Positions 1-64,000 of a stretch of DNA of 64,000 nt are shown in pieces; position 1 is the stretch's first letter; every line of letters begins with the position of its first letter. The notes under the pieces are model-generated. The model had not been told where the DNA came from, searched no databases, and worked only from the letters and a program-made list of their open reading frames with translations. The position numbers and the translations under genes are program-made. The stretch is from Rudaeicoccus suwonensis (GTDB lineage Bacteria > Actinomycetota > Actinomycetes > Actinomycetales > Dermatophilaceae): contig NZ_VIVQ01000001.1 of assembly GCF_007829035.1 (NCBI RefSeq), forward strand, positions 930,001 to 994,000, read 5' to 3'.

Positions 1-1
1 T

Positions 2-61
2 GAGGGCACGTCCGAGGTGCAGCGGATGCTCATCGCTCGCGGTCTGGGACTGCCGGCATGA
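2..61 (+). CDS. acyl-CoA dehydrogenase, C-terminal end (partial)
   Basis: Only the last 19 codons lie in the window. They read EGTSEVQRMLIARGLGLPA, the usual C-terminal end of acyl-CoA dehydrogenases, where the EGTxxxQR stretch lines the FAD/substrate pocket. The TGA stop overlaps the ATG of the carboxylase gene in an ATGA arrangement, so the two are translationally coupled. Dehydrogenase plus carboxylase suggests one catabolic operon for a branched-chain or similar acyl-CoA; the substrate cannot be read from this fragment. Confidence 0.85.
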   Translation, partial: EGTSEVQRMLIARGLGLPA

Positions 62-1626
62 GCGCCGCCGAATCGAACCGTCCTGCGAGCGATCCGCGCG
101 TCGCCGACGTGCGGCAGCGCCTTGCGGCGGCATACGAAGCATCGGCCTCAGCACCCGAGCGAGCACAGGCCAAGCTGGATTCGCAGAACAAACTCTATGT
201 GCGAGAGAGGATTTCGCTGCTCTTCGACGAGGGCTCGTTCATCGAGGACGGTCGCTACGCCAACGCCTCCGCGGCCAATCTTCCTGCTGACGGAGTTGTC
301 ACCGGCCGCGGTACGGTCGACGGCCGGCCCGCGATCGTCGTCGCCAACGACCCCACCGTGAAAGCCGGGTCGTGGGGTGCGCGGACCGTCGAAAAGATCG
401 TTCGCGCAACCGAATCCGCGCTCCGTGAGGAGTTGCCGATCTTCTGGTTCGTCGACTCGGCAGGTGCGCGCATCACCGACCAGGTCGAGTTGTTCCCCGG
501 GCGCCGCGGTGCCGGTCGGATCTTCCACAACCAGGTCGCGTTGTCCGGGCGGGTGCCGCAGATCTGCTGTCTGTTCGGCCCGTCGGCCGCCGGCGGGGCT
601 TACATCCCCAGCTTCACCGACATCATCATCATGGTCGAAGGCAATGCCTCGATGTACCTCGGCAGCCCGCGTATGGCGGAAATGGTTGTGGGGGAGAAGG
701 TTTCGCTGGAGGAGATGGGGGGCGCGCGCATGCACTGCACGGTCTCCGGGGTCGGTGACCTGCTTGCAAGCGACGATGCCGAAGCCATCGAGCTGGCGAA
801 GTTGTACTTCTCCTATGTGCCGTCGTCCTGGCGGGATGAGCCTCCGGCATACGAAACCGAGCAGCCGGCGCAGACCCTCGACCGCGACACGGTGCCGGAG
901 GTGGAGAGCCAGCCGTTCGACATACGTGAGGTGATCGACGGCCTGGTCGACGACGACTCGTTCTTCGAGATCAAGCCGCTGTTCGCGCCCGAGCTCGTCA
1001 TCGGCTATGCCCGGATGGACGGCAAAACCGTTGGCCTTGTTGCCAACAACTCCGCGGTCAAGGGCGGTGTGCTGTTCACCGACAGCGCCGACAAGGCTGC
1101 GCGGTTCATCTGGATGTGCGATGCATACTCGATCCCGCTCATCTATCTGGCAGATGTGCCGGGCTTCATGATCGGCTCCGAGGTCGAGCGCGGCGGCATC
1201 ATCCGGCACGGCGCCAAGATGGTGTCGGCTGTGAGCGAGGCGACGGTGCCGCAGTTCTGTGTCATCGTGCGCAAGGCGTACGGCGCCGGCTTGTATGCCA
1301 TGGGTGGCCCCGGCTTCGGGCCGGATGCGACCTTGGCGTTGCCGACCGCTCGCATCGCGGTGATGGGTCCGGAAGCGGCGGTGAACGCCGTCTACGCCAA
1401 CAAGATCGAGGCCATCGAGGACCCTGCCGAGCGTGAGGCGTTCGTGCATGCGCGTCGCGAGGAGTACCTGCAGGACGTCGATCTCGAACGACTGGCATCC
1501 GATCTGGTGATCGACGGGGTCGTCGAGGCTGACGAGTTGCGCGATGAACTGTTGCACCGACTGGCCTACGCCTCTCGTCGCGACCGCGCGTTCAGTCAGC
1601 GCCGGCGCGCCATACCGCCCGTGTGA
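58..1626 (+). CDS. acyl-CoA carboxylase, beta (carboxyltransferase) subunit
   Basis: This 522-residue protein has the two crotonase-like halves of the acetyl/propionyl/methylcrotonyl-CoA carboxyltransferase family. It moves the carboxyl group from carboxybiotin to an acyl-CoA in the cytoplasm. The N half has the Ser-Ala-Gly-Ala-Arg turn of the first oxyanion site (near residue 155) and GPSAAGGAYIPSF (near 182); the C half has ADVPGFMIG and [10 protein letters not shown]. It is a different paralogue from the accD at 15207-16859. The start overlaps the stop of an acyl-CoA dehydrogenase, the usual company of catabolic carboxylases such as methylcrotonyl-CoA carboxylase. The substrate is not certain, and its biotin-carboxylase partner must lie outside the window. 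Confidence 0.9.
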   Translation: MSAAESNRPASDPRVADVRQRLAAAYEASASAPERAQAKLDSQNKLYVRERISLLFDEGSFIEDGRYANASAANLPADGVVTGRGTVDGRPAIVVANDPTVKAGSWGARTVEKIVRATESALREELPIFWFVDSAGARITDQVELFPGRRGAGRIFHNQVALSGRVPQICCLFGPSAAGGAYIPSFTDIIIMVEGNASMYLGSPRMAEMVVGEKVSLEEMGGARMHCTVSGVGDLLASDDAEAIELAKLYFSYVPSSWRDEPPAYETEQPAQTLDRDTVPEVESQPFDIREVIDGLVDDDSFFEIKPLFAPELVIGYARMDGKTVGLVANNSAVKGGVLFTDSADKAARFIWMCDAYSIPLIYLADVPGFMIGSEVERGGIIRHGAKMVSAVSEATVPQFCVIVRKAYGAGLYAMGGPGFGPDATLALPTARIAVMGPEAAVNAVYANKIEAIEDPAEREAFVHARREEYLQDVDLERLASDLVIDGVVEADELRDELLHRLAYASRRDRAFSQRRRAIPPV

Positions 1627-1687
1627 CGTGTCCTGCGGCGGCCGTCGCCGAGCGGTGCACGTTCGGCGTTCTGTTGTGGCGCGGCAG

Positions 1688-1693
1688 TAGCCT
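1688..1693 (+). promoter_or_regulatory. TAGCCT -10-like box for a leaderless start
   Basis: TAGCCT lies 6 nt before the GTG at 1700 and there is no Shine-Dalgarno sequence, so transcription probably begins at the start codon. This supports GTG 1700 as the start of the YihY-family gene. Confidence 0.5.
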
Positions 1694-1699
1694 GCGCTA

Positions 1700-2755
1700 G
1701 TGCCGAAGAACAATCTGATCGACCGGATCCAGCGGCGATTCCCGCCGCTGGGCTTCCCGATCGCCGTGATCTACAAGTTCTTCGACGACATGGGCAGCTA
1801 TCTGTCCGCGCTGATCGCTTACTACACGTTCGTGTCGCTGTTTCCGATGCTGCTGCTCGCGACGACCGTACTGAGTCTGGTGCTCGACGGGCACCCGCAT
1901 CTGCAGCAGCGGTTGATCGACTCCGCGCTTGGTGAATTCCCTGTCGTGGGGCACCAGTTGAGCGTTCCGCACGGGCTGTCGGGTGGGGGAGTCGGTGTTG
2001 TGCTCAGCGTGCTCGCCATGCTGTATGGCGCACTCGGCGCGGCGCAGGCATTCCAGTACGCCGCAAACACGGTGTGGCAGGTTCCGCGCAACGAACGGCC
2101 GAATCCGCTGAAGGCACGAGGGCGTTCGTTCCTCCTGCTCGGGACCGTCGGCCTCGGGCTGCTCGCGACCACCGCGCTCAACTCGCTGCTCGGCACGTAC
2201 TTCCACTTCGGTGCACTGAGCGGTTGGCTGATCGAACTGGGCGCAGTGTTGATCAACGTGGTCGTCTTCGGGTTGGCCTTCCGGCTCGGCACGACCAGCC
2301 CGGAGCCGTGGCACAGTGTGCTGCCGGGCGCGGTGATTGCCGCGGTGCTGTGGCAGGTGCTGCAGCGCGCGAGCGTGACCTATGTCAGGCACGTGATCGC
2401 CCACGCCTCCGACATGAACGGTGTCTTCGCAACCGTTCTCGGACTGCTTGCATTCCTGTATCTCGCGGCCCTGGTGATCGTGCTGTCGATGGAGATCGAT
2501 GCGGTGCGGGTCAAGAAGTTGTACCCGCGTGCCCTGCTCACTCCGTTCACCGACGACGTCAACCTCACAGGCGGCGACAAGCGAGCGTATGCCGGGCAGG
2601 CCGAGGCCACTCGAACGAAAGGCTTCGAGGAGATCGAGGTGACTTTCCGGCCGCCACCGCCGGAGCCTGAGAAGAAGTCGGTGCCCGATCCTGAAGACCT
2701 TGCCGACCCGGTGGACGTCGCCGGTCCAAAGGGCGTGCCAGACCCTGAGGGCTAG
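1700..2755 (+). CDS. YihY/BrkB-family inner membrane protein
   Basis: This 351-residue protein matches the YihY/virulence factor BrkB family. Its core (about residues 15-270) has several hydrophobic spans; one begins near residue 35 with the family-typical stretch LIAYYTFVSLFPMLLL, and two more lie near 150 and 250. The family is widespread and its biochemical role is unsettled; the old RNase BN label is not supported. The last 65 residues are a hydrophilic Pro/Glu/Asp tail with repeated PDPE and DP turns, likely cytoplasmic and disordered. The GTG start follows a TAGCCT box by 6 nt. Confidence 0.85.
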   Translation: MPKNNLIDRIQRRFPPLGFPIAVIYKFFDDMGSYLSALIAYYTFVSLFPMLLLATTVLSLVLDGHPHLQQRLIDSALGEFPVVGHQLSVPHGLSGGGVGVVLSVLAMLYGALGAAQAFQYAANTVWQVPRNERPNPLKARGRSFLLLGTVGLGLLATTALNSLLGTYFHFGALSGWLIELGAVLINVVVFGLAFRLGTTSPEPWHSVLPGAVIAAVLWQVLQRASVTYVRHVIAHASDMNGVFATVLGLLAFLYLAALVIVLSMEIDAVRVKKLYPRALLTPFTDDVNLTGGDKRAYAGQAEATRTKGFEEIEVTFRPPPPEPEKKSVPDPEDLADPVDVAGPKGVPDPEG

Positions 2756-2819
2756 CGCGAGTGGCGCTGTGGCGACCAATCCGGCCTACAGCGTGTGTGA
2801 TTTGTCCGTCAGCGAATTC

Positions 2820-3461
2820 TCAGTCGTCAGAGGCAGATTGGTCTACTTCGGGTTGCAACCGTGAGCGGTCGATCCAGCCGAAGCCGACGTGGCGGTACGT
2901 CAGAAGTCCAACCCCTTCGTCCGACGGCTCATGCCGGAGAGCCATCCAGCGATGCATGAGATCTGCCTGCTCTGAACGGAAGTCGCGAAGCTCTTCTTCC
3001 GTAAGCAGGAGCGCCACGTCGTGGTTGGAGGTCTCGGAGGGGTCACTCGCATGATCGGCACCCGACAGCACCGTTCGAGCCCATTCGTCCACGCGCGTGT
3101 GGATCTGCGCCGTCATGATGCCGAGCAGCGTTCGTGCAGCGTCAAGATCGGTAGACGAGGAGCCAGTGCCGTCCGTCGAATCGGGTATCTGAAACTGAAA
3201 TCCGTGCCGGCTTGTCGAGCGCCACCAACGTTCACGGCTGTCGCCGTGGCCGGAATCGTCGACCTCGACATATCCGTACCGCGCTAGCTGTCGAAGGTGG
3301 AAACTTGCCGAATTCGTCTCAATTCCAAGTGTTTTCGCCAAATCGGTCGCGCGAAGAGCAGCCTGCTCGGTCAGCAGCTGGACGATGTCGACCCGAATGG
3401 GGTGCGCAAGTGCCCGCCATGCCTTTGGGTCGGTGACCGTCTTTGGTTCGAGCTGATCCAT
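2820..3461 (-). CDS. ArsR-like winged-helix regulator (copy 1)
   Basis: Of 213 residues, about 10-85 form a winged helix-turn-helix of the ArsR/HTH_20 type: a PKAWRALAHPIRVDIVQLL opening helix, then a recognition segment with NSASFHLRQLARYG. The C-terminal half resembles the regulator at 4861-5532 (helical, Trp-rich, TEEELRDF and DLMHRWM). It is divergent from an MFS exporter, with a shared operator between them, which suggests it represses both itself and the exporter in response to a drug-like ligand. The ATG is preceded by TAGGCT at 6 nt spacing, a leaderless pattern. Confidence 0.85.
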   Translation of the reverse strand: MDQLEPKTVTDPKAWRALAHPIRVDIVQLLTEQAALRATDLAKTLGIETNSASFHLRQLARYGYVEVDDSGHGDSRERWWRSTSRHGFQFQIPDSTDGTGSSSTDLDAARTLLGIMTAQIHTRVDEWARTVLSGADHASDPSETSNHDVALLLTEEELRDFRSEQADLMHRWMALRHEPSDEGVGLLTYRHVGFGWIDRSRLQPEVDQSASDD

Positions 3462-3485
3462 TAGGGCAGCCTACTAGGCGAACAA

Positions 3486-3510
3486 TTTGCACAAAAATAT
3501 TGCGCAAATT
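3486..3510. promoter_or_regulatory. Divergent operator, two TTGCRCAA sites (cassette 1)
   Basis: TTGCACAA at 3487-3494 and the perfect palindrome TTGCGCAA at 3500-3507 lie 13 nt apart in an A/T-rich patch between the regulator start (3461) and the exporter start (3536). The same pair occurs before the second cassette at 5574-5595. Conservation in front of two paralogous regulator/exporter pairs marks it as the likely binding site. Confidence 0.65.
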
Positions 3511-3535
3511 ACTTGTGTACGACAGTCTGGTTCAC

Positions 3536-4912
3536 ATGGAAGCCTCCGACCGACGTGCCACAAGAAGTGTTCGCTCGCGACTGTGGTCTCTGCCTGCCTG
3601 GCACTTCGCCTTCCCGGCTGCGCTGGTGTCTCGGTTGGGTGACTACGTCTTCGACACCACGGTGGTGCTGTGGATCGCCACCCGCATTGCCAACGGGAAG
3701 ACGTGGGCGCCGCTGGCAGTCGGGGGAGTGCTGGTCGCCGCCGCGCTTCCGGTGCTTCTGGCTGGGCCGATAGCGGGAGTCGTCAACGATCGTTTCGATC
3801 GCCGTCGGATCCTGTTGTGCAGCAACCTGATTCAGGCCGGGTCGATCGCGAGCTTGTTGCTGGTGCCGGTGTATTCGGCGTCGCTCGGCACTGCAGGTGA
3901 ACTGGTCTGGATCTACGTCAGTATCGCCGTGGCGAATGCAGCCGGTCAGTTCTTCGGCATCGCTCGCATGGCGATGATCCAGCGCACCATTCCGGATGAG
4001 TTGCGCACCACGGCGTTCGCCGATCAGGGGGCGGCGAACCAGATCCTCGCGATCCTGGGGCCGCCGCTCGCTGCACCATTGCTCTTTGCTGCAGGCGTCG
4101 GCTGGGCGCTTGGGCTCAATGCGGCGTCATTCGTGGTGTCGGCGTTCCTTCTCGCTCGGGTCCGTTGGGAGGGTGCTCCGCCTCCAACCCCGGTGCGCGA
4201 GGCGATGTGGGGCTCACTTCGTTCGGGTGCCGCTGTCGTTGCAGGAAATCCAGTCCTACGCGCAATCACTATCGCAATCACGGTCGCGACCTTGGGCACG
4301 GGAGGGCTGAATGTTTTGGAAGTCTTCTTCGTGACAGAGGTGTTGCACGAGCGCGCGCAGCTTCTCGGGATCCTGATGATGTGCGCCGCCGCCGGCATGG
4401 TGATCGGTGCGTTGTCAGCTCCGGTCGTCGAGCGACGTTTCGGCGCTGCCCGCGTGGTGGTGGTCGGAATGATCGCCACGGGCGCGGCGATCGTTGTGTA
4501 CTCACGGTTGACCGGATTCCTGGCCGCGTGCGTCGTCTATTTCGTCATTGCTCTGCCGTTGGGTGCGGTCAACACCGTCGTCACGCCATTGTGGATGCGT
4601 TCTGTCTCAGCGGAGCTGCTCGGCAGGTCGATCGCGTTTTTTCAAATGCTTCCGGCGTTCGCCAGCCTTGTCGCCATGGGTGGCACTGGGTGGCTCGCCA
4701 GCACGGTGTTGGCCGGAATCGACTTTCGGTTCGCTGGCTCGCATTTCGGCCCAGTGGACACTGTCTTTTTCGTCGCGGGTGCGCTCATCGTGATCGCCGG
4801 GATGTTGGTGTGGCGACCGTTGCAGCGTGCAACCTCAAAGAAGTCACGGTCTGCGAATTCTCAGTTCTCAGAACCGGATTCGTGGCCGGTCGTTGCTTCG
4901 TCGGATGGCTGA
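3536..4912 (+). CDS. MFS efflux transporter (copy 1)
   Basis: The chosen ATG gives 458 residues with about 12 hydrophobic spans. The loop-2 motif appears as GVVNDRFDRRRILL (about residues 85-98), typical of the MFS_3/enterobactin-exporter-like group, and a second loop motif follows near residue 285. An in-frame GTG at 3443 would place the operator inside the coding sequence, so ATG 3536 is preferred. Its 3' end overlaps the convergent regulator by 52 bp. Neighbours predict drug or metabolite export under a local HTH repressor. Confidence 0.85.
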   Translation: MEASDRRATRSVRSRLWSLPAWHFAFPAALVSRLGDYVFDTTVVLWIATRIANGKTWAPLAVGGVLVAAALPVLLAGPIAGVVNDRFDRRRILLCSNLIQAGSIASLLLVPVYSASLGTAGELVWIYVSIAVANAAGQFFGIARMAMIQRTIPDELRTTAFADQGAANQILAILGPPLAAPLLFAAGVGWALGLNAASFVVSAFLLARVRWEGAPPPTPVREAMWGSLRSGAAVVAGNPVLRAITIAITVATLGTGGLNVLEVFFVTEVLHERAQLLGILMMCAAAGMVIGALSAPVVERRFGAARVVVVGMIATGAAIVVYSRLTGFLAACVVYFVIALPLGAVNTVVTPLWMRSVSAELLGRSIAFFQMLPAFASLVAMGGTGWLASTVLAGIDFRFAGSHFGPVDTVFFVAGALIVIAGMLVWRPLQRATSKKSRSANSQFSEPDSWPVVASSDG

Positions 4913-5532
4913 TCGATGATGAGGTCGAGTGGCGCGCCGAGCATCACGGCATACACAGTCCGGCGCTCGACGCCGTCATCTGCGTTGGCGAGTTCGCGAG
5001 AGCGGGCCATCCATCGCATCATCAGGTCGAACATGTCGTCCTTCAACTCGTCCATCTCGTCAGCGCTGAGACGTACGGCGAAGTCGTTGGAGATGAGGTG
5101 ACGTTCCGGGCTCGTTTCCTCGGACGCGAACGCCGTCCCGTGAACGACACGAGCAAGTGCGTGCACGTTACCCGTGACCACCCGCCGGAAGACGCCGAGG
5201 GCGGCCTCGCCTCCCTCGATGGTGGCGAGTTCGGCCGGGTTGATCCGGAAGCCCTGGTCGCTGGGCAGCCGCCACCAGCGTTCGCGGCCGTCGGCAGCAC
5301 GGTCGTCGTCCTGTTCGATGACGCCGTACTTTGCCAGTTGGCGCAAGTGAAAACTCACCGAATTCGCAGGCTCATCAACGGCATTCGCCAGGTCGACGGC
5401 ACGCATCGAGCCACGCGTGGACAGCTCGCCGATGAGGCGCATCCGCAACGGGTGGGCCAGTGCCTTCAGCGCGCGCGGATCGGACAGCGATCGGGGCTCG
5501 TCGCGGGCCGAGTGAGTCTGGTTGGAGGTCAC
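4861..5532 (-). CDS. ArsR-like winged-helix regulator (copy 2)
   Basis: This 223-residue paralogue of the regulator at 2820-3461 has the same plan: a DPRALKALAHPLRMRLI helix, a recognition segment with ANSVSFHLRQLAKYG (about residues 55-70), a RERWWRLPSDQG linker and a C-terminal half with SADEMDELKDDMFDLMMRWM. The reading frame is open far upstream, but the GTG at 5532 with GAGGA 7 nt before it gives a length that matches copy 1. It is divergent from the MFS exporter at 5624, with the shared operator between them. Confidence 0.87.
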   Translation of the reverse strand: MTSNQTHSARDEPRSLSDPRALKALAHPLRMRLIGELSTRGSMRAVDLANAVDEPANSVSFHLRQLAKYGVIEQDDDRAADGRERWWRLPSDQGFRINPAELATIEGGEAALGVFRRVVTGNVHALARVVHGTAFASEETSPERHLISNDFAVRLSADEMDELKDDMFDLMMRWMARSRELANADDGVERRTVYAVMLGAPLDLIIDQPSDEATTGHESGSEN

Positions 5533-5573
5533 AGCGCCATCCTCGCAATCACCGAGCCGATCCGCAAAGAAAA

Positions 5574-5595
5574 GTGCACAAGAAACATTGCGCAA
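5574..5595. promoter_or_regulatory. Divergent operator, two TTGCRCAA-type sites (cassette 2)
   Basis: GTGCACAA (5574-5581) and TTGCGCAA (5588-5595) lie between regulator copy 2 and its exporter, 14 nt apart centre to centre. The surrounding A/T-rich bases also match the cassette 1 operator, although the coding sequences have diverged. Confidence 0.65.
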
Positions 5596-5623
5596 ATAAT
5601 CGTGCTGAAACATACTGGTCGCC

Positions 5624-6895
5624 ATGACAACGACAGCGCCCGATTCGGCAGCTCCCCTGCGGCGCAACCGCGACTTCCAACTGCTGATGGTCGGCAACAC
5701 CCTCAACGGCATCGGATCCCGAATGAGTGGTCTGGCCTTCCCGCTGCTCACGCTGTGGCTGACGCACAGCCCGGTGCTGGTCGGCGTCGTAGGCGCGTCG
5801 GTCGTGGGCGGCATGGTGCTCATGGGTATCCCCGCCGGCGCGCTGGTGGACCGTTGGAATCGCAAGACGACGATGATCTGGTCGGCGCTGGTGGCCGCTG
5901 CGTCATACGGCACGGTCGTGCTTGCGTATGACGCCGGCCACCTGTTCGTCATACATCTGGTCGTCGCCGGCGTGATCGTCGGCGCAGCGGAGGCGATCTT
6001 CGGGCCGGCGGACACCGCGGCGACGAAATCCGTTGTGCCGCCAGCAGATCTGGCCACCGCGATGTCCGCCGTGCAGGGGCGCCAGGGTGTCACCGGTCTG
6101 GTGGGTCCGCCGCTGGGCGGTGTGCTCTTCGCGATCTCGAGGGCGCTGCCGATTCTGGCCGACGTCGCGTCATACGTGCTGGCCGCGATTGCCGCCGCCC
6201 TGATCCGCACTCCGCTGCCCGCAACCCATGAGGGTGAGCACGCCGAACCGATGATGTCGGCGATGCGTGCCGGCTTCCGACACGTATGGCGCAACGAGGT
6301 GCTGCGTCCCACGGTGGTCATCGCCTCGGGGCTGAACTTCGCTGCCAACGGATTCATGATCGTGCTGATCATCGTGCTGCAGCGCCGCCATGTCGCGCCG
6401 GGACTGATCGGTGGTACCGAGACCGCGATGGCCGTGGCGATGATCGTCGGCTCGATCCTCAGCGGCTGGCTGCTGCGCCGGATGCGTGCCGGGCTGGTCA
6501 GTCTGCTCGGTATGACGGTGCTGGGCCTCGGCCTCACCGCCGTCGCGGGCGTGCACTCGTTGGTGCTGATCATGCTGGTGCTCGGCCTGACCTGGCTGAT
6601 GCTGCCGGCGGTCAACGCAGGCTTCCTGACCTACGTCATGCTCATCACGCCGGACTCGATGCAGGGCAGGGTGCAGAGTGCACTGATGACGATGGTCATG
6701 TCGACGACTCCGCTCGCGCCGGTCGCTGGTGGCGCACTGGTGCAGTTGATCGGCGGCGAGGCCACGATGGCGGTCTTCGGCGGACTGGTGCTGGCATGCG
6801 CGCTGTTGGCTCTCACGGTGCGGCCGTTGCGCGAGATGCCGTTGCTCTCGGAGGTCACGCCCGCGGGGGCAGCCGTCGAACCCGCGCTGCCGTGA
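5624..6895 (+). CDS. MFS efflux transporter (copy 2)
   Basis: This 423-residue 12-span MFS protein has the loop motif GALVDRWNRKTTMIW near residue 75. It is a close paralogue of the exporter at 8692-9933: both begin LRxNRD(F/Y) and share SRMSxLAFPL, AGALVDRW and LxGPPLxGVLF. It is probably repressed by the adjacent regulator through the TTGCRCAA sites, which lie 29-50 nt before the ATG. The substrate is unknown; the family includes macrolide and siderophore exporters. Confidence 0.88.
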   Translation: MTTTAPDSAAPLRRNRDFQLLMVGNTLNGIGSRMSGLAFPLLTLWLTHSPVLVGVVGASVVGGMVLMGIPAGALVDRWNRKTTMIWSALVAAASYGTVVLAYDAGHLFVIHLVVAGVIVGAAEAIFGPADTAATKSVVPPADLATAMSAVQGRQGVTGLVGPPLGGVLFAISRALPILADVASYVLAAIAAALIRTPLPATHEGEHAEPMMSAMRAGFRHVWRNEVLRPTVVIASGLNFAANGFMIVLIIVLQRRHVAPGLIGGTETAMAVAMIVGSILSGWLLRRMRAGLVSLLGMTVLGLGLTAVAGVHSLVLIMLVLGLTWLMLPAVNAGFLTYVMLITPDSMQGRVQSALMTMVMSTTPLAPVAGGALVQLIGGEATMAVFGGLVLACALLALTVRPLREMPLLSEVTPAGAAVEPALP

Positions 6896-6969
6896 GTGTG
6901 CGCCCCGCGCCCGGTCGAGGGTGGCCGGCGCGCAGGCCCCGGCGACCCGGTTCGTGGGCCCGGACCCGA

Positions 6970-7130
6970 GTTGACCTGGCGGTTGGTGTCGTTGTGGCCG
7001 CCGGATAACGACAGCTACGGCCATCTCGGCGAGGGTGGGCGGGGCTCGCGATGTTGACCTGGCAGTTGGTGTCGTAGCGGCCGCCGGATAACGACAGCTA
7101 CGGCCATCTCGACGAGGGTGGGCGGGGCTC
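6970..7130. repeat. Two-copy tandem repeat, 83-bp period
   Basis: A 78-bp unit occurs at 6970-7047 and again at 7053-7130 with only a few differences. Each copy contains GTCGTT/GTCGTA and, further on, AACGAC, able to pair as a small stem, followed by GACAGCTACGGCC. It lies in a gene-free stretch of 286 bp between the 3' ends of convergent MFS genes, so it may act as a transcription boundary or be a non-coding repeat of unknown function. Confidence 0.8.
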
Positions 7131-7181
7131 TCGCTTGACGGCTGGCGAGGCCGGCAAGTGCTCAGCCGGACGCGAGCTGCG

Positions 7182-8459
7182 TCATACCAACTCGACCGCG
7201 CTCGCTTGCGCGCTGCCGAACTCGATCCCCTTGCGTTCCTTGCCGATGGCGGTGAACAGGATCACCGCGACGAAGACCGGCACGATCGTGACGGCCAGCG
7301 CGAACGGGTAGCCGTGCGAGGCTGCGAGAGCCTGCTGGATGGGCAGGTTGAACGCGGCCAGGCAGTTGCCGAGCTGGTAGGTCACGCCCGGATAGAAGCC
7401 GCGGATCTCATCCGGCGAGAGTTCGGTCAGATGGGCCGGTATGACGCCCCACGCGCCCTGCACCATCACCTGCATGAGGAAGGAGCCCAGAATGATCATT
7501 CCGACGGTGGTCGAGTAGGCGAACAACGGCACGATCGGCAGTGCGAGCACCGCGCAGATGATGATGATGACCTTGCGGCCGAAGCGCTCCGACAACATGC
7601 CGGCGACCGCCCCGCCCAGGATCGCGCCGATGTTGTAGATCACCGCGATCCAGGTGGCCGTGGATGCGGCGAGACCCAGGCCGTGGTCGTGGTGCTCCTT
7701 GAGGAAGTTGGGGTAAATGTCCTGTGTGCCATGACTCATCCAGTTGAATGCCGTCATCAGCAGCACCAGGAAGACAAAACGCTTCCAGATGGTCGGATTC
7801 CGCAGGATCTGCGACGCGCGAACCGATGTCTGCTTGAACCGTTGCTGCGAGGCCTCCCAGACCTCGGACTCCTTGACCCGTGAGCGGATGATCAGCGAGA
7901 TCAGACCGGGCACGATCGACAGTGCGAACATCCACCGCCAGTCCAGCCCCAGCCAGGTGTTGACGACAAGGAAGGCCAGCGCCGCCAGCAGATAACCCAT
8001 CGAATACCCGCCCTGCAGGATGCCGGAGAACAATCCGCGTCGCGACGACGGCATCTTCTCCATTGCCAGCGCCGCGCCCAGGCCCCACTCGCCGCCCATG
8101 CCGAGGCCGTAGAGCATGCGTAGCACCATCAGCACCCAGAAGTTCGGGGCGAAGGCACACAGGAATCCGACGACCGAGTAGAAAACCACGTCGGTCATCA
8201 GCGGGACGCGGCGCCCGACCCGGTCGGCCCACAGCCCGAAGATGAAGGCACCCACCGGGCGCATGATCAGCGTCATCGTCGTGATGAGCGCCATCTCGGT
8301 CAGCGACTTGTGGAAGTCCTTGGCGATCTGCGCGTAGATCAGCACGACCAGGAAGTAGTCGAAGGCGTCCATCGCCCACCCCAGGTACGCGGCTGCGAAC
8401 GCATTGCGCTGGTCCGACGTCAGCCTGGTCGGCGGTCCGGTCACTGACGGGCTGGTCAT
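7182..8459 (-). CDS. MFS transporter, SHS lactate/sialate-type symporter
   Basis: This 425-residue, 12-span protein belongs to the sugar-porter-like MFS group that includes the Jen1-type lactate and NanT-type sialate H+ symporters. Supporting motifs are [10 protein letters not shown] in span 1, [12 protein letters not shown] in loop 2-3 (about residue 75), [15 protein letters not shown] in span 4, and [11 protein letters not shown] after span 7. Import of a small carboxylate (lactate, pyruvate, sialate or an aromatic acid) is likely; the sequence does not decide which. AAGGAG precedes the ATG by 6 nt. It is divergent from the MFS exporter at 8692. Confidence 0.85.
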
Positions 8460-8691
8460 TGCAGGCTCCTTGATCGATGGCAGTCCGCAGACGACGACCT
8501 CGCGTGATCGACGGCGATGCGGCGTCCCTCACGTTAGTGAGAGCGAGCCATCAGATGGTGGTAGCGAGCCAACGGATGACACTCGGATCGACGGCAGGAA
8601 TCCTGACCAAATCCTTACCTCGATTGCGCCTCATCCGGGTCGACCTGCTGGCAGGGTTCTCTGTATGACGCTCCACGAACGGAGTCGCACC

Positions 8692-9933
8692 ATGGGGGAG
8701 GCACCGTCGCAACAACCGGCGCTGCGGCACAACCGCGACTATCTGCTGCTGATGACCGGTGGCGTCGTCAACAGCCTCGGATCGCGCATGAGCGTCCTCG
8801 CGTTTCCGCTGATCACTCTCGCCGAAACGCACAGCCCGTTCGCGGTCGGTCTTGTCTCCGGCACCTCGATGGTCGCAATGGTGCTCATCGGCCTGCCGGC
8901 TGGAGCGCTGGTCGACCGCTGGGATCGCAAGCGGGTGATGGTGGTTGCGGCGTCGTGCGCGTGCGTCGCCTACGCCAGCGTCGCGATCGTCGCCCTCGCC
9001 GGGCGGATCACGGTGCCCCACCTGATGGTGGCCGCGGCCTGCAGCGGCGTCGTGTCGATGTTTTACAACCCGGCCGAGGCGGTGGCCATCAAGAAGGTCG
9101 TCCGCGGCGAGGATCTGTCACGCGCCGCCGCCAACAACGAAGCTCGCTCGGCCGCCTCCGGACTCATCGGACCGCCACTGGCCGGCGTGTTGTTCAGCAT
9201 CGCCCGCGGCCTGCCGATGCTCGTCGACGCCGTGACGTATGCCGTTGCCGCCTCCTGCGCCGCACTGGTCCGGACACCGCTACCGGCCGCTCCGAAGCAC
9301 GACCGCGAAGCGCTCTTGCCGTCGATCCGCACCGGCCTGCGGTTCCTGTTCGGGCACCCCATGCTGCGACCGCTGACGATCCTGGCCGCCGTGTGCAACT
9401 TCGCCGGTCTGGGACTGGTGGTCTCGGTGACGATCACCATGCAGCAGCGAGGCACCCGGGCTGTCTGGATCGGCGCCGTGACCGCGGCGATGTCGCTCTC
9501 GATGCTCGCCGGGTCGATGCTCGCCGGCCGTATCTCTGCACGGTTCACCGTCGGCGCGCTGATGGTCGCCGTGCCGTTGGTCGGAGCGGTGGGATTCCTC
9601 GGCATGGTCTTCTTCCATGCGCCCGTCGCCCTGATGGCGCTCATGGTCGTCGCGACCTTCCTGCTGGCACCGCTCAGCGCCAGCATCACGACGGTCATCA
9701 CGACGCAGACGCCGGAGGCGAAACTCGGCCGGGTGATGAGCGCCGACGGTGTGCTGTCGATGGTGTTGGCAGCCCTCGCACCGGCGGTCATGGGACTGCT
9801 CATCGGCAGCATCGGCGGTCGCAGCGCGATGCTGATCTTCGTGGTGCTGTTGACGCTCTCGGGTGCGCTCGCCCTGGCGTTCCCCGTCCTGCGCCGTATG
9901 CCGAAGGCCCCGGAGCTGACCTCTGTCGGCTAG
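8692..9933 (+). CDS. MFS efflux transporter (copy 3)
   Basis: A 413-residue paralogue of the exporter at 5624-6895, with the loop motif GALVDRWDRKRVMVV. Start choice: ATG 8692 has GGAG 8 nt upstream and aligns with the paralogue's N-terminus; ATG 8665 would add nine residues. No TTGCRCAA pair is present upstream, so this copy is outside the shared regulation. Its stop overlaps the convergent maf gene by 4 bp. The substrate is unknown. Confidence 0.85.
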   Translation: MGEAPSQQPALRHNRDYLLLMTGGVVNSLGSRMSVLAFPLITLAETHSPFAVGLVSGTSMVAMVLIGLPAGALVDRWDRKRVMVVAASCACVAYASVAIVALAGRITVPHLMVAAACSGVVSMFYNPAEAVAIKKVVRGEDLSRAAANNEARSAASGLIGPPLAGVLFSIARGLPMLVDAVTYAVAASCAALVRTPLPAAPKHDREALLPSIRTGLRFLFGHPMLRPLTILAAVCNFAGLGLVVSVTITMQQRGTRAVWIGAVTAAMSLSMLAGSMLAGRISARFTVGALMVAVPLVGAVGFLGMVFFHAPVALMALMVVATFLLAPLSASITTVITTQTPEAKLGRVMSADGVLSMVLAALAPAVMGLLIGSIGGRSAMLIFVVLLTLSGALALAFPVLRRMPKAPELTSVG

Positions 9934-10574
9934 TGACTCGACCCGTCCGCCTGTCGTAGGTCGTGCCACGGCACGTCGATCTCGCCGAGCATCTCGCGCA
10001 GGATCGGCAGGCTCAGTCCCACCACATTGTGGTGGTCACCCTCGATCCGCGTGACATATGCGCCGCCAAGGCCGTCGATAGTGAAAGCCCCTGCTACATA
10101 AAGGGGTTCGCCGCTTGCGACATACGCCTCGATCTCGTCGTCGGTGAGGTCGGCAAAGTGCACGACGGTCGAGCCGACCACTCCGAAGGTCCCGCCGGTG
10201 CCCTCGTCGCGCGCGTCGATCAGCCAATGGCCGGTGTGCAACGTGCCGCTGCGGCCGCGCATCGCACGCCACCGGTCGATGGCGATCTCGGCGGTCTCCG
10301 GTTTGCCGTGGACGTCTCCGTCGAACTCCAGCACCGAGTCGCAGCCCAGCACCAGCGCGTCCCCGTCGTATGACGATGCGACGTCCTCACCTTTGGCGCG
10401 CGCCAGCAGCAGCGCGACGTCAGCGGGCTCGAGCTCGCCGAAGGACTCCTGTGCCGCCGCCACCGTCGCCGGTTCGTCGACGGACGACACGATGACCTCT
10501 GGTTCGACTCCTGCGCTGCGCAGCGTCTGAAGTCGGGCGGGCGAAGCGGAGGCAAGGACGAGGTGAACGGTCAC
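9930..10574 (-). CDS. maf: Maf-family nucleoside triphosphate pyrophosphatase
   Basis: A 214-residue Maf/ITPase-like protein. It opens with LVLASASPARLQTLRSAG, the phosphate-binding N-terminus of Maf, and has the conserved LGCDSVLEFDG, KPETAEIA and LYVAGAFTIDGLGG segments. Maf proteins hydrolyse dTTP, UTP or modified nucleotides as house-cleaning enzymes. The GTG is preceded by TATGCT at 8 nt, consistent with a leaderless start. Confidence 0.9.
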   Translation of the reverse strand: MTVHLVLASASPARLQTLRSAGVEPEVIVSSVDEPATVAAAQESFGELEPADVALLLARAKGEDVASSYDGDALVLGCDSVLEFDGDVHGKPETAEIAIDRWRAMRGRSGTLHTGHWLIDARDEGTGGTFGVVGSTVVHFADLTDDEIEAYVASGEPLYVAGAFTIDGLGGAYVTRIEGDHHNVVGLSLPILREMLGEIDVPWHDLRQADGSSH

Positions 10575-10621
10575 GGTGCGTCAGCATAGGCGGGCGCCAT
10601 GACCGGCCCGACGGCTCCCGG

Positions 10622-12508
10622 TCAGCCGAGCAGGCTGTCCGGGTAACACCACCGCCACGCCTCGCCCGGCTCGAACGAGCGCATCACCGGATGCCCGGTC
10701 TGCTCGTAGTGCCGAGTCGCGTGCATGCCGACCGACGAGTCGCAGCAGCCGACATTGCCGCAGGTCAGGCACAGCCGCAGGTGCACCGACTGGGTGCCCT
10801 CACGCACGCAGTCGGGGCAGCCCTCCGGTGTGATCGGGTCGGCCGTCATCGGAGCGTCGTTGAGATGGTTGCACCCGAACTGGCGGATCTCGGGCGTCAG
10901 CAGCAGTCGATCCTGGATCTCGTTCTCGCCGTTGGACATTCGCGTGATCATCGACTCCTCCACGTCCAAGTCGTCCATGACCGCGGTCAGGACCTCGTGA
11001 TCCATGATGCCCCTGTCACGCATCGCCAGCACCTTGCGGCGTTCGGCATCCAGCATCGCCGAACGCAGCCGACGGTAGGACTCAGCCGGAGACTCGACAT
11101 CCGGGTCGTTGCTGCCGAGCCGCTCCCACGCCAGGTTCGCCCGCCGTGCGGCCTGGTCGCGAAGTGCGGTGACGATCTCCTCCGGCACCGGCGCGTCCTG
11201 GGAGGCGAGTTCCTCCTCCAGTTTGCGGGTGCCGGCGGTGACGGCGGCCTGCATCAACTGGGCCGTCTGCAGGGCGTCCTCGCGCGGATCCGGGCCGTGC
11301 AGGTTGAGCATTCGCGCCAATGAACCGAGTGAAAAACCTTGCAACACAAGGGTGCCCACCGTCACCACCAACGCGATGAAGATCAGCGCCTCTCGCTCAG
11401 GAGTGCGATCGGGCAACAGGAAGGCAGCCGCCAGGGTGACCACACCTCGCATCCCGGCCCACGACGCGATCACGGACTCGCGTGGCAGCAGCGCGCTGCT
11501 GGTCCACCCGGACAGCCGCGACACCAGTGCCAGGGACAGGATCCAGATCGGGCGCAGCACCATGACGGTGAGCAGCACGATCAGGCTGATCGCGAAGGTG
11601 CGGCCCAGCCCCAGCGAGCCCTGCTCGACGCCGTGCACGATCGTGTGCACCTGCAGGCCGATCAGCAGGAAGACCAGGTTTTCCAGCAGGAAGGTCACCG
11701 ATGCCCAGTTCAGCCGCTCGGACACCCGAGATTGCGCGGTCTGTATGACGGGGGCCTTGTGCCCGAGCAGCACTCCGCACACGACCACGGCGATGACGCC
11801 GGACGCGCCGGCCTCTTCCGCCGGCAGATATGCCAGCCACGGCGTGGCGAACGAGATCGCCACACTGGTGACCGTGTCGGTGACGTGACGGCGTACCCGG
11901 GCCAGGACAAGGAAGACCACGAAGCCGATCGCAGCGCCGCCGAACGACGCCCACAGAAAGTCGCGGCCGGCCGTCACGATCGTCGCAGCGCCGGCGGCGC
12001 CACCGATCAGACCCTTGGCCGTGTTGACCGTGACCAGCGCCGTCGCATCATTGAAGAGCGACTCGCCCTCCAGAATCGACACCACCCGGCGCGGCAGGCC
12101 GATGCGCCGCGCCACGGCCGTCGCGGCCACGGCGTCGGGCGGCGCCACGATCCCGCCGAGTGCGACAGCCGCCGCGAATGGCACATCGAGCAGCCACCAC
12201 GCGACGAGACCGACACCGAAGGCCGTGAACAACACCAGCAGCACTGACAATCCGATGATCTGACGCCGGTCCCGGCGCAGATCGATCAGGGAGGTGCTCG
12301 ATGCCGCGGAGAACAGCAACGGTGGCAAGAACCCCAGCAGCACCACTTCGGAGTCGACCTGGAAGTGCGACGGCATGAATGGCGCGAACGACACCAGCGC
12401 ACCGATGGCGGTGAGCAGCAGCGGAGCGGACAAGCCCACCCGCCGGGCGATCGTCGCGACGACGATCACCGCGACGACGAGCGCGAGAGCGGGTAGCGCT
12501 ATGTGCAC
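10622..12508 (-). CDS. Na+/H+ antiporter (CPA1) fused to a UBP-type zinc finger
   Basis: Of 628 residues, about 1-410 form a CPA1/NhaP antiporter with about 12 spans. The ion-site Asp pairs are visible in GGIVAPPDAVAATAV and ESLFNDATALV. Residues about 410-540 are a charged helical cytoplasmic tail. The last 85 residues are a UBP-type zinc finger with CNH, CPDC, CLTCGNVGC and HATRHYEQTGH, so the Cys/His ligands are all present. In eukaryotes this finger binds ubiquitin C-termini; in bacteria its role is not established, and it may sense a peptide or protein tail and gate the antiporter. The GTG start lies 7 nt after the DUF885 gene stop. Confidence 0.9.
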   Translation of the reverse strand: MHIALPALALVVAVIVVATIARRVGLSAPLLLTAIGALVSFAPFMPSHFQVDSEVVLLGFLPPLLFSAASSTSLIDLRRDRRQIIGLSVLLVLFTAFGVGLVAWWLLDVPFAAAVALGGIVAPPDAVAATAVARRIGLPRRVVSILEGESLFNDATALVTVNTAKGLIGGAAGAATIVTAGRDFLWASFGGAAIGFVVFLVLARVRRHVTDTVTSVAISFATPWLAYLPAEEAGASGVIAVVVCGVLLGHKAPVIQTAQSRVSERLNWASVTFLLENLVFLLIGLQVHTIVHGVEQGSLGLGRTFAISLIVLLTVMVLRPIWILSLALVSRLSGWTSSALLPRESVIASWAGMRGVVTLAAAFLLPDRTPEREALIFIALVVTVGTLVLQGFSLGSLARMLNLHGPDPREDALQTAQLMQAAVTAGTRKLEEELASQDAPVPEEIVTALRDQAARRANLAWERLGSNDPDVESPAESYRRLRSAMLDAERRKVLAMRDRGIMDHEVLTAVMDDLDVEESMITRMSNGENEIQDRLLLTPEIRQFGCNHLNDAPMTADPITPEGCPDCVREGTQSVHLRLCLTCGNVGCCDSSVGMHATRHYEQTGHPVMRSFEPGEAWRWCYPDSLLG

Positions 12509-12515
12509 CGCAGCG

Positions 12516-14165
12516 TCACAACGTGCCGAGCACAGCCGCGCGCAGCGTGTCGAGGCCGACTGAACCGATGTCGAGAGCCCGCCGGTGGAAGGCCTTCAGG
12601 TCGAAACCGTCGCCCTCGTTGGCCTGTACCTGTTCACGCAGCTGCATCCAGATGCGTTCGCCGACCTTGTAGGACGGCGCCTGGCCCGGCCAGCCGAGAT
12701 AGCGGTCGAGCTCGAACCGCAGGAAGCCCTCGGCCATGTCGCAGTGGTTGTTCAGGAACTCCCACGCCTTGTCGTAGGTCCACTCGCCGCCACCCACCTC
12801 CGCGGGCGCCTCGAAGCCGCAGTGCACCCCGATGTCGATCACGACACGCGCCGCGCGCAACGACTGCCCGTCGAGCATGCCCATCCGGTTGCCGGCATCT
12901 TGCAGATAGCCCAGCTCGTCCATCAGCCGCTCGGCATACAGCGCCCAGCCCTCGCCGTGACCGGAGCACCACACATCCATCCGTCGCCAGTTGTTCAGCA
13001 GCGCGGATCGGTAGATCGTCTGGCCGCACTGCAGGTGATGACCGGGCACGCCTTCGTGGTAGACGGTCGTCAGCTCGCGCCAGGTGCCGAACTGCTCGAC
13101 TCCCTTGGGCACCGACCACCACATGCGGCCCGGCCGGGAGAAGTCGTCGGTGGGCGGTGTGTAGTAGATGCCACCGGATTGTGTTGGTGCGATGCAGCAT
13201 TCGATCGTATGCACCGGCTCCGGTATGTCGAAGTGAGTGTCCGCGAGTTCGCGGATCGCCTCGTCGGCCTTCTCCTGCATCCACGCCTGCAGGGCGTCGG
13301 TGCCGTGCAGCTGGTACGCCGGATCGGCGTCGAGCACCGCCATGGCCTCCTTCACCGTCGCGCCAGGCTTGATGCGCTGCGCCGTCGCCTGCATGTCCGC
13401 GGTGATGCGGGCAAGCTCCTCCTGACCCCATTGGTAGGTCTCGGCCAGGTCGACCTCGGCACCGAGGAACGACCGGGAGTGCAGCGCGTACTTCTCGCGC
13501 CCGCACCCGTCGGCCTCCGGGGCCAGCGGCAGGATCTCGGACTCCAGCCGGTCACCCGCTGCCGCGTAGGCCGCCGCCGCTTCGTCGATCGCGGCACCGA
13601 TCTGCGGGTGCTGCTCCTTGAGCGTGGCGAAGTAGCCGTCGCCGGCGGTGTGGTCCTTCGTCTGCTGGATGCAGGCGAGCACCTGACGACGCGGGCTGAC
13701 CAGACCCCGCTGCGCCGCGGCGTGCAGCGATTCGAACCACTGCGTCAGAGCGTTCGGTATGGCGCTCATCCGTCGCCCGATCGTCTCGACCTGCTCGGCG
13801 GTCTCGGTCGGCATCAGGTCGAAGATGTCGCGCATCTCCTGCAGCGGCGAGGCGATGACGTTCAGCGACATCAACGTCAGGCCCGCGTCATACGACTCGA
13901 CGGCAAGACCGAGCCGCTCACGCATGGCATCGATCGTGACCTTGTCGACATCGTCGCGGGGGTTGGCATCGGCCAACTCCGCCAGGGTGCGCCGCGCAAG
14001 GTCGGCGCCGGCGCGCAAACCCGCCGGCGAGAAGTCGTCGAGCTGGTCCTGGCGCTCGGTGGAGCCCAGATACGTGCCCATCATCGGGCTGAGCGCCAAG
14101 GCTGCGTCGTGGTAGCGGTTGGCGATCTCGTCGACAGGGGTGAGGGTGCGTTGCTGTTCGGTCAC
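12516..14165 (-). CDS. DUF885-family putative metallopeptidase
   Basis: This 549-residue DUF885 protein has HEGVPGHH at residues 370-377, resembling an HExxxGH zinc site, and GEGWALYAERLMDELG about 34 residues later supplying a third acidic ligand. The family is treated as soluble zinc peptidases with few characterised members; no signal peptide is visible. The frame is open further upstream, but GTG 14165 follows TACGTT at 7 nt and fits the family N-terminus (TPVDEIANRYHD). The antiporter gene follows directly, so the two may be co-transcribed. Confidence 0.87.
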   Translation of the reverse strand: MTEQQRTLTPVDEIANRYHDAALALSPMMGTYLGSTERQDQLDDFSPAGLRAGADLARRTLAELADANPRDDVDKVTIDAMRERLGLAVESYDAGLTLMSLNVIASPLQEMRDIFDLMPTETAEQVETIGRRMSAIPNALTQWFESLHAAAQRGLVSPRRQVLACIQQTKDHTAGDGYFATLKEQHPQIGAAIDEAAAAYAAAGDRLESEILPLAPEADGCGREKYALHSRSFLGAEVDLAETYQWGQEELARITADMQATAQRIKPGATVKEAMAVLDADPAYQLHGTDALQAWMQEKADEAIRELADTHFDIPEPVHTIECCIAPTQSGGIYYTPPTDDFSRPGRMWWSVPKGVEQFGTWRELTTVYHEGVPGHHLQCGQTIYRSALLNNWRRMDVWCSGHGEGWALYAERLMDELGYLQDAGNRMGMLDGQSLRAARVVIDIGVHCGFEAPAEVGGGEWTYDKAWEFLNNHCDMAEGFLRFELDRYLGWPGQAPSYKVGERIWMQLREQVQANEGDGFDLKAFHRRALDIGSVGLDTLRAAVLGTL

Positions 14166-14172
14166 GCCGACG

Positions 14173-14178
14173 AACGTA
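14173..14178 (-). promoter_or_regulatory. TACGTT -10-like box for a leaderless start
   Basis: On the minus strand TACGTT is followed by 7 nt and then GTG 14165. It decides the start of the DUF885 gene over the longer open frame. Confidence 0.45.
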
Positions 14179-14289
14179 CCCGCCAGCCATGACATCCGCA
14201 CGGGCAATACGCAGCGGAGCTGCGGTGGCCAGGGCGTTCCTGCGCGCTGCGGACCCGGCCAGGCGGCAGAAGGTCGGCATGATGGGACC

Positions 14290-14952
14290 ATGACAGCAAC
14301 CGTTCTCTCGGTGAATATGGGCACGGCGCAACCGAATCAGGCGAAGAAGACGCCGACCGGCATACACAAACTTCCGGCAGACCGGATCGAGGTGCGCGCA
14401 CCCGGTCCCAAGCACGGTGGACTCGGCAGCGGCGTGGTCGGCGACTTCATCGGCGACCGCAGACATCACGGCGGCGACTACCAAGCGGTGTATGCCGTCG
14501 CCCGTGAAGAGCTGGACTGGTGGGGCCGGCACCTGGACCGTCCGCTCGCGAACGGCATGTTCGGCGAGAATCTCACGACCGACGGCATCGATGTCGATCA
14601 CGCCCTGATCGGCGAGCGCTGGCAGGTCGGTGAGCAGGTCGTGCTCGAGGTGTGTGGTCCACGCATTCCGTGCGGGACGTTCCGGCAGCACATGGGCGAG
14701 CGCGGCTGGCTGAAAACGTTTGTGGAGCACGAACTTTCAGGCGCATACCTCTCTGTCGAGGTGCCCGGGCAGATCCGTGCAGGCGACTCGATCACGGTGT
14801 TGTCGCGACCCGCGCATGGTGTCGACGTGCCGACGGTCTTTCGCGCGTTCTACAACGACGTGGACGCGATTCGTGCCGTCGTCGACGCGGGTTGTCTCAA
14901 CGCGGACGAGCACGCGGAGTTCGAGGCGAAGCTCAAGTCCGGCGACCGCTGA
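14290..14952 (+). CDS. MOSC-domain protein (YiiM-like)
   Basis: This 220-residue MOSC protein has the conserved GDxxxHHGGDYQAVY stretch (about residues 55-70), FGENLTTDGID, and GPRIPCGTF with the Cys proposed to carry sulfur in MOSC domains. YiiM-like members act in molybdenum-cofactor-dependent detoxification of N-hydroxylated compounds, but this role is inferred from family. The C-terminus has the 3-alpha helical tail typical of YiiM (VFRAFYNDVDAIRAVV). It is divergent from the DUF885 gene. The upstream frame is open, but ATG 14290 fits the domain start. Confidence 0.85.
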   Translation: MTATVLSVNMGTAQPNQAKKTPTGIHKLPADRIEVRAPGPKHGGLGSGVVGDFIGDRRHHGGDYQAVYAVAREELDWWGRHLDRPLANGMFGENLTTDGIDVDHALIGERWQVGEQVVLEVCGPRIPCGTFRQHMGERGWLKTFVEHELSGAYLSVEVPGQIRAGDSITVLSRPAHGVDVPTVFRAFYNDVDAIRAVVDAGCLNADEHAEFEAKLKSGDR

Positions 14953-14977
14953 CAGATCGTGGCGTCCGTCAACTGGC

Positions 14978-15181
14978 TCAGCGGGGCAGGCCGGACGATC
15001 GCCATCCGTGCCGCGCGCCGCCTGCCCACGTCGACCGGGGCTCGGTCACAGGCGATCCTCCACCGCTCAGCGCTCCGAGTACGACGACCACCGCGGCGAC
15101 GTCCTCGGCAGTCGCGCCCGGCGACAGCACCTCTACCGCAACGGTTTCCGGGCCCCTCGCTGCGTCATCCGTGTCGCTCAT
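14978..15181 (-). CDS. accE: acyl-CoA carboxylase epsilon subunit
   Basis: A small 67-residue protein with the epsilon-subunit signature: a variable head, then ATAEDVAAVVVVLGAL, and a Trp-containing end (STWAGGARHGW). Epsilon subunits bind and stabilise actinobacterial acyl-CoA carboxylase alpha-beta complexes. It starts 25 bp after the accD stop, on the same strand, as expected for a beta-epsilon operon. Such short genes are often missed. Confidence 0.8.
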   Translation of the reverse strand: MSDTDDAARGPETVAVEVLSPGATAEDVAAVVVVLGALSGGGSPVTEPRSTWAGGARHGWRSSGLPR

Positions 15182-15206
15182 GGTCGCTGGACTCCTCGTG
15201 GTTGGT

Positions 15207-16859
15207 TCACAGCGGGATGTTTCCGTGCTTCTTCGGCGGCAGCTTCTCGCGTTTGGTGCGCAGCGCTCGCAGTCCCCTGATCACCTGTGCGCGCGTCTCG
15301 GACGGCGCGATCACCGCATCGACATACCCTCGCTCGGCCGCGATGTACGGATTGGCCAACGTGTCTTCGTACTCGGTGATCAGCTCCTGGCGCCGTGCCT
15401 CGATCGCGGTCTGGTCGCCGCCGGTCGCAGCCTCGACCTCTGCCAGCTGCTTGCGGTACAGGATGTTGGCCGCCCCCTGCGCGCCCATCACCGCGATCTG
15501 CGCCGTGGGCCATGCGAGGTTCAGATCGGCACCAAGGTGCTTGGACCCCATCACGTCATACGCCCCGCCGTACGCCTTGCGGGTGATGACCGTGATCAAC
15601 GGGACGGTCGCCTCCGCATACGCGTAGAGCAGTTTCGCGCCGTGCCGGATGATGCCGCCCCACTCCTGGTCGGTGCCGGGCAGGAAGCCGGGCACGTCCA
15701 CGAAGGTCAGCACCGGCAGGTTGAACGCATCGCAGGTGCGCACGAATCGCGCGGCCTTCTCCGACGCCGCGATGTCGAGCGTGCCTGCGAACTGCAACGG
15801 TTGGTTGGCGACGATGCCCACCGGCTGTCCGTCGACCCGTGCGAACCCGCACACGATGTTCGGGGCATACAGCTCCTGGGTCTCCAGGAATTCGTCGTCG
15901 TCGGCGACGGTGTGGATCACGGTCTTGATGTCGTAGGGAACGTTGGCGGAGTCGGGTACGAGAGCGTCCAGCGCCAGATCGGCGTCATCCGGCGCGAGGT
16001 CCTCATCGGCGACCGGCTCGAAACGCTCGGGTTCGTCGAGATTGTTCGGCGGCAGGTAGCTCAGCAATTCCTTGACGTAGGCGATGGCATCGGCCTCGTC
16101 GCTGCCCATGTAGTGCGCCACGCCGCTGCGGGTGTTGTGGGTGCGGGCGCCGCCGAGCTCCTCGAAACCGACGTCCTCGCCGGTGACGGTCTTGATGACG
16201 TCCGGGCCGGTGATGAACATGTGCGAGGTCTGATCGACCATCACGGTGAAATCGGTGATAGCGGGGGAGTAGACCGCGCCACCGGCGCACGGACCGACGA
16301 TGAGGGAGATCTGCGGTATGACGCCGCTCGCGTGCACATTGCGGCGGAAGATCTCGGCATACAGACCCAATGCCACGACACCCTCCTGGATACGCGCACC
16401 ACCGGAGTCGTTGATGCCGATCACGGGGGCGCCGATCTTCATCGCCAGATCCATCACCTTGACGATCTTCTCCCCGAGCACCTCGCCCAGCGAACCGCCG
16501 AAGACGGTGAAGTCCTGCGAGAACACGCACACCGTGCGTCCGTCGACGGTGCCGTAGCCGGTGACCACGCCATCGCCGTACGGTCGGTTGACGTCCTGCC
16601 CGAAACTGGTGGAACGGTGCCGTGCGAGGGCATCGAGTTCGACGAACGAACCCTCGTCGAGCAGTTGCTCCACGCGCTCGCGCGCCGTCTGCTTGCCCTT
16701 GGCGTGCTGCTTCTCGACGGCTCGTGCGGAGCCGGCGTGGACGGCCTCGTCGATGCGGGTGCGAAGGTCGGCCAGTCGCCCGGCGGTGCTGTGCAGATCC
16801 GGGCCTGCCACCACATCATCGGCGCCGTCAGCTGCATCGGGGACAGGCAGATCGCTCAT
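15207..16859 (-). CDS. accD: acetyl/propionyl-CoA carboxylase beta subunit
   Basis: This 550-residue carboxyltransferase is closest in character to actinobacterial AccD5-type propionyl-CoA carboxylase beta. The first half has [12 protein letters not shown] and [16 protein letters not shown] (oxyanion site); the second half has [22 protein letters not shown] and [12 protein letters not shown]-like segments. The substrate specificity residue near 420 cannot be assigned with confidence. ATG 16859 is chosen because TAGGGT lies 7 nt upstream; an in-frame GTG at 16868 would add three residues. Biotin for its partner subunit would be attached by the divergent birA gene, so the grouping is functional. 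Confidence 0.9.
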
Positions 16860-16866
16860 GCTCGTC

Positions 16867-16872
16867 ACCCTA
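16867..16872 (-). promoter_or_regulatory. TAGGGT -10-like box before accD
   Basis: On the minus strand TAGGGT, 7 nt, then ATG 16859. The alternative GTG 16868 overlaps this box, so ATG is the better start. Confidence 0.45.
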
Positions 16873-17043
16873 GTGCGATGCCGGTGGCCGTCGGCGGCGG
16901 TGTGGTGGCAGCGATCGACTGCCGGGCCTGGCGCGTTCGGCCAATGGTTGGTGCAGCGGCCAGAGAACCAGAGAACAGGCGCTGGTGGAACGCGAGAGCT
17001 CCTCGCGTGCGCGTCGACTGTGAAGGACTGTCGCTTGCCGCAC

Positions 17044-17049
17044 TAGCCT
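17044..17049 (+). promoter_or_regulatory. TAGCCT -10-like box before birA-cyclase
   Basis: TAGCCT, 7 nt, then GTG 17057, with no ribosome-binding sequence; a leaderless start is likely. Confidence 0.5.
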
Positions 17050-17056
17050 TGGTGAC

Positions 17057-18874
17057 GTGAGCCACTACCTCGACCGCGGCGAGATGACCCACCGCCTCGC
17101 CGACAGCAAGTGGCGTGAGGTCGACGTGAGCCCGCAGGTGGGCTCCACCAATGCCGAGCTGCTCGCAGATCCGCGGCCCTGGCGCGCTCTGATCACCGAC
17201 CATCAGACGGAGGGTCGCGGACGCATGGACCGCGACTGGGTGGCGCCGTCCGGCGTGTCCGTCGCGATGTCGGCGACGCTTCCGCTGCCGGGCGACCCCA
17301 CCCGGTGGGGCTGGGTTCCGTTGCTGGTCGGAGCGGCCGTGCGGCGAGCACTGCGCCGCTTGACGCCCACCGAGATCAGCTTGAAATGGCCCAACGACGT
17401 GCTGGCCCGCAGCGGACCGGGGCAGGACTGGGGAAAGCTGGCCGGAATCCTGTGCACCGCGACCGGCGGTGAGCAGCCGACCGTGGTCGTGGGAATCGGC
17501 ATCAACGTGCATCAGAGCCTCGAGCAGCTGCCGGTGCCCACCGCAACCTCGCTGAAGCTGTGCGGTGCTGATCTGCGCTGCGAGGACATCGTCGTGGAGA
17601 TTCTGCGTGAACTCGAGCGGGTCAGCGGTGAGTGGGCGTCCCCGGCGGGCGACGACGCCTACCGTGCGGCGTGCCTCACCATCGGCCAGCAGGTGCGGGT
17701 CGAACTCGCCGGCGACGAGGTCGCGACCGGTCGGGCGATCGACGTCGACGTGATGGGCCGGTTGCTGGTCGACACAGCCGAGGGACTGGTGCCGCACGCC
17801 GCAGGCGACGTGGTTCACGTCCGCCCGGCTGCGGCACGTCTGCGTGAGGAGCCTGAGCCGGCGCCCGTTCCGCAGGATCGTGCGGCCTTTGTGGATGCCC
17901 TCGAGGCACGTCTGCTCGGCGGTCCCCGATCGTTGCGGCGGGCCGAGGTGGCCGCGGCCACCGGGGTCACCCCTGAGCAGACGCGTCGGTTCTGGCGAGC
18001 CATGGGATTCGTGAACGCCCGTGAGGAGGACGTCGCCTTCACCGAGGCCGACGTCCAGGCGCTGCGCACCGTCGAGTCGGTCATCGCGAACGGTCAGCTG
18101 GACGAAACCACGTCTCTCGGGCTGGCCCGTGCCGTCGGGCGGTCCACCGACCGGCTCGCTATGTGGAGTCTGCAGCTGATCACCGACATGATGAGCGGCG
18201 ATCAGGGCCTCGGAGTCGACAGCGGTATCGCCCAGGTGTCGGCCGAACGCGCGGTGGAACTTGCCGACGATCTCGCTCCCCTTATCACCTACGTATGGCG
18301 CAGGAATCTCGCCGTCGCGATCTCGCGGATGATCGCCGACTCCGAGCCGGAGTCGCACATCGGCGTCGTGCGGACCGTGGGCTTCGCCGACCTGGTCAGT
18401 TTCACGCAGCTGGTCCGCCAGCTGAGTGAGCGTGAACTCGCAACCCTGGTGCTGCGATTCGAGTCGCTCGCCTCGGACGTCGTGAGCACCCACGGCGGAG
18501 CAGTCGTCAAGACCGTCGGTGACGAGGTGCTGTTCTCGCACACGTCCGTGGAGGGTGCGGCGCGCATCGCCTTCGACCTGCTCGACCAGGCGGCGGCGGA
18601 CGACCTGATTCCCCGGATGCGAGTTGGTCTGGCCACCGGCCGAGTGCTCGCGCGACTGGGCGACATCTACGGCACGACCGTCAACCGTGCGAGCCGGCTG
18701 ACCACCGCCGCCGACCCAGGCACCGTGCTCGCCGACTCCGATGTCGCTGCGGCCCTCGAGGGTTCGCCACAGGTGCACGCCGTCGCACGCGAGGAGATCT
18801 CACTTCCCGGCATCGGGACGATCACTCCATGGGTGCTGTCCAACCGCGGGGGACAACTACTATCAGCCCCATGA
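17057..18874 (+). CDS. birA: Biotin-protein ligase fused to class III adenylate cyclase
   Basis: One uninterrupted 605-codon frame encodes two enzymes. Residues 1-257 are a complete biotin-[carboxylase] ligase: VGSTNAE, the biotin-binding loop GRGRMDRDW (53-61), SLKWPNDVL (108-116), KLAGIL, GIGINVH, and a C-terminal beta-barrel ending GDVVHVR. A Pro/Glu-rich linker (258-275) leads to a helical regulatory region (276-430) and a class III cyclase (about 436-575). All catalytic residues are visible: metal Asp445 and Asp489, adenine-selecting Lys485 and Asp536, and transition-state Asn543 and Arg547. Separate but adjacent genes would be the expected layout. An internal GTG at codon 279 (17891) lacks a clear Shine-Dalgarno, but could allow some separate cyclase. 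The stop overlaps the response-regulator start. Confidence 0.88.
   Translation: MSHYLDRGEMTHRLADSKWREVDVSPQVGSTNAELLADPRPWRALITDHQTEGRGRMDRDWVAPSGVSVAMSATLPLPGDPTRWGWVPLLVGAAVRRALRRLTPTEISLKWPNDVLARSGPGQDWGKLAGILCTATGGEQPTVVVGIGINVHQSLEQLPVPTATSLKLCGADLRCEDIVVEILRELERVSGEWASPAGDDAYRAACLTIGQQVRVELAGDEVATGRAIDVDVMGRLLVDTAEGLVPHAAGDVVHVRPAAARLREEPEPAPVPQDRAAFVDALEARLLGGPRSLRRAEVAAATGVTPEQTRRFWRAMGFVNAREEDVAFTEADVQALRTVESVIANGQLDETTSLGLARAVGRSTDRLAMWSLQLITDMMSGDQGLGVDSGIAQVSAERAVELADDLAPLITYVWRRNLAVAISRMIADSEPESHIGVVRTVGFADLVSFTQLVRQLSERELATLVLRFESLASDVVSTHGGAVVKTVGDEVLFSHTSVEGAARIAFDLLDQAAADDLIPRMRVGLATGRVLARLGDIYGTTVNRASRLTTAADPGTVLADSDVAAALEGSPQVHAVAREEISLPGIGTITPWVLSNRGGQLLSAP
18858..18863 (+). 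promoter_or_regulatory. TACTAT -10-like box inside the cyclase 3' end
   Basis: TACTAT, 7 nt, then ATG 18871. The response regulator may therefore have its own leaderless promoter in addition to read-through. Confidence 0.45.
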
Positions 18875-19554
18875 CGCGCGTGCTGCTTGCCGAAGACGAT
18901 CCGGCCATCTCTGAGCCACTGGCTCGTGCACTGCGCCGCGAGGGCTATGACGTCGACATCCGCGACGACGGTCTCGCCGCTCTGGAGGGTGCGAAGAGTG
19001 GCCCCGACCTGGTCATCCTCGACCTCGGGCTGCCGTCGATCGACGGCCTCGAGGTGTGCCGCCGCCTGCGTGCCGGCGGCAGCTCGGTGCCCGTCCTGAT
19101 CCTGACCGCGCGCGCCGACGAGGTCGACACCGTGGTCGGACTCGATGCCGGCGCCGACGACTATGTGACCAAGCCGTTCCGGCTGGCCGAGTTGCTGGCG
19201 CGGGCGCGGGCACTGCTGCGGCGCACTCCCGTCGACGACACGGACCCAGAGGCCGCTCCGCTGGTACGCATCGACAGCGACGCGCGCCGCGCATTCATCG
19301 GCGACGACGAACTCCAGCTGACGGTCAAGGAATTCGAGCTGCTACGCGTGCTCGTGCGCGAGCAGGGCAAGGTGGTTTCACGCGAGCAGCTGATGCACGA
19401 GATCTGGGACACCGCATGGCTGGGGTCCACCAAGACGCTCGACATGCATGTGTCGGTGCTGCGCCGCAAGCTGGGTGACGACGCTGCGCAACCCAGATTC
19501 ATCACCACCGTGCGCGGCGTCGGATTCCGCTTCGAGCCCGCGGACGGGATCTGA
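18871..19554 (+). CDS. OmpR/PhoB-family response regulator
   Basis: This 227-residue two-domain regulator has a receiver (1-115) with acidic pocket Glu8-Asp9-Asp10, phospho-acceptor Asp51, Thr79 and Lys101, followed by a winged-helix DNA-binding domain (about 130-227) with the ELLRVLV and RGVGFRFE elements of the family. It overlaps the cyclase stop by 4 bp and is followed by its kinase after 3 bp. No target can be read from the window. Confidence 0.93.
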   Translation: MTRVLLAEDDPAISEPLARALRREGYDVDIRDDGLAALEGAKSGPDLVILDLGLPSIDGLEVCRRLRAGGSSVPVLILTARADEVDTVVGLDAGADDYVTKPFRLAELLARARALLRRTPVDDTDPEAAPLVRIDSDARRAFIGDDELQLTVKEFELLRVLVREQGKVVSREQLMHEIWDTAWLGSTKTLDMHVSVLRRKLGDDAAQPRFITTVRGVGFRFEPADGI

Positions 19555-19557
19555 GCG

Positions 19558-20538
19558 TTGCGCTCGAGGCTGCTCGCGGCCGGATGGCGCACCGCCATAC
19601 CGCCATTGGCCCTCGTCGTGGTGGTTGCTCTGCTGGTGACACCCGGATGGCAGCGTCGGGTGGTGGAGCTGCTCGCCACCGTCCTCGCCGGGCTGTTCGT
19701 CGTCCGGCAGGTGCGCCGGGAGGCGGAGCGCATCGCGACCCCGGTGGAGGAGCTCACCCGCCGAGCAGAGCGGGTCGAGGACGGCCCGGTGTTGTTCGAG
19801 CCGATCGGCAGCGGAATCAGCGAGATCGACCGGATCTCCCACGTTTTCGAAGGTCGCGCCACCGAACTCACCCGGGTGCTGGCTGCCGAACGTGAATTCG
19901 CTTCCGACGCCAGCCACCAGTTGCGCACCCCGCTGACGGCGTTGCTCATGCGGCTGGACGAGATCTCGATGGGTGACGATCTCGAGCAGATGCGCGAGGA
20001 GGCGGTCGTCGGCATCACCCAGGTCGAACGCCTCACCACCGTCGTCGACGAGTTGCTGCAGCGCGCCCGCGCCACCCCGGCCGGCCCGTTGCCGAGCATC
20101 TCCCTGGACTCGGTCATCGCGGAGCTGCAGCGCGAGTGGCAGCCGACCTTCGAAGAAGCGCGGCGCAGCGTGAAGGTCAGCGGTGAGCGTGGTCTGCAGG
20201 TGCTCGCGGCGCGCAGTGGGGTGTCCCAGATCCTGGCGACGCTGTTCGAGAACGCACTGGCGCACGGCAGCGGCACCATCGAGGTGAAGGCCCGACGGCA
20301 CGGGCCTTCGGTGGTGGTGGAGGTCAGCGACCTCGGCAAGGGCGTGGACTCCTCGATCGCCCCACACATCTTCGAACGCCGCGTGACGACCGGTGGTACC
20401 GGTCTGGGGCTGGCGCTCGCACGGGATTTGGCCCAGGCGAACGGCGGGCGGCTGGAACTGCGCAGTGCTCAGCCGGCGGTGTTCGCGCTGTTCCTGTCGG
20501 AGGGCGACGCAGTGGATTCGGGGTTGCCGAGACGGTGA
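19558..20538 (+). CDS. Sensor histidine kinase
   Basis: A compact 326-residue kinase: two membrane spans (about 14-29 and 35-50) with almost no extracellular loop, a HAMP-like stretch (50-105), the H box FASDASHQLRTPLT with His120, and an ATPase domain with an N box (LFENALAHG) and a GTGLGLALARDL G2 box. The tiny external loop suggests it senses the membrane or a partner protein. It starts with TTG 3 bp after the response regulator. The last 70 bp overlap the convergent gtrA-like gene. Confidence 0.9.
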   Translation: MRSRLLAAGWRTAIPPLALVVVVALLVTPGWQRRVVELLATVLAGLFVVRQVRREAERIATPVEELTRRAERVEDGPVLFEPIGSGISEIDRISHVFEGRATELTRVLAAEREFASDASHQLRTPLTALLMRLDEISMGDDLEQMREEAVVGITQVERLTTVVDELLQRARATPAGPLPSISLDSVIAELQREWQPTFEEARRSVKVSGERGLQVLAARSGVSQILATLFENALAHGSGTIEVKARRHGPSVVVEVSDLGKGVDSSIAPHIFERRVTTGGTGLGLALARDLAQANGGRLELRSAQPAVFALFLSEGDAVDSGLPRR

Positions 20539-21038
20539 TCACGGGCCGTGGTGTGACCATGCTCGAGCGGATCGAGGAGCGCCTCGGCGGCGGCTTCGTC
20601 CTGCACCGGCTCGTTGGCGAAGACGAACTTCTTGTACGACCAGAAGCGGAACAGTGTGCCCAGGCCGATACCGAAGAACGCGTTGAAATTGAGCCAGAAC
20701 TTGCCGTGCATGTGCAGGCCGTAGTGGGCAAAGGCGACCCACGCGGTGCTGATGACCAGCGCGATGCCACCGACGATGAAGAACAGCGCCGCCTCATGGT
20801 GCACCGGTCGGTTGCGGCGGTGGCGGAAGGTCCAGTAGCGGTTGCCGACCCAGGCGAAGGCCATCGCGACCGTGCCGCTGATGAATTTCGCGGTCGTGAT
20901 CTTGCCGGCCATCGGGCCGTCCACCAGCCAGTTGAAGCCGCCGAGGTCGATCACCATCGACAGTGCGCCGACGACGCCGAACTTGGCCAACTCACGCCAG
21001 AGCCTGGTTATCAGATCGGTGATTCTTCCCCACAGCAC
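20469..21038 (-). CDS. GtrA-family membrane protein
   Basis: This 189-residue protein with four hydrophobic spans fits the GtrA family (KFGVVGALSMVIDLGGFNWL opening, then FISGTVAMAFAWVGNRYWTFRHR, the typical NRxWTF motif). GtrA-like proteins are linked to translocation of lipid-linked sugars in surface polysaccharide synthesis. Residues about 150-189 form a hydrophilic tail. GTG 21038 is used. Its placement near the glycopolymer genes fits but is not proof of a shared pathway. Confidence 0.85.
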   Translation of the reverse strand: MLWGRITDLITRLWRELAKFGVVGALSMVIDLGGFNWLVDGPMAGKITTAKFISGTVAMAFAWVGNRYWTFRHRRNRPVHHEAALFFIVGGIALVISTAWVAFAHYGLHMHGKFWLNFNAFFGIGLGTLFRFWSYKKFVFANEPVQDEAAAEALLDPLEHGHTTARDHRLGNPESTASPSDRNSANTAG

Positions 21039-21140
21039 CGTGGCAGGTTAATGCACGACGATGCGAGCCGCCCGCGACCTGGTGCGGCAGCGGGCACCGA
21101 CGGTGCGGTGCTCGCGGGTCCTGCTCCTTGAGATGACCGT

Positions 21141-21207
21141 GTCGTATGTCGTATGTCGTATGACCACATGACCGCGTGACCACATGTCGCATGACCGCAT
21201 GACCGGA
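21141..21207. repeat. Short degenerate tandem repeats, GTCGTAT x3 and CATGACC units
   Basis: Three perfect GTCGTAT heptamers (21141-21161) are followed by degenerate GACCRCATG/GACCGCRTG units to about 21207. They fill most of the 226-bp gap between divergent gtrA and purK. Slippage-prone sequence; no function visible. Confidence 0.7.
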
Positions 21208-21252
21208 CTGATCGGACTCGGATCGCATTTCGGAGCGTCGCACGCGCCCCAT

Positions 21253-21258
21253 TAGGGT
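21253..21258 (+). promoter_or_regulatory. TAGGGT -10-like box before purK
   Basis: TAGGGT, 6 nt, then GTG 21265. The in-frame GTG at 21259 directly abuts the box and would be upstream of any transcript start, so 21265 is preferred. Confidence 0.45.
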
Positions 21259-21264
21259 GTGCCG

Positions 21265-22437
21265 GTGACATCACCGCAGCGCGCGCCGGGCGGGTTCCCC
21301 GTTGTCGGCATCATCGGTGGCGGACAGCTGGCCCGGATGTGCCAGCCACCGGCCGTCAACCTGTCGATCACCTTGTCGGTCCTCGCCGAGTCGGCCGATG
21401 CGGCTGCGGCCCAGGTGATTCCCTCGGCCCCGGTGGGGTCGCACCTCGATCTCGACGCCGTCCTCTCGTTCGCGCGTGAGTGCGACGTCGTGACCTTCGA
21501 TCATGAGCACGTCCCGCAGGAGATCCTGCACGCGCTGGTCGACGCGGGCGTGCAGGTGCACCCCAAGCCCGAGGCACTCATCTACGCCCAGGACAAGCTG
21601 GCGATGCGCCGCAGACTGACCGAGCTGGGGGTGCCGTGCCCGGCGTGGGCGCGGATCACCGACCGCGCCGGCCTGGCGGCATTCGGTGACGAGCACGGTT
21701 GGCCGGTGGTGCTCAAGACCCCACGCGGCGGGTATGACGGCAAAGGCGTGCGCATCGTGGCCTCCGCCGACGATGCGCAGGACTGGCTGGCGCGCGGCGA
21801 GGAACTGCTCGTGGAGGAGGCTGTCAGTTTTGCCCGCGAACTGGCAGTGCTCGTCGCGCGGAGTCCGTCCGGGCAGGCGGCGGTGTGGCCGATCGTGCAC
21901 ACCGTGCAGACCGACGGCATCTGCACCGAGGTGCTCGCACCGGCCCCGGAACTGGACGCCGGGCTGCAGGCCGGGGTGACACATGCGGCGCTGCGCATCG
22001 CCGGAGAGCTCGATGTCACAGGCGTTTTCGCTGTCGAGCTGTTCGAGATCACCGACGACGTTGGCGGCTCGTCATACGTTGTCAACGAGCTTGCGATGCG
22101 ACCGCACAACAGCGGGCACTGGACGATGGACGGGTCGGTGACCTCGCAGTTCGAGCAGCACCTGCGCGCGGTGCTCGACCTGCCGCTGGGCGACGTGAGA
22201 CCGCGCGATCGCTGGACGGTGATGGGCAATGTGCTCGGTGGCGACTACCCACAGCTGTATTCGGCGTATCGGCACCTGCTGGCCCGAGACCCCGGGCTGA
22301 AAGTGCACCTGTACGGCAAGCAAGTGCGTCCCGGGCGCAAGATCGGGCACGTCAACGTCTGCGGCACCGACCTGGCTGACCTGCGGATGCGGGCGCGGCA
22401 TGCCGCTGACTTCTTCGAAGGGACGGTCACCGAATGA
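21265..22437 (+). CDS. purK: 5-(carboxyamino)imidazole ribonucleotide synthase
   Basis: This 390-residue ATP-grasp enzyme of purine synthesis makes N5-CAIR from AIR, bicarbonate and ATP. It opens with [12 protein letters not shown], the PurK nucleotide-fold start, and contains [12 protein letters not shown] (ATP-grasp loop), [18 protein letters not shown] and [14 protein letters not shown] (metal/ATP site). It overlaps purE by 4 bp, so the two consecutive pathway enzymes are coupled. Confidence 0.95.
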
Positions 22438-22943
22438 CACCGCTCGTGGGCATCGTCATGGGCAGCGACTCGGATTGGCCGGTGATGCGCGCGGCTGCGG
22501 AGGCTCTCGCGGAATTCGACGTGCCTTTCGAGGCAGACGTCGTCTCGGCTCACCGGATGCCGCGGGAGATGGTGGCGTATGGCGAGGCTGCGGCCGGTCG
22601 TGGACTGCGGGCGATCATCGCCGGTGCCGGGGGAGCTGCACACCTGCCGGGCATGCTCGCGGCCGTGACCACGCTGCCGGTGATCGGCGTGCCGGTGCCG
22701 CTGAAATACCTCGACGGGATGGATTCGCTCCTGTCGATCGTCCAGATGCCGGCGGGTGTTCCGGTCGCGACCGTCTCGGTCGGCGGAGCGCGCAACGCAG
22801 GACTGCTGGCCGTCCGGATGCTGGCCGCGACGGATGCCGCGCTGCGGCAGCGGATGACGCAGTTCCAGGAAGGTCTGCGAGATCAGGCGTTCGCCAAGGG
22901 CGAGCGGTTGCGTGCCGAAGTCGCTGGTGGCCTGACCGACTGA
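22434..22943 (+). CDS. purE: N5-carboxyaminoimidazole ribonucleotide mutase
   Basis: 169 residues, class I Pur[14 protein letters not shown] near the N-terminus, SAHRMPREM (with the catalytic His), and [14 protein letters not shown]. It converts N5-CAIR to CAIR in the step after PurK. ATGA overlap with purK. A short hairpin lies beyond the stop. Confidence 0.96.
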
Positions 22944-23000
22944 CGGCGGCGCTTGCGGGCGGACGACGCCGGCGAGTTCTCCGGCGATCTGTCCGTGGAT

Positions 23001-23025
23001 GTCGTTGTCGCTGCGTCACAACGAC
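23001..23025. terminator. Hairpin between convergent purE and ugd
   Basis: GTCGTTGT and ACAACGAC form a perfect 8-bp stem with a 9-nt loop. It lies between two convergent genes, so it could end transcription from either side. No T tract follows. Confidence 0.5.
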
Positions 23026-23093
23026 GTCGTGTGACAGGTCAACGGGCTTCCGTCGCCAGCCGGACTCGCGTGCCGCCACTGTGAGCCGAAGGC

Positions 23094-24275
23094 TTAGCTG
23101 TCGGAGCCGAACAGGTCTCGGGTGTAGACCTTCTCGGCGACATCCGCGAGGTCGGGCGTGCGCCGGTTGGCGACGATGAGGTCGCACGACGCCTTCAGAT
23201 CGGCCAGGTCGTGGGTGACGCGCGATCCGAAGAACTCCGGCTCGTGGAGTTCGGGCTCGTAGACCACGACCTCGACGCCCTTGGCCTTGATGCGCTTCAT
23301 GATGCCCTGCACGCTGCTGGCGCGGAAGTTGTCCGAACCCGACTTCATGATCAGCCGGTGGATCCCGACGACTCGCGGATTGCGGGCGAGTATGTCGCTC
23401 GCCACGAAGTCCTTGCGCGTGGTGTTCGCGTCGACGATCGCGCCGATGAGCGTCTGCGGGACCTCGCTGTAATTTGCGAGCAACTGCTTGGTGTCCTTGG
23501 GCAGGCAGTAGCCGCCATACCCGAACGAGGGGTTGTTGTAGTGCCGGCCGATCCGAGGGTCGAGGCCGACGCCTTCGATGATCTGCCGCGTGTCGAGACC
23601 GTGCCGGGAAGCGAAGGTGTCGAGTTCGTTGAAGTACGCCACCCGCATCGCCAGGTAGGTGTTGGCGAACAGCTTGATGGCTTCGGCCTCGGTGGAATCG
23701 GTGAGCAACACCGGGACGTCGTCATCGGTGGCGGCCGCGGCCAGCAGATCGGCGAATCGGCGCGCCCGGGCGCTCACCTCGCCGACCACGATGCGCGACG
23801 GGTGCAGGTTGTCCCACAACGCGCGCCCCTCACGCAGGAACTCCGGTGAGAAGACCACGTTGCTGGTGCCGAGGCGTTTGGACACGTCGGCGACGAAGCC
23901 GACCGGCACCGTCGACTTGATGACCATCGTCGCGGTGGGATTCATCGCGGCCACGTCTGCGATGACTGCCTCGACCGAACTGGTGTCGAAGTAGTTGGTC
24001 GCCGGGTCGTAGTCGGTCGGCGTGGCGATGACGACGAAGTCGGCACCGTCATACGCCTCGTGCTTGTCGAGGGTGAACCGCAGCGACAGGTCACGCGTTG
24101 CGAGGTACTCCTCGATCTCCGGATCGGCGATGGGGCTACGTTGGGATGTGAGCAGCGCCACACGATCGGCGTCGATGTCGAGCCCCACCACATCGTTGGC
24201 ACCCGCGAGCAGCACGGCCATCGACAGGCCCACGTAGCCCGTGCCGACAACGGCGATCCTGGCGCGCTCAGTCAT
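23094..24275 (-). CDS. ugd: UDP-glucose 6-dehydrogenase
   Basis: 393 residues. NAD-binding start [18 protein letters not shown], then [31 protein letters not shown], Lys201, and the catalytic [10 protein letters not shown] with Cys257 and Lys260. It oxidises UDP-glucose (or a related UDP-hexose) to the uronate in two NAD-dependent steps, supplying acidic sugar for surface polymers. ATG 24275 follows TATCGT at 7 nt. Its position next to glycopolymer genes suggests the polymer contains a uronic acid. Confidence 0.93.
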
Positions 24276-24330
24276 GGCCGACACGATACCCGCGGGCGAT
24301 GCAGCCCGGACGCACGACGAAGGACGACAC

Positions 24331-25341
24331 ATGAGGTTCGGACTGTTCATTCCCCAGGGTTGGCGTTACGACCTGGTCGGCATCGATCCGCAGCAGCAGT
24401 GGCGGGTCATGAGCGACCTCGTGCGGTATGCCGACGACACCCCGCAGTGGGAGTCGATCTGGGTCTATGACCACTTCCACACCACACCGCAGCCCTCCCA
24501 TGAGGCCACCCACGAGGCCTGGTCGCTGATGGCGGGCTTCGCCGCGATCACCTCCCGGGTGCGGTTGGGTCAGATGTGCACCTGCATGAGTTATCGCGAG
24601 CCGACCTACCTGGCCAAGGTCGCCGCGACGATCGACCACATCAGCGGCGGGCGCGTAGAGATGGGTATCGGCGGCGGCTGGTACGAGCACGAATGGCGCG
24701 CCTACGGTTACGGATTCCCACCCGCCGGTGAGCGCCTGGGCCGGCTGCGCGAGGGTGTCGAGATCTTCCGGCAGATGTGGACCACCGGGTCGGCGACGCT
24801 GGACGGTGACTACTACCAGGTCGACGGCGCGCTGTGTTTTCCACAGCCGCTGCAGACAACCAGCGCCGCCAACCGGATTCCGCTCTGGGTGGCCGGTGGC
24901 GGCCCGAAGGTCACCTTGAAGATCGCCGCGCAGTATGCCGACTACACCAACTATTTCGGTGACGCCGAGCAGTTCGAGGCCAAGACGCAGATCCTCAAAG
25001 AGCACTGCCGCGATGTGGGGAGTGACTTCTCGCAGATCACTCTGACCGGCAATGTCAACGTCGTCATCGCCGACGACGCCGCCGAGCTCGACGACCGGCT
25101 CGCCGCGATCGCCGACCGCATGGTGCGCGGTGGCATGTCGGCCGACGACGCCACCACCCATGTCGACCGGGCGCTGCGCGGACAGCCGACGGTCGGCACC
25201 GTCGAGCAGGTGATCGACGGGCTGCAGCAGATGAGCCGCGTCGGCCTCGGCTACGCGATCACGTACTTCCCTGACGCCGCCTACGACCGGTCGAGCATCG
25301 AGCGTTTTGCCCGAGAGGTCATGCCGCAGCTCGACCGGTGA
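24331..25341 (+). CDS. LLM-class F420-dependent oxidoreductase (Rv1855c-like)
   Basis: This 336-residue luciferase-like TIM barrel is of the F420-dependent type: [51 protein letters not shown] and [21 protein letters not shown]. It fits the actinobacterial Rv1855c/TIGR03560 subgroup. The substrate is unknown. The F420 biosynthesis genes cofD and cofE near 60 kb show that the cofactor is probably made in this organism. ATG 24331 has an AAGGA 6 nt upstream. Confidence 0.87.
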
Positions 25342-25464
25342 AGCGACGCGGCCACGGGCCTGATCGCCGTCTGACAGGACTCCTGATCATGGCCCGCCCC
25401 CGCCACCGCGTCGCACACCAGTTCCCGCACCCGCCACCGTTACCGACGAGTAGGATCCATCACT

Positions 25465-26631
25465 GTGAGCTCTGACACCGACTTCGACCTGTTCCGTATC
25501 TCCGAGGACCACGAGGCTCTGCGTGATGCAGTGCGCGCCGTCGCGGAGGACAAGATCGCGCCGCACGCCGCCGAGGTGGACGACAAGAGCGAGTTTCCGC
25601 GAGCGGCACTCGAAGCACTGGTCGCCTCCGACTTTCACGCTCCGCACATCGCCGAGGAGTATGACGGCGTCGGCGCCGACGCCCTCGCGACCTGCATCGT
25701 CATCGAGGAGGTCGCACGGGTCTGCGCGTCGTCCTCGCTGATCCCGGCGGTCAACAAGCTGGGCTCGATGCCGGTGATCCTTGCCGCGAACGAGGAGGTC
25801 AAGCGGACCTATCTGCCGCCGGTGGCGCGAGGTGAGGCGATGTTCTCGTACGGCCTGTCCGAGCGCGAGGCCGGCTCGGACACCGCCTCGATGCGCTGCA
25901 AGGCGACCGAGGACGGCGACGAGTTCGTGCTCAACGGTCAGAAGTCCTGGATCACCAACGCCGGCGAGTCGCAGTTCTACACGGTGCTGGCCGTCACCGA
26001 TCCCGACGGTGACCGCGGTCGCAACATCACCGCCTTCGTCGTCGAGAAGTCCGACGAGGGCTTCGACTTCGGCGCACCCGAACGGAAGCTCGGCATCAAG
26101 GGCTCACCCACCCGTGAGCTGCACTTCGACAACTGCCGTATCCCCGCGAACCGCATGATCGGCGACCGCGGCGAAGGGCTCAAGATCGCGCTGCGCACCC
26201 TCGACCACACCCGCGTCACCATCGGCGCCCAGGCGGTCGGCATCGCCCAGGGTGCTCTCGACTACGCCCTCGGTTACGTCAAGGAGCGCAAGCAGTTCGG
26301 CAAGGCCATCGCCGAATTCCAGGGTCTGCAGTTCATGCTGGCTGACATGGCGATGAAGCTCGAAGCAGCGCGGCAGATGGTGTATGTCGCTGCCGCCAAG
26401 TCCGAGCGTGGCGACGCCGACCTGTCGTTCTTCGGTGCGGCCGCCAAATGCTTCGCCTCGGATGTCGCGATGGAGGTCACGACCGACGCCGTGCAGCTGC
26501 TCGGTGGAGCCGGTTATGTCAAGGACCACCCGGTCGAGCGGATGATGCGCGACGCCAAGATCACCCAGATCTACGAGGGCACCAACCAGATCCAGCGCAT
26601 GGTGATGGCCCGCCAATTGCTGCGCGGCTGA
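25465..26631 (+). CDS. acyl-CoA dehydrogenase
   Basis: A 388-residue FAD enzyme with all family landmarks: YGLSEREAGSDTASM, WITNAGESQFYTVLAVTD, GFDFGAPERKLGIKGSPTREL, VKERKQFGKAI and the C-terminal YEGTNQIQRMVMARQLL that carries the catalytic Glu region. It catalyses the first oxidation of a short or branched acyl-CoA. GTG 25465 follows TAGGAT at 8 nt. Two hairpins follow the stop. Confidence 0.95.
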   Translation: MSSDTDFDLFRISEDHEALRDAVRAVAEDKIAPHAAEVDDKSEFPRAALEALVASDFHAPHIAEEYDGVGADALATCIVIEEVARVCASSSLIPAVNKLGSMPVILAANEEVKRTYLPPVARGEAMFSYGLSEREAGSDTASMRCKATEDGDEFVLNGQKSWITNAGESQFYTVLAVTDPDGDRGRNITAFVVEKSDEGFDFGAPERKLGIKGSPTRELHFDNCRIPANRMIGDRGEGLKIALRTLDHTRVTIGAQAVGIAQGALDYALGYVKERKQFGKAIAEFQGLQFMLADMAMKLEAARQMVYVAAAKSERGDADLSFFGAAAKCFASDVAMEVTTDAVQLLGGAGYVKDHPVERMMRDAKITQIYEGTNQIQRMVMARQLLRG

Positions 26632-26648
26632 CGGCGGCATGTCTTCAC

Positions 26649-26699
26649 ACGGCCGGCTGAGGGTGATGCTTCAGCCGGCCGTCATGGTGGTTCACCATG
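26649..26699. terminator. Paired hairpins between convergent genes
   Basis: A perfect 12-bp stem (ACGGCCGGCTGA 26649-26660 with its complement at 26671-26682, 10-nt loop) is followed at once by a 7-bp stem, CATGGTG/CACCATG, at 26683-26699. They lie between the acyl-CoA dehydrogenase and the convergent LCP gene and probably end transcription from one or both. No T tract. Confidence 0.6.
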
Positions 26700-26770
26700 C
26701 TCGGCGGGCCCAACTCGCTCGGCAGCGGCGATCTCGCCCGATGCGGGCTTCAGCGCGACGGCGCGTCAGA

Positions 26771-28093
26771 TCACGATCCGGCGCTCTGGCTCACCGAGAT
26801 CGGGGTGTCATTGCGGAGTGCGGTGAACAGTTGCGTGGCGCGGGTGCTGTCCCACAACACCGTCGACTGACCGTCGACGTAGTAGTTGGCGTTGGCGACC
26901 GGCACCTGCACCGACTCCCCGCCGGCGGTGATGCCCTTGAGGGTCCACATGATCTTCAGCGCGGTCAGCGGCGACATGCCTTTGTTGACCGCAATGCCTT
27001 GGGCGCCGGATTCCCCGATGCTCTTCAGCCGCCACGGCACCAGCAGGTTCCCGGGCGTCGCGATCTTTTTCATCAGCGCGCCGAGGAACTGCCGCTGATG
27101 CTCGGCTCTGGCTAGGTCGCCCGTTGCGAAGGCGTGCCGGGATCGCACGTAACCTAGGGCGTTGGCACCGCTCAGGTTCTGGCAGCCGGCCGGCAGATTG
27201 ATGTGCGCGTAGTCGTCCTTCACGGCTTCCGGCAGGCACATGCGCACGCCGCCGACGGCGTCCACGACGCCGGCGAAGCCGCCGAAACCGATCTCCATGT
27301 AGTCGTCGATACGTAGGTCGGTGGCCTGCTCGACGGTCTGCACGAGCAGCTTCGGGCCGCCATACGTGAATGCGGCGTTGATCTTGCCGTGTCCGTAACC
27401 CGGGATCGCCACCCAACTGTCGCGCGGGATGCTCACCAACGTGGGGGAGCCGCTGGAGGACATGTGCAGAATCATGATCGAGTCGGTGTGCGCGGCTCCC
27501 TCGGAGACATTGCTGCCACCGGTGCGCAGGGCCTTGGCCTGCGCGCTGGTGAGCCCGGCCCGGGAGTCCGACCCCACGAGCAGGACGTTCGTGCCCTTAC
27601 CCGGGCTCGGCCGGCCACTCGTCGGGAAGGCGTCGACCTTGGTGACCTTGCCCCACGCCGACATGCCGGCCCACACCAGCAGACCGGCCCACAACGCGAC
27701 GACGAGCACGAGCACCCCGAACACGCGCAACGCTGTGCGCTTGCGGCGGCGGGGTCGGCGCGCAGGTGCTGGCGGATCAGCGGGCCGACCGGTGCCACCG
27801 CCGCCGTAGCCCCGGCCGCTGTCGTAACCGCCATCGCGCCCACCGGGCCCGGCAGCCGGACCCGCGCCACGCGTCGGCATCACGCGCGTCGAGTCGAAAC
27901 CCTCGGCATACCCGCCGGCGTTCCAGCGATCGCCCGGCTGCACCGGCGCGCGGCCCGGTACCCGTGCCTGCCCCTGGCCGGGGGAGCGGACCGGGATCTG
28001 CTGGGGTTCTTCGGCGGGGCGTCGTCGAACGCGCGGGGGTCGTGCTGCCCCGCGGCGGGTGTCGACGATGATCGCGTCGTCGTCATCGGGCAT
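26771..28093 (-). CDS. LytR-CpsA-Psr (LCP) family glycopolymer ligase
   Basis: Of 440 residues, about 1-118 are a cytoplasmic, disordered Arg/Pro/Gly-rich region; one membrane span follows (about 120-145, after RRRKRTALR); the rest is an extracellular LCP domain with LLVGSDSRAGLTS, HTDSIMILH, LVSIPRDSWV and YVRSRHAF. LCP enzymes transfer lipid-linked glycopolymers such as teichoic acids or capsule to peptidoglycan. Its neighbours suggest the substrate is the polymer made by this locus. The ATG follows TACCCT at 6 nt and is divergent from a GT2 gene 49 bp away. Confidence 0.92.
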   Translation of the reverse strand: MPDDDDAIIVDTRRGAARPPRVRRRPAEEPQQIPVRSPGQGQARVPGRAPVQPGDRWNAGGYAEGFDSTRVMPTRGAGPAAGPGGRDGGYDSGRGYGGGGTGRPADPPAPARRPRRRKRTALRVFGVLVLVVALWAGLLVWAGMSAWGKVTKVDAFPTSGRPSPGKGTNVLLVGSDSRAGLTSAQAKALRTGGSNVSEGAAHTDSIMILHMSSSGSPTLVSIPRDSWVAIPGYGHGKINAAFTYGGPKLLVQTVEQATDLRIDDYMEIGFGGFAGVVDAVGGVRMCLPEAVKDDYAHINLPAGCQNLSGANALGYVRSRHAFATGDLARAEHQRQFLGALMKKIATPGNLLVPWRLKSIGESGAQGIAVNKGMSPLTALKIMWTLKGITAGGESVQVPVANANYYVDGQSTVLWDSTRATQLFTALRNDTPISVSQSAGS

Positions 28094-28142
28094 CGCTCGA
28101 GGGTAACCCGGCCACCCGTCCGGCTCCTGTAACCTGGAAAGC

Positions 28143-29135
28143 GTGCCTGCTCCCGAAACGCCATCTCAGCACGGTGTTTCGGTGGTGATGCCGATCCTGA
28201 ACGAGGAACGTCATCTGGCCGAATCCGTGCGCGGAATCCTCGCCCAGGAGTGGTCCGGGCCGATCGAGATCATCCTCGCGGTGGGCCCCAGCACCGACCG
28301 CACCGACGACGTTGCAGCGGCTCTGCAGCGGAACGACGCGCGGATCCGGCGTGTGGACAACCCGACCGGCCGCACCCCGGAGGCGCTGAACCGAGCGATC
28401 GCCGAGGCGTCATACGACATCGTCTGCCGCGTCGACGGTCACGGGATCCTGTCAACCGACTACCTCGCGACCGCCGTGCGCACTCTCGATGAGACCGGCG
28501 CCGCAAACGTCGGCGGCATCATGGATGCCGAAGGCACTACGCCGTTCGAGTGCGCGGTGGCCGTCGCGATGAAGTCCAAGATCGGTGTCGGCGGGGTCAA
28601 GTTCAAACAAGGCGGCAGCGCCGGTGAGGCCGACACGGTCTACCTCGGCGTCTTTCGGCGGGAATGGTTGGAGCGTGTCGGCGGGTATGACGAGCGCTTC
28701 ACCCGCGCCCAGGACTGGGAGATGAACTTTCGCATCCGGGCTGCCGGCGGCGTCGTGTGGTTCACCCCCGAGATGCGGGTCGCCTACCGTCCGCGGGGCT
28801 CCTTCTCGGCGCTGTCGCGGCAGTACCGCGAGTACGGCCGGTGGCGCCGCGTCGTGGCCCGCCGGCACAAGGGTTCGATCAACGCGCGTTATCTCGCGCC
28901 ACCGACCGCCGTCGCGCTAGTGGCGGCGGGCGCCGTCGGAGGTCTGCTGTGGCGGCCGCTGTGGGTGATCCCGCTCACGTATGCCGGTGGCGTTGTCCTC
29001 GGTGGCGCTTTCATCTCCGCCGGAGAGAAACCGTCAGTCCGCCTACGGGTTCCTGCCGTTCTCGCCACGATGCACATGTCGTGGGGTTTTGGCTTCCTGG
29101 CAAGTCGGATCCGACTCACCGAAGACGTCCAGTAA
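28143..29135 (+). CDS. GT2 glycosyltransferase (ExoA-like)
   Basis: 330 residues. A GT-A domain (1-230) with SVVMPILNEERHLAESVRGI, VGPSTDRT, the DxD-like CRVDGHG, and GGYDERFTRAQDWEMNFRI; then two hydrophobic spans near the C-terminus. This layout resembles succinoglycan ExoA-type transferases that elongate lipid-linked sugars at the membrane. The GTG follows TAACCT at 7 nt. It leads directly into the ABC exporter genes, so it probably builds the exported polymer. Confidence 0.88.
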   Translation: MPAPETPSQHGVSVVMPILNEERHLAESVRGILAQEWSGPIEIILAVGPSTDRTDDVAAALQRNDARIRRVDNPTGRTPEALNRAIAEASYDIVCRVDGHGILSTDYLATAVRTLDETGAANVGGIMDAEGTTPFECAVAVAMKSKIGVGGVKFKQGGSAGEADTVYLGVFRREWLERVGGYDERFTRAQDWEMNFRIRAAGGVVWFTPEMRVAYRPRGSFSALSRQYREYGRWRRVVARRHKGSINARYLAPPTAVALVAAGAVGGLLWRPLWVIPLTYAGGVVLGGAFISAGEKPSVRLRVPAVLATMHMSWGFGFLASRIRLTEDVQ

Positions 29136-29213
29136 ACATCCAGAAGAATCCCGGTACGCTGGCCGACTGAAACCGGACAGCCTCCGATTGATCACCGAAG
29201 CTCAGAGGAATTG

Positions 29214-30044
29214 ATGAATCTCTTGTCGCGTGTCGCGCGCATCTGGGAATACCGCGGAGTCATGTGGATCCTGGTGAAACGTGACCTCCGGGTTCGCTAT
29301 GCACGCAGCGTGCTGGGCTACCTGTGGACGTTGATCGACCCACTTGCGATGACGCTGGTCTACTGGTTCGTCTTCGACAAGATCTACGGCATGAAGAGCG
29401 AAACGCGCAGTGAAGGCATTCCGTTCGTGCTGTTCATGGTCGCCGGAATCCTGGCGTGGAACTGGTTCAACATGTCGGTCAACGAGACCGCACGCGCCCT
29501 GTATGCCGAGCGTTTGCTGGTCCGGTCGACCAACCTGCCGCGTGAGATGTGGGTCATCCGGGTCGTGCTGTCCAAGGGCATCGAGCACCTGATGTCACTG
29601 CCGATCCTCATCGTGTTCACGACGTGGTTCTGGGCGCATGGTCAGGTCCATCTGAACATCAAGCTGTTGTTGTGGATACCGGCGCTGATTCTCGAGCTCA
29701 TCCTGTGCATCGGCGTCGGGCTTGTGATGGCGCCGGTCACCGCGCTCATCGACGACTTCGTCCGCGTGGTGCGCATCGTGCTGCGTATGGGGTTCTACTT
29801 CACCCCGATCGTGTACTCGCTGCAGTTCCTGGAAGAGAAGCGATCCTCCCTGCACTGGTTGGCGCGGGTGTTGGAATTCAACCCACTCACGGCGATCAAT
29901 GACCTCTACCGCCAAGGCATGCTGACCCGCGCCACCCCGGACTACCACATCTGGTTGATCGGTCTGGTGGTCAGTCTCGCGTGGCTGGTCTTCGGCATGT
30001 GGATCTTCGCCAAGCTCGAGAAGCCGATCCTGAAGGAGATCTGA
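29214..30044 (+). CDS. ABC-2 polysaccharide export permease
   Basis: 276 residues with six hydrophobic spans. The N-terminal stretch RVARIWEYRGVMWILVKRDLRVRYARSVLGYLWTLIDPLAM is the amphipathic gate helix and first span of the TagG/Wzm permease family. It forms the channel for a lipid-linked glycopolymer. ATG 29214 has AGAGGA upstream; a TTG at 29211 is less likely. The cognate ATPase follows after 3 bp. Confidence 0.93.
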   Translation: MNLLSRVARIWEYRGVMWILVKRDLRVRYARSVLGYLWTLIDPLAMTLVYWFVFDKIYGMKSETRSEGIPFVLFMVAGILAWNWFNMSVNETARALYAERLLVRSTNLPREMWVIRVVLSKGIEHLMSLPILIVFTTWFWAHGQVHLNIKLLLWIPALILELILCIGVGLVMAPVTALIDDFVRVVRIVLRMGFYFTPIVYSLQFLEEKRSSLHWLARVLEFNPLTAINDLYRQGMLTRATPDYHIWLIGLVVSLAWLVFGMWIFAKLEKPILKEI

Positions 30045-30047
30045 GTC

Positions 30048-30920
30048 GTGTCGATTCCCGCCTCCAGCGATGTGCACTGGAAGACAAACTACGGCGAGCC
30101 GGTCATCACAGTCGACAACCTCGGCATCGAGTTCCTGACCGGACGCAAGCGCAGTCTGTCCCTTCGCGAGATCATCTTCCAGCGGAGGATGACCCACGAG
30201 AAGGAAACCTTCTGGGCCCTGAAGAACATCTCGTTCCAGGTGGGCCGTGGTGAGGCTGTCGGCCTGGTCGGCAGCAACGGTGGCGGCAAGTCCACGCTGT
30301 TGAAAATGATCGCCGGCACGCTGCTGCCTGATGAGGGCAAGGCGACCGTCCGCGAGGGTGTCGCCCCGCTGATCGAACTCACCGGTGGTTTCATCGCCGA
30401 GTTGTCCGGCCGCGAGAACATCTACATGGCTGCCGGATTGCACGGTATGTCGAAGGAGAAGATCGAGGAGCGCTTCGACGACATCGTCGACTTCGCCGGC
30501 CCCAAGGTCCGCGACTCGCTCGACGTGCCCTACCGGCACTACTCCTCCGGTATGCAGGTGCGGCTCGGTTTCGCCGTCATCACCTGTCTGGACGAGCCGA
30601 TCATCCTGGTCGACGAGGTGCTCGCCGTCGGCGATGCGGCCTTCCGCGAGAAGTGCTACCAGCGGATGGAAGCCCTTCTCGAACAGGGCCGCACACTGTT
30701 CCTCGTCTCGCACTCCGAGGGTGACCTGCTGCGTTTCTGCACCCGGGGGATCTACCTCAAGGGCGGCAAGATGGTGCTGGACAGCGACATGGAGTCGGTG
30801 ATGAAGGCCTACATGGAAGACCTGCTGGGTGTTCCGTGGATCCCACCGAAGGAACGCAACGCGGAGGACGCGTTGTACAACCGGCGCGACCGCACCGCCA
30901 AGGGCTTCAAGGTCGAGTGA
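30048..30920 (+). CDS. ABC polysaccharide exporter ATPase (TagH/Wzt-like)
   Basis: 290 residues. Walker A at 74-82 (GSNGGGKST), signature YSSGMQVRLGFA, Walker B IILVDEVLAVGD, and a His switch in LVSHSEGD. It lacks the long C-terminal carbohydrate-binding domain of Wzt, so export is probably not tied to recognition of a terminal cap by this subunit. The N-terminal extension (1-55) matches TagH-type ATPases. AAGGAG lies 9 nt before the GTG. Confidence 0.93.
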   Translation: MSIPASSDVHWKTNYGEPVITVDNLGIEFLTGRKRSLSLREIIFQRRMTHEKETFWALKNISFQVGRGEAVGLVGSNGGGKSTLLKMIAGTLLPDEGKATVREGVAPLIELTGGFIAELSGRENIYMAAGLHGMSKEKIEERFDDIVDFAGPKVRDSLDVPYRHYSSGMQVRLGFAVITCLDEPIILVDEVLAVGDAAFREKCYQRMEALLEQGRTLFLVSHSEGDLLRFCTRGIYLKGGKMVLDSDMESVMKAYMEDLLGVPWIPPKERNAEDALYNRRDRTAKGFKVE

Positions 30921-30965
30921 CGTATGCCGCGGCGCGCGCCGCTAGCAGGCGCGCCGCGGCATACG
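30921..30965. terminator. 17-bp perfect-stem hairpin, convergent boundary
   Basis: CGTATGCCGCGGCGCGC (30921-30937) pairs perfectly with 30949-30965 around an 11-nt loop. It begins directly after the ABC ATPase stop and ends 7 bp before the stop of the convergent CoA-transferase gene. A very stable bidirectional terminator candidate without a T tract. Confidence 0.75.
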
Positions 30966-30972
30966 CGAGGTC

Positions 30973-31605
30973 TCAGAGCAGGTCGGGGCCGGTCGCAGCG
31001 CGGACTTCGGCTTCGGTGACGCCCTCGGCGACCTCGACGAGCACCAGTCCGGCGTCGGTCACGTCGATGACCGCCAGGTCGGTGATGATGCGTTGCACCA
31101 CCCGGCGCCCGGTCAGCGGAAGCGAACACTCCTGCACGATCTTGTGCGAGCCGTCCTTGGCGACATGCTCCATCAGCACGATCACCTTGCGCGCGCCGTG
31201 GACGAGATCCATCGCGCCGCCCATGCCCTTGACCATTTTGCCCGGGATCATCCAGTTGGCGATGTCACCGCGCTGCGACACCTGCATCGCGCCCAGGATC
31301 GCCGCATCGACCTTGCCGCCGCGGATCATCCCGAAGCTGGTGGCCGAGTCGAAGATCGAGGCGCCCTTGCGGACCGTCACGGTCTCCTTACCGGCGTTGA
31401 TCAGGTCGGGGTCGACGTCCTCGTCGAACGGGTACGCGCCGACGCCGAGCAGGCCGTTCTCGGACTGCAGCACGAGTTCGACGTCGTCGGCCACGTAGTT
31501 GGGCACGAGCGTCGGCAGGCCGATGCCGAGGTTCACGTAGTCGCCGTCGGCGAGTTCGGCCGCAGCGCGCGCGGCCATCTGGGTGCGGGACAGTGCCATC
31601 GTCAT
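30973..31605 (-). CDS. 3-oxoacid CoA-transferase, subunit B
   Basis: 210 residues. [12 protein letters not shown] and the active-site Glu in SENGLLGVG identify subunit B, along with [15 protein letters not shown] and [16 protein letters not shown]. With subunit A it moves CoA between succinate and a 3-oxoacid such as acetoacetate. ATG 31605 overlaps the subunit A stop by 4 bp. It lies within the glycopolymer region but has no evident role in it. Confidence 0.92.
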
Positions 31606-32372
31606 ACCTCTCGGACGGTGCGCTTCTCGATGCGCTTGTCGGCGGCCTGATCCGGTGTCAGCGCGACCACCCGGTGCACGTAGATCCCGGGCAGGTGGAC
31701 GTCGTCCGGATCGATGTCGCCGGGGTCCACGAGCTCTTCGACCTCGGCGACGGTGATGCGCCCGGCCATGGCGCACAGCGGGTTGAAGTTGCGGGCGGTG
31801 GAGTGGAACACCAGGTTGCCGTGCCGGTCGCCCTTCGCGGCGCGTACCAAGGCAAAGTCGGTCACAATCGAGTGCTCGAGCACGAACTGCCTTGTGTTGC
31901 CGTTGAATTCGAAATCGCGCACCTCCTTGGGCGGGGATGCGATCGCGACCGAACCGTCGCTGTCGTAGCGCCACGGCATGCCCCCATCGGCGACCTGGGT
32001 GCCGACGCCGGTTGCGGTGAAGAACGCCGGTATGCCGTCGCCGCCGGCGCGCAGCTTCTCCGCGAGAGTGCCTTGAGGGGTGAGCTCGACCTCGAGTTCG
32101 CCGTGGAGGTATTGCCGGGCGAACTCTTTGTTCTCACCGACGTATGACGCGATGATCCGGCGGATGCGCTTGTCCTGCAACAGGATTCCGAGGCCCCAGT
32201 CGTCGACTCCACAGTTGTTGGAGACGATCTCGAGCTGATCCACGCCGGCGTCGTGCAGCGCGGCGATGAGCACATTCGGGATACCACACAGCCCGAAACC
32301 ACCCACCGCAAGAGAAGCACCGGGGTGGATGTCGGCGACCGCCTCGGCGGCAGAGCAGACGACTTTGTCCAT
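31602..32372 (-). CDS. 3-oxoacid CoA-transferase, subunit A
   Basis: 256 residues with the CoA-transferase A fold: [62 protein letters not shown] and the C-terminal [12 protein letters not shown] 32372 follows TAACGT at 7 nt (leaderless pattern). Coupled to subunit B by an ATGA overlap. Confidence 0.93.
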
Positions 32373-32406
32373 GTGATGGACGTTACATGCCCGCGAGTCG
32401 GCGCCG

Positions 32407-33021
32407 TCACACGGCCGCGGTGACGCCTTCGTCCTGCAGGCGGCCCGCGCGTCGGGAGGTGTCCTCGTGCGCGAACAGGATCACCGAACCGTCCGCTGCC
32501 AGCACGTCGGCGGCCGTCCGCAGCACCTCGGGCTGCGTGCCTTCGAGGACCGTCCGCGGGCTCGCGGCGTCGACGGGGCGGATCAGGTCGCGATAGCTGA
32601 CCGGGGCAGGCCGGTCGATCGCCGGACGACTGAGATCGACCGGCAGGTAGACCGTGAACTGGTCCGCGGCGGAAGCGATCTCGCTCTTGGCGAGCGAAGC
32701 CTCCGGCTCGACCAGATCGCCGGCGGTCATCGAGATGACCACGTCGGCATCGTCGTCGCCGGACACCGTCGCGCCGACCGCCCAGATCGCCAGCGCCCAG
32801 TACAACGTGCGCCAGTGCGTCGGTGGCAGGTCCAGGCGCACCGTGCTGCCGGGCTCGGCCCCACATTCGTCCTGCAACCAGTTCGCGGCCTTGGCGACCC
32901 AGTTGCCGAGCACCCTGCCGGACAACTCGATGCGTTCACCGCGCGCGTCGTCGTAGAAGGTGACGCGTGGCCGGGACGGGTCGGAAGCGAGCAATGCCGG
33001 CAGAAGGGTGTCAGGGGTCAC
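32407..33021 (-). CDS. TIGR03089-type actinobacterial protein
   Basis: This 204-residue protein looks like a truncated N-terminal part of an AMP-binding enzyme (TPDTLLPALLASDPSRPRVTFYD, LQDECGAEPGSTVRLDLPPTHWRTLYWALAIWAVGA) without the phosphate-binding loop or adenylation motifs. It fits the uncharacterised TIGR03089 family, often found near surface polysaccharide genes in actinobacteria. Enzyme activity should not be assumed. GTG 33021 follows TACCCT at 6 nt; 33 bp separate it from the divergent cytidylyltransferase. Confidence 0.8.
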   Translation of the reverse strand: MTPDTLLPALLASDPSRPRVTFYDDARGERIELSGRVLGNWVAKAANWLQDECGAEPGSTVRLDLPPTHWRTLYWALAIWAVGATVSGDDDADVVISMTAGDLVEPEASLAKSEIASAADQFTVYLPVDLSRPAIDRPAPVSYRDLIRPVDAASPRTVLEGTQPEVLRTAADVLAADGSVILFAHEDTSRRAGRLQDEGVTAAV

Positions 33022-33027
33022 TACTGC

Positions 33028-33046
33028 AGGGTAAGCGGGATACGGT
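33028..33046. promoter_or_regulatory. Back-to-back leaderless -10 boxes
   Basis: TACCCT on the minus strand (33028-33033, 6 nt from GTG 33021) and TACGGT on the plus strand (33041-33046, 8 nt from ATG 33055) share a 33-bp gap. Both promoters must have overlapping -35 regions, so the two genes are likely to be co-regulated or to interfere. Confidence 0.45.
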
Positions 33047-33054
33047 CTGCGTCC

Positions 33055-34398
33055 ATGGGTGTCCGCGTGCTGATCCAGTCCCGGTTGTCGTCGTCCCGCC
33101 TGCCGGGCAAGGCGCTGCTCACGCTCGCCGGGCGACCGCTGGTGGTGCTGGCGGCACAACGAGCCTCCAACACCGGCATGGACGTGGTCGTCGCGACCAG
33201 TTCAGAGCCCGAGGACGACGTGCTGGCGGCGGCGTTGCAGGTTGCTGAAGTGCCCGTCTTCCGCGGGCCACTGCACGACACCCTGCATCGGTTCACGCTC
33301 GCCGTCGCCGACCTCGCCGACGACGATCTGGTCGTTCGGCTCACCGGCGACAATGTGGGCCCCGACGGCGACTACCTGCAGACGCTGATCGCCGCGATGC
33401 AGCAGGCGGGGGAGAACTACATCCGGGTCACCACCGAGACGATCTACGGGATGGGGGTCGAGGTTTTCACCGCCGGTGTGCTGCGGGCAGCCGACCGGGA
33501 GGCCACCTCGTCATACGACCGCGAGCATGTCACGCCCTGGATCCGCCGGCACACCGCGGATCTGACCTGGATCCCACCGGTCGAAGGTGCCGCCGGGCGG
33601 GTGCGGTGCACCGTCGACACACTGCTGGACTTCACCATCGCCGCGCATGCCCTCGCGGGGGTCGGCGATCCGGTGTCGGCCGGCTGGCGCGAACTGCTCG
33701 ACGCCTGGGTGTCCGTCGGTGGTGCGAAGCCCGAGCCGCTGCCCGGCAGCGTCCCGAATCCGATCGGCCTGGGGCCGTGGGTGCTCGGCGGGTCACAGCT
33801 GGGCGCGACCACCAATGCCGACGGTGAGCCGGATGCTGCCGAAGCCTCCCGGTTGATGGAGCGGGCCGTGGCCTCCGGGGTGACCCACATCGAGACCTCG
33901 TTGTCGTATGCCGGCAGCGCGCCGCGCGTCGGTCAGTCCCTCGCCCACGGCCTCAGTGAGCGGGTCGGAGTGATCGCGCTGTTGCCGACCGGGTTGCCCG
34001 ACGGCGCAGACGCAGCGGCCTGGGAGACTCTGGCCCGGCTGCGGTATGCCGCAGTCGACGTGCTCGTGACGGCGAACTGGGCCGACTGGCTGCAGGCGGC
34101 CGAGGCGCTGAGCCTGACCAATGCCTCGAGCATCGCCCGATGTCTGGGAACCGTGGTGGCCGACGAGCACGAGTTCACCGCGGCGATCGAGGACCCGCGA
34201 CTGGGTTACGTCGAACTGCCTCTCGAACTCGCGGATCTGGCTGCTGCCGCTCCTCGCGAGCTGGTGGTCGTGGTGCGATGCCCCGACGCCGTGACCGGCG
34301 CACGGCTGGGCGGAGTGCCGGGCGTCACGGCCGCGCTGGTCGATGCCGGTTCGGTGGATCAGGTGCGCGAGCAGGCCGAGGTCTTCGGTCGGCGCTGA
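33055..34398 (+). CDS. PseF/SpsF-like CMP-sugar cytidylyltransferase fused to an aldo/keto-reductase-like domain
   Basis: 447 residues. Residues 1-235 are a cytidylyltransferase of the NeuA/PseF/SpsF type: VLIQSRLSSSRLPGKALL (nucleotide loop), RLTGDN (95-100), and REHVTPWI. This enzyme would make CMP-pseudaminic acid. Residues 240-447 resemble an aldo/keto reductase (VLGGSQLG, EASRLMERAVASGVTHIETSLSYAG, GQSLA). The AKR catalytic Asp is replaced by Glu280, while Tyr285 remains, and the C-terminal barrel half is poorly conserved, so activity is doubtful. All other Pse enzymes are encoded nearby. Confidence 0.8.
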   Translation: MGVRVLIQSRLSSSRLPGKALLTLAGRPLVVLAAQRASNTGMDVVVATSSEPEDDVLAAALQVAEVPVFRGPLHDTLHRFTLAVADLADDDLVVRLTGDNVGPDGDYLQTLIAAMQQAGENYIRVTTETIYGMGVEVFTAGVLRAADREATSSYDREHVTPWIRRHTADLTWIPPVEGAAGRVRCTVDTLLDFTIAAHALAGVGDPVSAGWRELLDAWVSVGGAKPEPLPGSVPNPIGLGPWVLGGSQLGATTNADGEPDAAEASRLMERAVASGVTHIETSLSYAGSAPRVGQSLAHGLSERVGVIALLPTGLPDGADAAAWETLARLRYAAVDVLVTANWADWLQAAEALSLTNASSIARCLGTVVADEHEFTAAIEDPRLGYVELPLELADLAAAAPRELVVVVRCPDAVTGARLGGVPGVTAALVDAGSVDQVREQAEVFGRR

Positions 34399-34535
34399 TC
34401 CGGGTCGCGAACTGGATGGCTGCTGTGAACGCTTCGCCACCGTCGGGCGGAGGTCAGACCACCCGGCGTGGACCAAGGTGGCGTCGGACCCGAGCGTGCG
34501 AGCCGTCCGTCTGCGATGGTGTGACACACCGCTGC

Positions 34536-35579
34536 TCAGCGGCGGGTGAGCACCGCGTCGAGAGCGTCTGCGACGCGTTCGCGTCCGTGGCCGTCGACGA
34601 GTTCCTGTCCCCGGCGGGCGAGCATGTGCCGCAGGGACTCGTCGTCGAGCAGGTGCGCGAGGGTGTCCGCGGCAGCGGCGTCATACCGCGACAGCGTCCC
34701 GAGGCCCGCGACGACCTCGTGATTCAAGGTTGCGCGGTATCCCTGCTCCTGGTTGTCGACGACGCAGACGACGGCAGTCGGCACGCCCATCGTGAGCAGT
34801 TCCCAGACCGACGAGCCGGACGCGCTGATGGCGAGATCTGCCGTAGCCACGACGGCGGCGAAATCCGGCGACGGGTCGATGACGTCCAGGCTCTGACCGG
34901 CGCCGAGAACAAGCGTTTCGAGGGCCGTTCGTGTGGCCGGGCGGGCAGCGACGACGGTGACCTCGCAGGGTCGCCCGGTGCTCAACAGCGAGGGGACGAC
35001 GACCCCAGCTGCGTCATACGGGTCGGTCCCGCCGAAGACGCACACCACGCGCGGTGGTTGCCGTGCGGGACCGGGGTTCATGGTGTCCCGGCGGTGTGCC
35101 AGGACGCTGGAGCGGAACAGCGCGTAGTCGACCCCGGCGAGAGCGGTCGAGTCCGGCGGGCCGCCGACATGCGGGAGCGCGCCGAGGTTCTGGTCGACAT
35201 ACAGGTCGGCGGATTGAGCCGCGCCGAACGGCCCGTCCACCATCGCCAGCACGCAGACTCCGGCGGAGCGCAGCGCCGCGCCTGATGCGGGGTCGAGTGC
35301 GTAGCCGTCGAGCACGACCGCATCGAAGACTCCGGCCGCTGCAGCAAGGTCCGTCGCGGCAGAGGGGGCGTCGAGCCGGTCGACTCCTGCCGACGCCAGG
35401 CCCTGTTCGAGCCAAGCGACTCCGCCGAGGTCTCCCCACAGGGTGACCTGGTGGCCGCGAGAGCGGAGTTCTTCGCCGAGGGCCAGGCATCGCACCGCAT
35501 GGCCGACGCCGATGGTGCGGCCCGCGTCGCACCGCAGAGCGATGGATGCCGCCGGCGGCGCGGGGGAGCGGTCACTCAC
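34536..35579 (-). CDS. pseG: PseG-type UDP-sugar hydrolase of pseudaminic acid synthesis
   Basis: 347 residues of GT-B type related to MurG. ALRCDAGRTIGVGHAVRCLALGEELRSRGHQV is the PseG signature (with the catalytic His in GxGHxxR), followed by DGYALDP and the C-terminal DLAISASGSSVWELLTMGVPTAVVCVVDNQE. PseG removes UDP from the 2,4-diacetamido-trideoxy-altropyranose intermediate before condensation by PseI. GTG 35579 follows TAGCAT at 7 nt. It is divergent from pseB (77-bp gap). Confidence 0.87.
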   Translation of the reverse strand: MSDRSPAPPAASIALRCDAGRTIGVGHAVRCLALGEELRSRGHQVTLWGDLGGVAWLEQGLASAGVDRLDAPSAATDLAAAAGVFDAVVLDGYALDPASGAALRSAGVCVLAMVDGPFGAAQSADLYVDQNLGALPHVGGPPDSTALAGVDYALFRSSVLAHRRDTMNPGPARQPPRVVCVFGGTDPYDAAGVVVPSLLSTGRPCEVTVVAARPATRTALETLVLGAGQSLDVIDPSPDFAAVVATADLAISASGSSVWELLTMGVPTAVVCVVDNQEQGYRATLNHEVVAGLGTLSRYDAAAADTLAHLLDDESLRHMLARRGQELVDGHGRERVADALDAVLTRR

Positions 35580-35586
35580 CGTGCCG

Positions 35587-35592
35587 ATGCTA
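35587..35592 (-). promoter_or_regulatory. TAGCAT -10-like box before pseG
   Basis: On the minus strand TAGCAT, 7 nt, then GTG 35579, which decides the start over an ORF extended to 35609. Confidence 0.45.
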
Positions 35593-35656
35593 GCCTTTAC
35601 GCTGGCCAACGCCCTGCGGCGAGGCCTGTCGTCGTCGCCTGATTGGGAGTTTTTGC

Positions 35657-36646
35657 GTGAGTATTCTGGCCGGTTCGTCGATCCTCATCACCGGTGGCAC
35701 CGGTTCGTTCGGCAAAGCGTTCATCACTCGACTGCTCAGCGATGTGGACCCCAAGCGAGTCGTGATCTACTCCCGCGATGAACTCAAGCAGTGGGAGGTC
35801 CGCCAGCAGTTCGGCGACGACCCGCGACTGCGGTGGTTCATCGGCGACGTGCGTGACCTCGACCGTCTCAAGCGTGCCATGCACAAGATCGACTACGTGG
35901 TGCACGCCGCCGCGCTGAAGCAGGTCGACACCGGCGAATACAACCCGAGCGAATTCGTCAAGACGAACGTCATGGGCAGCCAGAACGTCGTCGAGGCCGC
36001 CATCGACTCCGGTGTCAAGAAGGTCGTCGCGCTGTCGACCGACAAGGCCTCCAGCCCGATCAACCTGTATGGCGCAACCAAGCTCACCGCCGACAAGCTG
36101 TTCATCCTCGGCAACCATTACGCGGCGGCCTACGAGACGCGGTTCTCCGTGGTGCGCTACGGCAACGTGACTGGTTCGCGCGGTTCGATCATCCCCAAGT
36201 TCAAGGCGCTGCACGCCGCCGGCGAGTCCCTGCCGATCACCGACCTGCGGTGCACGCGATTCCTGATCACGCTCCCGGATGCGGTCCAGATGGTGCTCGA
36301 CACCTTCGAGATGATGCAAGGCGGCGAACTCGTCGTGCCGCACATCCCCTCGCACATGGTCACCGACCTCGCTCAGGCGATCGCTCCCGGCGCGAAGATG
36401 CACGACATCGGTCTGCGGCCCGGTGAGAAGCTGCACGAGGAGATGATCAGCCCCGAGGAGGGCCGCCGCGCGGTGATCGTCATGGATGGCAAGTACTTCG
36501 TGCTGCAGCCGGAACTCGCCACCTGGGGTTACAAGCCGATCGAGGGCGCCCAGCCGGTTCCCGAAGGCTTCCACTGCTCATCCGACAAGAACGACCTGTG
36601 GTACTCCGCCGAGGACATCGCCAAGGTGTTGGAGTCGGGCGTTTGA
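35657..36646 (+). CDS. pseB: UDP-GlcNAc 4,6-dehydratase (5-inverting)
   Basis: 329 residues of the SDR fold. ILITGGTGSFGKAF (NAD loop), YSRDELKQWEVRQQF, HAAALKQVDTGEYNP, VALSTDKASSPINLYGATK, and NVTGSRGSIIPKF are characteristic of PseB/FlaA1. In place of the SDR catalytic Tyr-xxx-Lys it has YGATK, which is present. It carries out the first step towards pseudaminic acid. GGGAG lies 7 nt before GTG 35657. It overlaps pseC by 4 bp. Confidence 0.95.
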   Translation: MSILAGSSILITGGTGSFGKAFITRLLSDVDPKRVVIYSRDELKQWEVRQQFGDDPRLRWFIGDVRDLDRLKRAMHKIDYVVHAAALKQVDTGEYNPSEFVKTNVMGSQNVVEAAIDSGVKKVVALSTDKASSPINLYGATKLTADKLFILGNHYAAAYETRFSVVRYGNVTGSRGSIIPKFKALHAAGESLPITDLRCTRFLITLPDAVQMVLDTFEMMQGGELVVPHIPSHMVTDLAQAIAPGAKMHDIGLRPGEKLHEEMISPEEGRRAVIVMDGKYFVLQPELATWGYKPIEGAQPVPEGFHCSSDKNDLWYSAEDIAKVLESGV

Positions 36647-37791
36647 GCGGCGAACCGGTGCTGCCCTACGGGCGGCAGTCGATCGACGAGTCCGACATCG
36701 CGGCGGTAGCCGCCGTGCTGCGCGGCGACTGGCTCACGACGGGTCCCGCCGTCGATGCCTTCGAGCGTGAGATCGCGGCTGTCGCGGGATGCGAGGAGCC
36801 GGCAGTCACGGTGACGTCGGGCACGGCCGCCCTGCACACGGCATACGCCGCGACAGGTGTCGGTCCTGGCGACGAGGTCATCACCACCCCGCTGACCTTC
36901 TTCGCGACGGCAACCTGCGCGATGTGGCAGGGCGCGACGATCGTCTTCGCCGACGTCTGCGAAGACACCGGCAATCTCGACCCGGTCGCGGTCGAGGCTG
37001 CCGTCACCGACCGCACAAAGGTCGTCGCAGGCGTGGACTACGCCGGTCACCCGATCGACGCCCCGGCATTGTCGAAGGTCGCGCACGCCGCGGGTGCTGT
37101 GCTGCTGGAGGATGCAGCCCACTCGATCGCCGGATCACTCGACGGCGTGCCGGTCGGGTCGCTGGCCGACGTAACGACCTTCAGCTTCTTCCCGACCAAG
37201 AACCTCACCACCGCCGAGGGTGGCGCCGTGGTGTCGCACAGCGCTGAAATCCTAGGCGCCGCAAGGGATTTCAAGAGCATCGGCTACACGCGTGACAGGG
37301 CGAAGTGGTGCTCGCAGGAGGACGAGGGTGTCTGGTACTACGAGGTGCACTCACTCGGCCTGAACTACCGTCTGCCGGATGTTCTCGCGGCGCTCGGCAG
37401 CAACCAGCTGACCCGCATCGCGAAGTTCAAGAAGCGGCGGCAGGAGGTCACCGACCGCTACAACCAGGGGCTGGCCGACATACCGGAGCTTGTCCTCCCG
37501 GCGCACCGGCCCGGTGCCGACCCCATGTGGCATCTGTACCCGCTGCGGATCGTCGACGGCCGCCGGCGTGAGTTGTTCGACCATCTGCGAGCCAACGCGG
37601 TGGGTGTGCAGGTGAACTACATCCCCGTGCACCATCAGCCGATCTTCGCCGAATTGGGTTGGCGTAAGGGGCAGTTCCCGATCGCGGAGGCCTACTCCGC
37701 TCAGGAGATCAGCCTGCCGATGTTCCCAAGTCTGACCGACGACGACATCGACCGGGTCATCGACCTGGTGCGTTCCTTCGTCCGGGCCTGA
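36643..37791 (+). CDS. pseC: UDP-4-keto-sugar aminotransferase (PseC)
   Basis: 382 residues of the DegT/DnrJ/EryC1/StrS aminotransferase class. TSGTAALHTAY, EDAAHSIAG, and the PLP lysine in FFPTKNLTTAEGG (Lys186), then LGLNYRLPDVLAALG and VNYIPVHHQPIF. It aminates the PseB product at C4. TTG 36643 overlaps the pseB stop (TTGA) with GGAG 8 nt upstream; GTG 36658 is an alternative. An unknown gene follows after 21 bp. Confidence 0.92.
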   Translation: MSGEPVLPYGRQSIDESDIAAVAAVLRGDWLTTGPAVDAFEREIAAVAGCEEPAVTVTSGTAALHTAYAATGVGPGDEVITTPLTFFATATCAMWQGATIVFADVCEDTGNLDPVAVEAAVTDRTKVVAGVDYAGHPIDAPALSKVAHAAGAVLLEDAAHSIAGSLDGVPVGSLADVTTFSFFPTKNLTTAEGGAVVSHSAEILGAARDFKSIGYTRDRAKWCSQEDEGVWYYEVHSLGLNYRLPDVLAALGSNQLTRIAKFKKRRQEVTDRYNQGLADIPELVLPAHRPGADPMWHLYPLRIVDGRRRELFDHLRANAVGVQVNYIPVHHQPIFAELGWRKGQFPIAEAYSAQEISLPMFPSLTDDDIDRVIDLVRSFVRA

Positions 37792-37812
37792 CGTTCGACG
37801 CGGCCGGCGCTG

Positions 37813-38640
37813 ATGCACCACGCCAACGTCTTCTACGGACACGCGCAGATCCTCGCGCGCTACTGCGGGCTGCAGGAGGCTCCACCGATCTGGGGTTACC
37901 TGCAGCACGGCTGGAACACCCACGACGGGTTCGCCGTCGGTCACGAGTTCGTGCCGGGGTATCCCAAGCTTGTCTGGTCGGAGGCCGTACGTCGGCGCGG
38001 CTGGTCACTGGGACTGCGCGACTACGTCGTGATCGGGTCGCCGTGGGCGTATCTGCTGACCCTGCAACCGGATTCGGCACCAGCGGGCGAGGGCACGATC
38101 GTGTATCCCTTCCACGGATGGGAGGGCCAGCAGATCGTCGGCGACCACGCGGCATACGCCGACGAGGTGCGATCGGTCGAGGGCGACGTGCCGTTGACGA
38201 TGTGCCTCTACTGGAACGACTACCTCGACGAGCGCGTCCGCAGCGTGTACGAGCAGCGCGGGTTCCGCGTCATCACGCACGGGCGACGCGGCCATCAGTA
38301 CGTCGGCGGTGACACGGACTTCCTCGACAACCAGCTCGCCGAGCTTCGCCGGCATCGGCGTGTCGTCAGCAACCGGCTCGGGTCAGCCTTGCTGTATGCC
38401 GCATCGCTTGGTCGTGAGATCGGAGTGTATGGCGACCCGATGGTCCTGCAGAACGATCATGCGGTGCTCGGCGGCATGGCAAAGCAGCTGCGGCTGTTCC
38501 CCGACCTGCACCACCGGCAGGTCGACCCGGATGTCGCAGCACGGGTCAGCACCGAGGAGCTGGGTCTGGACGTGCTGCTGCTGCCAGGAGCGTTGCGGCA
38601 TACGTTGGGCTGGGCGGACGCTGACGACGGCGCTGAATGA
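37813..38640 (+). CDS. Unknown glycopolymer-locus protein, copy A
   Basis: 275 residues, no characterised family recognised. It is a clear paralogue of the 281-residue protein at 40839-41684; shared segments include MHHxNxxYGHAxILARYCGL, GYLQHGWN, VxGxPWxYL, a (F/Y)xFHGWEG turn, and a C-terminal (S/A)NRL(G/S)(S/T)AxxYxxxxGxExxVYGDPM. The last stretch resembles the sugar-nucleotide-site region of GT-B enzymes, so a glycosyltransferase role is possible but inferred. It follows pseC by 21 bp in the same operon. ATG 37813 lacks a good Shine-Dalgarno, suggesting coupling to pseC. Confidence 0.8.
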   Translation: MHHANVFYGHAQILARYCGLQEAPPIWGYLQHGWNTHDGFAVGHEFVPGYPKLVWSEAVRRRGWSLGLRDYVVIGSPWAYLLTLQPDSAPAGEGTIVYPFHGWEGQQIVGDHAAYADEVRSVEGDVPLTMCLYWNDYLDERVRSVYEQRGFRVITHGRRGHQYVGGDTDFLDNQLAELRRHRRVVSNRLGSALLYAASLGREIGVYGDPMVLQNDHAVLGGMAKQLRLFPDLHHRQVDPDVAARVSTEELGLDVLLLPGALRHTLGWADADDGAE

Positions 38641-38847
38641 ACACTCCGAGTCCGCTGGACGGCTGAGACGCGGTGGCCTCGCCACGGTCTGTCGCGGCGG
38701 CTGTGCCGAACAGATCCGGGGGTGCCGATGCGCAGGGTCGGTGAGTACACCCGACCGGGACGAGGTGGTTTCGCGGTCGGATGCCGGGCGGCGCACAGAC
38801 CGAATCGAGCCGAGTCGCGCTGCACGACCCGGGCGAGCCGGGACGGC

Positions 38848-38869
38848 GGGGCGGTGTCGCCACCGCCCC
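38848..38869. terminator. 9-bp hairpin between convergent operons
   Basis: GGGGCGGTG and CACCGCCCC flank a 4-nt loop, 11 bp before the stop of the convergent gene at 38881. The remaining 38641-38847 holds no gene. Likely boundary for the pseBC operon and the pseI operon. Confidence 0.6.
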
Positions 38870-38880
38870 GGCTCACCCCG

Positions 38881-40842
38881 TCAGCTCTCCTTGGCTTTTG
38901 CTGCCGCGGCGCGGGCCCGCTGGGCACGTTTGACGACACGCTCGACGCCTGCGCCGAGTTCGCCGACGCTGCGCACCTGAGCGGTGCGCTTGGCGACCCG
39001 GAGCAGGTTGCCGGCGGCAGTACGTTGAGCCGCCACCGCTCCGGCCGGCCCGGCACCCTTGCGCAGGTTCCGAATGACCTCCTCGCGGGTGCGCAACTGC
39101 TTGTCGCGGAATCCGATGGTGCGCTCAAGGCCCGCGATGTGACCGAGCGCCTCCTGAAGTTCGCGACGGGCCGCTTGCGCGTCGGCCAACGCGGTGCGCA
39201 GGTCGGCTGTGGAACAGGCGCCGGGACGCTGCTCACCCGCAGCGAGTGTCAGCGCCAGGTCGCGGGCGCGGTCGAGCACAGCGTCGGTGGCCTCCACGCC
39301 GGCCATCTCCGTCCACGTCGCTACGAGCTCGCGGCCGAGCAGGTGTGTGGGCCACGGGTGCCTGCGGTGCTCGGTGACCATCCGGTCCTGCAGCAGGAAG
39401 AACGCGGCCGCGAGCGTCTCGGCCGTCCCGACCGGCCCGGACCAGCGGCGCGCGTCGAAGCCGGGCGCAGTCTCACGGCCGGCGACGACGAGGTTGTCGA
39501 GAGTCACGACGCGGTGCTCGGGCACCGGGATGGCATCGACGTGTGCACCGACGGCTGCGGCGAGATCGCGGAAGCCCGGAACGTCCCCGAGTTCGGCCAG
39601 TCGCAGCAACTCCTGCGCGACCGTGGGACCGAACGGCACACGACGGGTGAGCAGGGACTCGTCGATCACGACATCGATGTGGTCGCTCTTGCCGGTCGCG
39701 GCGGCTGCGCCGACTGACTGGGGCGGGAGTCCGGCGAGAGCGCCACGCGGCGCGGTCGTGGATGCCGGTTCGCCCGCCTGTGCGCCCGGCGTTGCCCGCT
39801 CGGTGACATACCGTGCAGTTTCCGACGGCTGAGCGGTGTCGCGCTCGAGTTCGGGGGTGAACTCCGCATCCGGCCAGCTCGCGCCCGACACATCGACCGC
39901 ACGCGACAGGTGCCACCCGGCATACTCCGCGGTCGGCCCGGTGGCCACGGCGAGGGTGCCGGAAGGAGTCGCGTTGATGAGTCCCACGTCGTGGGAGAAG
40001 CCGTGCAGCACCACCGAGACGGCGGCCGCGTCACTGATCCGGCCGACCTTGGCGAGCAGATCGATGAGCTCGTCCTGCGAGGCGAGCAACGGGCGCAGGT
40101 CGGCGTCGGCGGCGAGCTTGGCGAACGCGGCGACGCTGCCGGTAAGACCGGCGGTCGTCTGTGAGACGTCGGCGAGCAGACGGGGAGCTGCGGCCGGGCC
40201 GAAGCCGACCAGCTGCCCCGCCGAGGAGCGGATGCCGCGCACCGAGCGAACGGCATCGACGAACCCGTCGTGGGTGAGCGGCCGGGTCGGGTCGTGGTAG
40301 AACGGCCGCCAGTCGTCGTCCCCGTGCCGCTGCGACACCGGGCGGGCATCCAGAATGTTGGCCGGAGCCGACTCGAGGGGATGCGCAATGGCCAACGCGC
40401 CGTCATCGGTGAGCAGTGAGGTCAGCGCTCGCAGCGTGTCGTCCCAGCTGAGTTCGGCCGAGTCGTAGGACAGCAGACGGTCCAGACCGTCGAGCGCGAT
40501 GACGACGTCGAAGGGTGCCGGCGACGTCGCGCGGAACCCGTCGAGTGCGCCCGCACCGACCTGTATGTCGGGGAGTTCTTCGGTCAACTGCGCGGCGTCC
40601 GTCGCCGATCGCACCAGCACGGTGACCTGGGCGTCGGTGATCTGCGAAGCGACCGCCCGCACCAGAGACACCGAGTGCGGCCCCGCGATCAGCACGCGTG
40701 GCGTCGGCCGATCCGTGGACAGGCGCACCTCGCGGACGAGTGCTTCGAGCACCGGACCACCAGCGGCATACGACTGCCCGGAGTAGTCGGTCCAGGGCTG
40801 CATCTCACCGGCAACGACCTCGGTGGTGGTGGACTGGCTCAT
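38881..40842 (-). CDS. Methyltransferase-like protein with C-terminal coiled coil (copy A)
   Basis: 653 residues. About 45-190 resemble a Rossmann/SAM-type fold (PRVLIAGPHSVSLVRAVAS, FDVVIALDGLDRLL, LLTDDGALAIAHPLES) but without a clear GxGxG SAM loop, so it may be degenerate. A second region (about 390-560) is of unknown fold. Residues about 565-620 form a heptad-rich coiled coil (DLRTALADAQAARRELQEAL), followed by a basic Lys/Arg/Ala tail. The protein at 45486-47006 has the same plan. It is last in the pseI-GT2-copy B operon, overlapping the previous gene by 4 bp. Function unknown. Confidence 0.75.
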   Translation of the reverse strand: MSQSTTTEVVAGEMQPWTDYSGQSYAAGGPVLEALVREVRLSTDRPTPRVLIAGPHSVSLVRAVASQITDAQVTVLVRSATDAAQLTEELPDIQVGAGALDGFRATSPAPFDVVIALDGLDRLLSYDSAELSWDDTLRALTSLLTDDGALAIAHPLESAPANILDARPVSQRHGDDDWRPFYHDPTRPLTHDGFVDAVRSVRGIRSSAGQLVGFGPAAAPRLLADVSQTTAGLTGSVAAFAKLAADADLRPLLASQDELIDLLAKVGRISDAAAVSVVLHGFSHDVGLINATPSGTLAVATGPTAEYAGWHLSRAVDVSGASWPDAEFTPELERDTAQPSETARYVTERATPGAQAGEPASTTAPRGALAGLPPQSVGAAAATGKSDHIDVVIDESLLTRRVPFGPTVAQELLRLAELGDVPGFRDLAAAVGAHVDAIPVPEHRVVTLDNLVVAGRETAPGFDARRWSGPVGTAETLAAAFFLLQDRMVTEHRRHPWPTHLLGRELVATWTEMAGVEATDAVLDRARDLALTLAAGEQRPGACSTADLRTALADAQAARRELQEALGHIAGLERTIGFRDKQLRTREEVIRNLRKGAGPAGAVAAQRTAAGNLLRVAKRTAQVRSVGELGAGVERVVKRAQRARAAAAKAKES

Positions 40843-41684
40843 TCGTTACTCCCGTCGAACATGACGCGCTTGATTTCCCGGGGCGGCATGACGAACCGCC
40901 GGCCGAGCTCGTGGTCGGTGATCTGAGCAGCGGTCTGCTGATCGATGACCTTGCGGGTCATCTCCGGCCAGAGCCGCTGCACTCGAGCGTTGCCGCCGAA
41001 ACGCGGGTCCTCGCCTTCCATCAGCATCGGATCGCCATACACTGCGACCTCCGCGCCGGCGGCGACGCCGTAGAAGATCGCCGTGGACAACCGGTTCGCG
41101 GCCACCCGCTTGTGGCGCCGCATCGCTGCCAACTGCTTGTAGAGGAACAGGGGGTCGGTGCCCACATAGGAGAAGCCGCGGCCCCCGAAGCTGATCACGT
41201 CGAAACCGGCATCGTGATAGGCCGCGCGGATCTCGGGGCGGTTGTACTCGGTGTAGTAGAGCGAGAAGGTGACCGGGCCCTCCTCGGTCTCACGGATCTC
41301 GTCGATCAACCGCTGGTGGTCGCCGGTGATCTTGCCGCCCTCCCAGCCGTGGAACAGGAAGAACAAGGTGCCTTCACGCTCGACGGGCTCCTCGGTCTCC
41401 TCGTCGAAGAAACCGAGGGTCGGCTCCTGCTGCATGAGGTAGAGCCAGGGTGCGCCGACGACGTGGTAGTTGCGTCGGCCAAGCGCGTAGCCGCGTCTCG
41501 CGACAGCCGGGCTCCAGACGAAACGCGTTGCGCCGTCGAAGAACTCGTGGGTGGGGTTGTAGCCGTCGCCGACATTCCAGCCGTGCTGCAGGTAACCGCG
41601 GATGCGCGGTGGGTTCTCTTCGTCGAGCCCGCAGTACCGCGCCAAGATGTGCGCGTGGCCGTAGTAGTGGTTGTGGTGATGCAT
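40839..41684 (-). CDS. Unknown glycopolymer-locus protein, copy B
   Basis: 281 residues, paralogous to 37813-38640 over nearly full length (see that entry for shared segments). Here the N-terminus is His-rich (MHHHNHYYGHAHIL). No signal peptide or membrane span is evident, so it is probably cytoplasmic. It lies between the large GT2 and the methyltransferase-like gene in one operon. A sugar transferase for pseudaminic acid or a related residue is possible; no catalytic residue can be named. Confidence 0.8.
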   Translation of the reverse strand: MHHHNHYYGHAHILARYCGLDEENPPRIRGYLQHGWNVGDGYNPTHEFFDGATRFVWSPAVARRGYALGRRNYHVVGAPWLYLMQQEPTLGFFDEETEEPVEREGTLFFLFHGWEGGKITGDHQRLIDEIRETEEGPVTFSLYYTEYNRPEIRAAYHDAGFDVISFGGRGFSYVGTDPLFLYKQLAAMRRHKRVAANRLSTAIFYGVAAGAEVAVYGDPMLMEGEDPRFGGNARVQRLWPEMTRKVIDQQTAAQITDHELGRRFVMPPREIKRVMFDGSNE

Positions 41685-41699
41685 CAGTTCACTCTCGGG

Positions 41700-44045
41700 T
41701 CATCGGTCATCGCGGATCTCCAGATGGAGGGTGTCGGCTCTCTGCCGCAGCGTGCCACGGTGGGTGCCCAGATGGGCGATCACCGGCAGGGTGGCGATCA
41801 GGAACGGCTCGGGCAGAACAGCAGTGGACAGATTGCGGTCCTCGCTGGAGCAGAACAACGTCCAGTTGGCCAGGCTCGCCAGGGGGTCGATGTCGCTGAC
41901 CACACCTGGCACGTCGAGCAGGTCGCGCACCGGCGTGCGGACTTCCCATGAGTCCGCGCCGGTCTGTGCAGGCGCGGTCTCCAGGAACTCCTCGGTGCCG
42001 GGCAGGTAGCGGCGCCAGGCGAGGGTCCACGAGTCGGTACCGGTCCAGTTGCGCCCGCGCGCCACCAGTTCGGTGCCTTCGCCGTCGCCTTCGAGCACGA
42101 CCTCGTCGGCGGTCAGTCGCACGGCGGTCTCGCGCAGGAAGGTGAGGTTCTCCGGATCGCGCAGCAGGCGGAACTGGTGTTCACCCACCTGAGTGCCCAC
42201 CGACCGTGGTGTCCCGGTCCAGGTGAGGTCCTCGTTGACTCCGGCGGCGCGAACGCGCACCGCGCGGGTGGTCATCTGCAGATACGGGTCGTCGTCGTCG
42301 GTGTGTGCTTGCACGTCGAGCAGCGGGAGGCGGCCGGTGATGCGGGTCTTGTCACCCTCGATCACGCAGGTCGCGGGATACCGCAGCTCGTCGGCGAACT
42401 GGCTGCCGTCGAGGATGAACTGGGCAACCTGCAGTGGCCGCGGAGCCAGCGCCTCGACCACCAGGTCGGTGCCCTCGACGCGCCCGTCGACCAGTTGCCA
42501 GGGGTTGGGGCGCCACGACAACTGAAGTTCGGCACCCGTAGACGACTCGGGCTGCAGCCACATCGTCGGACTCACCCAGGCACCGGGTTGCCAGGTGGCG
42601 CTGCCTGGCCGCAGACCCTTGACCAGACCCTGCTTGCGTTTGCCGTTGCTGCTGATCTGCAGGTCAAAGCGCACCGCGTCCTCACTGACCGACCAGCGCG
42701 CGAGTTGATCGCGGGGGATCCGCAGCTCGAAGCCGACGTCGCTGAGCTGGCCATGAGAGTCGATGTCCTTGAAGCGGCGCACGGGTAGTTCCTCGCGCAA
42801 CGACTTGGACACGGCGAAAACCTTGATGCGGCTGTTGGCATTCGACCGCAGATGTCGCACCTCGGCGGTGCCCTGGACCCGGAGTTCGTCGTCGACGAAA
42901 CGCACATCGTTGACCGCGGTGCGCAGCGACAGGTCGGCGGACGGAGAAAGGAAGGTGTCTCGCGGTATGTACGACCGGTCGCGACCGGGGTAGAGGTACT
43001 CGTAGCGGCTGAGACTGCGCGGCATCTTCACGGCTCGCGCGCCACCACGCAGGCCACCGTCTTGGCGGAAGAGCGCAAGCTCACGCAACAGATCCACGTC
43101 GCGCGCCATCATGGCGTGGTACTGCAACTGGTCGAACCGCGGACGCTGCAGCAGAGCGTCGAGCCCCAATCGCTCGACGAATCCGTGCCCGAGCTCGATG
43201 ATGCGGTCGACGTCGGCGTCCGGAACGGTGGCGAACGCCTGCACGATGGCCAGGAAGTCGGACTCGGCGAGCATGACGTGCGTCCGCATCCGCACCGCCT
43301 TCTGTGCCGACGCCACCAGGTCGATGACCATTCCCGCTGAGCGCACCCGGTCGACCAGGTTGTCGTAGCGGTACACCTGCTGGGTGATGGAGTCGCCGGA
43401 TTCGCGCTCGCGCCAGTAGTAGACCGGTTCGCTGATGATGTCGACCGTGACTGCGTCAAGGTGGGCCTTGATCGTGACGGGGTAGTCCTCGTAACGGATC
43501 GCCGGAAACTCGTAGGCGTACTCATCCCAGAAGCTGCGGCGGTAGACCTTGTTCCACACCATCCGGTCGCGGGCGAGAACTGCGTGTTCGGTGACGTGGG
43601 TCGCCGGCCAGTCCATCGCGAACGCGTGCAGATGCGCCCATGACGGCTTGACGCCGGTGCTGTTATTGAACCGGCGGGCGTTGCCTCCGGCGAACGACGA
43701 ACCGGTCTCGTCCAGGCTGTCCACCATCTGGGCGAAGCCGTGCCGCGTGACCAGGTCGTCGCTGTCGATGAAGGTGAGGTACTCACCGGAGGAGTTGGCC
43801 GTCCCGGTGTTGCGTGCCGGACCGAGTCCGGCGTTCTTCTGCGTGACGATGTGAAACCGGCTGTCGCGGTCGGCATACTCCTGGGCCACGGCGCGACTGC
43901 CGTCGAGGGATCCGTCGTCGACCATCACGACTTCGATGTCCTGCAGTTGCTGGACCCGGATGGATTCGAGGCAGTCGCCGATGTAGTCCTGTACGCCGTA
44001 GAAAGGCACGACCACCGACAGGCGCGGTCTGGTGGAAAGCGACAT
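41700..44045 (-). CDS. Large GT2 glycosyltransferase with C-terminal beta-rich domains
   Basis: 781 residues. Residues 1-220 are GT-A: LSVVVPFYGVQDYIGDCLESI, VDDGSLDGSR, KNAGLGPARNTG, and FIDSDDLV (DxD metal site). Residues 220-340 are helical, and 360-781 form repeated beta-rich modules (SRIKVFAVS, ARWSVSEDAVRF, VRVRAAG) like the C-terminal domains of wall teichoic acid glycosyltransferases. It probably elongates or decorates the polymer. ATG 44045 lies 8 bp after pseI, although the frame is open further upstream. Confidence 0.88.
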   Translation of the reverse strand: MSLSTRPRLSVVVPFYGVQDYIGDCLESIRVQQLQDIEVVMVDDGSLDGSRAVAQEYADRDSRFHIVTQKNAGLGPARNTGTANSSGEYLTFIDSDDLVTRHGFAQMVDSLDETGSSFAGGNARRFNNSTGVKPSWAHLHAFAMDWPATHVTEHAVLARDRMVWNKVYRRSFWDEYAYEFPAIRYEDYPVTIKAHLDAVTVDIISEPVYYWRERESGDSITQQVYRYDNLVDRVRSAGMVIDLVASAQKAVRMRTHVMLAESDFLAIVQAFATVPDADVDRIIELGHGFVERLGLDALLQRPRFDQLQYHAMMARDVDLLRELALFRQDGGLRGGARAVKMPRSLSRYEYLYPGRDRSYIPRDTFLSPSADLSLRTAVNDVRFVDDELRVQGTAEVRHLRSNANSRIKVFAVSKSLREELPVRRFKDIDSHGQLSDVGFELRIPRDQLARWSVSEDAVRFDLQISSNGKRKQGLVKGLRPGSATWQPGAWVSPTMWLQPESSTGAELQLSWRPNPWQLVDGRVEGTDLVVEALAPRPLQVAQFILDGSQFADELRYPATCVIEGDKTRITGRLPLLDVQAHTDDDDPYLQMTTRAVRVRAAGVNEDLTWTGTPRSVGTQVGEHQFRLLRDPENLTFLRETAVRLTADEVVLEGDGEGTELVARGRNWTGTDSWTLAWRRYLPGTEEFLETAPAQTGADSWEVRTPVRDLLDVPGVVSDIDPLASLANWTLFCSSEDRNLSTAVLPEPFLIATLPVIAHLGTHRGTLRQRADTLHLEIRDDR

Positions 44046-44053
44046 CGACCGGC

Positions 44054-45103
44054 TCAGATCAGGTCCCAGGACAAAGCGGTGCCGCGGGGCGTGTCCTGCT
44101 GGAAGGTGCGGCCCTCGACCGTGCTGAACAGGTCGGTCGGCAGACCACCGGCGGGACGGATCGAGCGGACGTTGTCTGCGGTGACCTTGTCGCCGGCGCG
44201 CACGTCGGCCACGACATACAGCGAGCGGCGGAAGCGCAGGCCCTCGGCTTCCTGGGCGCGCGCGCCGATGCGCGGGCGGCCGAGGCACTGCCAGGCGACC
44301 TTGGACTGCGAGACCAGGATGCGCAACTCGTCGGGTTCGCTGGAGAAGGAGGAGTCCACGCCACCGCCCTCACGCGACAGCGTGACGTGCTTCTCGACGA
44401 CGCAGGCGCCGAGAGCGACCGCGGCGATCGGCGCGCCGACACCGATCGTGTGGTCGGAGTAACCGACCAGGGTGCCGAAGGTGTCGGCCATCACCGGGAT
44501 GCCACGAAGGTTCGAATCCGCTGGATCCGCGGGGTAGTTCGCGGTGCATGCCAGTACGACGATCTGCTCGTTGCCGGTCGATCGCGCTGCTTCGACGGCC
44601 GCGTGGATCTCGCCGACGGACGCCATACCGGTCGAGATGATGATCGGCTTGCCCTTGGACGCGGCGAGACGGATCAGCGGCAGATCGACGATCTCGGAGC
44701 TGGCGATCTTGTATGCCGGAGTGTTCAGCGACTCCAGCAGGTCGACCGCCGTCGGGTCGAACGGTGAGGAGAAGCAGACAAGTCCGAGGGATGCGGCGAG
44801 TTCGAAGATCGGCGCGTGCCATTCCCAGGGCGTGTGCGCCTCGGTGTAGAGGTCCCAGAGGGTACGGCCGCCCCACAACTCGTGGCCGTCGGACAGCCGG
44901 AAATCCGGCGCGTCGGAGTCGATGGTGATCGTCTCGGGCTTGTAGGTCTGGAGCTTCACGGCATGCGCTCCCGCATCGGCGACCATCCGGACGATGTCCA
45001 GCGCCTTGTCCAGCGAACCGTCGTGGTTGCCGGACACCTCGGCGATGATGAACGGCTCGTGGGCCGGGCCGATCCGGTGCTTGCCGATCTGGATCTCAGT
45101 CAT
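44054..45103 (-). CDS. pseI: Pseudaminic acid synthase
   Basis: 349 residues of the NeuB family. A TIM barrel (1-285) with FIIAEVSGNHDGSLDKAL, GAHAVKLQTYKPETIT, SSPFDPTAVDLLE, ASSEIVDLPLI and STGMASVGEI, plus a C-terminal SAF/antifreeze-like domain (290-349) with RRSLYVVADVRAGD. It condenses the free amino sugar with phosphoenolpyruvate. With PseB/C/G in the locus, PseI rather than NeuB is the better name. AGGAGG lies 7 nt before ATG 45103 but only 1 nt before the ATG at 45109, so 45103 is chosen. Confidence 0.9.
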   Translation of the reverse strand: MTEIQIGKHRIGPAHEPFIIAEVSGNHDGSLDKALDIVRMVADAGAHAVKLQTYKPETITIDSDAPDFRLSDGHELWGGRTLWDLYTEAHTPWEWHAPIFELAASLGLVCFSSPFDPTAVDLLESLNTPAYKIASSEIVDLPLIRLAASKGKPIIISTGMASVGEIHAAVEAARSTGNEQIVVLACTANYPADPADSNLRGIPVMADTFGTLVGYSDHTIGVGAPIAAVALGACVVEKHVTLSREGGGVDSSFSSEPDELRILVSQSKVAWQCLGRPRIGARAQEAEGLRFRRSLYVVADVRAGDKVTADNVRSIRPAGGLPTDLFSTVEGRTFQQDTPRGTALSWDLI

Positions 45104-45109
45104 GCGCAT

Positions 45110-45485
45110 GCCTCCTACGGCGGATCGTTGGCGAGATCGTGGTGCGGCGACCCCGCAGGCAGTCGCGTCGGCACGGTGGTAACCGACCGGCGATACAAGA
45201 ATTCGGCGAGATCTGCGGCCGATTGCGCGGGACCATCACGACCTGCTGCGTATGCAACGGCGGCTGGCGCAGCATCAAGCCTCCGTGAGCGAATCTGGTC
45301 GTTGTTGCGGCGCGGGAACTGGCCCGACAGGCGTCAACATTACAACAGCTAGTTTTCAGGTAACGATGCCGCGCCGGGGCACGGGTGCTGTGTCGGCGAG
45401 CTTGCCGACACAGTCGCCGCACGCTCGACAAGTGACTCGCCGGCATCCGCGCCGGCCGGGTGTCTGGCGCCGCGCGCATGCGGCC
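45110..45485. other. Gene-free stretch upstream of pseI, likely promoter
   Basis: No convincing gene. An A/T-rich patch at about 45333-45366 probably holds the minus-strand promoter of the pseI-GT2 operon; I cannot place -35 and -10 with confidence. A terminator-like hairpin lies at 45388-45413. Confidence 0.5.
45388..45413. terminator. 10-bp hairpin after the methyltransferase-like gene
   Basis: CTGTGTCGGC (45388-45397) and GCCGACACAG (45404-45413) form a perfect stem with a 6-nt loop, about 70 bp beyond the stop at 45486. No T tract. Confidence 0.55.
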
Positions 45486-47006
45486 TCATCGGCGGAGCCG
45501 CGAACGCGCCGCCTCGACGATCCGCTGGGTCGGTGCGGTCATGAGGAACAACGCCCGCCGCGCCCTCGGGCCGTGCTCGGTGGCGATCGCGTGCTCGAGA
45601 GCCCGGACCCGTCGGGTCTGCCGATTGACGGTGTTTCGCAGATCGGTGATCTGGGTGTCACGGTCGCGCAGGGCGTCGGTCAGTTCGGTGATCCGGATCG
45701 TGGCATCGCCCTGGCTGTCAGTGCCGCCGGCGTCGCGGCCGCTGGCGGTACCGCCGATGGCGTCACGCCGGACGCGCCGGCCCGGCAGGTCGGTGCGCTC
45801 GCGCAGCGCCTCGGCGGCGTGCCACACCGCTTCCGGCAGGTCGATGAGGGCGCCGAGATCGCGCGCGAGGTCGGTGGCCGATCGTTCCGGCGGGAACTGC
45901 ATGCCACCGCCTTGGTGGTCGACGGCGGCGTGTGCAAGATCAAGGAGACCGTGCGCGACGGCGACATCCGGCTCGCGGACCGGAGGCTGCGCGCCGGCCG
46001 ATCGGTCGGGCGCGGGTGCGACGAGCCAGAGACCGTCAGCGCCGAGCACCGTATGGCGGGGGACCGCCGCCACCTGGTCATCGGCGGTGAGCGAGGCCAC
46101 CCATGCGGCATACCTGGTGAGCAGTCGGCGCAACTCGACCTGCTGGCCGCACCGCAGTGCGCTCAGCAGCAGCGCCTCCAGAGACGATCCGGTCGCTTGG
46201 CCCGGGGTCAGTTGGTCGGTGCCGCCGATCGCGTCGCTCCGGATCGGGGCGGACGGCGCAAGTGGCGCGCCCAGCACGACCAGCCAGCCGTCGGCGAGGT
46301 GTTCCAGCACCTGCGCGTCCAACGCCGTGGTCAGCGCTGGGTAACACGACAGTGTCGTGCTGATGGCGGCACGGCCGGCCAGTGTGCGCACGGTCTCGAG
46401 CTCGGCCACGAGGGTCGGGACGCCGACCGCTTCGATGATGAAATGCGTCGGAGGCCATGGCAATTCGCTGAGCACTGGTGGGCGTGTGTCGTATCCGCTG
46501 GTGCCGGTCCACCACTTCTCGTTGCCGGCAAGTCGTCGTGAGCCGGTGTCGGCCGCCGACGGGCTCAGCGCGCTCGCGACACGTGCGAGGAGCCGGCCAC
46601 CGGGTGCCACATGCTGCTGCGCCATCGTCACCACGTCGACGTGCGATGTGCCGGGTGAGTCCGGTGTGAGAACCTCGCCTGGCCCGTCGAGCAGTATGAC
46701 GGTGTCGGCGACCACGGATTCCGGAAGACGGTCGAGTCCTCCGCAGCAGACGTCGGCGGTGGCCACCTCCGCCTGCACGCGGGCTGCGTCGGTGGTGCCG
46801 CGGACCACGACGGTCGCGGCAGGGCACGCCGTGGCCAAGGCAACGGCGCTGGCACCGATCAGCAGGACGGACCCGGAGGCGTCCGCCAGCGTGTCACGCA
46901 GGAACGGTTCGAGGACACCGAGTCCGCGCGGCTGGTCGGACCAGTTCGGCATCTCGCCGCCGATCAGGCGAACTTCGGGCATGTGGTCGGCACCGCTCTC
47001 TGACAC
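45486..47006 (-). CDS. Methyltransferase-like protein with C-terminal coiled coil (copy B)
   Basis: 506 residues with the same order as the protein at 38881-40842: an N-terminal GGEMPNWSDQP segment (compare GEMQPWTDYSGQ), a degenerate Rossmann fold (SVLLIGASAVALATA, DTVILLDGPGEVL, HVAPGGRLLARVAS), a variable middle, and a coiled coil near 430-475 (ITELTDALRDRDTQITDLRN) before a basic end. No SAM motif I is certain. GTG 47006 follows TAGGCT at 7 nt; ATG 46982 is an alternative. Function unknown; the pair flanks the pseI operon. Confidence 0.75.
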   Translation of the reverse strand: MSESGADHMPEVRLIGGEMPNWSDQPRGLGVLEPFLRDTLADASGSVLLIGASAVALATACPAATVVVRGTTDAARVQAEVATADVCCGGLDRLPESVVADTVILLDGPGEVLTPDSPGTSHVDVVTMAQQHVAPGGRLLARVASALSPSAADTGSRRLAGNEKWWTGTSGYDTRPPVLSELPWPPTHFIIEAVGVPTLVAELETVRTLAGRAAISTTLSCYPALTTALDAQVLEHLADGWLVVLGAPLAPSAPIRSDAIGGTDQLTPGQATGSSLEALLLSALRCGQQVELRRLLTRYAAWVASLTADDQVAAVPRHTVLGADGLWLVAPAPDRSAGAQPPVREPDVAVAHGLLDLAHAAVDHQGGGMQFPPERSATDLARDLGALIDLPEAVWHAAEALRERTDLPGRRVRRDAIGGTASGRDAGGTDSQGDATIRITELTDALRDRDTQITDLRNTVNRQTRRVRALEHAIATEHGPRARRALFLMTAPTQRIVEAARSRLRR

Positions 47007-47073
47007 GCGTGGCAGCCTAATCGCCGGTGGTGCGGGTGAGGCCGGTGTCGGCCGAGCCAGCGCGCTGTCGCGT

Positions 47074-47221
47074 GTCGGTGTCCCCGCTGCAGCGATGGTG
47101 CGTCTCAGTCACCCGGCCGACGAACCCGGCGAATGGTGTGCACCACCGTCGGTGTCCCCGCTGCAGCGATGGTGCGTCTCAGTCACCCGGCTGACGAACC
47201 CGGCGAATGGTGTGCACCACC
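47074..47221. repeat. 74-bp tandem duplication of the pseH 3' end
   Basis: 47074-47147 and 47148-47221 are the same except for one base; 47222 begins a third copy for 11 bases. The second copy holds the pseH stop and its last 14 codons, and the first lies just beyond the stop. It is a recent head-to-tail duplication of the gene's end. Confidence 0.9.
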
Positions 47222-47679
47222 GTCGGTGTCCCGTCGATGACGCGCTCCTCGGTGCCGATCTCCTCGAAGCCGTTGCGGGTGTTCATCCGGCGCACCGCCT
47301 CGTTGGCGTCGAGCACCTCGCCGTCGAGGGTGTCCAGGCCCAGTTCGCCGAACGCGAACCTCACCGCCTCGCGCTGGATCTTGATCCAGGCGGGCAGCAG
47401 TTCGCCGCGGGCTTCGAGACCTGCGTTGTCGAGGTAGTAACCCCACATGGCCGACCGCGACGACTGGTCGATGTCGAAGAACGTCACGACACCAGCGGCC
47501 ACGCCGGCTCGCTCGAAGATGAATACCTTGCGCGTCGGGTTGTCGCGCAGGGATTGCCAGTACGCCTCGTGCTGCTCGGGGGAGATCTCGTCGCGGGTCA
47601 GCGACACCGCCCGGACGGTCGGGTGGTTGCGCCATACGCGCACGTTTTCTTTGTCGGCGTCGGTGGCGGCACGCAGCAT
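47179..47679 (-). CDS. pseH: PseH-type GNAT acetyltransferase
   Basis: This 166-residue GNAT protein matches PseH, the UDP-4-amino-sugar N-acetyltransferase: MLRAATDADKENVRVWRNHPTVR at the start, then WQSLRDNPTRKVFIFE, GVVTFFDIDQ, and the C-terminal EVLDANEAVRRMNTRNGFEEIGTEERVIDG. It acetylates N4 of the altrosamine intermediate between PseC and PseG. GGAG lies 6 nt before ATG 47679. The 3' end is inside a 74-bp duplication. It is divergent from an acyl carrier protein operon, which may supply a different acyl donor. Confidence 0.85.
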   Translation of the reverse strand: MLRAATDADKENVRVWRNHPTVRAVSLTRDEISPEQHEAYWQSLRDNPTRKVFIFERAGVAAGVVTFFDIDQSSRSAMWGYYLDNAGLEARGELLPAWIKIQREAVRFAFGELGLDTLDGEVLDANEAVRRMNTRNGFEEIGTEERVIDGTPTVVHTIRRVRQPGD

Positions 47680-47720
47680 GGTCGGCTCCGGTGGTCGTAG
47701 CGGTGGCGGGTGGTGGATGC

Positions 47721-47760
47721 GGTCGGCGAGCGGTTGGTGCGGTCGGCGAGCGGTTGGTGC
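47721..47760. repeat. Perfect 20-bp tandem repeat (two copies)
   Basis: GGTCGGCGAGCGGTTGGTGC occurs twice in direct succession in the 286-bp gap between divergent pseH and the carrier-protein operon. It could alter promoter spacing. Confidence 0.8.
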
Positions 47761-47965
47761 GGGAAAGCGTCGTGCGGGCTGGGTTCCTGCGGGCTGAGTG
47801 CTGGCAATTCGGTGCGAGGCGACGGCCGACAGGCTCGATACAATCGGGGCGCTTCGCGATGCAGGAACGGGTGTCATTCCTCGCCGGTCACCGCGTTCCA
47901 GCTTTGCTTGATGAATGCCCTGCCCGAATAATAAGGGCCGCTCGACCAACAACGACGGAGGATTG

Positions 47966-48217
47966 ATGTCCACGCTGAGCCGTGACCAGGTGCGCACGAT
48001 GATGGGTGAGGTGCTGACTGCGCAGGGCAAGCAGTTGCCCGCCGACGACACCACCCGGTTGGACTCGATCGGATTCCGTTCCCTTGACTTCTCCGAGCTG
48101 GCGCTGCGGGTCGAGGACGAACTCGACACCGAGCTCAACTTCGATGCGCCCGAGCTTCGCTCGATCGAGACGGTCAGCGACGTCCTGGATTTCATCGATC
48201 AGCTGCAGTCGGCGTGA
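47966..48217 (+). CDS. Acyl carrier protein
   Basis: 83 residues with the carrier-protein four-helix pattern. The phosphopantetheine serine is Ser39 in DSIGFRSLDFSELA, where the usual DSL is RSL. GGAGG precedes ATG 47966. It overlaps the next gene (GTGA), an acyl-activating enzyme, and a ketoreductase follows; this suggests a dedicated carrier rather than the fatty-acid ACP. Neighbouring pseH and the other Pse genes suggest the loaded acyl group may end up on the sugar or polymer. Confidence 0.88.
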   Translation: MSTLSRDQVRTMMGEVLTAQGKQLPADDTTRLDSIGFRSLDFSELALRVEDELDTELNFDAPELRSIETVSDVLDFIDQLQSA

Positions 48218-49506
48218 CCTTGCCAGCTGGTGCCGGCAACCGCATCGTCACCGCGACGTATGCCGGGACCTGGGCCGGGCTGATCGTCGATCCGGCGGTG
48301 ACTGGAGCGGTCGGGTCGGACACGGACGCAACGGGTGCTGCGGCAGCGTCCGATGCAGAAGTCGGCGCGTCGGCACCGAGCCCCGCGGCATACCTGGTGC
48401 AGGACAACACCGAAGCCGCGCGCGCCGTCTTGCTCCACGCGACCGCGGGCGATCGCGAGACGTTGGTCGTTGCGGCATCCCGGATCGACGACGAACGCGC
48501 CACACAGCTGCGTGCCGACGGCTTTGCCGTGGTGCGCGGTGACGAGGTCGAAGCAGCGACGACGTCGCGGCCTGCCGATCCGGGTCGCATCTGGCTGCTT
48601 ACGAGCGGTTCGACGGGCCGGCCGAAACAGGTTGCGCACACATTGGATTCGCTGACGACGGTGGGCGGTTCACAACCCAGCCGGGTCTGGCTGTGCCCTT
48701 ATGCGACCGGTGCGTACGCGTGGTGGCAGGTCGTCACGATGTCGCTGGCGATGCCCGGCCAGGATGTCGTCTTCGTGGAGCCCTCACAGCTGGACTCGTG
48801 GCCGGCGCTCGCGCTGAAGCACGGCGTCACGGCGGCGTCCGGCACTCCGACGTTCTGGCGGCAGGCTCTGTGGCGGGCCGGCGATGTCGTCGCGCAGCTG
48901 CCGTTGGAGCAGATCACCCTCGGCGGCGAGCCCGTCGACCAGGCGATCCTGGACCGCTTGCGGGAGGTCTTCCCGACCGCGCGCATCTCGTGGATCTACG
49001 CCTCGTCCGAGGCCGGTGCGGCCATCGTCGTGCACGACGGGCTCGCAGGATTCCCCGAGGCGTGGCTTGGCCGCGAGACGCCTGGTCGACCCGCGCTGAG
49101 CGTCGTCGACGGTGAACTCGTGATCGCCTCGCCGAAGGCCGCCGAAGGTATGGCGGAAGGCATCCGCACCGGCGACCGTGTCGACATCGTCGACGGTCGC
49201 GTGCTGATCACCGGGCGACTCGCGTCTGACGAGATCAACGTTGGGGGTTCGAAGGCGTCGGCTGCGAAGGTGCGGGCGGTGCTGCTGGATCACCCTGCCG
49301 TCGCGTGGGCGGCGGTGCGCGGGCGGCGTGCGCCGCTCGTCGGCCAGGTGGTGGCCGGTGAGGTGGTCCTTGTGCCAGGCGAGACCACCACAGATGCCGA
49401 CCTCATCGCCTGGTGCGCTGAGCGGCTGCCGGACTACTCCGTGCCACGCCGGTTGCGTGTGCTGACCGAAATCCCGATCAAGGAGACGTTGAAGAGCGAT
49501 GTCTGA
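48214..49506 (+). CDS. AMP-dependent acyl-activating ligase
   Basis: 430 residues, shorter than the usual 500-550 of acyl-CoA/acyl-ACP synthetases. LLTSGSTGRPK (129-138) is the phosphate-binding loop; WIYASSEAGA and GDRVDIVDGRVLITGRLASDEINVGGSKAS are adenylation motifs A5-A8. Catalytic Lys is likely Lys423 or Lys427 in IPIKETLK. It should activate a carboxylic acid and load it on the adjacent carrier protein, with an arrangement like that of DltA and DltC. The N-terminal 120 residues are short and Ala-rich. Overlaps its neighbours on both sides. Confidence 0.85.
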   Translation: MTLPAGAGNRIVTATYAGTWAGLIVDPAVTGAVGSDTDATGAAAASDAEVGASAPSPAAYLVQDNTEAARAVLLHATAGDRETLVVAASRIDDERATQLRADGFAVVRGDEVEAATTSRPADPGRIWLLTSGSTGRPKQVAHTLDSLTTVGGSQPSRVWLCPYATGAYAWWQVVTMSLAMPGQDVVFVEPSQLDSWPALALKHGVTAASGTPTFWRQALWRAGDVVAQLPLEQITLGGEPVDQAILDRLREVFPTARISWIYASSEAGAAIVVHDGLAGFPEAWLGRETPGRPALSVVDGELVIASPKAAEGMAEGIRTGDRVDIVDGRVLITGRLASDEINVGGSKASAAKVRAVLLDHPAVAWAAVRGRRAPLVGQVVAGEVVLVPGETTTDADLIAWCAERLPDYSVPRRLRVLTEIPIKETLKSDV

Positions 49507-50404
49507 GTCTGTGACCACACCCGCGGCGGAGGCGTCAGACGGCGCAGCGACGTCGGCGGGCGGCGCCGTCGCGGTCACTGGCGGCGCCGGCAGCGGTGTT
49601 GCTGACGGTGCTGCCTCCGGTAGTGCTGCCTCCGGCAGTGCTGCGGATGTCGCCACTGCTGCCGGCCCCGTGGCGATCCCGGCCGCTTCGTGCGTGTTGA
49701 TCACCGGTGGCTCCCGCGGCCTCGGGCTCGAACTCGTGCGCGACACGCTCCGTCGTGGAGCCAAGATCGCCACGTTCTCGCGGTCCATCACGCCTGAACT
49801 GCAGGCGCTCGCCGACGAAAGTGACGGGCGGCTGTTCATCGGCGCTGCCGACATCACCGATGAGGCGGCGGTCAAGGCGTTCATCAAGGCGGCGTCGGCG
49901 GAGCTCGGCCCGATCGACTCGCTGGTCAACAATGCTGCCATCGGCCAGGATTCGATGCATCTGCACACGTCGCCGGAGCGCATCGCACAGATCGTCTCGA
50001 CGAATCTGACCGCGCCGCTCGTGTTGACGCGGGCGTTCCTGCGCCACGCGATGGCCAAGGCCGGGCGCGGACGGATCGTGATGATCACATCTGTGTGCGC
50101 GCAGCGTGGCTACTCGGGCCTCGTCGCGTACTCCGCCACCAAGGGCGGTCTGGATTCGGCGATGCGGACTCTCGCGCGCGAGATGCACGGACGCTTCATG
50201 GTGAACTCGGTGGCGCCCGGCTTCTTCGCGTCCGAGATGTCGTCGGTGCTCGGCACCGAGCAGTTGTCGACGATTAGCCGGCGCACGCCGTCGGGTCGGC
50301 TGGTCACTCCGGAGAACATCGCGCCCGTCGTCGGGTCGCTGCTGTTCGACAACACCAATCTCAACGGCCAGGTCATCACCATCGACGGCGGCGGCTCGAT
50401 CTGA
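49499..50404 (+). CDS. SDR ketoreductase (FabG-like) with low-complexity N-terminus
   Basis: 301 residues. Residues 62-301 are a classical SDR: TGGSRGLG (69-76), NNAAIG, and a catalytic Ser197-Tyr210-Lys214 set, ending GQVITIDGGGSI. It probably reduces a 3-oxoacyl group on the adjacent carrier protein. The first 60 residues are a Gly/Ala/Ser-rich extension with GAASGSAASGSAA repeats, absent from FabG; a shorter start cannot be excluded, but the ATG overlaps the ligase gene by 8 bp. The stop codon lies within the first unit of a 36-bp repeat. Confidence 0.87.
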   Translation: MSESVTTPAAEASDGAATSAGGAVAVTGGAGSGVADGAASGSAASGSAADVATAAGPVAIPAASCVLITGGSRGLGLELVRDTLRRGAKIATFSRSITPELQALADESDGRLFIGAADITDEAAVKAFIKAASAELGPIDSLVNNAAIGQDSMHLHTSPERIAQIVSTNLTAPLVLTRAFLRHAMAKAGRGRIVMITSVCAQRGYSGLVAYSATKGGLDSAMRTLAREMHGRFMVNSVAPGFFASEMSSVLGTEQLSTISRRTPSGRLVTPENIAPVVGSLLFDNTNLNGQVITIDGGGSI

Positions 50405-50486
50405 GTTCGGTATGACGCCAGGGTCGACATCCAGACCTGAGTTCGGTACGACCCGGTGGTCGATATCCGGACCTGAGTTCGGTGTC
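50401..50486. repeat. 36-bp tandem repeat, 2.3 copies
   Basis: CTGAGTTCGG recurs at 50401, 50437 and 50473 with a 36-bp period. The first two units are similar throughout and the third diverges after 12 bases. The first unit begins inside the last SDR codon. Confidence 0.8.
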
Positions 50487-50549
50487 GCTCACGGGCCGGC
50501 ACCCGAGCGTGTCGTCGGCGCAACCCGTGGGTTGGCACCGAAGCAATGT

Positions 50550-51077
50550 GTGCGGCAGGACGCCGAAGCGCAGCCGCCGGTGACCGGGCTCGATGGAGCT
50601 CACGCGTGCCTGCAGGACCTGATCTCGACGTATGCCGTTGCCGATTTTCTGTTGGTCGGTGATCGCGACCTCGTGCGCTCGATTCCGGATGCGGTGCGGT
50701 CGTACGTCGCTGACGGTCGTGCAGTGGCATGGAATCCGGTTGTGCCGCAAGGTGTTTCGGCGGCAATCGATGCCGAGATCGCGCTACAGCCGGTGTCCCC
50801 GGCGTTGGCGCGGCGCCTTCGATGCGACGATCCGGATGAGGTGTGGCCACGCTGGACGCGGTGTGAGGTGGCCGCCAAGCTGCTGAATCTGCCGGTCCTT
50901 TCGTGGTTGAACTGGCCGAACCTCGAAGTGCCCGCAGCTTTCGTCAGGCGCGTCGTGATGGCGCAAGTCGTCGTCGGCGACGTGCTCGTGTGTTGCGGTC
51001 TGACATGGGACGACGGGGCACTGCCATGCAATGACCGGGCGCCGGGGCAGGGCGAAGGAGAGCCAGCCATGCAATGA
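50550..51077 (+). CDS. Hypothetical protein ending in a minisatellite
   Basis: The frame is open from 50412, but the earlier part covers the 36-bp repeats and is unlikely to be translated; GTG 50550 is one possible start, giving 175 residues. The central part has ordinary protein composition (VADFLLVGDRDLVRSIP, DEVWPRWTRCEVAAKLLNLP), with no family recognised. Its last 15 codons are made of the 43-bp repeat unit, so repeat number could change its C-terminus. Small accessory gene or decayed fragment. Confidence 0.4.
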   Translation: MRQDAEAQPPVTGLDGAHACLQDLISTYAVADFLLVGDRDLVRSIPDAVRSYVADGRAVAWNPVVPQGVSAAIDAEIALQPVSPALARRLRCDDPDEVWPRWTRCEVAAKLLNLPVLSWLNWPNLEVPAAFVRRVVMAQVVVGDVLVCCGLTWDDGALPCNDRAPGQGEGEPAMQ

Positions 51078-51205
51078 CCGGGCGCCGGGGCAGGGCGGAG
51101 GAGAGCCAGCCATGCAATGACCGGGCGCCGGGGCAGGGTGACGGGGTGCCAGCTGTGCATGATCATGCCGGGGCAGCGCGAGGGGGTGCCAGCTACGCAT
51201 GACCA
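51025..51205. repeat. 43-bp minisatellite array
   Basis: A unit beginning CATGCAATGACCGGGCGCC starts at 51025, 51068 and 51111 (exact 43-bp period, near-identical), then more degenerate versions start at about 51158 and 51198. The motif CCGGGGCAG recurs in each good unit. No spacer diversity, so not a CRISPR array. The rest of 51206-51351 has no gene. Confidence 0.85.
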
Positions 51206-51351
51206 CGCGCAAGGGCAAGCGACGGGCGTGGGCACGCAAGGACCGGGCGCCCGACCAAGACGATGACGCCAACACGTAACGACAGTCCGTGGTCGCTGAC
51301 GATGAAATGGCAGATCGCGCCAAGATGTGTTCAGCGACATACATGTCCCGG

Positions 51352-52842
51352 TCAACTGGCAGCGAGGAACCGGGGCAGAAGCCATGAAACTCCGGTGGGA
51401 GTCACTGTCGCCGTGTGCTGCTGGTCATGAACCAGCGTGTGATGTCGCCGGCACAGCAGCGCAGCGTTGTCGAGGTCGGTCGCACCGCCGTCGGCCCAAT
51501 GCACGACGTGGTGGGCGTCGCACCACATTGCCGGGACGGTGCAGCCCGGATAGGTGCATCCGCGGTCTCGATGCCAGAGCGCGACGCGCTGCGCGCCGCT
51601 GAACAGACGGACTGATCGTCCGACGTCGAGAATCTCACCCTCGCCGCCGAGCACCATCGGGATGATCTGGGCATCACATGCCAACCGGCGGACGGCAGCG
51701 GGGCTGAGCACCTCGTTGTTCATGGTGACGCCGGCGCCCGCGGTCTTTGCCAGCAGCGATGTCAGCGTCGTCGTCACGACAACCTGTGCTTTGTGCGTGC
51801 GAGGTGCTGACCCTCCCGCTGCGACAGCGCGCTGCACGAGGTCGATCAGCGCGTCATACCGACGCCGGGACGGAAGACGTGGATCTGGCTGCCCCTCGGG
51901 GCCCTTGACCGGTTGGGAGAGTGCGTCGAGCGCGGCATCCAGAATCGCGGAACCTTCGGCGTCCGCCAGCACGCGGTATTCGATCAGTTTGCCCGGGCCG
52001 GGTCCGCGGAAGACACCACAGCCGCGTCGTGCCTCGCGCTCTTCGTCGTGCAGCTGCTTGTCCGGCTTGATCAGGCGGAGTGCGAAACGGATCGCGGCTG
52101 CGAGCTCACGGGGGAGCAGACCCCACGAGCTTGGCCTGTTCGCAGATGACTGCTCGGTGTCTGTCAGCTCGCCCGACGCGTCTGTGTCTGATTCATCGCT
52201 CGCTTCGCCCGATGGGTCAGCGCCATACGACTCATCGCCGACCTCGCTGGGATCGTCTGCACGGTCCCCGGCACGCTCCTCGGCATGTGCTGGCAACGGA
52301 TCTTCGTCGTCAACGGGCGTCCGCACTCCCGGCACCGATCCGTCGCCACTGCTCGTCACAAGCGTGTCGATGATGCCGATGAGTTCGTCCTCGTCAGCGA
52401 CAGGGGCGGCTTCGTCGATGAATTTCAGGATCTGGTCGGTCTTGCGCGCGGACAACTCGCCGGACGCGAAGGCCGACAGCACGCGCTCGCAGACATCGCC
52501 TCGGCGGTTCGGGATCTCGGCGAACCGTGCAAGTCTTGCCGCATGCGCTGGCTCGGGTGGCGCCGCGCAGGCACCTTCGTGGGTTCGGATCCAGTCGACC
52601 GACGACAGGCCTTCGTCACGTGGCAAACCGCGCCCGATGCCCTCGGCCACCAGCGCGGCCTCCGCCTGCTCCAGTGCGGCGCGTGCCCGACCCACCTGAG
52701 TCAGCAGATGGCGCACCTGCCGATCGCCGAGACGAGCGCTCGCGGCTCGTGCAGATGCCAGCGGCGCGGGGGAGGACACCCCGAGCAGATCGACGCCGGC
52801 GCTCGCCGCGTCGATCGCCAACTGACCGATCGCTGTGCTCAT
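51352..52842 (-). CDS. DUF222 / HNH endonuclease-family protein (13E12-like)
   Basis: 496 residues. N-terminal DUF222 region (about 1-330) interrupted by an acidic Asp/Glu/Ser-rich insert near 185-250, then an HNH nuclease domain close to the C-terminus with CTYPGC, CDAHHVVHWADGGATDLDNAALLCRRHH. These are the standard HNH catalytic and zinc residues. The 13E12-type family is abundant in actinobacteria; its role is unclear, but some members are SOS-controlled. ATG 52842 is chosen because a LexA-type box and a -10 box lie directly upstream; a start at 52905 would put them inside the gene. Confidence 0.9.
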   Translation of the reverse strand: MSTAIGQLAIDAASAGVDLLGVSSPAPLASARAASARLGDRQVRHLLTQVGRARAALEQAEAALVAEGIGRGLPRDEGLSSVDWIRTHEGACAAPPEPAHAARLARFAEIPNRRGDVCERVLSAFASGELSARKTDQILKFIDEAAPVADEDELIGIIDTLVTSSGDGSVPGVRTPVDDEDPLPAHAEERAGDRADDPSEVGDESYGADPSGEASDESDTDASGELTDTEQSSANRPSSWGLLPRELAAAIRFALRLIKPDKQLHDEEREARRGCGVFRGPGPGKLIEYRVLADAEGSAILDAALDALSQPVKGPEGQPDPRLPSRRRYDALIDLVQRAVAAGGSAPRTHKAQVVVTTTLTSLLAKTAGAGVTMNNEVLSPAAVRRLACDAQIIPMVLGGEGEILDVGRSVRLFSGAQRVALWHRDRGCTYPGCTVPAMWCDAHHVVHWADGGATDLDNAALLCRRHHTLVHDQQHTATVTPTGVSWLLPRFLAAS

Positions 52843-52845
52843 GAG

Positions 52846-52861
52846 TCGAACATACATTCGA
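52846..52861 (-). promoter_or_regulatory. LexA-type SOS box overlapping a leaderless promoter
   Basis: TCGAACATACATTCGA matches the actinobacterial SOS box (TCGAAC-N4-GTTCGA) except at one base. On the minus strand it covers the TATGTT -10-like box (52849-52854), which is followed by 6 nt and ATG 52842. LexA bound here would block transcription of the HNH gene directly. Confidence 0.7.
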
Positions 52862-52929
52862 CCACCGACAGCCTCTGCAGAGACGGATCCAGCTGTGGAC
52901 AACACTTTGTCGGCCTGATCCCACAGTGG

Positions 52930-53232
52930 CTAGGTGGACTCCACCCGCCACTCTCGGGGCTGCAGCATGAACTCGCGGACCGGGTTGATCAACAGGACCA
53001 GTGCAGCGTCGTGACCCACGGCGTACACGATGGCGGCATCCTCGACATACCAGGAGGGCCGTGGCGCGATGGCCATCTCGAGCAGGAATGCGAGGCACAT
53101 GATGTCGCCGATGATGAATGCCCGCATGAGTTGTCGGCGGCTGCCCGTTCCGCCCGCTGGCCGGGTCGTCCGTGTGCATGATCGGAGTGTCACCACCGGT
53201 GCCTGAGTCTGAGAATCGAAGTTGCCCGTCAT
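52930..53232 (-). CDS. Small hypothetical membrane protein
   Basis: 100 residues with two hydrophobic stretches (about 37-56, FIIGDIMCLAFLLEMAIAP, and 65-90, AIVYAVGHDAALVLLINPV) and a hydrophilic end. No family recognised. Located upstream of the HNH gene, same strand, 87 bp away. The frame is plausible, but there is no strong ribosome-binding site, so the start and even the gene are uncertain. Confidence 0.45.
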   Translation of the reverse strand: MTGNFDSQTQAPVVTLRSCTRTTRPAGGTGSRRQLMRAFIIGDIMCLAFLLEMAIAPRPSWYVEDAAIVYAVGHDAALVLLINPVREFMLQPREWRVEST

Positions 53233-53703
53233 TTGTTCTGGTTCGGATCACGCTGATCCTGTTGCTGATTCAGGCAGACCGCAGGTAAGGGTGTAAGGAT
53301 CGAACGACCATGAAATGGCGGTGACGCAGCACGCATCGGAGCAACGCCCCAGCCTGCCCGTGCGGACATCACTTCGGCTGGCACGGTCCATCCGGGTGCC
53401 GCGTCTGCAGTTGCACACGCACCCCGGAGGACCTCAGCAAGGGCTCGGTATGACGCGGGCCCGCCTCAGGCGGAGATCGCGACCGAGAGCGGCCGACGGG
53501 TGGTTCTGTCCGCGTCGGACCACAGGAGACTGATCCACGCACAACGCGCCCGCTCGGCGTTCGCGGGCGTTGAGTATGGCGCGGACGCATCTTCCGCGAG
53601 GCGCCACAGCGGTATCTCCGGCACCTCAGCTAGCGGCAGCTGGCCGCTCGGCGAACCTCTCACCGGATCACAGCTGCGACGCCCTCGACGGTGCAGCCGG
53701 ATC
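53233..53703. other. Stretch without a convincing gene
   Basis: Only Arg/Pro-rich frames of under 75 codons lie here, with no motif or start signal. The end of the stretch holds the promoter of the following GNAT gene. Confidence 0.5.
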
Positions 53704-53709
53704 TAGAGT
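53704..53709 (+). promoter_or_regulatory. TAGAGT -10-like box for a leaderless start
   Basis: TAGAGT, 7 nt, then ATG 53717. It fixes the GNAT gene start over an open frame from 53570. Confidence 0.5.
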
Positions 53710-53716
53710 GTCGACC

Positions 53717-54319
53717 ATGCCCGTCAGTGATGCGGCGCTCCGCACCCGTCTGCTCGACTCCTCGACCTGGGACGATTTCGCAGCCCTTGTAGAGGCGAAC
53801 AACGGTGTCTGGGGCGGGTGTTGGTGCTTGGGCCGGCACGTCGGACAGTGGGGCGACCATCCCACTCCGGAGCGGAATCGCCTTGCCAAACAGGACTTGG
53901 TTTCTCGCGGCGGCGTGCATCAGGTGCTGGTGTATGACGGGGACGTATGCGTCGGCTGGTGTCAGTTCGGCACACCTGCGGAGATTCTCACGAAGAACCC
54001 CGCGGCATACCAGCGGGAGCTGCGCGAGCTTCCCGACTGGCGCATCGGCTGCATCTTCACCGGATCGAAGCATCGCGGCCACGGCGTGGCGCGCGCCGCC
54101 GTCGCGGGCGCGTTGCGCGAGATCGCGGCGGCGGGCGGCGGCCTCGTGGAGGCTTATCCGGAACAACAGGACGGTCGGCCGCCTCAGCGGGGCGCCTACT
54201 TTCACACAGGACCCGAATCGCTGTTCGCCGGGTTCGGTTTCACCAGAGATCGGAAGATCGCCAAATGGCGGTGGGTCATGCGCCTTGAGGTGAAGGCGGC
54301 TGCTGAGGGTCATGCGTAG
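53717..54319 (+). CDS. GNAT-family acetyltransferase
   Basis: 200 residues with a GNAT fold: a VCVGWCQFG beta strand, IGCIFTGSKHRGHGVARAAVAGALREIA (acetyl-CoA loop), and FTRDRKIAKWRWVMR near the end. The segment WGGCWCLGRHVGQWGDHPTPERNR is typical of a group of actinobacterial acetyltransferases with an N-terminal Trp/Cys-rich motif. Substrate unknown. Confidence 0.85.
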   Translation: MPVSDAALRTRLLDSSTWDDFAALVEANNGVWGGCWCLGRHVGQWGDHPTPERNRLAKQDLVSRGGVHQVLVYDGDVCVGWCQFGTPAEILTKNPAAYQRELRELPDWRIGCIFTGSKHRGHGVARAAVAGALREIAAAGGGLVEAYPEQQDGRPPQRGAYFHTGPESLFAGFGFTRDRKIAKWRWVMRLEVKAAAEGHA

Positions 54320-54385
54320 AGCCCATCGGATCCGACCTGCTCTGAGCGCCACCCGACGGCGTGGCGGCGTGGAGAGGTCGCGGGG

Positions 54386-54619
54386 TTGTGGGAGTGCTTC
54401 TGGTCGTTGCTGCGGAGTCAGGATGACGACAGGGCGTGGGAGCGTGTGCTGGCCTCGGGGCAGTTGTTCGCGGCCGACCGCATCGAGCGCTTCCCACACA
54501 GCAGGGACCCATACATGTGCAACGCCGAAACTCGTTTTCGACGAATGGTTTTCGCCGCCTGGATGACTCAGTTCCGTGTCCTGGAGGTCCTCCCCGCTCA
54601 TGCGTCGAGCGTCGAATAA
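54386..54619 (+). CDS. Possible small protein or gene remnant
   Basis: 77 codons from a TTG. The composition is protein-like (LWECFWSLLRSQDDDRAWERVLASG, then NAETRFRRMVFAAWMTQFRVLEVLP) and rich in Trp, Phe and Glu, in contrast to shadow frames. No family recognised and no clear start signal. It may be the surviving C-terminal part of a larger gene. Confidence 0.3.
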   Translation: MWECFWSLLRSQDDDRAWERVLASGQLFAADRIERFPHSRDPYMCNAETRFRRMVFAAWMTQFRVLEVLPAHASSVE

Positions 54620-54660
54620 GAGAACACGGCTGCCCGGCATACGTCTGTGATGATCGGCTC

Positions 54661-55230
54661 ATGCCGATGTCCGATGCTGTTCCGCTGTACCGCCCCTAGG
54701 TCACCGACGATGCAGATCTGGTGCGTCGGTATGCCGATGCCTCACCCGACCTGTTGCGGCAGCTCCCGGCGCTGGACGAACTGGAAGAACAATTCCTCGG
54801 GACTGTCAACGGTGCCGGTGGTCACTGGAAGTTCGCCGTCTGTCTCCGCGACATCCCCGCCGGCAACGTCGCGGTCCGGATGCGCGGGATGCGGGTCGGC
54901 TGGTGTTCCTACTGGGTCGCTGCGGAATGCCGCGGTCGCGGGCTTGCCAGCACCGCGCTCTCGTCCTTGGCGGCCTTCGCCTTCGAGGAACTGGACGCCT
55001 TCCGCCTCAAGCTCGCCCACCGACTCGACAATCCTGCGTCAGGTGCTGTGGCTCGCGCCGCGGGTTTCGCGCCGGAGGGGATCATGCGAGCCGAGCTCGA
55101 GTATGACGGTGTCCGCTACGACACCCGGATGTGGAGCCGGTTGCGGACGGATCCCGCACCGGCCGCAGCGTTTCCGCGCATCCCGTCAGAGGGTCACGAC
55201 GTCGCCCGGCATACATCTCGGAACGGCTGA
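54661..55230 (+). pseudogene. GNAT acetyltransferase with an in-frame amber codon
   Basis: From ATG 54661 the frame reads MPMSDAVPLYRP, then TAG at 54697, then VTDDADLVRRYADASPDLL and a complete GNAT domain (CRGRGLASTALSSLAAFAFEELD, NPASGAVARAAGFAPEGIM). The pieces before and after the TAG together match the RimJ-like N-terminus, so a single nonsense change seems to have split the gene. A shorter 169-residue protein could still start at GTG 54721 but would lose the first beta strand. Substrate unknown. Confidence 0.65.
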
Positions 55231-55237
55231 ACGCCGG

Positions 55238-55930
55238 TCACGGCACCCACACCGCAGAGTCGTGTGCAAAGACCACCCGTCGTGGGTCGAACCGCAGCAG
55301 CCGCTCCATCCATGGGCTCGGCAGTGGCAAGGGATCGTCGTGACCCAGCGAACGTGCCTGTGCCGCAAGCAGATCCGACGACCAACCCGACGCGGTGTCA
55401 TGCGCCTGGCCCGCCAGCACGACCGACCCGTCCGCGCACTCCAACACCACAGACTGGTGTCCGTCGACGTGCCCGGGCGTCGGTATGACGTGCACCCCGG
55501 GCGCGATCTCGGCCTCACCGTCGAGCAGTTCGTACCTCGCCCGAGGAAAGTCGACCAGGTCGGTCGCGGTGTAGTCCGGTGCCTGCGCAGCGTCGAGTTC
55601 GACGCGCTGACAGTGGATCGGCACGCCGCCGAAGACGGGGTTCGCGCCAATGTGATCGAAGTGCAGGTGGCAGTTGACGACCACGTCGATGTCCTCGACG
55701 CGCAGCCCGACCGAGGCAAGCGCCTCGTCGATGCCGATCCGCACGGGGCGGTACCACTCATCCGTCTCGACGCCCGCGTCTCCGAGACCGGTGTCCAGCA
55801 GCAGGATCCCGGCCGGCGTCGAGGCGACGTACCCCAGCACCTCCTCGACCCGCGGAGCACCCGACCCGGTCTCCTCCGCGGGCCGCACGAAGCTGCCGAA
55901 TCGCACCCTGCGAACGTCGTCGATGCGCAT
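55238..55930 (-). CDS. MBL-fold metallo-hydrolase
   Basis: 230 residues of the metallo-beta-lactamase fold: HLHFDH at 88-93 (zinc site), PTPGHVDGHQSVVL and AHDTASGW, plus FAHDSAVW near the end. It resembles lactonase-type members (N-acyl homoserine lactonase-like), but the substrate is unknown. ATG 55930 follows TAGGGT at 6 nt, a leaderless pattern. Confidence 0.87.
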   Translation of the reverse strand: MRIDDVRRVRFGSFVRPAEETGSGAPRVEEVLGYVASTPAGILLLDTGLGDAGVETDEWYRPVRIGIDEALASVGLRVEDIDVVVNCHLHFDHIGANPVFGGVPIHCQRVELDAAQAPDYTATDLVDFPRARYELLDGEAEIAPGVHVIPTPGHVDGHQSVVLECADGSVVLAGQAHDTASGWSSDLLAAQARSLGHDDPLPLPSPWMERLLRFDPRRVVFAHDSAVWVP

Positions 55931-56063
55931 GCGTCGACCCTAAGGCGGTCCGGTGACCGCACGACAGATGTGTGACGCCAGCACCGCGTCGGCGCATTCG
56001 GCAAGGGACCGTAGCCTTGACCTCACGTTTTCTCCCGCCCCCGAACCGCCGAGGAGTATGTCG

Positions 56064-56939
56064 GTGCCATCAGTCGCCCTGCCCAGGGTCGGTGTCGCAA
56101 TGCTGCACATGGGCGATCGGCCCGTCGAGATCGCCGAAGCCCTACGCACGCTGCACGCCCAAGAGGGCGTCGAACTCGACGTCGTGGTCGTCGGAAACGG
56201 TTGGAAACCAACGGGTTTGCCGGACTGGGTCCGCACCGTTCACCTGCCCGAGAACGTCGGCATCCCCGAGGGCCGCAATGTCGCCGCTCGCGAATGTCGC
56301 GGCGAGTTCATCTACTTCTACGACGACGACGCACTCCTGCCGACCACCGACGTGCTCGCGCGCCTCGTGGACGTCATACGTTCCGATGACGCGATCGCGG
56401 TCGCCCAACCGCGAGGCGCCGACCCGACGGGCAAACCTGCGCCGCGGCGATGGGTGCCGCGTTTCGACGTCCGCGACGGCGGCAAAGCCGGCCCCGCAAC
56501 GTGGTTCTGGGAGGCCGTCTTCATGATCCGCCGGACCGCGTTCGAGCAGGTCGGCGGCTGGCCGGGTCAGTTCTTCTTCGGGCACGAGGGCATCGACCTC
56601 GCCTGGCGTCTGGTCGACGCAGGCTGGCGGATCGAGTACGTCCCGTCCGTCGAGGTGCACCACCCCGCGACGGCGGCTGCGCGCCACGCCATCTACTACC
56701 GCACCAACGCGCGCAACCGGGTCTGGGTCGCCCGCCGCAACCTGCCCGCGCCGTTGATCCCGGTCTACCTCGGGAGCTGGACGGCGGTCACCCTGCTACG
56801 GGTGCGTGACAAGGCCGCATTGCGCGTCTGGTTCAAGGGATTCGCCGAAGGCGTGCGCACCGACGCGGGGGAGCGCCGTCCGATGTCGTGGCGCACCGTG
56901 GCGCGCCTGACCAAAGCCGGCCGTCCGCCGGTGATCTGA
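56064..56939 (+). CDS. GT2 glycosyltransferase (rhamnosyltransferase-like)
   Basis: About 291 residues. GT-A motifs: VGVAMLHMGDRPVEIAEALRTL, VVVGNGW, ENVGIPEGRNVAARECRGEFIYFYDDDALLP (DDD metal site), and GGWPGQFFFGHEGIDLAWRLVDAGW. GAGGAG at 56051-56056 is 7 nt from GTG 56064 but only 1 nt from ATG 56058, so GTG is preferred; both give the same protein otherwise. It is followed with a 1-base overlap by a sialyltransferase-like gene, so the two may act in sequence on the same glycan. Confidence 0.87.
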   Translation: MPSVALPRVGVAMLHMGDRPVEIAEALRTLHAQEGVELDVVVVGNGWKPTGLPDWVRTVHLPENVGIPEGRNVAARECRGEFIYFYDDDALLPTTDVLARLVDVIRSDDAIAVAQPRGADPTGKPAPRRWVPRFDVRDGGKAGPATWFWEAVFMIRRTAFEQVGGWPGQFFFGHEGIDLAWRLVDAGWRIEYVPSVEVHHPATAAARHAIYYRTNARNRVWVARRNLPAPLIPVYLGSWTAVTLLRVRDKAALRVWFKGFAEGVRTDAGERRPMSWRTVARLTKAGRPPVI

Positions 56940-57892
56940 TGCGCGTCGTCATCACCGGCGTGCGTAGCCGCACCCACCTGATCCACATCGCCGCCTACCT
57001 TCGCCATCAGCTGACGGCCGGTGAGTCTTTGCAGGTGAGCTATGTCGGCGGTGCCTCCGGCAGCATCGGCCGGGCGAGCGTGACCGAATCCGACGTGCGC
57101 GCTTTCCTGCCGCAGGACGGCGCGCTCGAGCTCGAGATCACCGGCTCCGAGGCGTATGACGCACCCGGCGATCTCACCTATGTCTCGGTGGGAGCCCCTG
57201 GCATCAAACCGTGGGTGTCCATGCGGCGCAACGGAATCCGTCGCTCCATCACGACGGTGGTCACCGATGAGGGCATCGGCACGTATGGCGACTGGCGCAC
57301 TCGGCGCGACGCGTGGCGCAGGCAGGGCGTCCCCGAGCCGTGGCGCAGCGTTCGCGCGGTCGCCGTCGAGACCGCGGCACACACCCTGACCACCACCCGC
57401 TGGGCCATGTACGACGAGACCGACGCGTGGTCGCTGCAACCGGACATCGCGGCGGAGTTCCGCCGACACAGCGACGGTGCCACGCCGGACCCAGAAGACG
57501 ACCGAGTGGTCTACCTGAGCTCACCGTGGATCGAGCTCGGGGTGTTGTCACAGGATGCCTACCTGCAGCACCTCAGAGACGTCGCCGGCGATGTCGCTGC
57601 AGTGGGCAAGCGGCTCGTCGTACGTCCGCATCCGGGTGAGGACCCCGCGCGGTATGCCGAGTGGGAGGTCATTGACGGCCCGCTCGCAGCCGAGCTCGAT
57701 CCACGTGTCATCAGCGCATCAGGGGCAGTCGGCGGGACGAGCACCGCCCTGCTCAACCTCGCTGCGCTGTACAAGATGGCGGCACAGCGCGTGGTGATCC
57801 CGGGACTGGAACATCTTGAGACCGGCCTCGGCAGCCGCCAGCGGGCGCTGTTCGATCGCTTTGTCCCGGCGGTTGTCGGCGCCGGAGGTTAG
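56939..57892 (+). CDS. Sialyltransferase-like protein, candidate nonulosonic acid transferase
   Basis: 317 residues. It carries the three motifs of bacterial sialyl-/polysialyltransferases in order: Asp110-Glu111-Gly112 in VVTDEGIGTYG, His231-Pro232 in VVRPHPGED, and Thr267-Ser268-Thr269 in GGTSTALLN. In those families the acidic residue is the base and His binds CMP. This makes it the best candidate in the window for transferring pseudaminic acid from its CMP form. No membrane span. The motif order is seen directly; the donor is inferred from the locus. Confidence 0.7.
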   Translation: MRVVITGVRSRTHLIHIAAYLRHQLTAGESLQVSYVGGASGSIGRASVTESDVRAFLPQDGALELEITGSEAYDAPGDLTYVSVGAPGIKPWVSMRRNGIRRSITTVVTDEGIGTYGDWRTRRDAWRRQGVPEPWRSVRAVAVETAAHTLTTTRWAMYDETDAWSLQPDIAAEFRRHSDGATPDPEDDRVVYLSSPWIELGVLSQDAYLQHLRDVAGDVAAVGKRLVVRPHPGEDPARYAEWEVIDGPLAAELDPRVISASGAVGGTSTALLNLAALYKMAAQRVVIPGLEHLETGLGSRQRALFDRFVPAVVGAGG

Positions 57893-57895
57893 AGT
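57890..57895 (+). promoter_or_regulatory. TAGAGT -10-like box overlapping a stop codon
   Basis: The TAG stop of the sialyltransferase-like gene is also the start of TAGAGT, followed by 6 nt and GTG 57902. Confidence 0.4.
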
Positions 57896-57901
57896 CCAGG
57901 G

Positions 57902-58651
57902 GTGAAGGTCAACGCGGCAGCGGCGCAGAAGATCTCCGGTTCGCCCACGGTCCAGCGGGCCGTCGACAAGGCTCGGCAGGCGGCACGGGAGACGGCTGCC
58001 AGGCTGCCGCGGCCCACCGAGCAGACCGTCGCACTGCGCGCCTCCGACTTCGCCGGAGTGCGCACCACGGCCCTGCTCGTCGACGGCGACGAAGCCCGAC
58101 TGGCCCGCAAGGCGGCTCGTCGACTCGGCCTCCCGCGCACGATCGACGACGCCAGCGCGTGGGCGTCCTTCGGGGCGTTGGCCGCACTGCTGCGGATCGT
58201 CGACGACGGTCGACGCCGCTCGGTGATCGTCGACGCCGTCGGTCAGCGGTCGGTCTTCTCCCAGTGGGCGACCAAGATCGGTTTTGCACCGGTGCACAGC
58301 GACGTGATGCGCCCGCAGGTCGTCGGCACCGACGTCGACGCCGGATCCGTCGATTTCGTCGTACGACTCCACCCGCACTCCGCCGTCGTCGACACCGTCG
58401 ACGAAGACCTCGCCTGGGCTGGTTCGGCACTGCGCACCGGTGGCCTGGTGTCGATCACCGTTCGCCTTGATGCTGCCGTCGCAGGGGGGATGAGTATGGC
58501 GGATCTGCGCTCGCTCATCGCGCGTGTCGACGAGCAGGGCTTGAGCCTCGTGGGCGATCTGAGTATCGACGATTCGCGCAAACTGCGCGAGCTCGCCGAT
58601 ACAGGTGCCGGCGGAATCGGCTTGGCGTTGCTCACTTTTCGTCGCCGGTGA
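57902..58651 (+). CDS. Hypothetical protein with a methyltransferase-like fold
   Basis: 249 residues. An Ala/Arg-rich helical N-terminus (1-55) precedes a Rossmann-like part with ASDFAGVRTTALLVDGDEARLARKAAR, RSVIVDAVGQRSVFSQWATKIGF and DEDLAWAGSALRTGGLVSITVRLD. The general plan recalls the two larger proteins at 38881 and 45486, but similarity is weak. No catalytic residue is identifiable. It follows two glycosyltransferase genes and is probably part of the same polymer pathway. Confidence 0.6.
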   Translation: MKVNAAAAQKISGSPTVQRAVDKARQAARETAARLPRPTEQTVALRASDFAGVRTTALLVDGDEARLARKAARRLGLPRTIDDASAWASFGALAALLRIVDDGRRRSVIVDAVGQRSVFSQWATKIGFAPVHSDVMRPQVVGTDVDAGSVDFVVRLHPHSAVVDTVDEDLAWAGSALRTGGLVSITVRLDAAVAGGMSMADLRSLIARVDEQGLSLVGDLSIDDSRKLRELADTGAGGIGLALLTFRRR

Positions 58652-58799
58652 ACGCCCGAGCATGGTGCATTGCCGTCGGCCGCAGAGACCGGGCTTCGAG
58701 CGGTGCGACCGGTGCGATCTGTGTCCGTATGGGGTCGCGGGTGACCGACGGCTGCCGCAGCTCTGTGGCGACGACCACGACGCTGCGGGGGAGTCGCGG

Positions 58800-59762
58800 G
58801 TGACTGACGGCGGCGTGAGCGCCGAGTTTGCCCCGGGCCGGCCAGTTCCCCTGCGGGCGATCCTTGGAGCGCTGCGCCGGGGCGCCGGTGACCCCACCTG
58901 GCGTCAGGACCCTGCATCTCTCTGGCGCGCCAGCCGGACACCCGACGGCCCGGTCACGATGCGCCTGACCCGGCGGACCGACGTCGAGGGTGAGCGCAGC
59001 CGTCCGGGGAGCGCCGACACTACCGGCGACCGCGTCGAAGCGACGGCCTGGGGTCCGGGCGGGGACTGGGCGCTCGCCGGACTCGGGCAACTTCTCGGGG
59101 AGGCCGACGACCCGACCGGCTTCGCCATCCAGCACGCGACGTTGCGTGACCCGGCGCGCCGGCACCAGCACTGGCGGGTCGGACGCACCCGCCTGGTGAT
59201 AGAGGCTCTTGTGCCGGCGATCATCGAGCAGCGCGTGACCGGCAAGCAGGCGTTCGGTGCCTATCGCACGCTGGTGCGCACCTATGGCGAGCCGGCGCCC
59301 GGGCCGGGTGCTGCACTCGGGCTGCTGGTTCCGCCGAGCGTGCAGCAGTGGCGACGCGTCCCCTCGTGGCAGTGGCTGCGGGCGGGTGTCGACGCACAGC
59401 GATCCGACACGATCCAACGGGCGCTGTCGGTAGCGCCTCGGCTGGCGGAAATCGTCGATCTGCCGCGCGAAACCGCTTGGCAACGCTTGCGATCCATCCC
59501 TGGCATCGGCGTCTGGACGGCGGCCGAGACGATGCAACGGGCGCTGGGCGATGCCGACGCGGTCAGCTTCGGCGATTACCACGTCGCGACCGACATCGGG
59601 CACGCACTCACCGGCGCCGCTGTCGACGACCTGCAACTCGAAGAACTCCTGCGCCCGTATGCCGGTCACCGCTATCGCGTGCAGTACCTCGTCACCGCGT
59701 CACGCCTTGGTCCGGCGCGTCGCGGCGCGCGCATCACGATTCCGACACACCTGCCGCGCTGA
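58800..59762 (+). CDS. DNA-3-methyladenine glycosylase (AlkA-like HhH-GPD)
   Basis: 320 residues. The C-terminal half is an HhH-GPD domain: helix-hairpin-helix LRSIPGIGVWTAAETMQRALG (PGIG at 234-237), catalytic Asp259 in SFGDYH, and YAGHRYRVQYLVTA. It removes alkylated bases. GGGGGAG lies 6 nt before GTG 58800. Its last 29 bp overlap cofE on the other strand. Confidence 0.87.
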   Translation: MTDGGVSAEFAPGRPVPLRAILGALRRGAGDPTWRQDPASLWRASRTPDGPVTMRLTRRTDVEGERSRPGSADTTGDRVEATAWGPGGDWALAGLGQLLGEADDPTGFAIQHATLRDPARRHQHWRVGRTRLVIEALVPAIIEQRVTGKQAFGAYRTLVRTYGEPAPGPGAALGLLVPPSVQQWRRVPSWQWLRAGVDAQRSDTIQRALSVAPRLAEIVDLPRETAWQRLRSIPGIGVWTAAETMQRALGDADAVSFGDYHVATDIGHALTGAAVDDLQLEELLRPYAGHRYRVQYLVTASRLGPARRGARITIPTHLPR

Positions 59763-60813
59763 CGACCAACGTCACCTCGTGGGCTGCGGTGCGTTCGGCA
59801 CGACACACGAGGCGTTCACCGTGCAGCGCCACCTCCGCGCGCGCCCAGACCCGGCCCAGGATCACCGGATCCTCCGCCTGCAGACGTATGACGCAGTCAC
59901 CGGCCCCCGCTTCCGCGAAACAGCCACGCTCGCCGGTCGACAGCGACACCGAGATCGCATCGTCGCCCTCGGACACCAGAGCCACGCTCAGTGCACGGGA
60001 CGCTCGATCTTCGACCGATTCCGGCAGCACCGACTCGATGCCGACCTGCATCGCCAGGTCGCTGCCGGGGAGGACGCCGAGCGCCGCGCGCACGGCTTCG
60101 GCCCGACCCAGCCCGAACCAGTCGGTGGGTCCGGTGCGCACCAGCTCGCGGGCGCTCAGTGGCGTCGAGCCGACGAGGTCCGCCAGGCCGCGCACGATGG
60201 CCACCGGCACGCGGTTGAGCTTGCCTTTGGCCAGATCCGCAGCAGCGCAGATCTCGTCGGCCAGATTGCGCACCGTGACCGCCAGATCGCGACCGAGCGA
60301 GTCGGGGTGACCGCGCAGATCCTCCACCGCCGCCACGCCGGCGATGCCGAGCGCGAAGTCGGTCACACCCGCGCGCCACGGTCGTCCCGAGGTGTCGCTG
60401 AGCAGGACACCGACCGAGCACGACCACTCCTTGCACAATGCCGCGCGCAGCGTCTCGGCCTCCGCGTCGGGATCGCGTGGCAGGAGCAGCAGTGCGTCGT
60501 CACCGGCGTTCGACGCGTCGATGCCCGCTCCGGCCATCACCGGTCCAGCCAGGCTGGCGACGATGCGGGTGGGAGCGGTCGGCGTCATACGTTCGCTGAC
60601 GACCGCAGACGACTCCTGTAGCACCAAGTTGGCACGGTCACTCGAATCCGCCTGCAAACCAAGGGCTTTGGAGACAATTTTGCTGGTCACCACGACGATG
60701 TCGCCGTCGTCGAGTGCCACACCACCGGCTCGCAGAGATGCGCTGATCAGCCGCGGCAGGTCGGCGCCGGCGGTCACCTCGGGGATTCCGGCGACGGGGA
60801 CGATCTGGATCAT
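59734..60813 (-). CDS. cofE: Coenzyme F420-0:L-glutamate ligase
   Basis: 359 residues of the CofE/FbiB N-terminal type: VPVAGIPEVTAGADL, DGDIVVVTSKIVSKALG, LLLPRDPDAEAETLR, LLSDTSGRPWRAGVTDFALGIAGV, and KLNRVPVAIVRGLADL. The nitroreductase-like domain of mycobacterial FbiB is missing, so it carries only the glutamate ligase function plus a short C-terminal segment. It overlaps cofD by 4 bp. Confidence 0.92.
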   Translation of the reverse strand: MIQIVPVAGIPEVTAGADLPRLISASLRAGGVALDDGDIVVVTSKIVSKALGLQADSSDRANLVLQESSAVVSERMTPTAPTRIVASLAGPVMAGAGIDASNAGDDALLLLPRDPDAEAETLRAALCKEWSCSVGVLLSDTSGRPWRAGVTDFALGIAGVAAVEDLRGHPDSLGRDLAVTVRNLADEICAAADLAKGKLNRVPVAIVRGLADLVGSTPLSARELVRTGPTDWFGLGRAEAVRAALGVLPGSDLAMQVGIESVLPESVEDRASRALSVALVSEGDDAISVSLSTGERGCFAEAGAGDCVIRLQAEDPVILGRVWARAEVALHGERLVCRAERTAAHEVTLVVSAAGVSES

Positions 60814-61778
60814 CGGCGAAGTTCGAGCCCGAGTTCGACGGCCGCGCTTGCCATGTCGGCTGTCGCCTCAAGGTCGGACATCAGCAACGGCACCGCGCGG
60901 ACGGCCAGATCGGAGGCCGTGACCGACGACTCGTCGGCCTTGTCGACCAGCCAGCCGTCGAGGAAGTCGGCATACAGCCCGGCGACGCCGTCCGGGGTCA
61001 CCGGCACGCCGATCGCGTCGAGGCAGGCGTCCGCATGTCCGCGCACCGGCGCCCCGCCCACCAGTGGGCAGACGCCGATGACGGGCGCAGTCGTGCCGCG
61101 TAGCGCCTCGCGTACGCCCGGCACCGACAGGACGATGCCGATCGACACGACCGGATTGCTCGGCGGCAGGATCACCAGGTCCGCCTGACGGATCGCATCC
61201 AGAACTCCGGGTGCAGCCGTCGCGTGATTCATGCCGGCGACCACGAAGCGTTGTGCCGGAATCGACGCCTGGTGACGCACCCACCATTCCTGGAAGTGGA
61301 TCGCACGCTGCTCGCCGTCCTGCTCTACCACGACATGTGTCTCGACGGGGGTGTCGGTCATCGGTAGCAGCGTCACGCCCTGGTCGGGCAGGCCCCAGCG
61401 CTGCGCAAGGCGCGCGACGACCTCGCTGAGTGTCTGCCCCTGCCCCAGCCACTGGCTGCGGACGATGTGGGTGCCGAAGTCTTTGTCGCCGAGCCCGAAC
61501 CACTGAGGGCTCGCACCGTATGCCGCGAGCTCCTTCTGAATCGTGAAACTCTCGTCGACGCGCCCCCAGCCCTGACCCTCGTGAATCCCGCCGCCGAGGG
61601 TGTACATCAGGGTGTCCAGATCAGGGCAGATGCGCAGGCCGAAGAGGGTGATGTCGTCGCCCGTGTTGCCGATGATGGTCAGCGTGTGAGGCCCGTCGTC
61701 ACGCGATCGAAGGTGGTGGAGCAAGCCGCGGATGAAGCGGGCGCCGCCGACGCCACCGGCCAGAGCAGTCAGGTGCAT
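60810..61778 (-). CDS. cofD: 2-phospho-L-lactate transferase (CofD/FbiA)
   Basis: 322 residues. LTALAGGVGGARFIRGL at the N-terminus, then IGNTGDDITLFGLRICPDLDTLMYTL, RVDESFTIQKEL, FGLGDKDFGTHIVR, and ILPPSNPVVSIG. It builds F420-0 from Fo and an activated phospho-lactate or phosphoenolpyruvyl donor. ATG 61778 follows GATAAT at 6 nt. Divergent from whiB, the same order as fbiA/fbiB and whiB2 in mycobacteria. Confidence 0.94.
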   Translation of the reverse strand: MHLTALAGGVGGARFIRGLLHHLRSRDDGPHTLTIIGNTGDDITLFGLRICPDLDTLMYTLGGGIHEGQGWGRVDESFTIQKELAAYGASPQWFGLGDKDFGTHIVRSQWLGQGQTLSEVVARLAQRWGLPDQGVTLLPMTDTPVETHVVVEQDGEQRAIHFQEWWVRHQASIPAQRFVVAGMNHATAAPGVLDAIRQADLVILPPSNPVVSIGIVLSVPGVREALRGTTAPVIGVCPLVGGAPVRGHADACLDAIGVPVTPDGVAGLYADFLDGWLVDKADESSVTASDLAVRAVPLLMSDLEATADMASAAVELGLELRR

Positions 61779-61847
61779 GCGTCCATTATCCGCCTGTCTG
61801 AACGTGATTCGGATGCTGGACCGGTTCAGGTACGCCACGCCCGGCGC

Positions 61848-61876
61848 TTGACGGATCGACGGGGCGACCCCAGAAT
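61848..61876 (+). promoter_or_regulatory. Sigma-70-type promoter of whiB
   Basis: TTGACG (61848-61853), 17 bp, then CAGAAT (61871-61876). A leader of about 30 nt with GGAGGAGGA would follow. One of the few promoters here with a clear -35 and a Shine-Dalgarno. Confidence 0.5.
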
Positions 61877-61913
61877 TGCACCGGTGTCGTTTACAACTGC
61901 TGGAGGAGGAGCC

Positions 61914-62183
61914 GTGCAGGAGTTCACTCTCTTGACCTTGCACGAAGAGGTTGAAGACGACGGTGCGTTGTCGTGGCAGGAACGCGCACTGTGTGCCCAG
62001 ACCGATCCGGAAGCGTTCTTCCCCGAAAAGGGTGGATCCACGCGCGAAGCCAAAAAGGTCTGCGTCGGCTGCGAGGTCAAGGGCGAGTGCCTTGAATACG
62101 CGTTGGCGCACGACGAGCGCTTCGGGATCTGGGGTGGTCTCTCCGAGCGCGAGCGCCGCAAGATCAAGAAGCGGGCGGTCTGA
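61914..62183 (+). CDS. whiB: WhiB-family iron-sulfur regulator (WhiB2-like)
   Basis: 89 residues. Four Cys (27, 50, 53, 59) in the WhiB pattern C-x22-C-x2-C-x5-C bind a [4Fe-4S] cluster, with GIWGG at 71-75 and a basic tail RRKIKKRAV for DNA contact. Synteny with cofD-cofE points to WhiB2/WhmD, which controls septation, but that is inference. GTG 61914 has a strong GGAGGAGGA 3 nt upstream; the open frame further upstream is irrelevant. Confidence 0.93.
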   Translation: MQEFTLLTLHEEVEDDGALSWQERALCAQTDPEAFFPEKGGSTREAKKVCVGCEVKGECLEYALAHDERFGIWGGLSERERRKIKKRAV

Positions 62184-62269
62184 CCGCGTCGACAGCCCGG
62201 CTTTCCCGGCATGAGGTTGAGGTCGACCGCGCCGGGCGTTTGCTGACGGACGACGAGCCCTCCAGCACG

Positions 62270-64000
62270 GTGTCCGTCACGGCATTCCTGATCGTGCAGC
62301 ACGCCGACCATCCCCGTCTGAGCAGCACCATCGAGGCTGTGGTCAACTCGACCCGTCAGCCCGACCGGGTCGTCATCGTCGACGGCACCCCTGAGCGGGA
62401 CCTGCCTACGCGGCTTCACGAAATCCCCGAATTCGCAGGGCGATTCGCTGACCTGTCCGTCGTCACCGTTCCACCCGGGGCACCTTTCGCCGAGATCGTC
62501 GACACTGCTGTGAGCGCTCTGCCGGCACCTGGCGACGACGCTGTGGTGGCGTTGCGTTCGCGCGGCCGCGCCCGCAAGCGCGCCGTGCACCCCACCGACC
62601 GTGACCAGTGGTTGTGGCTCCTGCACGAGGACACCGCTCCCGCCGCCGATGCTCTCGAACAACTCGCCCTGGTGGTCGAACGCAGCGACCGCATCGGTAT
62701 CGCCGGGTGCAAGGTGGTCGACAGTGACGACGAGCGGCACCTGGTCAACGTCGGTCTCGAACTCACCCGTACCGGGCGTTTCCCCGGATTGCGTGCCAAT
62801 CTCGAACCCGACCAGGGGCAGTACGACGCTCGCCGCGACGTGCTCGGAGTCAGCAGCGCCGGCATGCTCGTACGCCGTGATGCCTGGGCCACGCTCGGCG
62901 GATTCGACCCGGCCTTCGACGGCGACGGTGACGGCCTCGATCTGTGCTGGCGTGCCCACCTGACCGGTCGCCAGGTGATCGTCGTGCCGTCGGCACGTGT
63001 CCAGCAGCGCAGCAACGACGCCACCGGCGAGCGCGACCAGCCGACACCGGACGCACCGCTGTCGTTGCGGCGCAATCGGCAGGTGGCCCTGGCCCGGTGT
63101 TCCCTCGTCGGGCTGCCCTTCATGGCCCTGTGGGTCCTGATCTCCTGCTTGTTCTTCGGTCTCGTCGCACTGCTGATGAAACGGCCGCGACGGGCGCTCG
63201 CCGAGTTCGCCCAGGCAACAGCGCCGCTGGGGATCACCCGGATCGTCGGTGCGCGGGCTCGGTTCTTCGGACGCGCGAGCACCCGGCGACGGAATCTGCG
63301 CGGTCTGTTCATCCCGTGGCGCTCGGCGTTGCGGGACTCCTGGGATGCGCTGGTGCACGACCTCGGCCGCGCACCCGGCGCCGCGACCGTCGCGCCCTTC
63401 ACCGACGACGATCCGGCGGACAGACACCGCACTCCGCTGTGGCGCCACCCGGCGCTGTGGTTGACCATCGTGCTGCTCGCCGCGGCGGCAGTGCAGTGGC
63501 GTCACCTGCTGACCTCCGGTGCCCTGCGCGGCACCGGAGTCGGGCTCACCGGCGGCCAGTTGCAGCCGTTCGCGACCGATGCCGGTGGCGTATGGCGCAT
63601 GTGGCGCGAGGCGTGGACCGGGCCGGGGCTGGGTGGCGGCAACCACCCCGCGCCATACCTGGTGGTCCTCGCTCCGCTCGCGTGGGTGGTCCAGCAGGTG
63701 CCCGGCGTCAACGGATCAGCCTCCGCCGCCACGGTCGTGGCGTGGCTGCTGCTATTGGCGATGCCGCTGTCGGGCATCGCGGCCTACCGTGCCGGCCGGG
63801 TCGCGACCCGTGCTGCCTGGCCTCGTTTCGCGGCGGCGCTGGCCTGGGCATCGCTTCCGACACTCACCACGGCGATCGGTGCCGGTCGACTCGGCCCCGT
63901 CGTGGGTCACATTCTGTTCCCCTTGGTGTTCGCAGGCGTTCTGGCGATCGGCCGCCGCCACGCCTCGACCAGCCTCACCGCCGCGACCGCGATCGCAGCT
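62270..64000 (+). CDS. Large GT2 glycosyltransferase/membrane protein (partial)
   Basis: At least 577 residues; the frame is open to the window end. N-terminal GT2-like domain (1-260) with LIVQHADHPRLSSTIEAVVNSTRQPDRVVIVDGTP, LWLLHEDTAP, GMLVRRDAWATLGGFDPAFDGDGDGLDLCWRAHLTG, then spans near 285-305, 400-415 and, from about 485 on, several more hydrophobic segments. This layout matches the large actinobacterial GT2 proteins found next to whiB/cofD. GTG 62270 is a cautious start; an in-frame TTG at 62240 is possible. It begins 87 bp after whiB. Confidence 0.85.
   Translation, partial: MSVTAFLIVQHADHPRLSSTIEAVVNSTRQPDRVVIVDGTPERDLPTRLHEIPEFAGRFADLSVVTVPPGAPFAEIVDTAVSALPAPGDDAVVALRSRGRARKRAVHPTDRDQWLWLLHEDTAPAADALEQLALVVERSDRIGIAGCKVVDSDDERHLVNVGLELTRTGRFPGLRANLEPDQGQYDARRDVLGVSSAGMLVRRDAWATLGGFDPAFDGDGDGLDLCWRAHLTGRQVIVVPSARVQQRSNDATGERDQPTPDAPLSLRRNRQVALARCSLVGLPFMALWVLISCLFFGLVALLMKRPRRALAEFAQATAPLGITRIVGARARFFGRASTRRRNLRGLFIPWRSALRDSWDALVHDLGRAPGAATVAPFTDDDPADRHRTPLWRHPALWLTIVLLAAAAVQWRHLLTSGALRGTGVGLTGGQLQPFATDAGGVWRMWREAWTGPGLGGGNHPAPYLVVLAPLAWVVQQVPGVNGSASAATVVAWLLLLAMPLSGIAAYRAGRVATRAAWPRFAAALAWASLPTLTTAIGAGRLGPVVGHILFPLVFAGVLAIGRRHASTSLTAATAIAA

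Follow-up and report, generated by a model that had tools for sequence, protein, structure and literature searches.

What do two proteins that match no annotated family do in a pseudaminic acid locus? The question is raised by P1 and P2, both encoded in a window of 64,000 nucleotides of the Rudaeicoccus suwonensis genome (Table 1). A preliminary description placed two degenerate methyltransferase/coiled-coil proteins on either side of the pseI operon and suggested that they might cap and measure a surface polymer, as WbdD does for certain O antigens. Both reading frames are present and the positions are correct, but P1 itself closes the run pseI, GT2, GTx1, P1, and P2 is found between pseH and pseI. 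The two are paralogues, with BLASTP aligning them across their N-terminal parts (E 2e-7) at 40.0 bits, compared with a maximum of 27.3 bits for shuffled P2 sequences (500 shuffles, 316 with a match). Neither matches a Pfam or NCBIfam model over its curated cut-off, SAM-dependent methyltransferase models included, and PDB sequence searches with P1, the family profile and the N-domain profile returned chance-level matches only. No literature on the family was found in the titles and abstract starts of the open-access papers searched.

Table 1. Features of the window discussed in the text, with positions in the 64,000-nucleotide stretch.
Feature	Position	Strand	Remarks
ABC-2 permease	29211..30044	+	
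ABC ATPase	30048..30920	+	no Wzt_C match
CTP-dependent sugar transferase	33055..34398	+	PseF-like by position; aldo/keto-reductase-like part; CTP_transf_3 over cut-off
PseG-like hydrolase	34536..35609	-	TIGR03590 128 bits, below cut-off 153.55
PseB dehydratase	35657..36646	+	TIGR03589 over cut-off
Aminotransferase in PseC position	36640..37791	+	DegT/DnrJ/EryC1 family
GTx2	37813..38640	+	GTx1 paralogue; presumed partner of P2
P1	38881..40842	-	653 aa; methyltransferase fold, kinase-like remnant, coiled coil, basic end; GTx1 partner
P1 basic tail	38884..39054	-	residues 597-653
P1 coiled-coil helix	39055..39201	-	residues 548-596, from model
P1 middle	39223..40080	-	residues 255-540; putative kinase-like remnant with disordered insert
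P1 N domain	40123..40842	-	residues 1-240; class I methyltransferase fold; conserved non-SAM set G54 P55 H56, R78, D82, E13, W17
GTx1	40839..41684	-	281 aa; GT-B fold; gene overlaps P1 start by 4 bases
GT2 family glycosyltransferase	41700..44045	-	long C-terminal part; upstream of GTx1
PseI, pseudaminic acid synthase	44054..45109	-	TIGR03586 over cut-off
P2	45486..47006	-	506 aa; P1 paralogue; presumed GTx2 partner
P2 coiled-coil stretch	45570..45704	-	residues ~435-479, chosen by hand
PseH N-acetyltransferase	47179..47679	-	TIGR03585 over cut-off

The surrounding genes are best explained as making a pseudaminate-containing surface glycan. The aminotransferase is presumably PseC, and the aldo/keto-reductase-like part of the PseF-like protein scores 20.4 bits against Aldo_ket_red, below the cut-off of 24. 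The association with pseudaminate extends well beyond this window: genome searches found a pseudaminate synthase in 40 of 40 P-bearing genomes tested. PseI is over cut-off in all 10 class genomes with a strong P match and in 20 of 394 class genomes overall, and where the GTx-P stretch itself lacks PseI, the enzyme is encoded elsewhere, over cut-off, in 30 of 30 genomes (30 of 41 such loci listed). Teichulosonic acids occur in Actinoplanes, Micromonospora, Salinispora and Knoellia. The wall polymer of Kribbellaceae is given as teichuronic or teichulosonic acid in PMC6113628. On the export side, a search of the window ATPase for Wzt_C gave no match, whereas E. coli O9 Wzt does match, consistent with the reported lack of a carbohydrate-binding domain. 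A Maf-type flagellin glycosyltransferase, a candidate prompted by the pseudaminate context, was rejected, with no MAF model among the Pfam matches listed (25 of 33 families, 69 members).

In the AlphaFold2 model of P1 (mean pLDDT 83.8), residues 22-281 form a class I methyltransferase fold (best Z 12.7, with an rmsd of 3.7 over 180 aligned residues), in keeping with the Rossmann-like N part first described; P2, given its homology, presumably adopts the same fold. For the family, 67 of 77 GTx-adjoining P genes were aligned, close duplicates being omitted and two further genes excluded as cut by contig ends (L085, L133). Methyltransferase models match at most three of 69 members, with a best E of 0.023, among the Pfam matches listed for 25 of the 33 families. 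The canonical SAM motif I, sought by pattern at residues 36-75, occurs in WbdD and in 0 of 77 P proteins, so that the unclear SAM loop of P1 and P2 is a family-wide trait. A different set of residues is conserved: G54, R78, D82, E13 and W17 are invariant in all 69 members and H56 is near-invariant, with P2 lacking both P55 and H56. Many of the most conserved residues follow strand ends in the P1 model, where SAM would bind. R78 follows strand 2, the end of which usually bears an acidic residue in methyltransferases. Such conservation of the pocket exceeds what a simple scaffold would call for, so P may have enzymatic activity.

The part that follows was initially noted as variable, and it is; at about residues 255-540 of P1 it resembles the remnant of a kinase-like domain. 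The resemblance emerges through two types of actinobacterial protein with methyltransferase, kinase-like and coiled-coil parts. One is L032 (629 aa) and the other L175/L205 (1606 aa), whose N part has glycosyltransferase matches; both are homologous to P across the N domain, middle and coil. In hhalign comparisons, the P family aligns with these intact relatives at probability 98.4 and E 6.6e-15 over 470 columns, coil included, and at probability 99.2 and E 6.2e-20 over 407 columns when restricted to the N and middle domains. Around R78 the L032 alignments contain gaps, so any equivalence of R78 with the acidic methyltransferase position is tentative. Unlike P, both L032 and L175 retain SAM motif I along with the kinase spacing D-x4-N-x12-D. 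The spacing is also present in WbdD (D351, N356, D369) and occurs after residue 200 in 0 of 77 P proteins; it arises by chance as well, with a second copy at position 82 of WbdD and, among the 77 P proteins, N-domain copies in two.

The middle is called kinase-like because the spacing falls at the aligned places of L032 and L175 and because the domain order agrees; profile matches are weak. Against aminoglycoside phosphotransferases, a 12-member middle profile gives P 0.003 (probability 10; unrelated control 0.1), the whole P family P 0.011, and the intact relatives only P 0.019 (probability 2.5). In an hmmsearch with the middle profile, most matches were to the catalytic loop of Aurora kinases, at E of at least 0.2 and so not significant, and Pfam finds methyltransferases and no kinase in L032 and L205, whereas WbdD does match a kinase model. 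The fold comparison of P1 covered model residues 14-281 and so bears on the N domain rather than the middle; WbdD is not among the 50 fold matches listed, which is evidence neither way.

Compared directly with WbdD, P gives hhalign P-values of 0.19, 0.039 and 0.12, none significant, and the connection runs only via L032 and L175. These relatives match WbdD over the methyltransferase part only (probability 49, P 1.8e-4), and BLASTP of L032 against WbdD found nothing (E 0.59). Judged from sequence, the P proteins appear to derive from methyltransferase/kinase-like/coiled-coil proteins of WbdD architecture, with the scaffold kept and the SAM and kinase motifs missing. The WbdD analogy of the preliminary description was thus a useful pointer to ancestry, through the domain order, the homology to relatives that keep the SAM motif and the kinase spacing in those relatives. 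For a capping methyltransferase it finds no support. An enzyme that methylates and/or phosphorylates the chain end would suit the common ancestry with proteins keeping both motifs, but both are absent from all 77 P proteins, an arginine invariant in 69 of 69 occupies the strand 2 end, and the local ATPase has no Wzt_C, making this reading highly improbable. Capping by methylation is unsupported, and the P proteins are probably non-methylating.

The most informative feature of P is its company. Of 80 GTx loci, 79 have a P gene downstream of GTx, and in 77 of these 79 the start of P overlaps the stop of GTx (taking the nearest in-frame start). P and GTx have the same copy number in 30 of 31 genomes, at one to four copies each, and in 15 of 16 multi-copy genomes, compared with 11.2 expected by shuffling. 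These genomes were chosen for P matches, which places GTx-only cases (L140; G303, G226, G234) outside the count, and the threshold of E 1e-8 removed P matches that were weak and unaccompanied by GTx (G429, G506, G534) as well as single weak pieces in G020, G023, G442, G473 and G497. The exception, G449, has a fragmented assembly of 280 contigs that is 87% complete. A weak P match in G057 (E 1.9e-4) overlaps a helicase-like frame. Roughly half of the P genes in the 31 genomes do not adjoin a GTx: a script counted 25 of 55 directly downstream of one, and at least three of the other 30 (G008, G424, G480) are truncated matches that probably adjoin a GTx.

In the set of 394 class genomes, strong P matches (E up to about 1e-81) and the strongest GTx matches (E up to about 1e-107) fall in the same 10 genomes. 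L140 and 3 of 13 class genomes have GTx but no detectable P; one of these three has PseI over cut-off. The P and GTx trees share 18 of 30 splits for 33 pairs, whereas shuffling the labels 2000 times never gave more than 3. The window's second, non-adjacent pair forms a clade with L019, L020 and L021 in both trees (SH-aLRT 100 and 99), although the P2 branch is very long, which makes its placement less sure. P1 pairs with GTx1, and P2 would pair with GTx2. The preliminary description mentioned neither the GTx pairing nor the kinase-like middle.

One-for-one occurrence suggests that P is a dedicated partner of GTx, and equal numbers of P and GTx genes are easier to reconcile with a transferase partner than with a single terminator or ruler for each polymer. 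Co-inheritance could also stem from two enzymes working one after the other, and common species descent contributes to the agreement between trees. GTx itself appears to be a small GT-B glycosyltransferase. The GTx1 model (pLDDT 87.7) shows a GT-B fold over the whole chain and matches TagF best (residues 1-281, Z 10.6, rmsd 4.4, 242 aligned), with a second match to the wall teichoic acid polymerases TagF/TarL at Z 9.6 (rmsd 4.4, 238 aligned). TagF does not stand out, since UDP-sugar epimerases and a capsule polymerase come within 1 of its Z, and unlike TagF/TarL, GTx1 has only 281 residues and its family no significant Pfam match.

The C-terminal coiled coil and basic end reported at the outset are both borne out. 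A hydrophobic period of 3.5 marks the predicted coils of P1 (548-596) and P2 (435-479), and the last 60 residues carry a charge of +11 in P1, +9 in P2 and +13 as the family median, compared with a median of -18 for the chain minus its last 120 residues. The coil itself spans about 49 residues, with flanks that vary in length. These features, together with descent from a WbdD-type architecture, could describe a chain-length ruler without capping, in which the coil sets GTx or a length sensor at a fixed distance from the membrane, as in WbdD but lacking catalytic sites. The absence of Wzt_C from the local ATPase, implying that the exporter would not read termination, also favors such a ruler. 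We nevertheless hold it to be quite unlikely, since the coil is short, the G515-E573 stretch ranges from 39 to 163 residues, and up to four P genes per genome, in step with GTx, are more in line with a transferase partner.

We lean toward P1 and P2 being dedicated partner subunits of GTx1 and GTx2, taken as pseudaminate-linked transferases, and descended from the WbdD architecture and carrying an altered methyltransferase pocket. The coiled coil would oligomerize P, the basic end would keep its physical complex with GTx at the membrane, and the N pocket, its ancestral catalysis presumably lost, would bind an anionic ligand, perhaps a pseudaminate residue or the CMP donor. Each P would thereby position or license its own GTx. 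A bolder version, possible though we would not expect it, is that a former methyltransferase-kinase terminator was rebuilt as one half of a two-subunit pseudaminyltransferase, the half that binds donor or acceptor and of which each GT-B half has its own, with the former SAM pocket holding CMP-nonulosonate or the pseudaminate carboxylate through the invariant Arg and the His.

This analysis ties a family without a Pfam or NCBIfam match to coiled-coil methyltransferase-kinase proteins by homology, and its specific partner turns an unannotated gene into part of a testable two-component transferase. It would also provide transferase candidates for actinobacterial pseudaminate glycans, at loci including those of Kribbella, Actinoplanes, Micromonospora, Salinispora and Knoellia. 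If the pocket binds a nonulosonate, a methyltransferase fold would have been turned to sugar-acid recognition, in line with GT137.

Among known systems, WbdD (E. coli O9/O9a, 4AZS; E. coli HS, L173:17967-20093; structure in PMC3482155) shares with the P family the order methyltransferase, kinase, coiled coil, and its gene adjoins the polymerase gene wbdA as many P genes adjoin a GTx. Unlike WbdD, P is without SAM motif I and kinase spacing, and the O9 Wzt carries the Wzt_C that the window ATPase lacks. The genomes of L032 and L175/L205 (G387, G088) differ from P genomes in having no GTx and no PseI match; L032 adjoins two Glyphos_transf (TagF-type) genes. In PMC11231755, ORF6-N of Klebsiella pneumoniae O7 is likewise described with an N-terminal methyltransferase, an unannotated kinase domain and a coiled coil, its orthologues occurring with and without fused transferases; unlike P, ORF6-N is an active methyltransferase-kinase terminator with a SAM pocket.

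The same source describes GT137 (K. pneumoniae O4 ORF7), a Kdo transferase and chain terminator using a CMP-activated ulosonic acid, which resembles P in its methyltransferase-like sheet order and coiled coil (PMC11231755). P could by this precedent of fold, donor class and coil be a CMP-ulosonate transferase itself, acting sequentially with GTx, an idea in keeping with PseI in the P genomes tested and with invariant R78 and near-invariant H56 among the residues at the SAM-site strand ends. It is nonetheless unlikely, as a GT-B transferase already accompanies nearly every P, and GT137 is described as having two beta/alpha/beta domains and a TPR-like bundle (PMC11231755), whereas the P1 model has one such domain followed by a different second part, which is akin to the kinase-like domain found in L032.

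P1 and P2, two open reading frames of an actinobacterial pseudaminic acid (pse) locus, are present as the preliminary description reported them. Gene order on the minus strand is pseH, P2, pseI, GT2, GTx1, P1, with a 4-base overlap between GTx1 and P1; GTx1 and GTx2 are small putative transferases of a family termed GTx here. Named relatives of the locus include those of Metallococcus carri and Knoellia subterranea. A unit of 74 bases, the pseH 3' end included, occurs twice in tandem, with one difference seen, so the pseH–P2 spacer contains a copy of the pseH gene end. Genes for an acyl carrier-like protein, an AMP-ligase, an SDR and CoA-transferase-family proteins suggest an unusual N-acyl group on the locus sugar; the AMP-ligase and SDR are found in all seven related loci (L015–L021).

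Features of the locus, in window positions
Feature	Position	Strand	Remarks
Acyl carrier-like protein, AMP-ligase, SDR, two CoA-transferase-family ORFs	30973-32372, 47966-50404		Beside pse genes; PP-binding match of the carrier over cut-off
CTP-dependent sugar transferase	33055-34398		Second part aldo/keto-reductase-like (20.4 bits, below Pfam cut-off 24)
GTx2	37813-38640	+	Paralogue of GTx1; no significant Pfam match
P1	38881-40842	-	653 aa
GTx1	40839-41684	-	Paralogue of GTx2; no significant Pfam match
P2	45486-47006	-	506 aa
Tandem 74-base unit	47076-47224
PseB, PseI, PseH			Over curated cut-offs
PseG-like hydrolase			Below cut-off
Aminotransferase			PseC position
GT2 glycosyltransferase, ABC-2 exporter			Locus members

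P1 and P2 are paralogues (E 2e-7; bit score 40.0, with shuffled sequences reaching 27.3 at most). No Pfam or NCBIfam model matches either protein significantly, and a sequence search of the PDB returned no relative of P1. An AlphaFold2 model of P1, built on an alignment of 69 family members (mean pLDDT 83.8), bears out the Rossmann-like N part of the preliminary description as a class I methyltransferase fold (top match at Z 12.7, with an rmsd of 3.7 over 180 residues), followed, as also described, by a variable region, a coiled-coil segment (a 49-residue helix with a heptad period of 3.5) and a basic end. Residues 1-240 hold 29 of the 45 most conserved positions of the P family, many of which follow strand ends of the model, where ordinary methyltransferases bind SAM. 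At the expected motif I site lies G54-P55-H56 (G in 69, P in 67 and H in 66 of the 69 members). Methyltransferases usually carry an acidic residue after strand 2, whereas the P family has the invariant R78; E13, W17, D82, G98, G119 and P188 are also invariant. With its SAM features replaced, the pocket looks changed rather than freely decayed.

The missing SAM loop noted earlier is a family trait: motif I is absent from all 77 P proteins, as is a D-x4-N-x12-D spacing after residue 200. Half-motifs persist in some clades (DxRxxN in 3/77, the later N...D.SW part in 9/77, both in none). Beyond 10 genomes with strong members and one chance match, a P profile search of 394 genomes of the class found a single protein, L032 (genome G387; E 1.9e-19), with an intact SAM motif, Pfam methyltransferase matches, a kinase-like loop, a coil-like region and a basic end. 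The family aligns with L032 at probability 98.4 (E 6.6e-15) along 470 columns. Adding a second intact relative, L175, gives probability 99.2 (E 6.2e-20) along 407 columns, which cover the N and middle domains; the middle profile alone (12 members) matches L032 with probability 87 and P 3.8e-6. L175 belongs to a chain of 1606 residues (L205:9599-14419) in which an intact methyltransferase is combined with glycosyltransferase matches, a kinase-like loop and a coil-like end. D-x4-N-x12-D occurs at aligned places in L032 and L175, and E. coli WbdD, a methyltransferase-kinase-coiled-coil chain terminator, has the same spacing at D351-N356-D369, residues named in PMC3482155. Given this spacing, the profile homology to L032 and L175 and the motif status of P, the P proteins are best read as having descended from methyltransferase/kinase-like/coiled-coil proteins with the architecture of WbdD. 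Direct profile comparison of P with WbdD was not significant. No kinase model matched L032, L205 or their profile, so it is spacing and domain order that support the "kinase" label of the P middle. The WbdD-based interpretation put forward earlier is partly supported, for ancestry and architecture, but capping by methylation is contradicted by the motif counts.

The GTx1 model (pLDDT 87.7) has a GT-B fold, and nothing finer can be assigned from it because its best matches tie: TagF, a polymerase of teichoic acid, at Z 10.6 (rmsd 4.4 over 242 residues), a UDP-sugar epimerase at 10.4 and a capsule polymerase with CMP at 10.0. Two TagF-type polymerase genes adjoin L032, so the older arrangement may be one in which a TagF-like transferase stands beside a methyltransferase/kinase-like/coiled-coil protein.

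Among the best 80 of 260 GTx relatives kept from named genomes, 79 have a P gene downstream of GTx, its start overlapping the GTx stop in 77 of the 79 when the nearest in-frame start is used, a choice that favours overlap. In the sole locus without a detected P (L140:10001-11644), the gene directly downstream of GTx encodes an ordinary SAM methyltransferase whose motif I is intact. P and GTx counts are equal in 30 of 31 genomes of the window's family (1 to 4 copies; 15/16 multi-copy genomes); copy-number shuffling gave a mean of 11.2 equal genomes and never reached 30 in 100,000 shuffles. Adjacency does not explain this, since about half of the 55 P genes in these genomes do not adjoin a GTx. 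P might act as a length ruler after the model of WbdD, but these equal numbers fit that role less well. The P and GTx trees (34 pairs) mirror one another, an agreement to which shared species descent contributes (18/31 splits common; 18/30 without the long-branched L017a, against at most 3 in 2000 label shuffles). More telling is that the window's own copies split alike in both trees, GTx1 and P1 with L015 (genome G003; one GTx, one P), GTx2 and P2 with L019–L021 (SH-aLRT 100 and 99; P2 is a long branch). Because of this shared grouping, P2, which is not beside any GTx, most likely belongs to GTx2.

Both families are linked to pseudaminate. PseI exceeds its cut-off in 20 of the 394 class genomes, including all 10 with strong P matches, which are also those with the strongest GTx matches (hypergeometric 8e-15 for P and PseI, although the genomes are not independent). 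Of three more genomes that have GTx but no P, one has PseI over cut-off. Among 41 loci where the stretch around GTx shows no PseI, 30 were taken into a genome search, and PseI was over cut-off in 30/30 genomes. The GT2-GTx-P trio lies apart from the same genome's pse genes in L064 (Salinispora), L095 and L106 (Actinoplanes group).

Most likely, each P is the dedicated partner of one GTx, which it would position or license. Such a protein would oligomerise through its coil, use its basic end to stay at the membrane and bind an anionic ligand of the pathway in its N-terminal pocket. The boldest reading is that this pocket may bind a CMP-nonulosonate; it gains support because GT137 (K. pneumoniae O4 ORF7) is described in PMC11231755 as a CMP-Kdo transferase with a predicted methyltransferase-like fold and a coiled coil.
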